DNA from: a bacterium
GTDB taxonomy: Bacteria > KSB1 > UBA2214
Length of the DNA: 42,311 bases
Direction: 5' to 3'
Assembly: GCA_029560815.1 (NCBI GenBank)
Contig: JAKQKF010000168.1
Coordinates: 1 to 42,311 of the forward strand
In this document: in pieces, positions 1 through 42,311 of the stretch
Numbering within the stretch: the first letter of the stretch is position 1
How the letters are laid out: every line of letters starts with the position of its first letter
Translations under genes and position numbers: made by a program
The notes under the pieces: generated by a model
Seen by the model: only the letters and a program-made list of their open reading frames with translations
Databases searched by the model: none
Told to the model about the DNA's origin: nothing

Positions 1-22
1 CCGGGCGCTCACCGGCGCCCGG
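1..22 (-). terminator. GC-rich hairpin downstream of the DHOD-like gene
   Basis: A perfect 8-bp inverted repeat (CCGGGCGC at 1-8, GCGCCCGG at 15-22) encloses a 6-nt loop. It starts about 30 bases past the stop of the minus-strand flavoprotein gene, where an intrinsic terminator would be expected. Any U-tract for a minus-strand transcript would lie beyond the window edge, so the terminator role is inferred from position and symmetry only. Confidence 0.4.
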
Positions 23-52
23 CGGGACAGCTTGATAGACGTAGAGTGCGGA

Positions 53-1030
53 TCACTCCCAGCCGCGCATCTTTTCCATGAACTGGGCGCGCAGATAGAG
101 ATCCGGAGAGCCGCTGTTGGCCATATTGAGGGAGCCGATGACGGATTCGAGATCGTTCAGGCCCTGCTCCTTCATCCAGGTTTCGATATCGGCGAGCAGG
201 TTCGGGATCAGGCCCAGCCCCTTCCTGTAAAAAGCCGACGCGATCTCCACCGCCCTCGCCCCTGCGAGCAGCATTTTGATGATCTCTTTGCCGCTGTGGA
301 TGCCGGTGGTGGCCGCCAGGTTGACACGGGTCTGGCCGGAGAGCATGGCCACCCAGCGCAGCACTTCGTGATGCTCTTCGGGCCGGCTGAAATCGAAAGT
401 CGAATCCAGGCGCCGGGCGTGAATATCCATGTCAAACTGGGTGAAGCGGTTAAAGAGGACCAATCCGTCGAGTCCTTTCTCGCCCAGGCGCGCGGCCAGG
501 TGCGGGAGCGACGAAAAGTGCCGGCCGATTTTCATCGCCACCGGGATTTTGACCTGCGCCTTGACCGCTTCGAGAATATCCAGGTAGAGCTGTTCGGCGT
601 CACCTGCCGTGGTGCGGGGGTCGACGACGGTCACGTAGACATTGAGTTCGATGGCATCCGCACCCGCGGACTCGAATTGTCTTGCATAGCTTGGCCACCA
701 TTTTGCGGAGACACAGTTGATGCTGGCGATGACCGGAATCCCGACCATTTTCCTGGCCTTCTCCAGCATGGCACAGTACTCCTGCGGGCCGTACTGCTTG
801 CCCAGTTCCGCGCGCATATAGTCATAGGCTTCCGAGTGCCCGACGGCTCCGGCGGCCAGGTTCCACTCTTCACCGGCGATGGATTCCTCGAAAAGGCTCT
901 TCATCACCACAGCCGCAGCGCCGGCCTCTTCGCAGGCGCGGATCTTTTCCGCCGACTTGGTCAGCCCGCTGCTGGCGACAATGATCGGATTCTTGAGCTG
1001 AAGATTCATAAAGCGGGTTTGCAGGTTCAT
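53..1030 (-). CDS. Dihydroorotate dehydrogenase-like FMN flavoprotein
   Basis: The 325-residue product has the TIM-barrel fold sequence of the class 1 dihydroorotate dehydrogenase (DHOD) / PreA family: an N-terminal LKNPIIVASSGLTKS strand, a central VAMKIGRHFSSLP segment with the FMN-phosphate-side lysine, and a C-terminal AGARAVEIASAFYRKG phosphate-binding region. Genuine DHODs carry ELNxSCPN, where Cys or Ser is the catalytic base. Here the segment reads ELNVYVTVVDP, with no Cys or Ser in that place. The protein therefore belongs to the 'DHOD-like' subgroup, and its substrate is unknown; a role in pyrimidine synthesis is doubtful. An AGGAG about 9 bases upstream supports the ATG at 1030. 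The AMP nucleosidase gene lies 58 bases upstream on the same strand, so the two may be co-transcribed. Confidence 0.85.
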   Translation of the reverse strand: MNLQTRFMNLQLKNPIIVASSGLTKSAEKIRACEEAGAAAVVMKSLFEESIAGEEWNLAAGAVGHSEAYDYMRAELGKQYGPQEYCAMLEKARKMVGIPVIASINCVSAKWWPSYARQFESAGADAIELNVYVTVVDPRTTAGDAEQLYLDILEAVKAQVKIPVAMKIGRHFSSLPHLAARLGEKGLDGLVLFNRFTQFDMDIHARRLDSTFDFSRPEEHHEVLRWVAMLSGQTRVNLAATTGIHSGKEIIKMLLAGARAVEIASAFYRKGLGLIPNLLADIETWMKEQGLNDLESVIGSLNMANSGSPDLYLRAQFMEKMRGWE

Positions 1031-1088
1031 CTCGTTCCACTCCTTCTTGTCGCTTGCTCGTACGCGCCGGTGCGGGCCCAGGCAGGGA

Positions 1089-1925
1089 TCACCAGCGATA
1101 GTGGCGAATATGCTCGCCGCGTTTCTGGATTTCGATCATCGAGGAGATGCCGATCTCGATATGTTTTGCGGTAAAGTTTGAAAAAACCTTGCGCGAGGAT
1201 TCCTTGGTCTTGATGCCGTCCTTCTGCAGAGGGAGGTCCGAGACCAGCAGCAGGGCGCCGATGGGCACCTTGCTGACAAAACCGACGCTGAAGAGCGCGG
1301 CGCACTCCATATCGATGCCGATCGCCCTCTCCTCATAGAGGATCGCCTTGAAGGTGTCGTCGAATTCCCAAAAGCGATAGTCGGTGGTGTGAACCACCCC
1401 GGTGCGGTAATCCAGATTGTTCTCGACGATGATCTGGCTGACGAATTTTTGGATCTTGAAAGTTGGCAGGGAGGGCACCTGCGGCGGGATGAAGTGGCCG
1501 CTGACCCCCTCGTCGCGAATGGCGGCCATGGGCAGGATAAAGTCGCCCACCTTGAGCGAGCGATGGAGCCCGCCGCACATGCCGAGAAAAAGCACGGCCT
1601 GGGTTTCGATGGCGCTGAGCATCTCGATCACCATGGCCGCGGTCGGTGCGCCGATCTTGAAATCGATCATGCTGATGTTTTCACGGGGACTATGCACCGC
1701 TGAAAAGGCGGAGCCGGAGGTTATCTTCGCGCCGGCGCGCTCCTGAAAGACATCGAGGTACTTGTGAAAATTGGTTAGAATAATATTCTGCTGAAAATCG
1801 GCGGCCTCGGACCCGGTATAGCGCTCGAGCATGTCCCGGGCGATCCTGCGTTTTTCCGGATTATTATAGATCAGATTGTTCTGAAAGGGGTAGGGGAAGT
1901 GGATCGAGAGTGGTTTTTTCGGCAT
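1089..1925 (-). CDS. amn: AMP nucleosidase (short form)
   Basis: The 278-residue product matches the short AMP nucleosidases common in Bacteroidota and relatives, which hydrolyse AMP to adenine and ribose 5-phosphate. It has the PNP/UDP phosphorylase fold: AVLFLGMCGGLHRSLKVGD is the glycine-rich phosphate-site loop, IGIDMECAALFSVG is the purine-ribose binding segment with the Met-Glu pair, and LLLVSDLPLQKDG is the C-terminal catalytic Asp region. The reading frame is open 16 codons further upstream, but AAAGGAG ends five bases before the ATG at 1925, which fixes that start. The much longer E. coli Amn has an extra N-terminal regulatory domain that is missing here. The gene is divergent from the amidase gene. 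Confidence 0.87.
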   Translation of the reverse strand: MPKKPLSIHFPYPFQNNLIYNNPEKRRIARDMLERYTGSEAADFQQNIILTNFHKYLDVFQERAGAKITSGSAFSAVHSPRENISMIDFKIGAPTAAMVIEMLSAIETQAVLFLGMCGGLHRSLKVGDFILPMAAIRDEGVSGHFIPPQVPSLPTFKIQKFVSQIIVENNLDYRTGVVHTTDYRFWEFDDTFKAILYEERAIGIDMECAALFSVGFVSKVPIGALLLVSDLPLQKDGIKTKESSRKVFSNFTAKHIEIGISSMIEIQKRGEHIRHYRW

Positions 1926-2025
1926 TTCCGCTCCTTTTGCATAAAGATACAAATAGTTGTGGATATAAAGCAAGAGTTACTTGCCGGATTGCCGGGCGGG
2001 CGGCCGCTCTTTCTCGCCCTATGCG

Positions 2026-2043
2026 CGGCGGAGCGTTCCGCCG
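2026..2043. repeat. Perfect 7-bp palindrome in divergent promoter region
   Basis: CGGCGGA (2026-2032), loop GCGT, TCCGCCG (2037-2043). It sits just upstream of the amidase promoter candidate and could be an operator for a dimeric regulator or a hairpin. On the plus strand a run of seven T follows about 13 bases later, which is too far for a standard intrinsic terminator. Confidence 0.45.
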
Positions 2044-2065
2044 TCCCTGAACCTGCTTTTTTTGC

Positions 2066-2093
2066 TTGGTTTTTGCAGCCGGGTTTCTATATT
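2066..2093 (+). promoter_or_regulatory. Candidate promoter for the amidase gene
   Basis: TTGGTT (2066-2071), a 16-base spacer and TATATT (2088-2093) resemble a sigma-70 promoter, in a locally T-rich patch of otherwise GC-rich DNA. The predicted transcript start near 2100 leaves a leader of 25 to 45 bases before the amidase start. This is pattern matching only. Confidence 0.35.
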
Positions 2094-2144
2094 ATCAGAA
2101 TAACCGGCTGCACCGTCTCCTATAAAATGACAGAAAATCGGCCT

Positions 2145-3908
2145 ATGCAGAACACCCAGATCCGCCACCGGCTCCTCCTCCTCTTCTTCTTCCTTTTCGG
2201 GACCTTCACCGGCGTCCGCGCCCAGCTCAGCGCCCCGCTCCTGGAGTGGCGGGACGATACCGGCGACACCACGACCAAAGCCACTGTCCATTTGCTCGCC
2301 CGGACCGCCTGGCCCGCGCGGGTGACGATCAACGGCGACTCGTGCCACCTCTATCGTACCGGGATCTTTTTCAGGACCGTAGCCCTGCAGCCCGGTCCCA
2401 ATCTCATCCAGGCGACGGTGAAACCCGTCGTCGGTGAAGAGGCCCGTTTTTCGCGCACGATTTTCCGCCGCGAAACCGGCCCGCGCGCAGCCCTGCCGCT
2501 CTGGATCGACTCGACATCGGTCCTGCCCGCCGAATCCCGGGTGCTGCAAAGCCGCGACCGGCTGCGGGTCAGCTTCATCGGCGCCAAAGGGCACGCCGGC
2601 TGGGTCGATTTCAAGCCGGGCAAGCTGCGCCTCTATCTGCGCCGCACCGACCTGGCCGACTGTTCGCGCTACGAGGGGGAGATGCCCCTCTCCCGTCTGC
2701 AGCAGGACAAGGAGTACTCCCTGCAGCTCTGTCTTAAAAACAGCATCAAAGGGGCGAAAAAGAGCACTCTGCGGCGGGATGCCGGGGTGACCATTGTGGT
2801 GCAAAACCCGGAGCGTTTCCCCCTGCTCCAGCTCCTCCGCGAGGGGGCTCTGCTCAACCAGAGCCTGGGGTACGTTCGCCTCGGCCCGCCGGTGATCAGC
2901 GAGCTGCCGGCCGGCACCATTCTGCAGAGCAGCGGCCGCATCGGCAGCTCATGGCGTATCCGCCTCGATGAAGAGAGCGAGGGCTATGTCGCCGCCGATG
3001 AAGTCGAGGCCCTGGCTGAACCGGCGCTCCGCCCCGCCTATTACATAACCACCCTGAGCGCCGCGCCGGCGGCCGGCGCCGATCTCGTCACGATTCCGCG
3101 CCTCCAGCCCGTCCCCTTCTCCCTCCACCCAGATCCGGCCGGCCGCGTGCTGCGCCTCCGTCTCTACGGGGTCGAGAGTTCGAGCACCTGGATCACCCAC
3201 CGCGAAGGGCTGCGCGTGATGGACCGCCTCAGCTGGGAGCAGATCGCCCCCCAGACCTATCAGGTCAACATCCATCTCCAGGAGAGCCGGATCTGGGGCT
3301 ATACGCTCACCGCCGGGCCCACCATGCTGGAGCTGCGTCTCAAACACCCGCCGGCGGGAAAAATAAAGGTGGCCATCGAGGCCGGGCACGGCGGTTCCAA
3401 TCTCGGCGCCGTCGGCCTCTCCGGACTTTTAGAGAAGCAGATCAACCTCGATGTCGCCCAGCGCCTCGAAAAGCTCTGCCTCGAGGCGGGTCTGCAGGTG
3501 CTGCAGGTGCGCGAAACCGATACCGATATGAGTCTGGGAGCGAAAAAAGAGAGGGTTGAGGCTTCGGACGCCGACCTGCTGGTCAGTATCCATGCCAATG
3601 CGGGGGGTACGGCCAACGGCTATCTCGGCGCCAACGGTGTCAGCACCTACTACCACAATCCCTTCTGGGGGGATTTGGCCCGCGTGGTCTACAAAAAACT
3701 GCTCGAACTGCCCCTGCAGGAGTTCGGCTGCGTCGGCTCTTTCAACTACAGGGTCACCCGTATGAGTTCGCGGCCGGCGATCCTGGTCGAGATGGCCTTC
3801 CTCTCCCATGCCGGGGACGAAGAAAAGCTCTTCCTGCCCGAATTCCGTCAGCAGCTGGCGGAAAAGATCCTGGCGGGGATCAACTCCTACCTCGAATCCC
3901 CACGCTGA
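2145..3908 (+). CDS. Secreted N-acetylmuramoyl-L-alanine amidase (Amidase_3)
   Basis: This peptidoglycan hydrolase cleaves the MurNAc-L-Ala bond in the periplasm. From the ATG at 2145 (587 aa) it begins with a signal peptide: basic IRHR, hydrophobic LLLLFFFLFGTFTG, likely cleavage after VRA. The middle has an SH3-like segment (GYVRLGPP...GYVAADEVEAL) and an AMIN-like beta region. The Amidase_3 domain fills about residue 405 to the end, with zinc ligands His415 (EAGHGG), Glu430 (LLEKQIN) and His483 (SIHAN) and catalytic Glu549 (VEMAFLS), so it should be active. The frame stays open upstream to 1899, but that stretch overlaps the divergent gene. ATG 2127 is an alternative start; neither has a clear ribosome site. 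It is the only plus-strand gene and converges with the secreted protein at 3931-5307. Confidence 0.88.
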   Translation: MQNTQIRHRLLLLFFFLFGTFTGVRAQLSAPLLEWRDDTGDTTTKATVHLLARTAWPARVTINGDSCHLYRTGIFFRTVALQPGPNLIQATVKPVVGEEARFSRTIFRRETGPRAALPLWIDSTSVLPAESRVLQSRDRLRVSFIGAKGHAGWVDFKPGKLRLYLRRTDLADCSRYEGEMPLSRLQQDKEYSLQLCLKNSIKGAKKSTLRRDAGVTIVVQNPERFPLLQLLREGALLNQSLGYVRLGPPVISELPAGTILQSSGRIGSSWRIRLDEESEGYVAADEVEALAEPALRPAYYITTLSAAPAAGADLVTIPRLQPVPFSLHPDPAGRVLRLRLYGVESSSTWITHREGLRVMDRLSWEQIAPQTYQVNIHLQESRIWGYTLTAGPTMLELRLKHPPAGKIKVAIEAGHGGSNLGAVGLSGLLEKQINLDVAQRLEKLCLEAGLQVLQVRETDTDMSLGAKKERVEASDADLLVSIHANAGGTANGYLGANGVSTYYHNPFWGDLARVVYKKLLELPLQEFGCVGSFNYRVTRMSSRPAILVEMAFLSHAGDEEKLFLPEFRQQLAEKILAGINSYLESPR

Positions 3909-3919
3909 TCGCCAGGAGC

Positions 3920-3960
3920 GCGGTGCGCCGTCAGTTGAGCAGGACCATACGGCGCACCGC
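3920..3960. repeat. 12-bp inverted repeat at convergent gene ends
   Basis: GCGGTGCGCCGT (3920-3931) pairs perfectly with ACGGCGCACCGC (3949-3960) across a 17-base loop. It begins 12 bases past the amidase stop and overlaps the last codons of the minus-strand gene. It may act as a bidirectional stop or mRNA 3' stabiliser, but there is no U-tract on either side. Confidence 0.5.
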
Positions 3961-5307
3961 AGTGCGCAGGCCATCGCTCATTTTCAGCAGATAGAGTCCA
4001 TCGGACACCCTGCTGCCTTTGGCATCGCGTCCATCCCACTGCAGCATCCTCTCCCCCATCCCGCTCATCCCCCGCTTCAGCAGGGCGACCTCTCTGCCGG
4101 TCAGGTCGAAAACCGAGATCGTGATCCAGGAATCCTGCGGTAAAAGATAGCTGAAGCGGGTCATCCCGTGGAAGGGATTGGGAAAGTTCTGGTTCAGTTC
4201 GAAGAGGGCGGGTGCCTTAACTATGGCCGTCACGACAGCGGAGTAGGTGGCGGTGCCGTCCCGGTCGACCTGCCTGAGGCGGTAGTAATAGGTCGCACCG
4301 TGTTCGACTGCGGGGTCCAGATAACTGTAGAGATGCGGCGTCCGGGATGTGCCCTCGCCCGGCCGAAAGGCGATCTCGGCATACTGCTTGCCATCCCGGC
4401 TCCGTTCGATCCCGAATCCAGAGTTGCCCGACTCCGAAGCCGTCTCCCAACTGAGCAGCACCCCCTCGCCGGTGGTCAGCGCGGAAAAATGGCTCAGCTC
4501 GACCGGAGTGGTCTGCGACCAACCGGCGATCTTGGCCAGCATCCACCAGACCGCGCGCCCCTTGTTCTCGCAGTTCTCAAAGCTGGTGTGGTTGTCCTCA
4601 ACGGGGTAATACTGGGTATGCTGGATCGGGATCTGCTCCCCGGCGCAGACGCAATAGCCGGGGGAGATATAGGTTTCCATCTCGCCGTTGTACCAGGCAT
4701 CCATATCGGCAAAATCGAAAAGAATCTTGTTGTTGCGCAGGCAATAGTCGCGGACGGCTTCATTGAAACGATGGCGGTTGCAGCCGGCGCAGCCATCCTC
4801 CTGGGCGTGGCCGGTCGCATAGACGAACTTGACGTTCGGAAGCTCTACCTCCAGGGATTCCATCTGCGCGAAATAGATATTGACGTCGTACCAGTTGGCC
4901 TCGCTGCACCAGAAGAACATCGCCACATTGATGGAGGGTTCCGCTTTCAGGTATTCCCTGACTGTGCCGAAATACTCAAACGGATCGAGGTTCTGGTACT
5001 GCATGCAGACCGTGTTCTCCAGAACCGGCAGGGTCCAGTCGACATAAAAGGCGTACTGCGGGTTCTGCTCGGCGATCCGCTCCATGCCGGTGAGGAGCTG
5101 GCGGCCGTGTGAGGCCGATGCGAAAAAGATGCGCGTATTCTGCTTGATCACCTCGACGTAGGAGGCGGGTATGCCGTCGAGGGTGGTGCAGGTGTGGTCG
5201 ACGATCAGGGCGTGGGCCGGCTGGGAAAAGGCCAGCATGCCGGTGAGCAGGGCGCGCGTCAGCAGGCGGCCCCACACACGGCTCTGAAAATGGATGGACA
5301 ATTGCAT
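3931..5307 (-). CDS. Secreted SGNH-like protein with FnIII module and sorting-type C-terminal domain
   Basis: The 458-residue product starts with a signal peptide (hydrophobic RALLTGMLAFSQPAHA). Residues from about 35 to 260 form a cysteine-rich domain starting DHTCTTLDGIPASYV with FFASASHGRQLLTGM, a family I know only from secreted proteins of unknown function and SGNH-hydrolase-like outline. A fibronectin-III-like module follows (LLSWETASESGNSGFGIERS...YYYRLRQVDRDG). The last ~90 residues are the sorting-type domain: NFPNPFHGMTRFSY, VFDLTGRE, WDGRDAKGSRVSDGLY. This implies outer-membrane export or surface attachment. AGGAGG five to seven bases before the ATG supports the start. It lies 15 bases after the asparagine-synthase-like gene and is probably the last gene of the long transcript. 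Confidence 0.75.
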   Translation of the reverse strand: MQLSIHFQSRVWGRLLTRALLTGMLAFSQPAHALIVDHTCTTLDGIPASYVEVIKQNTRIFFASASHGRQLLTGMERIAEQNPQYAFYVDWTLPVLENTVCMQYQNLDPFEYFGTVREYLKAEPSINVAMFFWCSEANWYDVNIYFAQMESLEVELPNVKFVYATGHAQEDGCAGCNRHRFNEAVRDYCLRNNKILFDFADMDAWYNGEMETYISPGYCVCAGEQIPIQHTQYYPVEDNHTSFENCENKGRAVWWMLAKIAGWSQTTPVELSHFSALTTGEGVLLSWETASESGNSGFGIERSRDGKQYAEIAFRPGEGTSRTPHLYSYLDPAVEHGATYYYRLRQVDRDGTATYSAVVTAIVKAPALFELNQNFPNPFHGMTRFSYLLPQDSWITISVFDLTGREVALLKRGMSGMGERMLQWDGRDAKGSRVSDGLYLLKMSDGLRTAVRRMVLLN

Positions 5308-5322
5308 TATGTACCTCCTGTC

Positions 5323-7158
5323 TTAATTAGCCGGCTGCCCGCTCATCATGGCGCGCCACATCTGCCAGTAGAAGAGCATCGTCCGGGCCTGGAGATCTTC
5401 CGAACGCGGCAGCTGGCCGGTTTTGATTCTTCTGATCCCCTCACCATTCAGATCGGTATGGTCCGGATCCACCGCATTGATGATCTTTTCGACCAGGGGA
5501 TTGCGCTGATGCAATCCGGGCTGCCCGCCCAGCTTGCGCGCGGCAGCCTCGGCGAGGGGATACTTTTTAATCTTTTCAATCAGCCCCATCTTTTCAATCG
5601 CATTGTAGATCCTGTGCACCGGATTCATACGGCCCCTGGTGCTGATGAGAACGCCACCGGTGCACCACGGCACCTCCATGGCGGCCGGGAACTGGTCCCG
5701 AAAAATCTTGAAGTAGAGATCAAGGTTATATTTGAGATGATAGGGGATACGGGTGACTGCGTTCATGAAATCCCTGCTCAGCCCCGGTGTGAACGGCAGT
5801 ACATAGTTGGCATAGATCTTGAGAGGATTTGCTGCCGCCCGATTGCGGACACGGGTCACCATGATGAAATAGCGGACTCCGTACTCATCATCCGGGTATT
5901 TTTTTCGCTCCCGCGCGAGCACATCCTGGATACCGTCGTACATCTCATCGGCCAGCGCGGGGGCGAAGACGGTACGAATGCTCCGCCAGGTCGGCCCTTC
6001 GCGGGAGGGTACAAGCAGCCGGAAATAGTTATCAAATCCTCCCGCAGTCTGGATAGAGGGGTAAAGGCTGTTGCCCGGGCCAACTCCCTCCCAGATCGCC
6101 TGCAGTCCGGGGCCGCCGGCATCACGGCTATCATCCAGGCGCTGCTTGAAACAGAGCGAGAGCTGGGCAATGAAGAGGTTGAGACTCGGCGTCGTTATCT
6201 CGTTCAGGCTGAGGAATTCTAGATACTCCTGCGAGGAGAAGAAGCCCTTGGACGGAGTGATGATCTCCGGTACAAGGCCGTATCTCTGTGCGACAGCGCG
6301 GGCGTAGCGGCCGTCCGCATTCCGGTCTTCATCAGGATGATCGTGGATCATCACACGCGGCGTGATGCCCGCGCGGAGAAGTGTGCAGAGGAGCAGGCGC
6401 GAATCAAATCCCCCGCTCAGCAGCAGCGTGGCCGCCTGATTGTGCTCCTGTGCGGCGCGCATGTGACCCTCGAGCTGGTCGACCAGCTCGCCGGTGTCGA
6501 TCTCCTGCAGCCGCAGCTCCGGTGCCGGTGCTTCCCACTGCCAGTAGCTGCGCTGCTGCAGCCGCCCTGCGCGGGGATCGTACACCGAGATGGTGCCGGG
6601 GCTGGCGATCTCGACCTTTTGTATCGAGGTGCGGTTGTCAATAAAGTAGCCGAGGCTGAGGAAAGAGCCCCATCCGAGCGGATCGAGGGCGTTATCGATC
6701 CCGCCTGCCGCCATCACTCCCTTGATATCGGTGGCCATGAGCAGCACCCCCTCGCTCATATGCTGATAGAGGGGCTGGCAGCCCAGGAAATCGGTGACGA
6801 TGGTCAGCTTGCGGCCAGCATGGTCCCAGTGGAGGGCGGCAAAAGCACCATCAAGCTGCGACAGGGCATCTCCGGCCGCATCGTGATCCAGGTTACAAAT
6901 CTGCTGCAGTCTGGCCGCGAGTGCACCCGAGAGCAGCAGCGGCACCCCGCTGACGACAAGAAGATTGCCCCCCTGAGAGGTGAGCAGATGGGGCACGGCT
7001 GAAAAGCGGTCGGAGGTCGTTACACAGCCGATGGCGCCGCCGGGCAACTCCATGATCCTGTAGGTATGGCCGGGATGGAGAGACTGCGCCCGGCACATCC
7101 TTTCCACGACCTCATGATGGTCAGTGCGGTGGTTGTCAAAACAGAGGGCCAGTTTCAT
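5323..7158 (-). CDS. Asparagine-synthase-like amidotransferase lacking the glutaminase cysteine
   Basis: The 611-residue product has the two-part layout of asparagine synthase B. The C-terminal ATP-pyrophosphatase domain carries the PP-loop LLLSGGFDSRLL (about residues 245-256). The N-terminal Ntn-type domain is recognisable (LSQLDGAFAALHWD, VTDFLGCQPLYQ), but the protein begins MKLALCFD instead of MCGI. The nucleophile Cys2 of class II glutamine amidotransferases is therefore absent, as is the RHRGPD loop. It probably adenylates a carboxylate and uses free ammonia or another amine rather than glutamine. Related proteins occur in exopolysaccharide loci with PLP decarboxylases, CapK ligases and deacetylases, as here. 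A second, intact asparagine synthase lies at 31149-33167. The deacetylase gene ends 3 bases upstream. Confidence 0.8.
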   Translation of the reverse strand: MKLALCFDNHRTDHHEVVERMCRAQSLHPGHTYRIMELPGGAIGCVTTSDRFSAVPHLLTSQGGNLLVVSGVPLLLSGALAARLQQICNLDHDAAGDALSQLDGAFAALHWDHAGRKLTIVTDFLGCQPLYQHMSEGVLLMATDIKGVMAAGGIDNALDPLGWGSFLSLGYFIDNRTSIQKVEIASPGTISVYDPRAGRLQQRSYWQWEAPAPELRLQEIDTGELVDQLEGHMRAAQEHNQAATLLLSGGFDSRLLLCTLLRAGITPRVMIHDHPDEDRNADGRYARAVAQRYGLVPEIITPSKGFFSSQEYLEFLSLNEITTPSLNLFIAQLSLCFKQRLDDSRDAGGPGLQAIWEGVGPGNSLYPSIQTAGGFDNYFRLLVPSREGPTWRSIRTVFAPALADEMYDGIQDVLARERKKYPDDEYGVRYFIMVTRVRNRAAANPLKIYANYVLPFTPGLSRDFMNAVTRIPYHLKYNLDLYFKIFRDQFPAAMEVPWCTGGVLISTRGRMNPVHRIYNAIEKMGLIEKIKKYPLAEAAARKLGGQPGLHQRNPLVEKIINAVDPDHTDLNGEGIRRIKTGQLPRSEDLQARTMLFYWQMWRAMMSGQPAN

Positions 7159-7161
7159 GGC

Positions 7162-7986
7162 TCAGGTATCCTTGTCGATAGGGCCAGCCGGCAGGGAGTG
7201 AACTCGCACTCGGTTGACACGGCGGTAGATCGCCCGGTAAAAATTGATGCCGACAGTTTTTTTAATGGCGTTCTTGGCACATTCCGCGCATTGCATTCTG
7301 AAAACCAGCCCCCGCTCCCGCTCCACCAGCCTGGTGAAGGTCTCAAGCGAATAGCTTGCCTTGATGGGCACCCGGCCGAACACAGCCGGATTACTCACCT
7401 TGCCGGGGCTCATCATGGATGAGGTCAGCACCACAGAGTAGCCGGCCCTGCGCGCAATCGCAAAGAGGCTCTTATTGTAGCTGCCGAAAGGCAAACTGAT
7501 CGCATGGACCGGCTGACCGATTTCATCCTCAATGACCCTTTTTGACTCTGCAAGTTCAAATAAAACAGCCTCCTCATCCAGACTCTCCAGAGCCGGATGG
7601 CTCCAGGTATGGGACTGGATCGAATAGCCCTGCGCCGCCATCTCCCGCAGCTGGTCCCAGCTCATCCAGTATTCGGAGCTGCCGATGTAGCGGGCGGCGA
7701 CGAAAAAGACCGCTTTGAAGCCGTTCTCAACCAGGACGGGAAAGGCGTTGGTATAGTTGCCGATGTAGCCGTCATCGAAGGTAATCAGGCAACGCCTCTC
7801 TCCGGACTTTTTGCCTTCAGTCAGCGACGTCAAATCAGCCGACCTGTACCCCTTTTCGCGCAAGAGAGCGATCTGTCCGGCGAACTGGCCGGTATCGAGA
7901 GAGTATTCAGGATCGATATCGCGGATTTTTTTCAATCCCTCCGGCTGGTTGCTTATCTCGTGGTACATCAGTAGCGTGGTGGGCAT
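7162..7986 (-). CDS. NodB-type polysaccharide deacetylase
   Basis: This 274-residue carbohydrate esterase 4 family protein carries the NodB motifs: ITFDDGY with Asp71 as base and Asp72 as metal ligand, and SHTWSHP with His126 and His130 as the other ligands. The family removes acetyl (sometimes formyl) groups from amino sugars. There is no signal peptide, so it may act on a cytoplasmic or inner-face lipid-linked intermediate. The C-terminal region ends with the basic INFYRAIYRRVNRVRVH. It sits between the asparagine-synthase-like gene (3 bases) and the CapK-like gene (13 bases), in a tight operon. Chemistry is well supported; the substrate is not. Confidence 0.87.
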   Translation of the reverse strand: MPTTLLMYHEISNQPEGLKKIRDIDPEYSLDTGQFAGQIALLREKGYRSADLTSLTEGKKSGERRCLITFDDGYIGNYTNAFPVLVENGFKAVFFVAARYIGSSEYWMSWDQLREMAAQGYSIQSHTWSHPALESLDEEAVLFELAESKRVIEDEIGQPVHAISLPFGSYNKSLFAIARRAGYSVVLTSSMMSPGKVSNPAVFGRVPIKASYSLETFTRLVERERGLVFRMQCAECAKNAIKKTVGINFYRAIYRRVNRVRVHSLPAGPIDKDT

Positions 7987-7999
7987 GTTCTGTCCGTCT

Positions 8000-9325
8000 C
8001 TATTCCGTGAGGTCCGAGATGAAATAGCGCAGTTTCCCCGACTTTTCCGGCTCTATTCGGGGCACGAATTCGAAGGTAACTTTTATGCCATCCCCCAGAG
8101 TACGGGCGAGGCTCTCCTTGTAATGATCAGCCAGGGCATCGCTGAGACCCTCCTCCCTGACGATCCTGACGATCAGCTCGTCCCGGCGGCGCTGGATGCC
8201 CTGAAACTGCCTCACCCCCTCCTTGAAGGTGTAGGAGAGCACAGCCGAGAAGACCTGCCGGCCGGAGGGTGTGGTGATGAAATTGCCCTCGCGTCCCGAC
8301 AACGCTTTGAGAACAGGAAAAGCGCAGCCGCAGCTGCACTCTTCCTCCGAAATCGCGCCCAGATCACCGAGCTGGTAACGGATCAACGGATTATAGAGGT
8401 TGTTCAGCTCGGTGATGACCAGGTTACCCTGGCCGGTAAAAGGCTCGGACTCGAGGCACTCCACATAGAGATGATCGCTGTTGATGTGGAGCATGCCCTG
8501 CGCGCACTCGAAGGCGATGATGCCTGTTTCCGTGGTGCCGTATTCATTCACGACCGGGCAGTGAAAAGCCTCAGATATAGCCCTTCTCTGAAAATCGTGC
8601 AGGAGCTCGCCGCTGGTGATGATCGCAGCGAGTCCGGAGCAGCCCGTGTCGACTCTATTGTCGCTGACCCAGGAAGCAAACCTGAAAAGGAGCGACGGAT
8701 AGCCGTAGAAATAGCGCGGCCTGAAGTTGCGCAGGGCCGCCGCGAAACGGTGGAAAGCGGCCTCGTCCACCGCGAAAGCCGAGAGCCGGATCCGGTTCGC
8801 GAGCAGATCCTTTAGCTCCTCCCGGTAGTGCAGCCGTGCCCCGGCCGGCATCCCCCAGAATCTGGCCTGGCGGTCCCCGATGTCGATACCGTACCAGCCA
8901 TAATTCCGGAACATGACCGCCCTGATGAAAGCGCTCTTGTGGCGGTCGATGGCAAGGACGAGAGGCGCGCCCAGGGTGCCGCTGGTGCTCTCCATGCTCA
9001 CCCGACGGGAAGGGCGGGCGGGCTGGAGGCTCTCCCCTATTTCCTGCAGGGTCTGCTTGCGAAGCAGAGGGATTCGCCCGAGATCGTCCGGCCACCGGCA
9101 CATTTCAACATCGATGCCGTTCCGTGCAAAGAGATCACGGTAATAGCCGATACTGGCGTTGGCGTGCTGCAGGACGCGGGCCAGCTTTTCCTGCTGCAGC
9201 CGCCCGATCTCCTCCCGCGAAACGAAGGGGAGCGCGCGAATTTCCCGCAGGCGTTTGAGTACTGCTTCGCGCCGGACGATGCCGATAGAGCGGTAGACGA
9301 TCTGTTTGGCGAACCAGGGATTCAT
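8000..9325 (-). CDS. CapK/phenylacetate-CoA ligase-like adenylating enzyme
   Basis: The 441-residue product belongs to the PaaK/CapK branch of the ANL adenylate-forming superfamily. The phosphate loop reads ESTSGTLGAPLVLAID (about residue 110); the adenine-side motif VNEYGTTETGIIAFEC and the hinge-side LNNLYNPLIRYQLGDLG follow, as in phenylacetate-CoA ligases. A CxCxC-like SCGC sits just after the hinge. CapK homologues in capsule loci are thought to activate a small carboxylic acid for attachment to a sugar amine or hydroxyl; the acid cannot be read from sequence. GAGG about 8 bases upstream supports the ATG at 9325. It lies between a PLP decarboxylase and a deacetylase, suggesting that the trio makes and installs one modification. 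Confidence 0.83.
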   Translation of the reverse strand: MNPWFAKQIVYRSIGIVRREAVLKRLREIRALPFVSREEIGRLQQEKLARVLQHANASIGYYRDLFARNGIDVEMCRWPDDLGRIPLLRKQTLQEIGESLQPARPSRRVSMESTSGTLGAPLVLAIDRHKSAFIRAVMFRNYGWYGIDIGDRQARFWGMPAGARLHYREELKDLLANRIRLSAFAVDEAAFHRFAAALRNFRPRYFYGYPSLLFRFASWVSDNRVDTGCSGLAAIITSGELLHDFQRRAISEAFHCPVVNEYGTTETGIIAFECAQGMLHINSDHLYVECLESEPFTGQGNLVITELNNLYNPLIRYQLGDLGAISEEECSCGCAFPVLKALSGREGNFITTPSGRQVFSAVLSYTFKEGVRQFQGIQRRRDELIVRIVREEGLSDALADHYKESLARTLGDGIKVTFEFVPRIEPEKSGKLRYFISDLTE

Positions 9326-9335
9326 CCTGACCGCC

Positions 9336-10808
9336 TCACGATGCAGTGCCGCCCTGCTGGCGGCGGGTGAGTCCTTCCGCGCTCGTCTCTTTCCCCGGAG
9401 CGGCGAAGAGGGCGGGATCGTCCAGACGCGTCAAATCGGCAAAGGCGGCCCGCTCCCGGATGACGCGGGCGCTGCCGCCGGCGGCAACCACGATCGCCGG
9501 ACGAGGAAATGAGAAATCGGTGGAGAAGGAGGTAAAATAGGCCCCCGCATCCATGATCGCCAGCAGATCACCGATCTCGAGCCGCGGCAGCATCTTGCTC
9601 TTGACGTAGAGGTCCATGGGAGTGCAGATCGGTCCTGCGATGCCGTAATTCCGCACGCGGGGCTGTTCCAACCTGTTGGCTGCGAATATTTCATGATATT
9701 CCCAGGCGAGGGGACGAGTCAGGTTTATCCCCGCATCGACGAGGGCTACCTCGTCCTTTCCGGCTGATTTGATGTCGCCGACGCGGGTGAGGAGGAGCTC
9801 CGCGTCGCTGGTCAGGGCCCGGCCCGGCTCAACCAGCAGAACCGGCAGCTCGAGCCCATGGCGGGCGCAGTGCTCCTTCAGCGCCCGCGCCAGAACGGCG
9901 GCAAAACCGGCGGGAGTCGGAGTCTGCTCCGGCTGCGGCGGCCGCAGGGGCTGACCGAAATCATGGTGAAGACGGGTTTCCAGACCGCTGATACTTCTGA
10001 CGGTCGGCACGCCAAATCCCCCGCCAAGATCCAGGTAATGGATGGTGATCCCCAACCGCTCCTTCACTTCGCGCATCAGCACAGCAATCTCGGCGATGGC
10101 ATTCTCATAGATAGCCGTGCTCTTCAATCCCGAGCCCAGGTGCACATGCACCCCTTCGAGGGCGCAGCTATCCAGATGAACCAGCTCGGTCATTGCGCGG
10201 AAGGCATCGCCGTTCTGAATGCTGAAACCGAACTGGCGGCTCCAGCCTCCGCGGGTGGTCACCCTGATGCCGACCCGCGGCCGCTGCCCTATCCTGCCGG
10301 CCAGAGCGGAGAGGGTTGCGATCTCGGCGAAAGAGTTGATGTTGACCAGTTTGATATTGCGTTCGACCGCGGTGCGCAGCCCCTCCGCCGATTTATTGGG
10401 GCCATTGTATATAATTCTCTCCGCATCGACCCCGAGCTCGCCGGCGAGCCATAATTCATAGGGCGAAATGACCTCGGCACCCGCCCCCTGGTCGTGCAGG
10501 AGCCGCAGGATGCCGGGGACCGGGTTGGTTTTGTAGGAATAATAGATTTCATACTCGATCCCCTGTGCGGCGAGGTTGCGGTCAAAGTTGCGGTAATTGC
10601 CGGCAAGCCGGGCTTCATCCACGACGAAGAGAGGCGTTCCAAATTCCTCCGCAAGCGCAGTGCATTCGCATCCGCCGATCACGAGTCCGCCGCTCTGACT
10701 GACCGCAGCCCCCCACAGGCTGTGAGGAAGGGCGGCTTGCCGATCCACGCGGAAAAGCGCAATGAATAACGTGATAAAAGGGTAGACTATTTTTTTCAGC
10801 AGCTGCAT
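9336..10808 (-). CDS. PLP-dependent decarboxylase, DAP/ornithine decarboxylase fold (exosortase-A-associated type)
   Basis: The 490-residue product is a fold-type III PLP enzyme of the diaminopimelate/ornithine decarboxylase family. The PLP lysine is Lys93 in YYSYKTNPVP. DLGGGFGVP is the phosphate-binding loop, EPGRALTSDA the EPGR motif, and GPICTPMDLY plus DAGAY supply the second-subunit active site. It resembles the subgroup annotated as 'exosortase A system-associated', found in exopolysaccharide loci, more than LysA. Ahead of the barrel lies a hydrophobic stretch (IVYPFITLFIALFRV) that may anchor it to the membrane. The frame is open back to 11030, but that part overlaps the next gene's 3' end; ATG 10808 is the only sensible start. 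The likely product is an amine from an amino acid, for polymer decoration (inference). Confidence 0.83.
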   Translation of the reverse strand: MQLLKKIVYPFITLFIALFRVDRQAALPHSLWGAAVSQSGGLVIGGCECTALAEEFGTPLFVVDEARLAGNYRNFDRNLAAQGIEYEIYYSYKTNPVPGILRLLHDQGAGAEVISPYELWLAGELGVDAERIIYNGPNKSAEGLRTAVERNIKLVNINSFAEIATLSALAGRIGQRPRVGIRVTTRGGWSRQFGFSIQNGDAFRAMTELVHLDSCALEGVHVHLGSGLKSTAIYENAIAEIAVLMREVKERLGITIHYLDLGGGFGVPTVRSISGLETRLHHDFGQPLRPPQPEQTPTPAGFAAVLARALKEHCARHGLELPVLLVEPGRALTSDAELLLTRVGDIKSAGKDEVALVDAGINLTRPLAWEYHEIFAANRLEQPRVRNYGIAGPICTPMDLYVKSKMLPRLEIGDLLAIMDAGAYFTSFSTDFSFPRPAIVVAAGGSARVIRERAAFADLTRLDDPALFAAPGKETSAEGLTRRQQGGTAS

Positions 10809-10851
10809 GAACCCGCTCACTTTCGCCGTATTTCCGTTGTGGAAACCGTTG

Positions 10852-13332
10852 TCATTCCAGCAGCAGCAGCTTGCGTGTAAGCCGCCGTTTTCCGCTGGAG
10901 AGGGAGTAGAAATAGACCCCCGAACAGAGCGGGAGCCCGCTGGCATCCATCCCGTTCCACGACACCTGATGGCGCCCGGACTCCATCCGGCCGCCGGCCA
11001 GGGTAACCTGCCGCCGGCCGCGGAGATCATAAACGGCCAGCTCCATCTGAACCGCCCGGCTCAGGGTGAAGGCGATCCGGGTCCTGTCGTTGAAGGGATT
11101 GGGATAATTCTGTTCCAGGTCGAAATCCGCCGGCAATTCCAGCGTGCTCTCCCGCACGCCCGCCGGTCCGGCAATGACGAAGACGCTGGTATCCTGAAAC
11201 ATGATCTGCCAATCGCCCAGTGCAGCGCCGATCTTCTCGCCCTCGTTGATCAGGTAGGCCCTGGCCGGCACAACCGCAGGTGAATCGGCACCCAGCCCGG
11301 CATCACAGGGCTGCAGAACATGCAGGAACTGCTGTTCGACAGCGCCTCCGGCGTTGCGGAACTGGTACAGATCCGCAGTCGCGCTGATGACCGTTCCCTC
11401 CGCGGGCCAAAGCCGCCTCAGCCACACATTCGCCCCTCCGTTGCCGAAACGGAGCAGTTCCGGGCTGATCGCCTCCGGTTGTCCGGCCGGATCGAGGATC
11501 CAGTCACTTCTTGAACTTGAGGCTTTCGTGACCACCCGGTCGTATATGAGGAAGGTATGGGTATCCTCCAGATGGACCACCGTTCGCACCGCCCGCTTCA
11601 CTTTGGCGGCGTTGTAAGCGTTGGTCGCATCACCGACCATCAGATCAAAGTGCCCGCCATCGATAAAACGGACGATTCCGGGGCCGATATCATAGGTGCC
11701 GCCCGCAGTGAAAGGATCGGTGCCCAGAGAAAGAGCCGGAAAACTGCTCACCGTACGCTGCTTCTCGCCATCGACCAGCACGACATTCTGATAGCCCTCG
11801 ATGAGCTTGCCCTTGTAATCGAGCGTAAAACTGTTCTGCGACTTTTGGTCCAGCGCGCTCCAGCGGAATGGCTGGCTGACGAACAGGGCGGCGATGTCGT
11901 CGACCGCGGTGAAACCGCTGCGCATAAAAACCCACCCCAGCTGGCGGAACCATCGGGTGAGCGGATAGCCCAGTTCCTGCGGCGGGCGCGGATTCACCCA
12001 CTTGTCCTCGAACATGAGCTGATCGAAAAAATCCCACGAACCGGCATTGACAAAAAACGTTGGACTGGCAACCGCGCGCAGCCAGGCACCAAGCTCGCCG
12101 ATCCTGCGCTGTTCGGCATCCGCGGAGAAGCGCCGGCGGGCATAGAGGCGCATCGGCGCCACCCAGGGCATGCGCGATCCGGCATCGGGATAGGGCGGAT
12201 AGTAATAACCGTCGGGAAGAATCATGTAATTCTGGAATTCGACGCTGTTCCGGAGAATGCCGGTGCTGAAGAGCGAACGCTCGATGGTCTCCCCTGTGGC
12301 GGTGTAATGGGCAAAGAGAAGAGGAGCGATCTGCCACGGTACGACCGAACCATAGGTATAATAGGGCTCCAGATACTCGGTCATGGAACCGAAGCCTGCA
12401 TGCCAGCCGCCGTCCCCGCCCTGAAGGTTGAGAACCGGCAGAATCCTGCCCACCCACCAGGTATCGAAATCGTCGAGATAGCCCTTCGCCTTTTCATTCA
12501 CCGCCGCATAAGCGGCATCGCCGAGACGGGAGGGCTCGTAGAGGGCGAGGCCGACCATGAAATAGACATAGGCGGAGAGTTCTGAATCGATAAAGGGGTT
12601 CCCCTTGCCGCCCGCCTCCTTGCGGACGTGTTCGGCATTATCAAGGAGCAGATTCTGCAGGGTAGTGCGGTCCTGGGCCGAAAGCACCGCCTCGCCATTA
12701 CTGTATTTCATCGGCAGCAGCCAGTCATAGCCCACCGAGCCGTAAATGCAGATCCAGTAGGCCCATTCGTAATAGAGCGAAATCTTGGCGAGTCCGAGCA
12801 GTTTGGCCCGCGCATCGGCATAGAATTCATCGGCGCTGTGGACCGGGCCGTAGGTCATGGTCGAATAGGGCTCGAGGGAGGAAGGCAGACTTTTCTCCCA
12901 GCCGTATCGGCGGGCATGTGCGGAAAGTATCGTCCACAAAAAGCGCCGGCCAAAGGTGCTGCCGTCGGCCCGGCCGAAACAGGCGGGATCGTCGGCGACC
13001 CCGCTTACATAGAAGAACTCGGCCTTGGATTGATCGTTATCCGGCCCCTTGATATTGACCGTTGCGCCATGCACAATGCGCCAGGCCAGGGTCCCTTCAA
13101 GGAGCGGATTCCACTCCGATTCACCATGCGCCCAAAGGCGCGGGTGGTGTGCGACCACCAGAGCGGCCGTCGATTTGGCGCCCGACCGGATCTCACGTTC
13201 CAGGGAGGAGGCATAATAATCGGCCGCATCCGGCTGCGCGGCCGTTGTTTTCCCGCCCGGCCCGAGCAGGAGGAGCACGGCTGCAAGTGCAGCCAGGCTG
13301 ATGAACAGTCTGTTTTTGATGAAAGCTAGCAT
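10852..13332 (-). CDS. Secreted heparinase II/III-like lyase with sorting-type C-terminal domain
   Basis: The 826-residue product begins with a signal peptide (KNRLF, then ISLAALAAVLLLLG). An alpha-helical toroid-like region rich in Trp and Tyr follows (for example EWAYWICIYGSVGYDWLL), then a beta-rich half with WVFMRSGFTAVDDIAALFVSQP, typical of heparinase II/III-type polysaccharide lyases, which cleave uronic-acid polymers by beta-elimination. The final 90 residues are a sorting-type domain (QNYPNPFNDRTRIAFTL, WNGMDASG, GVYFY). AAAGGA lies directly against ATG 13341 but nine bases before ATG 13332, so 13332 is the likely start. A lyase inside a synthesis locus usually trims or releases the polymer made there. 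Family assignment is by overall pattern; the catalytic Tyr/His were not pinned down. Confidence 0.75.
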   Translation of the reverse strand: MLAFIKNRLFISLAALAAVLLLLGPGGKTTAAQPDAADYYASSLEREIRSGAKSTAALVVAHHPRLWAHGESEWNPLLEGTLAWRIVHGATVNIKGPDNDQSKAEFFYVSGVADDPACFGRADGSTFGRRFLWTILSAHARRYGWEKSLPSSLEPYSTMTYGPVHSADEFYADARAKLLGLAKISLYYEWAYWICIYGSVGYDWLLPMKYSNGEAVLSAQDRTTLQNLLLDNAEHVRKEAGGKGNPFIDSELSAYVYFMVGLALYEPSRLGDAAYAAVNEKAKGYLDDFDTWWVGRILPVLNLQGGDGGWHAGFGSMTEYLEPYYTYGSVVPWQIAPLLFAHYTATGETIERSLFSTGILRNSVEFQNYMILPDGYYYPPYPDAGSRMPWVAPMRLYARRRFSADAEQRRIGELGAWLRAVASPTFFVNAGSWDFFDQLMFEDKWVNPRPPQELGYPLTRWFRQLGWVFMRSGFTAVDDIAALFVSQPFRWSALDQKSQNSFTLDYKGKLIEGYQNVVLVDGEKQRTVSSFPALSLGTDPFTAGGTYDIGPGIVRFIDGGHFDLMVGDATNAYNAAKVKRAVRTVVHLEDTHTFLIYDRVVTKASSSRSDWILDPAGQPEAISPELLRFGNGGANVWLRRLWPAEGTVISATADLYQFRNAGGAVEQQFLHVLQPCDAGLGADSPAVVPARAYLINEGEKIGAALGDWQIMFQDTSVFVIAGPAGVRESTLELPADFDLEQNYPNPFNDRTRIAFTLSRAVQMELAVYDLRGRRQVTLAGGRMESGRHQVSWNGMDASGLPLCSGVYFYSLSSGKRRLTRKLLLLE

Positions 13333-13341
13333 ACTCTTCAT

Positions 13342-13347
13342 TCCTTT
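13342..13347 (-). promoter_or_regulatory. Ribosome binding site deciding the lyase start
   Basis: AAAGGA on the minus strand directly abuts ATG 13341 and lies nine bases before ATG 13332. Normal spacing favours 13332, giving a signal peptide starting MLAFIKNRLF. Confidence 0.55.
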
Positions 13348-13410
13348 CGTGCGCCTCGCACCCTCATCATCCGCAGGGTGAAGCGCCATAACCACCCGTC
13401 CCAAATCCTG

Positions 13411-13453
13411 CGCCGCTTCAAGCCGCCCGGCTAAAGGCCGGACGGAAGCGGCG
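13411..13453. repeat. Two-tier hairpin between the beta-helix and lyase genes
   Basis: The outer arms CGCCGCTTC (13411-13419) and GAAGCGGCG (13445-13453) are perfectly complementary. Inside them CCGGC (13427-13431) and GCCGG (13437-13441) form a second stem with loop TAAAG. It lies 35 bases after the beta-helix stop in minus-strand direction and could stabilise or attenuate the transcript. It has no U-tract. Confidence 0.45.
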
Positions 13454-13487
13454 GCCGCTCCGCATGTACGTCTCCGCGCAGAGCCCA

Positions 13488-15002
13488 TTACCGGAGCAGC
13501 AGCAGTTTCTGCACCGAGATCCGGTCGTCATGGAGAATCCGGCAGAGATAAATTCCACTCGGGGCCGGCTCCCCGTTGCTGTCGCGTCCGTCCCAGGCCA
13601 GCTCCAGTGGGCCAGCAGGGCGGCTTCCCCTGGCAATGCTGGCGATCTTTTGCCCCAGGGCGTTATAGATATCGGCCTCGATCTCGATGGAGCGCTCCAG
13701 ATGGCCGGAGATGGTGGTGTGAGCCCGAAAAGGATTGGGATAGCTCGGCACCATGGAAAAAACTGCGGGCCGGGAAGAATGGCCCGTATTGAGCCCGGCG
13801 GCCCCCTGAAACTCCCTTGCACCAAGGTCAGGGGCCACCCCCTCGTACTCAAGGCCGTTCAGCAGTCCGGCATCCAGGGCCGGACTGGCAGCGGTGAGCT
13901 GGAATCCCTCGGCGTCGACACTGGCGAAGAGGGGATCCTTGATGATGGATTGCAAAGCCGTCATCCCTTCGCTGCGCACCGGTGAAGGCCAGAGCAGATT
14001 GCGTTCCGCTACGATCGGGGTGGAAGGCACGTCTGCACGGAGATGGTATCCGCCCGCGGTGACGATGATGTTGTTGTAGATGCGGATATCCTGGGCGTTC
14101 ACAATCATGATGCCGTCCGCCGCGTTGTTGTACAGGGTATTGTTGCAGATCTCGACATGGCTGATCCTGCCGTTCCACGCCTTGATGTAGATGCCGTGGG
14201 TCCCGTTGTTGGCGATGATATTGCGACGGATGATAACACTGTCCATGATCACGCCGGGCGTCGGGCTGTCGGCAGAGGTGCCCAGGATGATACCCGCCCG
14301 GGTTTTACAGTTGGCGACATAATTCTCTTCGATGAGGATGTTGTGGTACTCGCGGACAAAACCCGGTTCATCGCCAACCTTGTGCTCATCAAAGACGTGA
14401 ATGCCATACTTGTAGGTGCCAAGTATCCGGTTCCGGCGTACAATATTGTCACGGCCGTAATGGAGATAGATGGCATGCGACAGGCCATTGCTGTTCTCAA
14501 AAATGTTGCCCTCGATCAGGCTGTGATTGCCGCTGAACTCCAGAGGGATGAGAAAATTACCTACAAAGCGGTTGTTAAGGACCTCGACATAATTACGGGC
14601 ATCGGGGCTGCCGGTATAGGGCATGCGCAGGCTGTAGGTATTGCGAAAGGTGAATCCCTGGATGCGGATGTAATTGGCGTCGACGATCATGAGCCGCTCT
14701 CCGTCGAGTTCGACCGTCTCGCCGGGATAGGCCATCAGCGTCACATAGCGGCCGTCCGCGCCCCCCATCCCCCGCGCCTTGCGGATCCAGACCTCGCCCT
14801 CGTCGTACCGTCCACCCATTACCAGCAGCGTATCTCCCGGCGTCAGCTGCCAGATGGCATGATTGAAGGTGGCCCACGGCGCCTGAAGCGTGCCCGGATA
14901 GCCATCCGATCCGTTTGTCGCCATGTAATAGTGCCCGGCTGCGAGCGGGCCGGCCCACAGCATGGCGATAAAGAGAAGCACCCGCTGAGTTCGTTTGCTC
15001 AT
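13488..15002 (-). CDS. Secreted right-handed parallel beta-helix protein with sorting-type C-terminal domain
   Basis: The 504-residue product has a signal peptide (RVLLFIAMLWAGPLAAG) and then YYMATNGSDGYPGTLQAPWATFNHA, the usual opening of secreted pectate-lyase-like beta-helix proteins. Regular N- and I-rich rungs follow (VEVLNNRFVGN, SLIEGNIFENSNG, VIIRRNIIANNGTHGIYI, ISHVEICNNTLYNNAADGI), so it probably binds, cleaves or epimerises a polysaccharide. The last ~90 residues form the sorting-type domain (PSYPNPFRAHTTISG, WDGRDSNGEPAPSGIYLC). The frame is open 15 codons further up, but ATG 15002 gives a proper signal peptide. It is the first gene after the 313-bp gap, with a promoter-like site at 15200-15227. 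AlgG-type C5-epimerases share this fold, but no diagnostic residues were identified. Confidence 0.78.
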   Translation of the reverse strand: MSKRTQRVLLFIAMLWAGPLAAGHYYMATNGSDGYPGTLQAPWATFNHAIWQLTPGDTLLVMGGRYDEGEVWIRKARGMGGADGRYVTLMAYPGETVELDGERLMIVDANYIRIQGFTFRNTYSLRMPYTGSPDARNYVEVLNNRFVGNFLIPLEFSGNHSLIEGNIFENSNGLSHAIYLHYGRDNIVRRNRILGTYKYGIHVFDEHKVGDEPGFVREYHNILIEENYVANCKTRAGIILGTSADSPTPGVIMDSVIIRRNIIANNGTHGIYIKAWNGRISHVEICNNTLYNNAADGIMIVNAQDIRIYNNIIVTAGGYHLRADVPSTPIVAERNLLWPSPVRSEGMTALQSIIKDPLFASVDAEGFQLTAASPALDAGLLNGLEYEGVAPDLGAREFQGAAGLNTGHSSRPAVFSMVPSYPNPFRAHTTISGHLERSIEIEADIYNALGQKIASIARGSRPAGPLELAWDGRDSNGEPAPSGIYLCRILHDDRISVQKLLLLR

Positions 15003-15315
15003 TTCGCTCTCGCTTTCTTGCTGGGTAATGCAGTGAAGCGCGGGCACACCAGGTCAGTCGGGAGCGTTGATAAGATGAGGAGAGGGCGTCGTGCGCGCGG
15101 CAGCGAAGCTGCGATGGAGCAGGAAAAAACGGCGGGAGCATGATGCTTCCCTGCACCGTCACCTCCCTGCTCCGGGGAATTACCCGCAATACAGCCAAAA
15201 TTGTACCAGAGTTCTTGCACTCGTCAGGCCCGTTTAACTAACTTAATAATTAATATGTTGGAGAATGACGGCTGTTCCGCCGGTGGTGCTGCCAATTACG
15301 ATTGTGCGATCAGCC
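15003..15315. other. 313-bp gap with promoter-like site and AT-rich patch
   Basis: This is the longest gene-free stretch. Bases 15232-15262 are strikingly AT-rich (TTTAACTAACTTAATAATTA core) against GC-rich flanks. A minus-strand promoter candidate lies at 15200-15227 just below it. No convincing terminator hairpin was found after the GT4 stop at 15316. The remaining ~190 bases would be a long leader for the beta-helix gene. Confidence 0.5.
15200..15227 (-). promoter_or_regulatory. Candidate promoter for the second gene block
   Basis: On the minus strand CTGACG (15227-15222), a 16-base spacer and TACAAT (15205-15200) match sigma-70 consensus at 4/6 and 5/6. The AT-rich patch lies upstream, where an UP element would be. 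It would drive the beta-helix, lyase, decarboxylase, CapK, deacetylase, synthase-like and SGNH-like genes. Confidence 0.45.
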
Positions 15316-16527
15316 TTACGCTTTCGTCTCGAACTGACCGTAAAGCCTCTTCATCTGCATATCGATTACATCCCAGCTGTACTTTTGCTCGATAAGATGC
15401 TGCGCCGCCCGGCCCATCTGCTCCCGGCGCGAGGGGTCGGCCAGCAGCCCGGCCACCCGTTCGGCGAAGAGCCCGGGTTCATCGGCAATGCAGAGGTGAA
15501 CGCCATCGCGGGCTTCGATGCCCTCGGCAGCGACGGTGGTTCCCACCACTGCCTTGGCCTGGGCCATCGCATTCAGGACCTTGATTTTCGTGCCGCTGCC
15601 GCTGCGGATCGGGGCTATAAAAAGGGCGGCACTCTGCACGAGCGGGCGGACATCATCGACAAAGCCGAAGAGCCGGACCCTCGGATCGATGGCGGCCGTC
15701 TGACGCAGCTTTGCGGTCGGCGAATGACCGATGAAATCAATCGTAACCCCGGGCACCAGCCTGGTGATGAGCGGCCAGATCTGCCCGATAAAAAAATCGA
15801 CGGCATCGGCATTGTAGGCCGTAGCCATCCCCCCTACCCATACCAGACGACCGGTGGTCTCTTCGCCCTCGACCGGCCTGAAATAGCCGGTATCGACTCC
15901 GTTGGGAATCACGGCAAAACGGCTTGCGCCGCTCATCTGCTGAAGATAATCGCGATCGGCCGTAGAGACGGTTATGCAGAAATCGAAACGACCGCACATC
16001 TCGCGCTCAAATCTGTAGAGCTTGCGAGACTGATAGAGAAGATAGGAGCGCAGGAACGGATTGGCTGTCACCTGGCACCGCCGCTGCAAACGCAAGGATT
16101 CGACGTTGTGATTGGTGACCAGCACCGGCACACCCTCCATACCGTCGCGATAGAGAGCGCAGGCCAGCATGTCGAAGTGCACCAGATCGATGGCGCAGCG
16201 CTCCATCAGCTCGCGGATCCGCTGCCGGGCCGCTTTGATCAGATAGCGTTCCGCGATCAACGGATGAGGCTGAAACAGGTTTTTAACCGCTTCCCGGAGA
16301 AAGGGGAGATTATACCCTGTTCTGGGGACACGAAAAATATCGACTGTCTCGCACAACTTGCCGAGCTGGGGGATATGGTAAAAATCTGCATTCCCCTGGG
16401 AAAACCCGACGAAGAAGATCCGGTGATCCTGCGCCAGCAGCCGGAGCACGTTGTACGAGCGCAGATGGTGGCCTCCCTGAGGAGGGTAAGGATTTTCGGG
16501 TGAAAGGAAGAGGATATTCATGTTCAT
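15316..16527 (-). CDS. GT4 glycosyltransferase, Stp1-like
   Basis: The 403-residue product is a GT-B fold glycosyltransferase. The N-terminal half opens NILFLSPENPYPPQGGHHLRS, close to the 'sugar transferase, PEP-CTERM/EpsH1 system associated' (Stp1) type with its PYPP...RSYxLL pattern. Between the lobes is VIPNGVDTGYF. The C-terminal half has LVWVGGMATAYNADAVDFF and the donor-site region FIAPIRSGSGTKIKVLNAMAQAKAVVGTTVAAEGI, where the second Glu of a canonical E-x7-E pair is not evident (family variant). It should transfer a nucleotide-activated sugar to the growing lipid-linked repeat unit on the cytoplasmic face. Starts at 16527 and 16521 are both possible. It is the last gene before the 313-bp gap. 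Confidence 0.85.
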   Translation of the reverse strand: MNMNILFLSPENPYPPQGGHHLRSYNVLRLLAQDHRIFFVGFSQGNADFYHIPQLGKLCETVDIFRVPRTGYNLPFLREAVKNLFQPHPLIAERYLIKAARQRIRELMERCAIDLVHFDMLACALYRDGMEGVPVLVTNHNVESLRLQRRCQVTANPFLRSYLLYQSRKLYRFEREMCGRFDFCITVSTADRDYLQQMSGASRFAVIPNGVDTGYFRPVEGEETTGRLVWVGGMATAYNADAVDFFIGQIWPLITRLVPGVTIDFIGHSPTAKLRQTAAIDPRVRLFGFVDDVRPLVQSAALFIAPIRSGSGTKIKVLNAMAQAKAVVGTTVAAEGIEARDGVHLCIADEPGLFAERVAGLLADPSRREQMGRAAQHLIEQKYSWDVIDMQMKRLYGQFETKA

Positions 16528-16582
16528 ACTTTCGGACTAGGGCTGTGTGCAAGATCAGGAAAAGGGCCAGCCCGGATACAAG

Positions 16583-17728
16583 TTATGCCGCCGGCGGGGA
16601 GGCGATCAATTGGTCGTAAAGCCTCCGGTAGCGACCGGCCATGGTTTCGGCGCTGTACTCGGCGGCGGCCTTTTGTGCCGCCGCACGGCCGAATTCATCC
16701 GCCATCCGCCGGTTTTGACAAAGCATTCTGACAGCTTCTTCCATCCCCGTCCGGTCGCCCGGGGTGACGAGTAATCCCGCCTTCCCCTCTTCGAGCATGT
16801 CGGGGATCTGCCCGACCCTGGTGGCGACGATAGCGCAGCCGGCCGCCATGGCCTCTAGCAGCGCCATGGGCGCACCCTCGGTCCATGACGGCATCACAAA
16901 GAGGTCCAGCACAGCGAGCAGTTCAGGGACCGCCTCCACAAATCCCGGAAAGAGAACCCTTCCGGCTATCCCGAGCCGCTGCGCCTCGGACTTTAAGGCG
17001 GATGCCAGCGAGCCGGTGCCCGCCAGGAGCAGCACGAGCCGCTCATCCTCCATGAGCAGCCTGCTGCAGGCCTCGAGGAGGAGATGCTGACCCTTCTCCG
17101 GATCGAGGCGTCCCACGCAGCCGATCACCCGGCTCTCCGGCGCAAGGCCATAGCCCTGCAGGATCATACCGCGGTCGACTATCCGCCTGAAAGGCCGGAT
17201 ATCGATGCCGTTCGGGATGATGGTGATCTTGCCGGCGGGCAGTCCGGCGCGCAGGAGATCTGAGTACACCGAGTCGGAGACCGCGGCGAGATGATGAAAG
17301 CGGCGCAGGATGCGCCTGTCGACGGCCGCATAAAAACGGCCGCGTCCGCTGTTGACAATCCAGGGGTGGCAGGTGCCCAGACGTGCTGCCTTGGTCCCCC
17401 GCGTCGCTGCTACAGCGTAGAAATCGGATTTGTAGCCGTGGGTCTGCACCAGGCTGATTTCCTCCGCGCCGATATAATCATTCAGGTCGCGAATGGTACT
17501 GCGGTCCAGGACCGAGCGGCAGGGGAAAATTCGCCGTTCGATTCCGTGTCGCTCGGCAAAATCGATCAGCTCCAGATGAGGGTCGCCGGCATTATTGATC
17601 ACGCCGATGACGGGAGTATAGGCGCTCCCCTGCAGCGCCAGGGCGAGCTGGGCCAGCATGTTCTCCGCCCCGTAGAAACCGGAGCTGCTCTGCAGCTGCA
17701 GGATCTTTTTTTTCATCATCGCCGTCAT
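16583..17728 (-). CDS. GT4 glycosyltransferase
   Basis: The 381-residue GT-B protein has the standard GT4 features: SSSGFYGAENMLAQLALALQ as the N-terminal glycine-rich acceptor loop, IIPNGIDIRPF at the lobe boundary, CVGRLDPEKGQHLLLEA opening the C-terminal lobe, and SWTEGAPMALLEAMAAGCAIVATRVGQ with the paired glutamates that hold the donor. It is a retaining cytoplasmic glycosyltransferase for the repeat unit; sugar specificity is not readable. The frame extends to 18109, but that part overlaps the upstream GT2 gene. AGGA four bases before ATG 17728 fixes the start, 11 bases past the GT2 stop. Confidence 0.87.
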   Translation of the reverse strand: MTAMMKKKILQLQSSSGFYGAENMLAQLALALQGSAYTPVIGVINNAGDPHLELIDFAERHGIERRIFPCRSVLDRSTIRDLNDYIGAEEISLVQTHGYKSDFYAVAATRGTKAARLGTCHPWIVNSGRGRFYAAVDRRILRRFHHLAAVSDSVYSDLLRAGLPAGKITIIPNGIDIRPFRRIVDRGMILQGYGLAPESRVIGCVGRLDPEKGQHLLLEACSRLLMEDERLVLLLAGTGSLASALKSEAQRLGIAGRVLFPGFVEAVPELLAVLDLFVMPSWTEGAPMALLEAMAAGCAIVATRVGQIPDMLEEGKAGLLVTPGDRTGMEEAVRMLCQNRRMADEFGRAAAQKAAAEYSAETMAGRYRRLYDQLIASPPAA

Positions 17729-17739
17729 GGTTTCCTGTT

Positions 17740-18762
17740 TTATCCCGCCGCGATCCCGGCTGCGGCCGCCGCCGACTCGCGCAGGCGGGCAGGCAGACGC
17801 AGCAGCCCGAGCAGAAAGCCGCTTCCGTAGCTGACGTGCAGAATCAAAAATATCAGCGGGAGTACGGTCAAATAGCGCCACCCGCAGCGGCGCGCGATCT
17901 TCAGCGAACTCGCCAGCGAGAGCAGCAGGTAGGGAAGCAGAAGGGCCGCCAGAGCCATCCATCCACCGGGTGTCAGCAGGGTCAAGGCCAGGGCCGCCAG
18001 CAGCGTGATGACAAAAAGCGGCGGGACAAACTGGCGCAGCTGCATTCTCAACAGATGGCGTCTGAGAACAAGGACCTTGTAAAAGCCGTACTGAAAATAC
18101 TGCTTCCACAACTTGCGCAGCGAGGAGCGCGGATGATACGAGGCCTGGATGGCGGGCGAAAAATAGATTTTGCCGCCGGCGCCGCGCAGCCTATAGTTGA
18201 ATTCATCATCCTGACAGCGTGTGAAGGCTTCGTCAAAGCCGCCGATCCGGTCAAAGACCTCACGGCGATAAGCGCCGAAGGCAAGGCTGTCGACGTAGCC
18301 CGGCCGGCCCGAGGTGCGGAACCGCGCATTCCCCACGCCGAATGGGCAGGACATCGCCTCCGCGATCGCCTTGCCCATGAAGGAATCGTTGATGCTTTTA
18401 ATCGCTCCGCCCACGCATTCAGCCCGGCTCTCCTCGAGCAGGAGCGCGCATTGCCGCAAATAGTCCGGAGCAATGGCGGCGTGGCCGTCAACCCGCATGA
18501 TGTAACGGCCGCGCGCGCGTGCCAGGGCGATGTTGAGGGCGAAGGGGACCGTCCGCCGGGGATTGTCGAGAAGATAAAGAGTACCGAATTCACCCTGCAT
18601 GGAGACCACAGTCTCTCTTGTTCCGTCTGTGGAGAGGCCATCGACGACGAGGATTTCATAACGGTCCCGCTCATACTCCTGGCAAATGATCGAAGTGAGA
18701 CACTCCCGGATCGTGGCGGCCTCGTTGTAAACGGCGACGATGATGGAAAAATCGATGTTCAT
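17740..18762 (-). CDS. GT2 glycosyltransferase, ExoA-like, membrane-anchored
   Basis: The 340-residue product is a GT-A fold family 2 glycosyltransferase: IIVAVYNEAATIRECLTSI, then EILVVDGLSTDGT, MRVDGHAAI as the metal-binding DxD-like motif, and GFDEAFTRCQDDEFNYRLR with the acidic base. The C-terminal part (SYHPRSSLRKLWKQYFQYGFYK and two or more hydrophobic helices) matches the ExoA group of succinoglycan-type transferases. ATG 18774 is adjacent to AGGA with no spacing; ATG 18762 has GGGA six bases upstream and is preferred. The flippase stop is 26 bases upstream of this start. Confidence 0.87.
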   Translation of the reverse strand: MNIDFSIIVAVYNEAATIRECLTSIICQEYERDRYEILVVDGLSTDGTRETVVSMQGEFGTLYLLDNPRRTVPFALNIALARARGRYIMRVDGHAAIAPDYLRQCALLLEESRAECVGGAIKSINDSFMGKAIAEAMSCPFGVGNARFRTSGRPGYVDSLAFGAYRREVFDRIGGFDEAFTRCQDDEFNYRLRGAGGKIYFSPAIQASYHPRSSLRKLWKQYFQYGFYKVLVLRRHLLRMQLRQFVPPLFVITLLAALALTLLTPGGWMALAALLLPYLLLSLASSLKIARRCGWRYLTVLPLIFLILHVSYGSGFLLGLLRLPARLRESAAAAAGIAAG

Positions 18763-18788
18763 GCAAGGTCCCATTCCTGACGATCACT

Positions 18789-20273
18789 TTATGCCGAGAA
18801 GATCGAGCGGCGATAGATGATGTTGCCCAGAACCCGCCGGCTGTTCCTGTCAATAAGAAGAACAATCGAAAAATAGACCATGATGCCGGCCAGCATCTCG
18901 ATGAAAAGCGAGGTGATCCCCCCATCCAGATGGATCATCCGCAGTGCGCCATACATCACGCTCGCGGCAAACAGATATTTCACCAGGCTGAAAAGGTCCA
19001 CGCCCACCTTGAGATGGACTGACGAGAGCTTCATCATCACCACCGCGACCAGAGCATAAGCGATCAGCGTCGCCACCGCCGAGCCCAGTATGCCCAAGAT
19101 CGGTATAAGGAGGAGATTCAGGATAACGTTGAGGATGATGCCCGCCAGGTTGACTTTGAAGAGATTGGTCGTCTTTTTAACCAGGTAAAAACCCGCGGCA
19201 TAGATAAAATGGCCGTTGTAGATGAGAATACCGATCGCTACATAGGGAATAATGCCGCTGCCGGCTGCATACTTGCTGGAAGCCAGCAGAGTGATGAGCT
19301 CACTGCCGACGCCCCACATGCCAAATACGATAGGGATGCCGATCATGTAATAGTAATTCTGCATGGAGACCAGAAAATTCTGCGTCTCCTTCACTCCTTT
19401 CTCCTCCCAAACCTTCATGTAAATCGGCATGATCGCCAGACGGTAGGGCACACAGAAAAAGCTGATAGCATAATCGACCACATTATAGCAGGCGGAATAG
19501 ATACCCACCGATGAGGAATCCATCAGGAGTTGAAGCAGATAGCGATCCCCCGTGGCGAGCAGAACGAAGGCGATCTCTGAGCCGAAAAGGGGAAAACCGT
19601 AGCTCATGGATTCCCGGATCAGGGGGATGGAAACGTGACGGAAGCGGATCTTTTTTTGATAGTAAAATACTCCCATCAGAACGAAGGCATTGAGGAGATC
19701 CACGACCGCCATGCCGGCAAAGAAACCCAACAGCCCGAGCCTGAAATAAAAGACACCCAGCAGGCTCGCTCCGAAACGCAGGAGATGCAGATAGATATTG
19801 ACGATGCTGTGCCACTTGGCATTCTGATCGGAGCGAAAGAACATCAGAAAAATGTCGTTGATGCTGCCGAAAACGACCAGCACAGGCAGGAGATAGACGA
19901 TCCGCAAAAAGTCCGGCTGGAGCTGAGTGCTGAAAATCAGCCGTGCGAAGATCAGGTAGAGCAGCGAAACCCCCGCCCCCAGGATGAGGATGCCATAGAG
20001 AGCGGTGGTGTAAAGATAGGTGATGTCAAGAGCCCGCTTGCCGTTCTTGAACTCATAATAGAAGCGCAGCACGGCGTGCTGAATACCCAGCTTGGCAAAT
20101 ATCAACAGCAGGGCGAGGGTGGTCGTCGCCAAAGCCATCACGCCATAATCGGAAGTGGTAAAGGTGCGCGTCCAGATTGGAAAAGAGACCATGCTCAGTA
20201 TGGTCAGGACGAGTGTGCTGGCGAAATAGATGGAGGATTGCTTGACAAATCTGCCGATATAGTTGGTGCCCAT
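18789..20273 (-). CDS. wzx: Wzx-type lipid-linked oligosaccharide flippase
   Basis: The 494-residue, very hydrophobic product has about 12-14 predicted membrane segments. It opens IGRFVKQSSIYFASTLVLTIL and YGVMALATTTLALLLIF, as in the polysaccharide-transport (PST) branch of the MOP exporter superfamily. Such proteins flip undecaprenyl-pyrophosphate-linked repeat units from the inner to the outer face of the cytoplasmic membrane. With the Wzy-like gene and the co-polymerase it defines a Wzx/Wzy-dependent pathway. The upstream methyltransferase-kinase gene ends 67 bases away, with a hairpin between. Confidence 0.9.
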   Translation of the reverse strand: MGTNYIGRFVKQSSIYFASTLVLTILSMVSFPIWTRTFTTSDYGVMALATTTLALLLIFAKLGIQHAVLRFYYEFKNGKRALDITYLYTTALYGILILGAGVSLLYLIFARLIFSTQLQPDFLRIVYLLPVLVVFGSINDIFLMFFRSDQNAKWHSIVNIYLHLLRFGASLLGVFYFRLGLLGFFAGMAVVDLLNAFVLMGVFYYQKKIRFRHVSIPLIRESMSYGFPLFGSEIAFVLLATGDRYLLQLLMDSSSVGIYSACYNVVDYAISFFCVPYRLAIMPIYMKVWEEKGVKETQNFLVSMQNYYYMIGIPIVFGMWGVGSELITLLASSKYAAGSGIIPYVAIGILIYNGHFIYAAGFYLVKKTTNLFKVNLAGIILNVILNLLLIPILGILGSAVATLIAYALVAVVMMKLSSVHLKVGVDLFSLVKYLFAASVMYGALRMIHLDGGITSLFIEMLAGIMVYFSIVLLIDRNSRRVLGNIIYRRSIFSA

Positions 20274-20300
20274 GGTGCCCTGTCCTTCGTGCTGCCGTAT

Positions 20301-20332
20301 GATGAGGTGACCGGGCCGATCCCGGCCTCATC
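20301..20332. repeat. Bulged hairpin between the methyltransferase-kinase and flippase genes
   Basis: GATGAGG (20301-20307) pairs with CCTCATC (20326-20332), and inside CCGGG (20311-20315) pairs with CCCGG (20321-20325), with a 3-base bulge and a 5-base loop. On the minus strand it starts 8 bases after the 665-aa gene's stop. There is no U-tract, so processing, attenuation or stabilisation is likelier than full termination. Confidence 0.45.
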
Positions 20333-20340
20333 AGAATCCT

Positions 20341-22338
20341 TTAACGGAAGAGATGAAAATAGAATCTGCGGTAATTGCCATCATAGTGGTTAAGGAACAT
20401 CCTGAACAGCTGCGTCATCCTGGCATCTTTCCGCTCGCTGTTTCGCAGGTATTTGATCCGGAGGAAATCGTAAAAATGGAGGGGGAGCAGCTCTTTCTCC
20501 ACTCCCAGCCGGGTGCAGTACAGCTGCACCTTGTCGTTGAAATATTCGGTCAGGGGATTGGCGCTGAAGAAGAGCGTCTCGAAGCGATCCAGATCCCGGG
20601 CGATATCCCCCCGGTTCTGTGCGAAAAGGGCCGGTGAAAAGAGACAGAAGAGATCGAAGAGGGGAGGATAGCCGCGCATCAGGCCTTCCCAGTCGATGAC
20701 ATGAATGCCGTCACCGGTCATGAGAATATTGATCGGCGAGAAATCGCCGTGCTGCAGGAAGGGATCGTACCGCCGGGAGTCCGCGGCGCCTGCCAGCATG
20801 GTCAACTCTTTCAAGCCGGAATCGACAGCGGAGTCCGGGCCGCCGGAAAGGGACGGAAAGAGAGCGAACTCCTCATCGATCCCCATGCGGGTTCGGCAGG
20901 CCGACTGAAAATGGAGCAGCCACTCCACAGCTGGATCGAACAGGGTTGTCACGCGGCCGATGCGGCGCGAATGATCTTTTCTGATCAGGAGACTATAAAG
21001 CGAAACCCCGTCGAGGAAGGTTTCGAGGGAGATATAATTGGCGCCGTTTCTGCCGGTGGCGATCACCCGGGCAATCGCGGAACGGATCAGGGGATCATCC
21101 GCGCAGAGCCGGCCCAGTGCCATGAGGTTTTTGCTTTCGCGCGTGAGGTGGCTGTCGTCATGCTGCCGCATACTGACCACCTTGGCGATCGCAATCGGGG
21201 CACGACCGCTGTTGTTAAAAATCTGCAGAGTGTGTTTGTTGACGCGGGCATGCGTTCTGAGATAGAAATGCAGCGCATCGTGCTCCGGGCTGACCCTCGC
21301 CGCAATGAACTCCGGGATGCCCGCTTCTACCGCCGGGCTGGCTGGAGGAGCCTCAACGCTCTCCGGCCTCCGGGCGAGGACAAGGAATTCGGAGGAGAGC
21401 CGGCGCATCAGTCCTGACCGGGTGAGCACTGTTTTGATCCAGTACCGCACGCTGGTATGATGGCTTTCAGTGCCTGTCTTCTTGAGCAGAAAGTAGGTGA
21501 AGGCCCTGCCTGATTCCAGCGGAAAGATCTCCAGCGGCGACCGGCCATCCGGCAGCGGAGTGAAAAAGTACAGTTGATCAAAACCGGCAGCAGCCAGCAG
21601 CCGGCGATAGCCCCGCATTGTGCCGCTCGCCGGTCTGCGTCCGCCAGCACGAATTCCCCGCATGCGCGCGAGGCTGTAACGGTTCTCCGCGTGCACGAGC
21701 AGGGTTCCGCCCGGTCTCAGCAGTTCCCGCAGGCGGCCCGGTTCTACGGAGTGGGGTGCGCCGGAGGCTGCTTCCGGCCACCGGCCGCTGCGGTCCATGA
21801 CCCCGTTAGGGGTGATCAGATCGAAACTCTCCGCGAAAAAAGGGATTTCTCCGCCGGCGGTGACAATTATCCGGACATTCCCGAGCCCCTGCTGGCGCAT
21901 GCGCAGACGCGTGATAAGCGCCTCACCGATGTCATGCACCAGGGCATAAACCTCCGCAAAATTAAGCGCGAGCGCGTAGGTGACCGCCCCCAGACCCGCG
22001 CCGATCTCGAGCACGCGTCCGCCGGGAGCGACGGGTAAAAGGCTCGTCCAGCTGGCCAGATTGGGTTCGTTGATCATCTTCAGCTCCCCATCGAGAGGCA
22101 CGCCTCTTCTCTGCAGCATTTCACGGCAGCAGGGCGTGATGGTCTCTTCGGCCAGGAGGCTTCTCAGCTCGCCGGCGGAGAGCCCTGCTCCGTCCCGCTG
22201 GCGGTCCAGCAGCACGATGTCATCGACGACATCACAGCGGAAGGCACAGGTGGCGCAGCGCAGTTCCTCCCCGGACTCCTCCAGGGGAGAAGCGCACTCC
22301 GGACAGCGGAAGCTGATTTTTTTCAAGGTGGGCAGCAT
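20341..22338 (-). CDS. Zinc-ribbon methyltransferase fused to an APH-like kinase
   Basis: The 665-residue product has three parts. Residues 1-35 form a Trm112-like zinc ribbon with Cys12, Cys15, Cys28 and Cys31. Residues about 90-300 are a class I SAM methyltransferase (motif I VLEIGAGLGAV at 109-119; ITPNGVMDRSG; LRELLRPGGTLLVHAENR). Residues about 350-665 are an aminoglycoside phosphotransferase/kinase-like domain with catalytic loop LQHGDFSPINIL (about 527-538) and metal motif HVIDWEG. A methyltransferase joined to a kinase recalls WbdD, which caps O9a-type O-antigen chains by phosphorylation and methylation, although that kinase is of a different lineage and belongs to an ABC-transporter pathway. 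Capping or decorating the polymer is inference. Gene order: between the Wzy-like and flippase genes. Confidence 0.8.
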   Translation of the reverse strand: MLPTLKKISFRCPECASPLEESGEELRCATCAFRCDVVDDIVLLDRQRDGAGLSAGELRSLLAEETITPCCREMLQRRGVPLDGELKMINEPNLASWTSLLPVAPGGRVLEIGAGLGAVTYALALNFAEVYALVHDIGEALITRLRMRQQGLGNVRIIVTAGGEIPFFAESFDLITPNGVMDRSGRWPEAASGAPHSVEPGRLRELLRPGGTLLVHAENRYSLARMRGIRAGGRRPASGTMRGYRRLLAAAGFDQLYFFTPLPDGRSPLEIFPLESGRAFTYFLLKKTGTESHHTSVRYWIKTVLTRSGLMRRLSSEFLVLARRPESVEAPPASPAVEAGIPEFIAARVSPEHDALHFYLRTHARVNKHTLQIFNNSGRAPIAIAKVVSMRQHDDSHLTRESKNLMALGRLCADDPLIRSAIARVIATGRNGANYISLETFLDGVSLYSLLIRKDHSRRIGRVTTLFDPAVEWLLHFQSACRTRMGIDEEFALFPSLSGGPDSAVDSGLKELTMLAGAADSRRYDPFLQHGDFSPINILMTGDGIHVIDWEGLMRGYPPLFDLFCLFSPALFAQNRGDIARDLDRFETLFFSANPLTEYFNDKVQLYCTRLGVEKELLPLHFYDFLRIKYLRNSERKDARMTQLFRMFLNHYDGNYRRFYFHLFR

Positions 22339-22350
22339 ACCAGGGCGCTT

Positions 22351-23763
22351 TCAGTTAGCCGGCGTTATCGGTTCGGGTTCAAGGAAGGGACGCTGCGCTT
22401 CAGCCTCTTCTTCAACAGGACTCTCCTCCGTCTCCTCCAGGGCTGTTTTCTTTCTCTCTGCATGTTCTCTGAACTTGATCATGATCGCCGACAGAATCCA
22501 GAAATGGCTGCCGACGGTAAAATAGTGCCAGTAGCTCCCGGCGATATTGCCGGCCAGCATCGCCAATACGCAGGCGACCATCCCGGCGGCGATTCCCCTG
22601 GAATAGGGATCGTCAGTGGCATAATTGAGCTGAAGTGCGAGCCCGAAGATCATAAAATAGATGAGCAATATCAGCCCTATGCCCACCAGCCCGGATTCCA
22701 CCGCCGTCTGGACGTAATTATTATGGAAGCTTCCCCAGGCCCGCTCCCATTCGTTGCCGGCGCGAATATCCAGCAAAGGAGTGATGCCGAAACCTGCACC
22801 CCAGACCGGGCTCGCGCTGATCATCTCCTCCGCCTGCTTCCACATGCCGATGCGCTGCCTGGAGGTGCCGTCAAATCCGTCCTCCGAGGTGGTCATTTCG
22901 ATACGTTCGATGACGGCGTTGGGAAGGATGGTGCGCCAGAAGAGAAAAAGGAGCCCGATCCCTACAATGATCTTCCGGTTGTTCACCATACCGATGCCCA
23001 CCCAGCCAGCAAAAGCGGCCAGATAGCCGCTGCGTGAAAACAGGAACATCACGCAATAATAGGAGAGGCCGCTGATAACGATGTAAAACAGCTTGCGCCA
23101 GATGACAGTCTCAAAGGGGATGAGCGCGACGAAAAGGATCGCAAACTGGGCGAGAAAGACCGCCAGCGAGTTGCCGTTGAGGGCCACGCCCGTGTTCAGA
23201 AACTTTTCCTTCAATTCATCGCTGTAGTGCGAGGTGTCCTGCAGCGCCATGACATTGTAAAAATTCCGGTCCAGCACCAGCAGCGTGAAGGCCATCGTGA
23301 GCACGAGATACTGCAGGATCTTGCGATCATCGATGTTATTGACGATGGCGAAGTAGAGAATAATGGGAATAATATAGTTTTTCCAGGAGACGAAGAGCGG
23401 ATGGCCTATCGACACCGGACTCGGCAGTTCGAGAAAGGAGGAGCCGATCCAGATGCCCATATAGCTCCACGCCAGCCAGATCAGGATGGGCAGATTGAGC
23501 GGTGTTTTTTTCCAGCCGCGCCCCGGCTTGTTGCGGTCCATAATCCAGCGGATCACGATGGCGATGATGACGAAATCGTTGACATCCTGGCCGCCGGGAT
23601 AGATATTGATGGAATCGAGGACGTTCTGGATGGGCAGGAAGAGGGTCAGAAAAAAGATCCCGGGCTCGATCCGCCAAAAGATCGTCGCCACGATGACCAG
23701 GATACTGGCGATATAGAGCACCAATGTGAAATAGGGGGTCAACCCCCAGCCAAGCTCCAGCAT
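22351..23763 (-). CDS. O-antigen polymerase/ligase family protein (Wzy-like)
   Basis: The 470-residue product is an integral membrane protein with about ten or more hydrophobic segments and one large periplasmic loop. Near the end of that loop it has the Wzy_C family hallmark WGSFHNNYVQTAVESGLVG. In a locus with Wzx, co-polymerase and exporter, it should polymerise flipped repeat units at the periplasmic face. A ligase role cannot be excluded, because the families overlap in sequence. The acidic C-terminal tail (Glu-rich, about 40 residues) is cytoplasmic or periplasmic and unusual. GGAG seven bases before the ATG supports the start. Confidence 0.85.
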   Translation of the reverse strand: MLELGWGLTPYFTLVLYIASILVIVATIFWRIEPGIFFLTLFLPIQNVLDSINIYPGGQDVNDFVIIAIVIRWIMDRNKPGRGWKKTPLNLPILIWLAWSYMGIWIGSSFLELPSPVSIGHPLFVSWKNYIIPIILYFAIVNNIDDRKILQYLVLTMAFTLLVLDRNFYNVMALQDTSHYSDELKEKFLNTGVALNGNSLAVFLAQFAILFVALIPFETVIWRKLFYIVISGLSYYCVMFLFSRSGYLAAFAGWVGIGMVNNRKIIVGIGLLFLFWRTILPNAVIERIEMTTSEDGFDGTSRQRIGMWKQAEEMISASPVWGAGFGITPLLDIRAGNEWERAWGSFHNNYVQTAVESGLVGIGLILLIYFMIFGLALQLNYATDDPYSRGIAAGMVACVLAMLAGNIAGSYWHYFTVGSHFWILSAIMIKFREHAERKKTALEETEESPVEEEAEAQRPFLEPEPITPAN

Positions 23764-23854
23764 TTTCCTGCTCCAGTTACTTCGATCATCCCCTGCCGGG
23801 GAGTGCTGCGATGTGACGGGCCGCGACGGGTTCTATCCGTCCAGCCGGAGGTAG

Positions 23855-24481
23855 CTACTTCTCCGCCGTGCTACCTGCGGCGGGCCGCTCCCAGAAATAC
23901 CAGGTCAGATGGCGGCGCAGCTTGCGGGCATTTTCTTCGGCCCGGGGAGAGTGCCACCAGGTCTCTCCCTCCGCGAAGGTTACGTCCGGCGGTTGCTGCC
24001 GCTGCCAGCGCTCATGAGTACGCTCCTTGTAGGATGCGGTGGTCGAGAGCACGCGGGCCGGCACCCCCATGACGATGCTGTCCGGAGGCACATCGGTCAT
24101 GACGACCGAATTGGCTCCGACGATCGAGCCGCTGCCGATGTGGATGTTGGGCATGAGCACGGCATTTTCGCCGATCACGCAATTGTCGTCGATGATGATG
24201 GTGCCGAATCCCTGCAGGTTGGGCGTCTCCTGGCGGAATATCCAGGTGGCGCCGTCGTGGGTCAGGAATTTGACGCCGGTGGCGATGGTGACGTGATTGC
24301 CGATCCGGACCAGCCAGGGCTCGGTCCCGAGCGAGTCGGGAATAATCGCGCAGTTTTCACCTACACAGGCTCCCAGCTTGCGGAAATATTCGGCCCTGGT
24401 AAAACGGCCGTATTTGTGAAGCTCCCAGCTCAGGCGCCATTCGCGCCATTTGGTGCAAAGAATGCTGCGCAGCGCCCCCAT
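23855..24481 (-). CDS. Left-handed beta-helix (hexapeptide) O-acyltransferase
   Basis: The 208-residue product has the hexapeptide repeats of the LbetaH acyltransferases: VRIGNHVTIATGVKFLTHDG, GTIIIDDNCVIGENAVLMPNIHIGSGSIVGANSVVMTDVPPDSIVMGVPARV. The histidine in LTHDG is the usual catalytic base, and the family uses acetyl-CoA to acetylate sugars. The frame is open further upstream to 24700, but GGAGGA eight bases before ATG 24481 fixes the start four bases after the SGNH stop. The family outline fits capsule O-acetyltransferases (WbbJ/CapG type) better than PglD. Pairing with an anchored SGNH esterase suggests an acetylation/deacetylation couple. Confidence 0.85.
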   Translation of the reverse strand: MGALRSILCTKWREWRLSWELHKYGRFTRAEYFRKLGACVGENCAIIPDSLGTEPWLVRIGNHVTIATGVKFLTHDGATWIFRQETPNLQGFGTIIIDDNCVIGENAVLMPNIHIGSGSIVGANSVVMTDVPPDSIVMGVPARVLSTTASYKERTHERWQRQQPPDVTFAEGETWWHSPRAEENARKLRRHLTWYFWERPAAGSTAEK

Positions 24482-24485
24482 ACTA

Positions 24486-25202
24486 TTATTCCTCCCGGCT
24501 GAGGGCTGCCGTAAAAACCTCAGCCATTTTGGCATAACCGGTATCGTTCGGATGGACATTGTCCCTGGCGTTGGCCGGATCGAGATTCCCTGCGCCATCC
24601 GAGAGTGCGCTTGCGATATCGATGTAAAGATAGCGGTTCGCGGCGCAGAATCCGGAGAGCCAGCGGTTGAATTCCGCAACCCGGCTGTTGATTGGATCAC
24701 CCGCTCGTGAACGGTCGCGTTTGGCGGTAACCGGCAGCATCGCCAGAAAGATGGGCCGGATACTGTTCCCCTGCGCCAGCGTGGCCATCATCTGGATATT
24801 TTCCTGCAGCAGCGAGATGGGCATGTCGTGGGAGAAATTCATTTCACACAGTTTGATCACGACGGCCTGCGGGCGGCGGTTGACGATATCATGCTGAAAG
24901 CGCAGCAATAGCTGGCTCGAAAACTGCCCGTCGATGCCCATGTTGCGGTAGCGTTTGCCCGGGAAAAACTTGGCGAAATCCCAGTCCGCTGTGATCGAGG
25001 CGCCGAGAAATATGATCTCAGCCGAATCCTTGTCCGCCTCACCGGAGCCAAAGTTTTTGGTCGTCTCGGGCAGCCATTCATTGGACTGCGACCAGGCGGC
25101 GATCATTTTTTTGCGGTAATCGAAGGCTTTCCAGACGACGAGCAGTCCGATCAGATTGCCGATGAGCGACACGATCAGAATGATGGTCCAGATTTTTTGC
25201 AT
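24486..25202 (-). CDS. Membrane-anchored SGNH/GDSL hydrolase
   Basis: The 238-residue product begins with one hydrophobic helix (IWTIILIVSLIGNLIGLLVVW), probably an uncleaved anchor with the enzyme in the periplasm. The SGNH blocks are visible: block I FLGASITADW with the nucleophile Ser, block II NMGIDGQFSS with Gly, block III KLCEMNFSHD with Asn, and block V DNVHPND with Asp and His. Such enzymes remove or transfer O-acetyl groups, as in alginate and peptidoglycan systems. The acyltransferase gene starts four bases after its stop, so the two are tightly co-expressed. Confidence 0.83.
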   Translation of the reverse strand: MQKIWTIILIVSLIGNLIGLLVVWKAFDYRKKMIAAWSQSNEWLPETTKNFGSGEADKDSAEIIFLGASITADWDFAKFFPGKRYRNMGIDGQFSSQLLLRFQHDIVNRRPQAVVIKLCEMNFSHDMPISLLQENIQMMATLAQGNSIRPIFLAMLPVTAKRDRSRAGDPINSRVAEFNRWLSGFCAANRYLYIDIASALSDGAGNLDPANARDNVHPNDTGYAKMAEVFTAALSREE

Positions 25203-25255
25203 CTCACTTCTCCTTGATGTTAATCCGGGTTTGCTGAACTGCAGTTCATTTCTGG

Positions 25256-26431
25256 TTACTTGTTCACACCGGCCAGAGCCTCTGCATAAGCGGTCTCGAG
25301 TCCGCTGATCATGACCGGTGTCGAGAAATTTTCCATCACCCGCCTGCGTGCGGCGGCGCCGAGTCGTTTTCGCAGCGCGAGATCATCCAGAAGGAGGCCC
25401 ATCTCCCGGCCGAGCGCTCCGGCATCGGCGGCAGGCACCAGCAGGCCGCTCTCGCCATGGACCACCGCTTCGGGATTGCCCCCCACCCGGGTGGCGATCA
25501 CCGGCAGGCCCGCGGCCATGGCTTCGAGCAGGGCATTGGAAAAACCCTCGCTCAGGGAGGGCAGCACGAAAAGGTCCATCATCCCGATCAGCTCCACCGC
25601 ATCCGTGCGCCGCCCCAGCCGCTTCACCCGCTCCCCCATGCCGTTCTCCGCGATCAGCCCCTCCAGCAGGGCGCGATAGGAGCCGGCCGCTTCGGGATGC
25701 TGGGCATCGGCGTCTCCGCCGATGAGCACGAGCTGAATCTCCGGCCGCTTTTCCCGAGCACGGGCAAAGGCCTGCAGGAGATACTCCACTCCTTTCACCG
25801 GCCGCCAGTTGGCGACGCAGCCAATGATGGGCAGATCGGGGTCAAGTCCATTGTCCCGGGCCAGCCTGGCCTTTCGCTCCGGATCAGCCGGGGAAGGCAC
25901 CTCCACGCCGTTATAGATCGTGCGAATCCGCTCCGGTGCAATATGTTCCCGCCTTGAGATCTCGGTGCGCATGAGCTGAGAGTTGGTCAGGGTTTGCGCG
26001 ACTGCGGGATTCATCAAACGCCGCAGCCAGAGGTGGTGCGGACTGGTTTCAGTAAAGCCCATGTCCCGGCGGCTGGAGATCCAGACCGGATTGCCCCACA
26101 GCCTTTTCCAGATCGCGGCAAAAAGATCCGAGCCAAGATGAATCGATTGAATCAGGGAGATCTTCTCCTCCCGCATGATCCGTCTCATTTTGAGCGCTGC
26201 TGCGCAGGCCCCGCCATCCCAGGAGCGATTCAGGCCGAGGGGTTCGACGCGGATCCCCTCCGCGCGCATGCGGGCGATCATCGGACTCTCCAGTGGCTGC
26301 AGGGGAGCGACGACCGGCCGGAATCGGCTTCTCTCCAGTCCGGTGACAGTCCGAAAAAGATTGTTCTCCGTCCCGGCGTTATCGTAGAGGATGTCGATGA
26401 GATAGAGGATGCCGACCGGCTCTTCACGCAT
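25256..26431 (-). CDS. GT4 glycosyltransferase
   Basis: The 391-residue GT-B protein starts with ILYLIDILYDNAGTENNLFRTV (acceptor loop), has TIYNGVEVPSP at the lobe boundary, GCVANWRPVKGVEYLLQAFA in the donor lobe and PSLSEGFSNALLEAMAAGLPVIATRVGGNPE with the E-x7-E pair. It is a retaining cytoplasmic glycosyltransferase of the locus, the first one downstream of the initiating enzymes. It overlaps the 3' end of the formyltransferase-deacetylase gene by eight bases, implying coupled translation. Confidence 0.87.
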   Translation of the reverse strand: MREEPVGILYLIDILYDNAGTENNLFRTVTGLERSRFRPVVAPLQPLESPMIARMRAEGIRVEPLGLNRSWDGGACAAALKMRRIMREEKISLIQSIHLGSDLFAAIWKRLWGNPVWISSRRDMGFTETSPHHLWLRRLMNPAVAQTLTNSQLMRTEISRREHIAPERIRTIYNGVEVPSPADPERKARLARDNGLDPDLPIIGCVANWRPVKGVEYLLQAFARAREKRPEIQLVLIGGDADAQHPEAAGSYRALLEGLIAENGMGERVKRLGRRTDAVELIGMMDLFVLPSLSEGFSNALLEAMAAGLPVIATRVGGNPEAVVHGESGLLVPAADAGALGREMGLLLDDLALRKRLGAAARRRVMENFSTPVMISGLETAYAEALAGVNK

Positions 26432-28073
26432 GCCGCCCGCCTTTGCGCGGCAGCAGTTCCCGCCAGCCGCCCGTCAACTTGTGGAGAAAAGCGAGCCCTA
26501 CGTCCCCCGTACCGACGTTGATCCTTAAAATATTGTACGGATCCAGGGGGAAACGGTTTACCCCGCCGTAAGCGCTGAAGAGAGCGCTCAGCCCGGTCCG
26601 CGCCGATACATACTCCTTCAGTTCACAGGTAAAATCCTTCTCCTTGCCGAAGGGATAGGACATCACCACCGCGTCATGGCCCATCTTTTCGCGATAGAGG
26701 CGGAGCGAAGTTTCGATCTCATCGGCGGCCTCCTCCAGACTCAGCCCGGCCATGTTGCGGTGGGTATGGGAGTGGACACCCACATCGACCCCCTCCCTCT
26801 CGCATTCTCGCAGCTGCTCCCAGCTCATGTTGCGGAAGCGGAAGTCAGGGGCGAGATGGCGGTCGTGGTCGAAGGGCGTATCCTCCCCGATCAGGGCTGT
26901 GGAGACAAAAAAGAGCGCGGGGACGGCGTAGCGCGTCAGGATCGGCAGAGCCTGGGTGTAGTTATCTTCATAGCCGTCATCAAAAGTGATCAGGCAGGCA
27001 TCCCGCTGCAGCCTGCTCCCGGCCGCAAGCAGGGCGCTCAGTCCGGAGAGAGAGAGCATCTCAAAGCGGCGGGTCAGCAGCCGGATCTGCCGCTCGAAAT
27101 CATCAACACCGATGGTCATGCCGTCCCGGCAGAGATCGCTGACACGATGGTAGTAGAGCACGACCAGCCGGCCATCATGACGGCGGAAGAGCTGTTTCTG
27201 CAAGCCATGGAGGAAAAGGATCAAAAGATAGTAGACACTCCGGGCTGGCCTGCGCAACAGCCCCCGCCATCGCCGCTGTCTGATGAACAGGCGCCATCGC
27301 AGTGCGCCCCGCTGACGGAGAGTGGGAAAAAAGTACTGTTTTCCTCCCCCGGTCTGCCTCTCCCGTTTGCAGCTCCCGCGCGCCACCCGGCGCACAGCTT
27401 CGGGATAGAGATGAAGCGCGGTCTCCGAGAGTCTGGCCTGCAAATCTTCCAGACTGTCGCCGGAGAGGATCGGCACCAGCTCCTGCAGGACGATATCGCC
27501 GGTATCGACCCCCTCGTCGATGAAATGGATCGTCACCCCCGCTTTCTCTTCGTTGTTCCACATCTCCCAGAACCCCGGCGGCGCTCCGCGATAGCGCGGC
27601 GCTTCGCCCTGATGCAGGTTGAGGGTCCCGATCGCAGGCAGCGTAAAAACAGCCGGCCGCAGAATCGGCGTGCCGCAGACCAGAAGCAGATCGCACGCGA
27701 GGGAGCGCACCAGTTCCACCCCCTCCTGCGAATGAAGCTTGCCGATCTTGTGCAGGTGCAGGGCATGGCGGTCGCAGATGCTTTCCAGATTCCCGGTCCG
27801 CTCCGGGCCATAGAGCAGACGACCGATGGTCGCCCGCCACGCCACCTGTGCCAGCTCCACCACAAGGTAGCCCGCCCGCCACGGCACATAAATCCAGCCG
27901 TGCTTGCGCAGATTCCAGCGGAAGGTTGCCCAGCTCCGCCGCTGCGGAAGCCAGCGGATCACATCAGCAAGCTCGATTTCTTCAATACGGAGGAATTGAG
28001 AGATCAATCTCGCGATGAATGCGTCGTCCAGCGAGGTGAGCAGCACCGCTCTGATGCGTCTGCTCTCGTTCAT
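26424..28073 (-). CDS. Formyltransferase fused to NodB-type deacetylase
   Basis: The 549-residue product joins two enzymes. Residues about 8-235 are a formyl-tetrahydrofolate-dependent formyltransferase with the catalytic triad Asn152, His154 (GTLNLHQGEAPRYRG) and Asp190 (GVDTGD). After a basic linker with a hydrophobic patch (SVYYLLILFLHGLQ, 279-292), residues about 302-540 are a NodB domain with ITFDDGYED (Asp365, Asp366) and HSHTH (His434, His438). All key residues are present in both. In lipid A Ara4N synthesis the ArnA N-terminal domain formylates the amino sugar and ArnD, also a NodB protein, removes the formyl group after transfer to the lipid carrier; this fusion would combine both steps. 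The start at 28073 is set by GGAG five bases upstream; ATG 28124 has no ribosome site. Confidence 0.85.
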   Translation of the reverse strand: MNESRRIRAVLLTSLDDAFIARLISQFLRIEEIELADVIRWLPQRRSWATFRWNLRKHGWIYVPWRAGYLVVELAQVAWRATIGRLLYGPERTGNLESICDRHALHLHKIGKLHSQEGVELVRSLACDLLLVCGTPILRPAVFTLPAIGTLNLHQGEAPRYRGAPPGFWEMWNNEEKAGVTIHFIDEGVDTGDIVLQELVPILSGDSLEDLQARLSETALHLYPEAVRRVARGSCKRERQTGGGKQYFFPTLRQRGALRWRLFIRQRRWRGLLRRPARSVYYLLILFLHGLQKQLFRRHDGRLVVLYYHRVSDLCRDGMTIGVDDFERQIRLLTRRFEMLSLSGLSALLAAGSRLQRDACLITFDDGYEDNYTQALPILTRYAVPALFFVSTALIGEDTPFDHDRHLAPDFRFRNMSWEQLRECEREGVDVGVHSHTHRNMAGLSLEEAADEIETSLRLYREKMGHDAVVMSYPFGKEKDFTCELKEYVSARTGLSALFSAYGGVNRFPLDPYNILRINVGTGDVGLAFLHKLTGGWRELLPRKGGRHA

Positions 28074-28130
28074 AGTATCTCCATCGGCATCGCGGATCCT
28101 GATATCGCGTGAAGAAAAGACCATCAGAGA

Positions 28131-28150
28131 CCGGCGGAGGGTTCCGCCGG
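28131..28150 (-). terminator. Strong hairpin after the ACP gene
   Basis: CCGGCGGA (28131-28138) and TCCGCCGG (28143-28150) form a perfect 8-bp stem with a tetraloop. In minus-strand direction it comes 11 bases after the ACP stop and is followed by a pyrimidine-rich tract containing TTTTCTTC about 10 bases later. It may attenuate transcription between ACP and the formyltransferase fusion rather than stop it fully. Confidence 0.4.
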
Positions 28151-28161
28151 ACAGCTGGCGA

Positions 28162-28440
28162 TCACATGAAGGTCACATTCAGCTTTGGCACCTCCAGACC
28201 CTTTTGTCTGGCCTCAACAAATGTGCTGATGCGCTGCACCGAGTCCAGATTTTCGGGAATGATCTCATCATCTTCGATGCGCAGATCGAATGTCTGTTCG
28301 AGAAAGGCCACCAGTTCGATCACACCGGTCGAATCGACAAAACCGCTGCTGCTCAGGGAATCGTCGTCTTTCAGTTTGCCGCCATCGCCAAATAGAAACG
28401 TCTCCGAAATGTAGTGATGAACCTGGTCTCTGATCGACAT
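28162..28440 (-). CDS. Acyl carrier protein
   Basis: The 92-residue product is an acidic, helical acyl/peptidyl carrier protein. The phosphopantetheine serine is Ser37 in GFVDSTGVIEL, followed by FLEQTFDLRIEDDEIIPENLDSVQRISTFV, the typical helix II-III region. GGAGGAAAGAG directly before ATG 28440 fixes the start; the frame is open 15 codons above it without a ribosome site. It lies between an NAD-synthase-like gene and the formyltransferase fusion, in the same transcript as an acyl-CoA ligase that could load it. It is a dedicated carrier for the modification pathway rather than the housekeeping fatty-acid ACP (inference from context). Confidence 0.88.
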   Translation of the reverse strand: MSIRDQVHHYISETFLFGDGGKLKDDDSLSSSGFVDSTGVIELVAFLEQTFDLRIEDDEIIPENLDSVQRISTFVEARQKGLEVPKLNVTFM

Positions 28441-28502
28441 CTCTTTCCTCCATCCATTGTTCTTGCAGTACACTTCATCGCTCATGCGCCTGACCGCCCT
28501 GC

Positions 28503-29528
28503 TCAGGCCGTCCGGCCGGAGCGCCCCAACTCTTCACTCCCGGCTGCCGCCGCCTCATGCGCCAAGCTGTCAAACCGCAGCGCCGGCATACGCAGGAAGG
28601 CCGTGCCGTTCTTTTTACTGCGGATATCGGCGACCACACGCTCCACCTGTTCGGGCGCGAGCGCAAAACGCACGGCCAGCTCTTCCGGCGTCGCGCCGTT
28701 CTCGCTCTCCTGCCAGATGGCATCCATCACCCCGAAGGGGATGCGGAAGAAGAACTCCTCCTGGGTTACTTCAGCAGGGTAGGTATCGGTCGTCGGCGCC
28801 CGTTCGATGATTGCGGCCGGAATCTCAAGGGCATGCGCCAGCATGTAGATCTGGGTCTTGAACAAATGGATGATCGGCATTAAATCGGCGCCGCCATCTC
28901 CATGTTTAACAAAAAAACCCATTTCATGCTCGTTTTTATTTCCGGTCCCCGCCATGGCATAGTTGCGGCGTTCGGCATGATAGTAGAGCATCGTCATGCG
29001 CAGACGCTGTTTCATGTTTGATGCCGCGACGATCTGGCTGTACTCCTGCGGTCCCAGCCGTTTGCTCTCTTCCTCTCCCCCGGCACGGATCAGGGTGAGG
29101 CTGAAGACATTGAGACGGTTGTCGGCCAGGGGGGTGGACTGCAGCGTGATTTTGAAAGGCATCCCCGGCTCGTAGTCAGGGAAGAGGCGGCGGACAGCCT
29201 CATCCCGCCGCCGGTAAGCCCCCATCCCCTCCAGGCCGGCGGTGATATCCTCGACGCCAAATTCTATACCCAGTCTTTCAGCCAGCTCCCGTGCCAGCAC
29301 CAGACTCTGGGGGGAGGAATCCCGCTCCGGCAGACCCAGGGCGACCACCCGGCCGGCGCCCAGCGCCTTCACACTCAGGGCGGCGACGACCGCTGAATCG
29401 ATGCCCCCGCTCAGGCCGATCACAACACCCCTTTTTTTCAGGCTCTGCTGGACGCTCGCTCGGATCCAGCCGCTCAGCCGCTCGACCTCCCTGGCGGCAT
29501 CGAATTGCTCTCTCGGAGTGCCTTGCAC
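28503..29528 (-). CDS. NAD-synthase-like ATP-pyrophosphatase (NadE family)
   Basis: The 341-residue product is close to ammonia-dependent NAD synthase: PP-loop VVIGLSGGIDSAVVAAL, GTGNKNEHEMGFFVKHGDGGADLMPIIHLFKTQIYMLA, and EIPAAIIERAPTTD. NadE alone is about 275 residues; this one has an insert in the middle (YEPGMPFKITLQSTPLADNR and AGGEEESKRLG) and a longer tail. No glutaminase domain is present. Such NadE homologues occur in polysaccharide loci next to ACP and amidotransferases, where an amide-forming adenylation of a carrier- or sugar-bound acid is more plausible than NAD synthesis. AAAGGA six bases before GTG 29528 favours that start; the in-frame ATG at 29543 has no ribosome site. Confidence 0.8.
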   Translation of the reverse strand: MQGTPREQFDAAREVERLSGWIRASVQQSLKKRGVVIGLSGGIDSAVVAALSVKALGAGRVVALGLPERDSSPQSLVLARELAERLGIEFGVEDITAGLEGMGAYRRRDEAVRRLFPDYEPGMPFKITLQSTPLADNRLNVFSLTLIRAGGEEESKRLGPQEYSQIVAASNMKQRLRMTMLYYHAERRNYAMAGTGNKNEHEMGFFVKHGDGGADLMPIIHLFKTQIYMLAHALEIPAAIIERAPTTDTYPAEVTQEEFFFRIPFGVMDAIWQESENGATPEELAVRFALAPEQVERVVADIRSKKNGTAFLRMPALRFDSLAHEAAAAGSEELGRSGRTA

Positions 29529-29534
29529 ATCGCT

Positions 29535-29540
29535 TCCTTT
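29535..29540 (-). promoter_or_regulatory. Ribosome binding site deciding a GTG start
   Basis: AAAGGA on the minus strand lies six bases before GTG 29528 of the NadE-like gene and inside the five codons added by ATG 29543. This placement argues for the GTG. Confidence 0.5.
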
Positions 29541-29620
29541 CATTAATGAGTGGAACAGCGGCCGCCTGCAGCGGTGAAAGCGGAAACGTTCACCCGAACG
29601 CCTCTTCTCCTGCAGCGCTC

Positions 29621-31162
29621 TCAGCGTTCCGCCAGCATGGCGGTCAGCCTCTTTTTATCGATCTTGCCATTGGGCGATTTGGGCATCTCCTCGATGAAGA
29701 TGACCTCGCGCGGCACACAAAAACTCTCCAGATTAGCGGAACAGTGGCGCAGGATCTCCGCCGTGGAGAGATCGCCCCCATCCTGCCTTTGTACGATCGC
29801 CACTACGGCTTCACCGAGGAGAGGGTCGGGCATGCCGACCACGGCGGCCTCACCGACCCCTGCGATCTGGTAGAGCACATTTTCGACCTCGCGCGGACTC
29901 ACCTTCTCGCCCTTGCATTTGATGATGTCATCCTTGCGGCCGACGAAGTAGAGAAAGCCCTCCTCATCCCGGCGGAAAAGATCGCCCGAATAAAGAACCC
30001 GCTCGTAGGGATGACGGCCCTGCCGCAGCGCCCTGCTGGTCTCAGCGGGCAGGTTCCAGTAGCCCTGCATAACATTCGCGCCGCGCACCACCAGCTCACC
30101 CGTTTCGCCGGGAGCGACCTCCCTGCCCTCCTCATCGACGATCAGAGTATCGCAGTTCGGCATCGCCTTGCCGACAGAGCCGGGCCTGCGGTCGATCTCC
30201 TCGGGCGGCAGATAGGCCACCCGTTTGCACTCGGTGAGCCCGTACATCGAAAAGATGGTGGTCTGCGGCCAGGCCGCGCGCAGCCGGGCGATGAATGCGG
30301 CCGGCAGGGCGGCGGCGGTGTTGCTGACGTAACGCAGATCGGGAAAGCGGTATTTTTCCCACCCCGCCAGGCTGAAGAGCAGGCCGAAAATGGTCGGCAC
30401 CCCCGGGAACCCGGTCACCTTTTCCTCGATCATCCTCTGGATGATTACCTTGGGATAGATAAAATCTTTCTCGAGGATGAGGGTGCCGCCGAAGCTGAGT
30501 ACCATGAGCAGCTGGTAGAGCCCGTAATCGAAGGAAAGCGGCAGGACGCTGAGCACGATATCCTGTTCCGTGTTCTCCAGATAGGTGGTGATGGAGGTGA
30601 CCGCCGAGTGCATGTTGAGATGGGTCATCATCACCCCTTTGGGATTGCCTGTGCTGCCGGAGGTATAGATGAGAGCGGCCAGATCGATGTCGATAATCCG
30701 TGGCAGATCAGCCCCGACCGGCGGCGCGGCGAAAATTTCAGCCAGCGCAGGGGAGTCCGCCCCCTCGTCGCCGGGCGTATCGAGCATGATCACCCTGAGC
30801 CCGGCGAGATCCGCACGCAGCCGCTCGAGAGGCAGCCGGCGCGCCCGCTGCGAAATGAGGACGGCGGCGCCGCAATCCCGCAGCACATAGACCAGCTTGT
30901 CGTACTTGGTGGTGGGATTGAGGCAGACAAAGACCCCTCCCGCCATCAGGACGGCATAGATCGCCACACAGGTATCGGCCGAATTATCCATGTAGAGCAG
31001 AACCCGGTCGCCGCGCCTGACGCCGATGCCGACCAGATGGCGGGCCAGGCGATCGGCCGCCGCCCCGAACTCCGCATAGCTCAGCGTGACGCCGCCCGCC
31101 TTGAGCGCAATTTTGCCGGCATGAAGCGGGACATTCTGCAGAAAACGGTCATGTAACAGCAT
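29621..31162 (-). CDS. AMP-forming acyl-CoA/ACP ligase (exosortase-A-associated type)
   Basis: The 513-residue product is an ANL-family ligase that activates a carboxylic acid as acyl-AMP and passes it to CoA or a carrier protein. Visible motifs are the phosphate loop ALIYTSGSTGNPKGVMMTH (about residue 165), FSMYGLTECKRV, YSGDLFRRDEEGFLYFVGRKDDIIKCKGEKVSPREVE and PKSPNGKIDKKRL with the catalytic Lys near 502. It resembles the 'acyl-CoA ligase (AMP-forming), exosortase A system-associated' group. ATG 31162 overlaps the end of the asparagine synthase gene by 14 bases. The ACP gene two genes downstream is a natural partner. Confidence 0.85.
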   Translation of the reverse strand: MLLHDRFLQNVPLHAGKIALKAGGVTLSYAEFGAAADRLARHLVGIGVRRGDRVLLYMDNSADTCVAIYAVLMAGGVFVCLNPTTKYDKLVYVLRDCGAAVLISQRARRLPLERLRADLAGLRVIMLDTPGDEGADSPALAEIFAAPPVGADLPRIIDIDLAALIYTSGSTGNPKGVMMTHLNMHSAVTSITTYLENTEQDIVLSVLPLSFDYGLYQLLMVLSFGGTLILEKDFIYPKVIIQRMIEEKVTGFPGVPTIFGLLFSLAGWEKYRFPDLRYVSNTAAALPAAFIARLRAAWPQTTIFSMYGLTECKRVAYLPPEEIDRRPGSVGKAMPNCDTLIVDEEGREVAPGETGELVVRGANVMQGYWNLPAETSRALRQGRHPYERVLYSGDLFRRDEEGFLYFVGRKDDIIKCKGEKVSPREVENVLYQIAGVGEAAVVGMPDPLLGEAVVAIVQRQDGGDLSTAEILRHCSANLESFCVPREVIFIEEMPKSPNGKIDKKRLTAMLAER

Positions 31163-33167
31163 GGTGCCAGGCCCCCTTTTCACTGAAAGCGCCGGTGTCT
31201 CCCCGTTTGTCATAGATGAGCCAGTCGTTATGCACTCTCCGCACGGGAGCGGTAATCCCGCCGATGAAAAGCTCCTGCAGCATCCCCGTCGTTAAAATCA
31301 TCATCAAGGCCATCTCCTCCCGCGCGGAAAGGGTGCTCTTCGGATCGAAAAGCCTTTTGGTCAGCAGCTCGACCTTGCCGGCGTTGAACCACCCGTCCGA
31401 TTTCAGCCGGTCGTTTTGCAGATAGGGCTGGAACCGCTCCATGGCGGCGAGAAACATCTCCCTGATCGGAGCACGATAGGGCTGTTTGGTCCGGTTCACC
31501 ACCTGGCTGGGCAGACAGTCTGCGAAGCTCCGCTTGAGAATCCACTTTTCATCCAGCCCGCGCAGCTTGAGACGAGGCGCGATGCGCAGGGCCAGCTGAA
31601 TGACCCGCTTGTCCAGAAAGGGATAACGGCCTTCGATGCTGTGGCTCATGAGCATGCGGTCGCCCTGGGAGCAGAGCAGATAGCTGCCGAGAAAGATGTA
31701 ATATTCCAGAAAATGGGCGCGGGCCAGGGGGTCGAGGCCATCCATCATGCCGTTGATTTGATGGTGAAGCTCCTCCACCGGATCGTACTGGCCGAGCATG
31801 GCGAGCTTGTCGGCATTGAGAAACTGAAGGATGAAGGCGCCGTTCTGCCAGCGCAGCCGGTGAGAATAAAAGGGATCGCCGACTTGCGTGATGTCCCGCA
31901 GGAAGAACTGGCGCCAGAAAGCGGCATTGCGGGCATCCCGGCCGTCCAGATAGGGATAGATCCTCTGCAGCAGCAGCTGGCGCCATGCCGACTGCGGCTG
32001 CCGGGCGATGAAAAGACGGACCTTGGTCTCCTTGTAGATATTGTAGCCCGAAAAAAACTCGTCCGCCCCCTCGCCGGTCAGGACCACCTTGAATCCGCTC
32101 TGGTGGACGCGCTGTGAGAGCAGGAAGAGGGGGATCGGGGCGCTGCGCAGCAGGGGCTTTTCCGCATGCCAGATCACATCGGAGAGATGGGCACCGAGAT
32201 CGCTGTTCTTGGTCGCCAGCGCCGTGTGTTCGGTGCCGAGATACCCCGAGACCATCTGCTGGAAAAAGGTCTCATCATAGTGCGGATTCTCAAAGCCGAT
32301 CGAAAAGGTGCGCAGCCGTCCGCTGTGCAGCCGCCTGATCATGGCCGTAGTGATCGAAGAGTCGAGTCCGCCACTGAGGTAGGCGCCGACCGCCACATCC
32401 GCACGCAGGCGGATGCGCACCGCATCCTCGATCAGTTCCCGGGTGGCCTCGATTGCGGCTGCGGGCTCCTTGATCTGCTCCACCTCGGCGCAGGCATATT
32501 CCGGATGCCAGTAGCGCACCTCCTGCAGGTAATCCTCCTGCACCCGCAGATAGCAGCCGGGCTTGATCTCCCGTATGCCGTTGAAAGGGGTCTTGCCGGG
32601 CAGGGGCGACCAGAAGACGCAGGTCTGGGCGAGCGCGATTTCATCGAGCGACTTGCGCAGCCCGGGCAGGGTGAAGAGGGACTTGACCTCCGAGGCGAAA
32701 GCGAAGTAGCCGTCAGCCAAATAGTAGAGCGGACAAATGCCGACATGGTCACGCGCCAGAAAGAGCTGCCGCTGCCGCGTGTCCCAGATGGCGAGCGCAA
32801 ACTGCCCGTTGACAAGCTTGAGCATGTCGGCACCGAATTGCTCATAAAGGTGGAGGAGCACCTCGACGTCGCAGCGGGTGAAAAAGCGGTGGCCGAGGTG
32901 GCGGAGGCGCTTGCGCAGCTCGATATAGTTAAAAATTTCCCCGTTGCAAACCAGCCAGAGAGTGCCGTCCTCGTTGGAGATGGGCTGTGAACCGCCGTAA
33001 AGATCGATGATGCTCAGACGGGCCTGCCCGAGGGCCACCTGGTCATCGAGATAGACGCCGCATTGATCCGGTCCGCGGTGACGCAAACTGTCGACCATCG
33101 ACTGCATGAGAGGCAGCGGCTCCCTGGTCAGGCGCGACCAGGAGAGGACACCAGCGATTCCACACAT
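31149..33167 (-). CDS. asnB: Asparagine synthase (glutamine-hydrolysing) family amidotransferase
   Basis: The 672-residue product begins MCGIAGVLSW with the class II glutaminase nucleophile Cys2, followed by LRHRGPDQCG and VCNGEIFNY, so the glutaminase half is intact. The synthase half has the PP-loop VAVGAYLSGGLDSSITTA (about residue 256-273) and VVLTGEGADEFFSGY. It is longer than E. coli AsnB (554 aa) because of a C-terminal extension, as in the exopolysaccharide-associated amidotransferases. It probably amidates a uronic acid or an acyl group of the polymer precursor rather than making free asparagine (inference from context). GAGGAA before ATG 33167 fixes the start; the frame is open above it. 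The dehydratase fusion ends 7 bases upstream. Confidence 0.88.
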   Translation of the reverse strand: MCGIAGVLSWSRLTREPLPLMQSMVDSLRHRGPDQCGVYLDDQVALGQARLSIIDLYGGSQPISNEDGTLWLVCNGEIFNYIELRKRLRHLGHRFFTRCDVEVLLHLYEQFGADMLKLVNGQFALAIWDTRQRQLFLARDHVGICPLYYLADGYFAFASEVKSLFTLPGLRKSLDEIALAQTCVFWSPLPGKTPFNGIREIKPGCYLRVQEDYLQEVRYWHPEYACAEVEQIKEPAAAIEATRELIEDAVRIRLRADVAVGAYLSGGLDSSITTAMIRRLHSGRLRTFSIGFENPHYDETFFQQMVSGYLGTEHTALATKNSDLGAHLSDVIWHAEKPLLRSAPIPLFLLSQRVHQSGFKVVLTGEGADEFFSGYNIYKETKVRLFIARQPQSAWRQLLLQRIYPYLDGRDARNAAFWRQFFLRDITQVGDPFYSHRLRWQNGAFILQFLNADKLAMLGQYDPVEELHHQINGMMDGLDPLARAHFLEYYIFLGSYLLCSQGDRMLMSHSIEGRYPFLDKRVIQLALRIAPRLKLRGLDEKWILKRSFADCLPSQVVNRTKQPYRAPIREMFLAAMERFQPYLQNDRLKSDGWFNAGKVELLTKRLFDPKSTLSAREEMALMMILTTGMLQELFIGGITAPVRRVHNDWLIYDKRGDTGAFSEKGAWHHAVT

Positions 33168-33174
33168 AGGTTCC

Positions 33175-35640
33175 TCACGGTTGAATGTCGGAAACCGTCT
33201 CGTTGACTTTAGAGAACTGATACTCCGGGACCAGGTCGGACAAAGCCCGGCGCACGGCATCCGCCGAGTGCAGAAGGCTTTGTTCGATGAGCTGATCGAT
33301 GCGCGGCGCCAGCTCCGGCAGAGGGTATATCTGCTTGGGCACGATGCGGCTGATCAATTTGTGGCTGGTCGACAGACAGCTCTCCTCCTCACCCACCAAC
33401 TCCTCGTAGAGCTTCTCGCCGGGACGCAGGCCCACCTGCTTGATCTCAATATCGGTGTAGGGCCGGAGGCCGGAGCGTTTAATCATATCGGCGGCCAGCT
33501 TCTCGATTCTGACCATCTGCCCCATGTTGAGGATGTAGATCTCGCCGCTCTCGCCGATGGTCACCGCCTGCAGGATCAGATTGACCGCCTCCGGGATGCT
33601 CATGAAAAAGCGTTCGATCCGCTTGTCGGTCAGGGTTACCGGTCCGCCCGCCTGGATCTGCTTCATAAAGAGGGGCACGACACTGCCATGGCTGCCGAGC
33701 ACATTACCGAAACGAACGGTGATAAAACGCGTGTTGCTGTAGGGCGCAAAGGCCTGGAAAAAGAGCTCGGCCACCCGCTTGGTCGCTCCCATCACGCTCG
33801 AGGGATTGACGGCTTTGTCTGTGGAGACAAAGACAAAATGGCCCACACCGTAGCGGTCTGCACAGCGCGCCATGACCCGCGATCCGAGGATGTTGTTGCG
33901 CACCGCTTCATCGGAATTGGCCTCACTGAGCGGGACATGCTTCTGCGCTGCTGTGTGAAAGACAATCTCGGGCCTTGTCTCGGAGAAGATCTTTTCCATT
34001 TTCTCCACGTCGGTAATATCGCCGAGGAGAAATCTCAGCTCCGCATTGGGGCTGACGGGCAGCTCGCTCTGCAGTTCAAAGAGATAGTTCTCACTGCGGT
34101 CGAGCAGGATCATCTGCCGGGGATGCTGCGCGAAAACCTGCCTTACCAGCTCGGAACCGATGGAGCCTCCGGCGCCGGTGATGAGGATGCGTTTGCCGGT
34201 GATAAAATTCTGGATCGCGTCGAGATCAAGGCTCAACCGCTTGCGGCCGAGCAGGTCGGTGACATCGACATCACGCACCTTGGAGAGGTGGATGCGGCCG
34301 CTCACCACATCGGCAATGGCCGGCACGATGCGGTGTTTCAGCTTGGTCTTTTCGCAGTAGGAGAGGATATCGGCCAGTTCTTCGGAGGCGATATTGCTGA
34401 TCGCGATAAAAATCTCCTCGGCGCGCAGCATTTTGGCGGCATGGGGGATATCCTTGCGGTTGCCGAAGACCTCGATGCCGTGCAGGGCGGTGCCGATCTT
34501 TTGCGGATCGTCATCGATAAAGCCCACGATCACATAGGGGTGACTGTTCTTGTTCTGCTCGCGGATGAGCATCTCGCCGACGCTGCCGGCACCGATAACC
34601 AGCACCTGTTTGGCGACCAGATAGCTCTGTGCGGGCTCTTTTTCGCTCTGGATGCGCAGGAAGAGGCGGACGCCGGCCATGGCACCGAGCAGGAAGAGCC
34701 AGTCGATGAAAAAGATCGAACGCGACAGGACACGCAAACCGATGAAAAAGATGACGATAACGGTGGCAAGGGTGCTGTAGGTGACCGCCTTGGCCATCTT
34801 GAAAAGATCCGGCAGCCCGATATACTTGTAAAGCCCCTGATAGAGACGGAAGTAGATGAAAAAAAGAGCGCGCAGGGCGACCACGACCGGCAGGCTGCGG
34901 GTAAAGTTATGCAGCTCCTCTCCGGGGATATGCCAGTCGAAGCGGAGGCAGTAGGCAAGAAAATAGACGCTGATGACCAGGAACATGTCGATGACGAAGA
35001 GCACCGGCCAGCTTGATTTCTTCTGGCGGTAAAAGGGCCGGAAGAGTCCGGAAAGGGTCGCCGAAATGCCCAGCCAGATCCAGCGCAGGTCATTGGCGAA
35101 GCGCGGATTGGCGGCGTAGCGCAGATCTATTTTCAGCTTTTCGGGCATGAGATAGTTGATATAATAGGATTCGACATCCTCGAGGTTTTCCGGCAGCATC
35201 TCCGCTTCATCCCTGCCGATGATCTGCGCCGGCCCGACCAGACCCGGCCTCACCTCCAGCACCCGGCGCTGCTCCTCCGTGTAGAGATCGACCATGCGTG
35301 GGATCTCGGGCCGCGGCCCGACCACGCTCATCTCGCCCTTGAGGACATTGTAGAGCTGCGGCAGCTCATCCAGCTTGGTCAGGCGCAGAATCCTGCCGAT
35401 GCGCGTCTCGCGCGGATCGCCGCGCGGACTGATACCCGGCCCCTTGGCAGACGCATCGGCCACCATGGTGCGCAGCTTGTAGATGATGAACGGCTTGCCA
35501 AAGCGCCCCACCCTCTCCTGACGGAAGAAAACCGGGCCTTTCGAAGTCGCCTTGATGGCAACGGACAGGATCAGTAAAAATGGGGCCGAAATGACCAGGC
35601 CAGCGATAGCGAACAGAATGTCAAAAGTGCGCTTGATCAT
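33175..35640 (-). CDS. Phosphoglycosyltransferase fused to a WbpM/PglF-type UDP-sugar 4,6-dehydratase
   Basis: One 821-residue frame joins the pathway's initiating enzyme to a sugar-synthesis enzyme. Residues 1-195 are a small monotopic phosphoglycosyltransferase (PglC-like): re-entrant helix DILFAIAGLVISAPFLLIL, KGPVFFRQERVG, YKLRTM, catalytic Asp91-Glu92 (KLDELPQ) and VVGPRPE. Residues about 212-325 hold four membrane helices, 344-480 a first nucleotide-binding domain (VLVIGAGSVGE), and 483-800 the dehydratase domain with NAD loop GAGGSIG (489-495), STDK (606-609), Met617 and Lys621, matching the Ser/Thr-Met-Lys triad of WbpM. It should make UDP-4-keto-6-deoxy-GlcNAc-type sugars and load a phosphosugar on undecaprenyl phosphate. 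The DegT gene overlaps it by 20 bases. No frameshift is seen across the junction. Confidence 0.9.
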   Translation of the reverse strand: MIKRTFDILFAIAGLVISAPFLLILSVAIKATSKGPVFFRQERVGRFGKPFIIYKLRTMVADASAKGPGISPRGDPRETRIGRILRLTKLDELPQLYNVLKGEMSVVGPRPEIPRMVDLYTEEQRRVLEVRPGLVGPAQIIGRDEAEMLPENLEDVESYYINYLMPEKLKIDLRYAANPRFANDLRWIWLGISATLSGLFRPFYRQKKSSWPVLFVIDMFLVISVYFLAYCLRFDWHIPGEELHNFTRSLPVVVALRALFFIYFRLYQGLYKYIGLPDLFKMAKAVTYSTLATVIVIFFIGLRVLSRSIFFIDWLFLLGAMAGVRLFLRIQSEKEPAQSYLVAKQVLVIGAGSVGEMLIREQNKNSHPYVIVGFIDDDPQKIGTALHGIEVFGNRKDIPHAAKMLRAEEIFIAISNIASEELADILSYCEKTKLKHRIVPAIADVVSGRIHLSKVRDVDVTDLLGRKRLSLDLDAIQNFITGKRILITGAGGSIGSELVRQVFAQHPRQMILLDRSENYLFELQSELPVSPNAELRFLLGDITDVEKMEKIFSETRPEIVFHTAAQKHVPLSEANSDEAVRNNILGSRVMARCADRYGVGHFVFVSTDKAVNPSSVMGATKRVAELFFQAFAPYSNTRFITVRFGNVLGSHGSVVPLFMKQIQAGGPVTLTDKRIERFFMSIPEAVNLILQAVTIGESGEIYILNMGQMVRIEKLAADMIKRSGLRPYTDIEIKQVGLRPGEKLYEELVGEEESCLSTSHKLISRIVPKQIYPLPELAPRIDQLIEQSLLHSADAVRRALSDLVPEYQFSKVNETVSDIQP

Positions 35641-36838
35641 GGTATACCATCCCCCTCTTTGGGCGATACCTCGCAGTACGGTGCAGCTGGCGGCGCAGAA
35701 TGGAGCAGATATGGGCCACCTCTTCGAGCTTCAGAGTCGGATACAACGGCAGGGAGATGGCGCTCCGGTATTGTCGTTCCGCCTCGGGGAAATCCCCGGG
35801 GCCATAGGAGAAAGCCTGCTGATAATAGCGGTGCAAATGCAGGGGGATGAAATGGACACTCACGCCGATGCCCGCATCCTTGAGCTCCTCAATCAGATCA
35901 TCCCGCTGGTTAGGCGGCCGCTCCCCGCCCAGGCGGATGATGTAGAGATGCCAGGCATGCCTGGTCCCGGGCCTCTCCTCGGGCAGGATCAGGTCGGGGA
36001 TGCCGGCCAGACCTTCATGATAGGCCTCGACGAGCCGGCGCCGGCGCTCCTGCATCGCCTCGAACTTGCGCAGCTGCACCAGGCCAATGGCCGCCTGGAT
36101 ATCCGAAAGGTTATACTTGTAACCCAGTTCGCAGATCTCATACCGCCAGCTCCCCTTGGCGGAATAGCGTGTCCAGGCATCGCGGGAAAGGCCGTGCAGG
36201 CTGAGCTGACGCATCAAGTCGGCGGTGGTCTCCGAATCGGTGGTGACCATCCCGCCCTCCCCTGTCGTCAGATTCTTGGTCGCGTAAAAACTAAAGACCG
36301 TCAGGGTGCCGATGCTCCCCACCGGCCGGCCTTCATACCAGGTTCCGATCGCATGAGCGGCATCCTCAACCACGCCGATGCGATGGCTGCGCGCCAGACG
36401 CATGATCTCGCTCATATTGCAGGGGTCGCCGGCCATATGCACCGGCACGATGGCTTTGGTTTTTGCTGTAATCGCAGCGGCGATCTTGCCGGGATCGATA
36501 TTGAACCCCCCTCTCTCGACATCGGCAAAGACCGGCCGGGCGCCCGTATGCACGATGGTCTCGCCAGTCGCCGAAAAGGTATACGGGGTGGTGATCACTT
36601 CGTCACCAGGCCCAACTCCAAGAGCCAGCAGGGCCAGATGCAACCCCGAGGTGCAGGAATTGACCGCCACCGCATATTTGGCCATGGTCAGCGCCGCCAC
36701 CTCTTTTTCGAACTGCGCGGCCTTGGAACCGGTGGTCAGCCAGCCAGAGCGCAAAACCTCTTTCACTGCAGCCACCTCATCGGCGCCGATGCTGGGCAGA
36801 TGGTAGGGAATGCGGCGTTTAAGCCGGGAATCGGCCAC
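35621..36838 (-). CDS. DegT/DnrJ/EryC1/StrS-family sugar aminotransferase
   Basis: The 405-residue product is a fold-type I PLP enzyme that aminates keto-sugar nucleotides. Visible features are SGWLTTGSKAAQFEKEVA, NSCTSGLHLALLALGVGPGDEVITTPYTF, EDAAHAIGTWYEGRPVG and FSFYATKNLTTGEGG with the PLP lysine. It resembles PglE/ArnB/WbpE. Paired with the fused dehydratase immediately downstream, it would turn the 4-keto sugar into a 4-amino-4,6-dideoxy sugar, the type of amino sugar the formyltransferase fusion could act on. AGGAGG upstream supports ATG 36838, 12 bases past the kinase gene's... upstream neighbour in map order; it overlaps the fusion gene by 20 bases. Confidence 0.9.
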   Translation of the reverse strand: MADSRLKRRIPYHLPSIGADEVAAVKEVLRSGWLTTGSKAAQFEKEVAALTMAKYAVAVNSCTSGLHLALLALGVGPGDEVITTPYTFSATGETIVHTGARPVFADVERGGFNIDPGKIAAAITAKTKAIVPVHMAGDPCNMSEIMRLARSHRIGVVEDAAHAIGTWYEGRPVGSIGTLTVFSFYATKNLTTGEGGMVTTDSETTADLMRQLSLHGLSRDAWTRYSAKGSWRYEICELGYKYNLSDIQAAIGLVQLRKFEAMQERRRRLVEAYHEGLAGIPDLILPEERPGTRHAWHLYIIRLGGERPPNQRDDLIEELKDAGIGVSVHFIPLHLHRYYQQAFSYGPGDFPEAERQYRSAISLPLYPTLKLEEVAHICSILRRQLHRTARYRPKRGMVYHDQAHF

Positions 36839-36850
36839 TCTTCCTCCTGA

Positions 36851-37558
36851 TTAACTGTTTTCCAAATCCGTATAGTGATAGGAATAGTATTTCTGCTGAT
36901 AATAGTAGGGCAGCACCTCACCCATGTCATTGAGAACCACGCCGAGAATCGGCTTGCGGGTCTCCTTGAGCAATTCCACCGCCCGCTTCACCACCTCCCG
37001 GTTGGTCCGGCCGGAGAGAATTACCATGATGATGCCATCGACGTTCTCCGCCAGTTTGAGCGTGTCGCCGACATTCAGGACCGGAGGGGCATCGATGACG
37101 ATGGTCTCGTAATAGAGGCGCAGGTGGGAAAAGAGCTCCTCGGTGCGGCCGAAACTCATCAATTCAAAGGGATTGGGCGCAGTGCGGCCGGCAGAGATGA
37201 CGTGCAGTCCCGGAAATTTGGTCGTCTGAACAGCCTGGGTCAGCTCCAGCCCCTCACTGAGGATCTCAGTCAGACCATTGACCTGCTCCAGCTCCATCTT
37301 TTTGTGCAGGGTGGGGCGGTTCAGATCGCAGTCGAGAATGAGATGATTCTTCTGCGTCGCCAGGGCGGCCGTGATCCCGATGTAGGCCGCGATGGTCGTT
37401 TTGCCCTCCCCGGCAATGGCGCTGGTGACCATCATCGTCTGGGGAACCTGGCCCTGCACCGGCTGCTTGAGCCGGGTGTAAAGCCTGAAAAACTCAGCAA
37501 AATAGGGCGAGCGTTCGCTGTATTCCGAGATGCCTCTCAAGGTGCCGTTCAACTTCAC
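36851..37558 (-). CDS. CpsD/CapB-family tyrosine kinase regulating polysaccharide export
   Basis: The 235-residue product is a bacterial tyrosine (BY) kinase of the P-loop MinD-like type: Walker A TSAIAGEGKTTIAAY, Walker A' LILDCDLNRPTLHKK, Walker B IVIDAPPVL, and a C-terminal tyrosine cluster (YYYQQKYYSYHY, seven Tyr) for autophosphorylation. It works with the co-polymerase encoded just upstream, which acts as its membrane activator; phosphorylation cycles set chain length and export. A GTG at 37558 has AGGGAG six bases upstream, so it is preferred over ATG 37594, which has no ribosome site and would overlap the upstream gene by 26 bases. The aminotransferase gene follows 12 bases after its stop. 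Confidence 0.88.
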   Translation of the reverse strand: MKLNGTLRGISEYSERSPYFAEFFRLYTRLKQPVQGQVPQTMMVTSAIAGEGKTTIAAYIGITAALATQKNHLILDCDLNRPTLHKKMELEQVNGLTEILSEGLELTQAVQTTKFPGLHVISAGRTAPNPFELMSFGRTEELFSHLRLYYETIVIDAPPVLNVGDTLKLAENVDGIIMVILSGRTNREVVKRAVELLKETRKPILGVVLNDMGEVLPYYYQQKYYSYHYTDLENS

Positions 37559-37564
37559 ATCTTT

Positions 37565-37570
37565 CTCCCT
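37565..37570 (-). promoter_or_regulatory. Ribosome binding site deciding the kinase GTG start
   Basis: AGGGAG on the minus strand lies six bases before GTG 37558 and overlaps the stop codon of the co-polymerase gene (37571-37569), a normal coupled arrangement. Confidence 0.55.
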
Positions 37571-39137
37571 ATTGGTTGAAAATGCGGAACACAAGCATAA
37601 GCGAAACTATGGCCAGGATGGGAATGGCGACCGCCACTGCGTAGCGCCTGTGCCTTCTGCGCGTGATCTCCAGACGGGTCTCGATCTTGGGGATAGCCGC
37701 CAGCACCGGGATTTTAAAAAGCGTGGAGACATCCTCGACTGAGCGAATGGTCACATCGAGAGTCTCCCGGATCATGACCAGGGCCAGACCGATGCCGCAT
37801 CCCAGCACCAGGGCGATAAACATCCCGCGAGCCCGCTTGGGACTGATCCGCTCAAGCGGCCGCTGCGGCGGCGAGATCAGCTTGAAGCGCATCTTGGTCT
37901 CAGTCACCTGCGCCGACTCGCGGATCTGTGATCCCTGCGTCGTCTGCAGGAGCGCCTCGTAAATCTGCCGATTGATCTGTACGTCCCGCTCCAGCTTGGT
38001 GCGCACCCCCTCCTGTGAAGGCTGACGGCGCATGGTATTGGTGTGGCCGGAGATGATGCCGCTCAAGACCTCACTGGAACGCTGCAAGGAGGCTACGTCA
38101 GCCCGCACCTCCTCCAGACGGATGGCCGCAGCGACAATTTGCGGGCTCTGCCCGCTGAAGGAAGAAGCGACCGTGCTGCTGATCCGCTCATAAAGCTCTT
38201 TCTTGAGCTGCCCGATCTCCTGATTGAGAAGGATGACCTCTGCATCTTTCCAGCTGAATTTCTTCAACATCTCACACACATCCTGGGAGCGGCTGATAAG
38301 ACGCGACTTGATCTCCTGCACCTCGGCATCGAGCTGGCTCCGGTAGGTGAGCGGGATGTCGTGCAGGGGGCCGTTGAGCAGCTTTTGCATCTGATCGCGC
38401 TTGGACTGCAGATCGATGTCCGTGGAGAGCTTGACCGACTGGACTTCGGTGAGCTTTTCACTGCTCAGCTGGCTCTCGCTCAACCCCTCTTCCATCATGG
38501 ATTGCCGGAAAGAGTTCAGACGGTTTTCGCTTTCATCGAGCCGTTTGCGGTAGATATCCAACTGCTGGGAACTGAAATCGCTGGCCACAGAGACCGTCTG
38601 CATCTCGTTGTGCTGCGATTCCGCAATGGCCGTTCTGGTCACGACCGAGGCGAGCCTGAAAGCTCGCTCCGAAGAGGGAGCCCTGGCGCTGATTTCGATC
38701 AGATTGTAGGCGCGCATCCTGGTCGAAATGTGAGTGAGCAGATACTCCAGATAGACCTGCCGCGCGATCACCTCGCGATCGAAGTGAGGATTCTCATAGC
38801 CGAGCTGGGTGATCCTGGCATTCAGTTTGGGATCCTGGCGGATATCGGTGCTGTCAATCAAACTGGTCAGAAAATCCTCGCTGGTGATGCGGCGCCGGAA
38901 GAAATCGATCTCGGTGTTGGCCGCCGCATTATTGGGTACAAAGCGCAGCGAACTGCCGGAAAGCAGATCCGTATCGATGATCATCACCGTTGCGGCCGAC
39001 TCATAGACGGGATTTGCCGTAAAGGCGTAGTACAATCCCCCTGCAATCGCCAGAAATATGCTGACCAGAATATACCAACGGCCGCGAAAGAGAAGCTGCC
39101 ACCACATTTTCAAGTCACGGCTGTTCATTTTTGCCAT
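37569..39137 (-). CDS. Wzz/GumC-type polysaccharide co-polymerase
   Basis: The 522-residue inner-membrane protein has the Wzz topology: N-terminal helix (WYILVSIFLAIAGGLYYAF), a large periplasmic region with coiled-coil heptads, a Pro-rich stretch ISPPQRPLERISPKR, a helix (GMFIALVLGCGIGLALVM), and a second C-terminal helix (VAVAIPILAIVSLMLVF) after a VEDVSTLFKIPVLAAIP cytoplasmic segment. It controls chain length and links Wzy to the outer-membrane exporter; its kinase domain is a separate protein, encoded next. Starts at 39152, 39137 and 39128 are possible; GAGG nine bases before 39137 decides it. The exporter gene ends just upstream. Confidence 0.88.
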   Translation of the reverse strand: MAKMNSRDLKMWWQLLFRGRWYILVSIFLAIAGGLYYAFTANPVYESAATVMIIDTDLLSGSSLRFVPNNAAANTEIDFFRRRITSEDFLTSLIDSTDIRQDPKLNARITQLGYENPHFDREVIARQVYLEYLLTHISTRMRAYNLIEISARAPSSERAFRLASVVTRTAIAESQHNEMQTVSVASDFSSQQLDIYRKRLDESENRLNSFRQSMMEEGLSESQLSSEKLTEVQSVKLSTDIDLQSKRDQMQKLLNGPLHDIPLTYRSQLDAEVQEIKSRLISRSQDVCEMLKKFSWKDAEVILLNQEIGQLKKELYERISSTVASSFSGQSPQIVAAAIRLEEVRADVASLQRSSEVLSGIISGHTNTMRRQPSQEGVRTKLERDVQINRQIYEALLQTTQGSQIRESAQVTETKMRFKLISPPQRPLERISPKRARGMFIALVLGCGIGLALVMIRETLDVTIRSVEDVSTLFKIPVLAAIPKIETRLEITRRRHRRYAVAVAIPILAIVSLMLVFRIFNQ

Positions 39138-39163
39138 GGTCTTATACCTCATTGTAACGGTTT

Positions 39164-40123
39164 CTATCGATCAGCCACCACACTATAGGCCAGGGAGGTG
39201 AGCACAGCCCCGGTGAAAATCATGATAAAATCCCAGGCCACACTCTCCCGGAAAATATTCTTGCGCGGAACGTAGATGGTATCGCCCCCCTTGACCATGA
39301 AAAAGGAGGGGGAGCTCTCATCGGCATATTTTTTAACGTTGACCCTGGTGACGCTGGAAAAGGCCCCGTTTTTGCGGATCACCCGGACCTGGTTCAGTTT
39401 GGCTGTGGCGGTCGGCCCGCCGGCGGTGATCAGGGCCTCGAGCAGGTTGAGCTCCTTGTTGAAGGTGAAAACTCCAGAATTTCCCACTTCGCCATAGATG
39501 AAGAGGACGTTGGGCTGCGCCTGCATCGACTGGATGCCGGAACCGGCGACATTGCCGACGACCGCGGGGACGTAAATGTTGTCGCCCGGCTCGACCACGG
39601 GCAAGAGCTGGAAATTGCGGTTGCGCAGGATCTCGGCCACATCCACGGTCATGGTGCGCGGCTCACCCTCCGGCGTCTTGCGGATGACCAGCACATTGTT
39701 GAGGTTGGCTGTCTCCAGGGGTCCGCCGGCTTCGGAGATGATATCCCAGAGGTTGGGGATGACCTCAAAGGTATACTTGCGAGGCTCGCGGACATGGCCC
39801 ATGACGTAGACCTTGCGGCTGCCGTACTCGGTCACCTTGACCGAGGCGTTGGTGATCCGGCGATTATAGAGGGAGATCCGTTCCACAATCTGCTCGGAGA
39901 GCTGGCTCAGCGTCAGTCCATCAGCCTTGATTGTGCCGCCGATCGGCAGATTGATCTGACCCGAGGCATCGACGCGGGCGGTGATATTGAGCTCGTTGTC
40001 CTGCCAAAAGGTCACTTCGAGCATATCGTCCTTGCCGATCGTATATTCCTGCGCCCGCGCATTGAAAACCAGGAGCAACCATAAGCCTGCTGTGATCAGG
40101 GATCGAAATCTGCTGCGCTTCAT
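39164..40123 (-). CDS. Wza-type outer-membrane polysaccharide exporter
   Basis: The 319-residue product has a signal peptide (SLITAGLWLLLVFNARA) and then the Poly_export and SLBB domains: YTIGKDDMLEVTFWQDNELNI, RVDASGQINLPIGGTIKADGLT, GSRKVYVMGHVREPRKYTF and FIYGEVGNSGVFTF, ending with VEPGDNIYVP and KGGDTIYVP repeats. The C-terminal helix (WDFIMIFTGAVLTSLAYSVV) should form the outer-membrane pore. E. coli Wza is a lipoprotein; here the signal sequence has no lipobox cysteine. GGAG seven bases before ATG 40123 is the best ribosome site; ATG 40126 and 40144 are alternatives. It sits at the head of the export genes with the co-polymerase and kinase downstream. Confidence 0.9.
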   Translation of the reverse strand: MKRSRFRSLITAGLWLLLVFNARAQEYTIGKDDMLEVTFWQDNELNITARVDASGQINLPIGGTIKADGLTLSQLSEQIVERISLYNRRITNASVKVTEYGSRKVYVMGHVREPRKYTFEVIPNLWDIISEAGGPLETANLNNVLVIRKTPEGEPRTMTVDVAEILRNRNFQLLPVVEPGDNIYVPAVVGNVAGSGIQSMQAQPNVLFIYGEVGNSGVFTFNKELNLLEALITAGGPTATAKLNQVRVIRKNGAFSSVTRVNVKKYADESSPSFFMVKGGDTIYVPRKNIFRESVAWDFIMIFTGAVLTSLAYSVVADR

Positions 40124-40149
40124 CATCCAGCTCCAATCTTTCATTTCGG

Positions 40150-41991
40150 TTATGGCAGGGTGGTCCCGTATACCGTGTTGCTGCCGGTCGACCTCTGCAT
40201 CATGTCATAGACGTAGATCTTGTAGTAGTAGGTGGTATTAGCGGCCAGACCGACATCATCGTGCATGGTCGTGGCTGCATTGTTGATGATCACGATGGGA
40301 ATTCCCGAATTGTCGACCGAGGCGGTGTTCGCCCGGTAGATGCGGTAGCTGAGAAACCCGCTGGCGCGGCTTGCACTCCAGGTCAGGCGCATGGCCCCGG
40401 CGGCGCTGGCGGCGGGCGCAGCAAGCAGGACCGCATCCGGCTTTTCATCCGGGTAGGTCGTGACCGAGACGGGATTGCTGGCGCTCATCCCGCCCGACTG
40501 ATCGACGGTGTAGAGCCGGTACCAGTAGGTCGTATTGGGCTCCAGCCCGCTCTCCTGATACTGTGTCGTCGACCGGGTGGCGATCAGGGCAATCTGCAGG
40601 TCGCCGCTGCCCACTTCGCCTGTGCTGCCGCGAAAAAGGCGATAATGGGCAAAATCGGTCTCGTTGTTCTGGCTCCAGCTCAAAATCAGGCTCGTGGTGG
40701 TCACGTTGAGCGGGGACTGGAGTACCGCGGCCTGGGGCGCAGCATCCGTGGAGGTCCGGCCGCTGACGATATTGCTTCCGGACATAAGTCCCTGCTTGTC
40801 GATGACGTAGAGCCGGTAATAATATTCATGATTATAGGCCAGCAGCGAATCGACAAAATTGTTGGCTGTCGCCATCGAAAAAGCCGCCACCATCAACGAG
40901 GTGGAGTCGACCTGCGGCATGTCGGCGCGGAAGAGCTTGTAGAGCGAAAAATCGGCTTCCGCATTGACCGTCCAGGTCAGGTTGAGGGCGTCCGTCCTGC
41001 CGCTGATGCGGTCGGGCTTGAAAAGCTGGACCGGCCGCGGCGGATTCTGGATGGTCAGAGTCTGCGGCGAGACAAAGGGATCGGAGACGTTGCCGGCGAG
41101 GTCGGTAAAGGTGCCGGCGAGTGAGAGATTAAAGATATCCTCACAGGGCGGAATGGTGTAGGCATGGGTGTAAAGACCGTCATTGGCCTTGACATCTCCA
41201 TGCGTGCCGTCGTCATGCAGTCGCACCTCGCCGAGAATCGAGCCGAGATCCACGGCTGCGCTGCCGTAGGGTTCATTGGTCCGCATCTGAAAGGTGACGA
41301 TCTCTCCGGTACGGCGTCCGCCGGCAGCGCCGCTCATTTCCAGAGTGTAGATCGCCGCTCTGGTATCCAGCTGGATGTCGTCGGCGACCGGTGCTCCGGT
41401 CTGGTTGCCCTCGCTGTCCAGGAAGAGGGCGTAGATGTATTTCTGCCCATCACCGGGCGGGAAAGCCCAGCTGATCTGTTCGCTGTAGAGCTGCCAGTTC
41501 GCCCGCGCCATATTCGTGTCCGGAGCGACCTTGACGTAACGCGTCCCGCCCGGAGCGATGAAACGCAGGGTGACGGTGGTTGAGTTGGTGTAGAGGGCGC
41601 CGTCGTTGATGAGCAGGGAGTAGAGGCCCGGCCGGGCGGAGACGGGCTCACCCGGCGCGCCACGAAATCCCGCCCGGTTGCCGGCGGCGACGCGATAGAG
41701 ATAGCGCTGGCCGTTGAGCAGCCCCTCATCATCATAAAAGGGGGCTGCACAGGAATCGATCAGGAGTGAAGGGGCCTGCAAACTGTCCGCGCGAAAAATA
41801 AAATAGCGCTCGATCTCGCCGGCGGGTGGGTTCCAGGTAAGATGGACCGAACGGTCGCCGACCCGGGCGGCCAGGTGGCCCGGCGCGGCGGGATAGTTGC
41901 TGCCCGGATTGCGCACCGGCTCGGTGAGCTGATTGCAGGCCAGCAATGAAAGCAGCAGCACCCAGGCCGCCAGAACAATGCGGCTCTTCAT
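40150..41991 (-). CDS. FnIII-repeat lipoprotein
   Basis: The 613-residue product starts with a lipoprotein signal (VLLLSLLAC, Cys19) and then shows four fibronectin-III-like modules: SVHLTWNPPAGEIERYFIFR, ALNLTWTVNAEADFSLYKLFR, LILSWSQNNETDFAHYRLFR and MRLTWSASRASGFLSYRIYR, each ending in a YYYxLY or YYYKIY strand. Between the first two lies an Ig-like part (VRLHDDGTHGDVKANDGLYTHAY). It is probably an outer-membrane or periplasmic surface protein; no enzyme motif was seen. GGAGG seven bases before ATG 41991 fixes the start, and the ATG overlaps the preceding gene's stop as ATGA, so the two are translationally coupled. A stabilising or anchoring role for the exporter is possible (inference). 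Confidence 0.8.
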   Translation of the reverse strand: MKSRIVLAAWVLLLSLLACNQLTEPVRNPGSNYPAAPGHLAARVGDRSVHLTWNPPAGEIERYFIFRADSLQAPSLLIDSCAAPFYDDEGLLNGQRYLYRVAAGNRAGFRGAPGEPVSARPGLYSLLINDGALYTNSTTVTLRFIAPGGTRYVKVAPDTNMARANWQLYSEQISWAFPPGDGQKYIYALFLDSEGNQTGAPVADDIQLDTRAAIYTLEMSGAAGGRRTGEIVTFQMRTNEPYGSAAVDLGSILGEVRLHDDGTHGDVKANDGLYTHAYTIPPCEDIFNLSLAGTFTDLAGNVSDPFVSPQTLTIQNPPRPVQLFKPDRISGRTDALNLTWTVNAEADFSLYKLFRADMPQVDSTSLMVAAFSMATANNFVDSLLAYNHEYYYRLYVIDKQGLMSGSNIVSGRTSTDAAPQAAVLQSPLNVTTTSLILSWSQNNETDFAHYRLFRGSTGEVGSGDLQIALIATRSTTQYQESGLEPNTTYWYRLYTVDQSGGMSASNPVSVTTYPDEKPDAVLLAAPAASAAGAMRLTWSASRASGFLSYRIYRANTASVDNSGIPIVIINNAATTMHDDVGLAANTTYYYKIYVYDMMQRSTGSNTVYGTTLP

Positions 41992-42311
41992 CGGAGGGCC
42001 TCCTGTAATGGGATGGAATAGGAAATAGAAAAGCCGTTGCCCTGCGGGACGGATTGGCCGGCGCCCGGGGCGGCGAGGAACTCGATCTGGCGCAGGCTCT
42101 TGGGAAAGACCAGGATCGCATCGAGAAAATTGATCAGATGCACCCCGGCGGCGGCATAAATCATCGCCCGCCGCCACTGGTCCGCCTGCCGCCAATCCTC
42201 GTAAGAAGACTGAACCGCCTGCCAGGCCGCCTCCTCCTGATCCAGCTGCAAACTCGCGACCCGATAAGCGTCCTGGCGCAGGCGATGTTCATCCTCATAA
42301 TGAAGCGAACG
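41988..42311 (-). CDS. C-terminal end of a gene cut by the window edge (DUF5683-like)
   Basis: An open frame runs in from the right edge for 107 residues to TGA at 41990-41988. The visible part has a charged, Glu/Gln/Trp-rich helix (EEAAWQAVQSSYEDWRQADQWRR), then AMIYAAAGVHLINFLDAILVFPKSL, a hydrophobic pattern that recalls the end of DUF5683-type membrane or periplasmic proteins of FCB bacteria, and a beta-like GQSVPQGNGFSISYSIPLQE. The start is outside the window, so neither length nor signal peptide can be judged. Its stop overlaps the start of the FnIII lipoprotein (ATGA). Confidence 0.65.
   Translation of the reverse strand, partial: RSLHYEDEHRLRQDAYRVASLQLDQEEAAWQAVQSSYEDWRQADQWRRAMIYAAAGVHLINFLDAILVFPKSLRQIEFLAAPGAGQSVPQGNGFSISYSIPLQEALR

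Follow-up and report, generated by a model that had tools for sequence, protein, structure and literature searches.

A formyltransferase and a NodB-type deacetylase fused in one protein, proposed as an acyl-exchange enzyme of surface-polysaccharide assembly

The window, by which we mean the whole stretch of 42,311 nucleotides analysed here (contig JAKQKF010000168.1 of a KSB1 bacterium), encodes a single protein in which a formyltransferase is joined to a NodB-type deacetylase. The fusion is real, and we propose, with a probability of about one half, that the protein is a bifunctional enzyme that exchanges acyl groups in the cytosol during the assembly of a surface polysaccharide. Its NodB half would take the N-acetyl group off an amino sugar while this sugar is bound to its nucleotide or lipid carrier. 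The exposed amine would be formylated by the formyltransferase half, with 10-formyl-tetrahydrofolate as donor, and the adjoining TIGR03088-like glycosyltransferase would then use or extend the N-formyl sugar. We infer this chemistry, and likewise the action of both halves on one and the same nitrogen, the order and place of the steps, and the identity of the sugar. The exchange is supported by the fusion itself, the conserved active sites, the predicted fold and the conserved coupling to the GT4 gene. The fusion and the gene that follows it are arranged as listed.

26424..28124, minus strand: formyltransferase-NodB fusion gene (ORF listing, Pfam, start context); likelier start 28073 (549 aa)
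27270..28058, minus strand: formyltransferase half, residues 23-285, with N169, H171 and D207
27186..27269, minus strand: linker helix, residues 286-313, bearing a hydrophobic patch (alignment, AlphaFold model, residue check)
26457..27182, minus strand: NodB/CE4 half, residues 315-556, with D382, D383, H451 and H455; H420-D421 is conserved in the family
25256..26431, minus strand: TIGR03088-like GT4 glycosyltransferase, the conserved next gene (TIGR03088 is the best model, 187 bits vs a cut-off of 409)

From its first ATG (28124) the ORF encodes 566 aa on the minus strand, which the initial annotation had left unstated. The ATG at 28073 (549 aa) carries GGAGA four bases upstream and is also where P0001, a near-identical database protein, begins; inspection of the start context at 28124 found no clear Shine-Dalgarno sequence. 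The true start is thus likelier 28073. Residues are given in 566-aa numbering, which equals the 549-aa numbering of the initial annotation plus 17, and all seven catalytic residues named there proved correct (N169, H171, D207, D382, D383, H451 and H455). Pfam places Formyl_trans_N at 129-244 (E 6e-21), followed by Polysacc_deac_1 at 374-502 (E 1e-23). The first half has the Asn-x-His and Asp catalytic residues and the fold of Formyl_trans_N formyltransferases, and the second has the Asp-Asp and two-His catalytic motifs and the fold of the CE4/NodB family. Structure modelling, which had been suggested as a check, gave an AlphaFold model of the fusion protein with a pLDDT of 93.5 and a predicted helix between the halves.

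Both Pfam domains are present in 119 of the 120 homologues listed, which rules out a frame artefact. Of 85 aligned homologues, all but one have complete active sites in both halves, with N169 and H171 conserved in 84/85 and the other five residues in 85/85. The exception, P0022, retains NodB but lacks the N and H of the formyltransferase site in the alignment, an observation that speaks against the exchange. A cruder motif check was passed by 114/120 homologues listed; besides the true loss in P0022, it missed three short proteins (P0021, P0034 and P0040) and two that fail only on motif spacing and keep their catalytic residues in the alignment (P0049 and P0056).

A C-terminal GT4 is fused as a third domain in 7 of the 120 homologues listed. 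TIGR03088 is the best model for the fused GT4 in all seven and exceeds its cut-off in two (P0073 and P0077). In one further locus (L024:5616-10978), a stand-alone formyltransferase lies with a GT4-NodB fusion; the locus also contains a deacetylase of the XrtA type and a gene that matches XrtA weakly. Taken together, these arrangements indicate that three activities have been recombined and yet kept together. Two other ORFs, of 529 and 547 aa (L006:9212-10801 and L040:167-1810), carry a deacetylase domain near the C-terminus, and their first 300 or so residues are without a Pfam match. Plasmids gave no match to the fusion at E up to 1e-20, and viral contigs gave one relative, which matches the NodB half only. 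The family is already in public databases and combines two known kinds of enzyme; we did not find it described in the titles or abstract openings of open-licence PMC papers.

The initial annotation had likened the two halves to ArnA and ArnD, proposing that a 4-amino sugar is formylated for transfer and then deformylated on its lipid carrier by the NodB half. ArnA is homologous to the formyltransferase half (75.5 bits with the profile of that half), whereas its second domain is a dehydrogenase, and the fusion scores 55.9 bits against the cut-off of 777 of the NCBIfam ArnA equivalog. With the NodB-half profile, E. coli ArnD reached 5.0 bits, which is not significant, and the second deacetylase of the window (NodB2) 106 bits. 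NCBIfam gives the fusion 13 matches. Among them are the models for PgaB, IcaB, PdaA, PdaB, PgdA and NodB, none of which reaches its cut-off; the ArnD model NF011923, which is present in NCBIfam, is absent from them. As a control, the XrtA-type deacetylase of locus L003, which lies above the cut-off of its own model, scores only 1.7 bits with the NodB-half profile, so that the ArnD test speaks to the subfamily and not to the reaction. By itself the test cannot tell a deformylase from a deacetylase, a point in favour of the deformylation reading.

The best fold matches of the NodB half are de-N-acetylases. PplD, IcaB and PgaB share its fold, and we know of no formyltransferase domain in any of the three. 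Judged by sequence, the NodB half belongs to a CE4 subfamily other than that of ArnD, near PgaB, and this placement hints at its reaction without proving it.

The hydrophobic patch of the linker, through which the NodB half had been thought to reach the membrane, does lie within the predicted helix (patch 296-309, helix 286-313 in the AlphaFold model). It is not a constant feature, since the best 15-residue Kyte-Doolittle mean over 33 of the 85 aligned rows, 1.39 in the window protein and up to 2.63 in close relatives, falls to 0.27 in P0028.

PgaB and IcaB act on polymer, and the NodB half, as their structural relative, might deacetylate finished polymer in a role unrelated to the formyltransferase. 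We consider this very improbable. The NodB half is fused to a folate-dependent enzyme, which is expected in the cytosol, no secretion signal was seen by eye in the fusion protein, and the two active sites are conserved together. The expected cytosolic location argues for a carrier-linked precursor as the substrate of the proposed exchange.

We compared the gene neighbourhoods of eight related loci (L001, L002, which is from Scleromatobacter humisilvae, L003 and L097-L101), the last five from genomes of the family or order of the L002 genome; shorter cuts of the same places (L082-L084 and L090-L096) were not counted again. Their fusion proteins share 30-35% identity with the window protein, and closer homologues share 41-66%. 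At least three fusion loci (L001-L003) occur among the 80 loci listed from a genome-contig scan. Related fusions were found in 4/299 genomes; by an exact motif pattern they were found in 3/399, a sample in which the pattern recovered a known positive (G002). Loci of closer relatives were sought by protein and alignment search in 82 genomes from the phylum of a KSB1 record, and in 249 and 296 genomes chosen from a Gemmatimonadetes and an Acidobacteriota record, with at most 5 candidates per genome scored in the latter two; none was found. The exact pattern gave 0/14, 0/198, 0/148 and 0/165 genomes. All these zero counts, by search and by pattern, are weak evidence, since the samples contained no known positive, few candidates were scored per genome in two of them, and the pattern admits exact matches only. 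One positive in a further sample (1/118), L104, was dropped together with L105 and L106, as they matched no reference protein.

Neighbours were sought by tblastn, and the genes of L003 were named by NCBIfam. A TIGR03088-like GT4 directly follows the fusion in all eight loci, as it does in the window, where the two genes overlap by 8 bp. An AsnB-like gene lies near the fusion in 8/8 loci (at 24% identity in L099). XrtA, FemAB and an XrtA-type deacetylase are present in every locus except L099, and seven of the eight are XrtA/PEP-CTERM exopolysaccharide clusters. In L003, exosortase A, FemAB and TIGR03088 exceed their cut-offs, and a TviB match reaches 482 bits against a cut-off of 592. A TviB-like UDP-GlcNAc 6-dehydrogenase with at least 71% identity to that of L003 is found in 4/8 loci, directly upstream of the fusion in L003, L097 and L098 and 6-7 kb away in L099, where it adjoins a TviC-like C-4 epimerase (a 268-aa piece scores 379 bits, cut-off 760). 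The only matches to the L003 gene in L001 and L002 have 26-27% identity. Neighbours of the TviB, TviC and AsnB types suggest 2-amino-hexuronic acids or amides of these. For the proposed exchange, we regard a 2-amino-hexuronic acid of the GalNFoA kind as the likeliest substrate in the relatives; the window enzyme could act on a different 2-acetamido sugar.

The initial annotation had drawn the 4-amino sugar from the WbpM-type dehydratase and DegT aminotransferase of the window and had asked whether such genes regularly accompany the fusion. They do not: tblastn found DegT near the fusion in 0/8 related loci and WbpM in 0/8, one weak WbpM-like match in L099 being the TviC-like gene. Elsewhere in the genomes, PF01041 (DegT-family) matches exceed the cut-off in 8/8, with a best E below 1e-100 in seven; a 4-amino sugar is thus conceivable, which counts against the exchange. 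The best of these matches in G1230 is divergent (E 2e-28; no more than 80 bits with sugar-transaminase models, whose cut-offs are 375 or higher), and G1197 has a similarly divergent gene about 22 kb from the fusion. Near the fusion, an amine could also come from the XrtA-type deacetylase (7/8 loci) or from several ORFs to which no identity was assigned. Two more candidate sources, both below the cut-offs of their best models, are an aminotransferase of the amino-acid type in L101 and, in L099, a gene of a dehydratase family.

On these grounds we regard formylation followed by deformylation as distinctly unlikely. Its positive evidence is limited to the ArnA-like half, the hydrophobic linker helix and the WbpM and DegT genes of the window, and the cycle otherwise lacks support. 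The NodB half falls in a subfamily other than that of ArnD, DegT and WbpM are not conserved beside the fusion, and both reactions in one protein would presumably be futile unless their substrates were strictly separated. The earlier interpretation is thus partly supported: an intact fusion in a sugar-polymer locus stands, as do its two catalytic sites and the hydrophobic helix that separates them. The other genes of that locus discussed here are listed.

28162..28485, minus strand: acyl carrier protein, upstream of the fusion (Pfam, NCBIfam)
28503..29543, minus strand: NAD-synthase-like protein (PRK00876, 407 bits vs a cut-off of 313)
29621..31213, minus strand: AMP-dependent ligase (nearest model the exosortase A-associated TIGR03098, 497 bits vs a cut-off of 592)
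31149..33260, minus strand: AsnB-like amidotransferase (TIGR01536 over cut-off; TIGR03108 382 bits vs a cut-off of 817)
33175..35640, minus strand: single ORF joining a sugar-phosphate transferase to a WbpM-type dehydratase (Pfam, NCBIfam)
35621..36838, minus strand: DegT aminotransferase (PseC model 396.5 bits vs a cut-off of 423.5)
10852..13488, minus strand: protein with a T9SS sorting domain, in the same locus (TIGR04183, 34.4 bits vs a cut-off of 23)

The NAD-synthase-like protein (28503-29543) sits between the ligase and the carrier protein, amid polysaccharide genes. A further AsnB-like protein (5323-7158) is possibly degenerate: in Pfam it matches a glutamine-amidotransferase domain only weakly and in part, and Asn_synthase not at all. 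Within the polysaccharide locus, two adjacent proteins (10852-15047) end in sorting or FlgD-like domains, the second having a FlgD-like domain and a sub-threshold sorting-domain match.

The window itself would also suit a diamino sugar. Its WbpM and DegT genes, with no TviB-like dehydrogenase found in the window by tblastn, could be the source of a 4-amine that needs no deacetylation, which counts against the exchange. The formyltransferase would then cap this 4-amine, and the NodB half would free the 2-amine of the same sugar by removing the 2-N-acetyl group, as would fit its de-N-acetylase-like fold. The window also has no tblastn match to the FemAB of L003, a VimA/FemAB-like re-acylating enzyme, and with this gene content the alternative is live there. 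With DegT and WbpM near the fusion in 0/8 related loci and only a divergent best DegT-family match in G1230, we nevertheless judge it unlikely.

The carrier protein and the AMP-dependent ligase just upstream of the fusion raise another alternative, in which the formyl group goes to an amino-acyl residue borne by the neighbouring carrier protein, a reaction like that of the formylation domain of LgrA, itself one of the sequence matches. In tblastn searches of the related loci the carrier protein was detected in 0/8 and the ligase in 1/8, and we give this idea very little credence.

For the proposed exchange, the nearest published analogue is the pair VimE and VimA. In the sections of PMC7468200 consulted, VimE is a putative deacetylase and VimA serves re-acylation in the T9SS linking-sugar (Wbp/Vim) pathway, so that, as in our proposal, a sugar amine would be deacetylated and then re-acylated, in T9SS organisms. 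Unlike the fusion, these are two separate proteins, and a FemAB-related enzyme adds an amino acid, not a formyl group. Amidation by WbpS, an amidotransferase in P. gingivalis that the same sections treat, is a further precedent. The sugar type suggested by the neighbours in the relatives also occurs in P. aeruginosa O6, for which an excerpt of PMC11706664 lists a repeat with GalNFoA, and one of PMC6025236 describes WbpO as making UDP-GlcNAcA and proposes that WbpS makes a uronamide.

The authors of PMC7468200 link the T9SS linking-sugar pathway speculatively to exosortase systems, and in the part consulted they describe the compound attached to sorted proteins in XrtA clusters as unidentified. 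The window shares several gene types with XrtA/PEP-CTERM clusters, XrtA itself being present in 7/8 related loci, but its genes fall below the cut-offs of XrtA-associated models, and tblastn found no match to the XrtA of L003 in the window, which may not span the whole locus. It is doubtful, but conceivable, that the fusion, dedicated to replacing N-acetyl by N-formyl, makes an N-formylated linking sugar for sorted surface proteins, that is, for PEP-CTERM proteins in the XrtA clusters and T9SS cargo in the window organism.

If the proposed exchange is true, one protein carries out acyl exchange on a sugar nitrogen, and N-formyl 2-amino sugars, GalNFoA for example, could be made by a simple route. 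It would also add a second deacetylate-then-reacylate module to the XrtA clusters and make the question of their linked compound directly testable.
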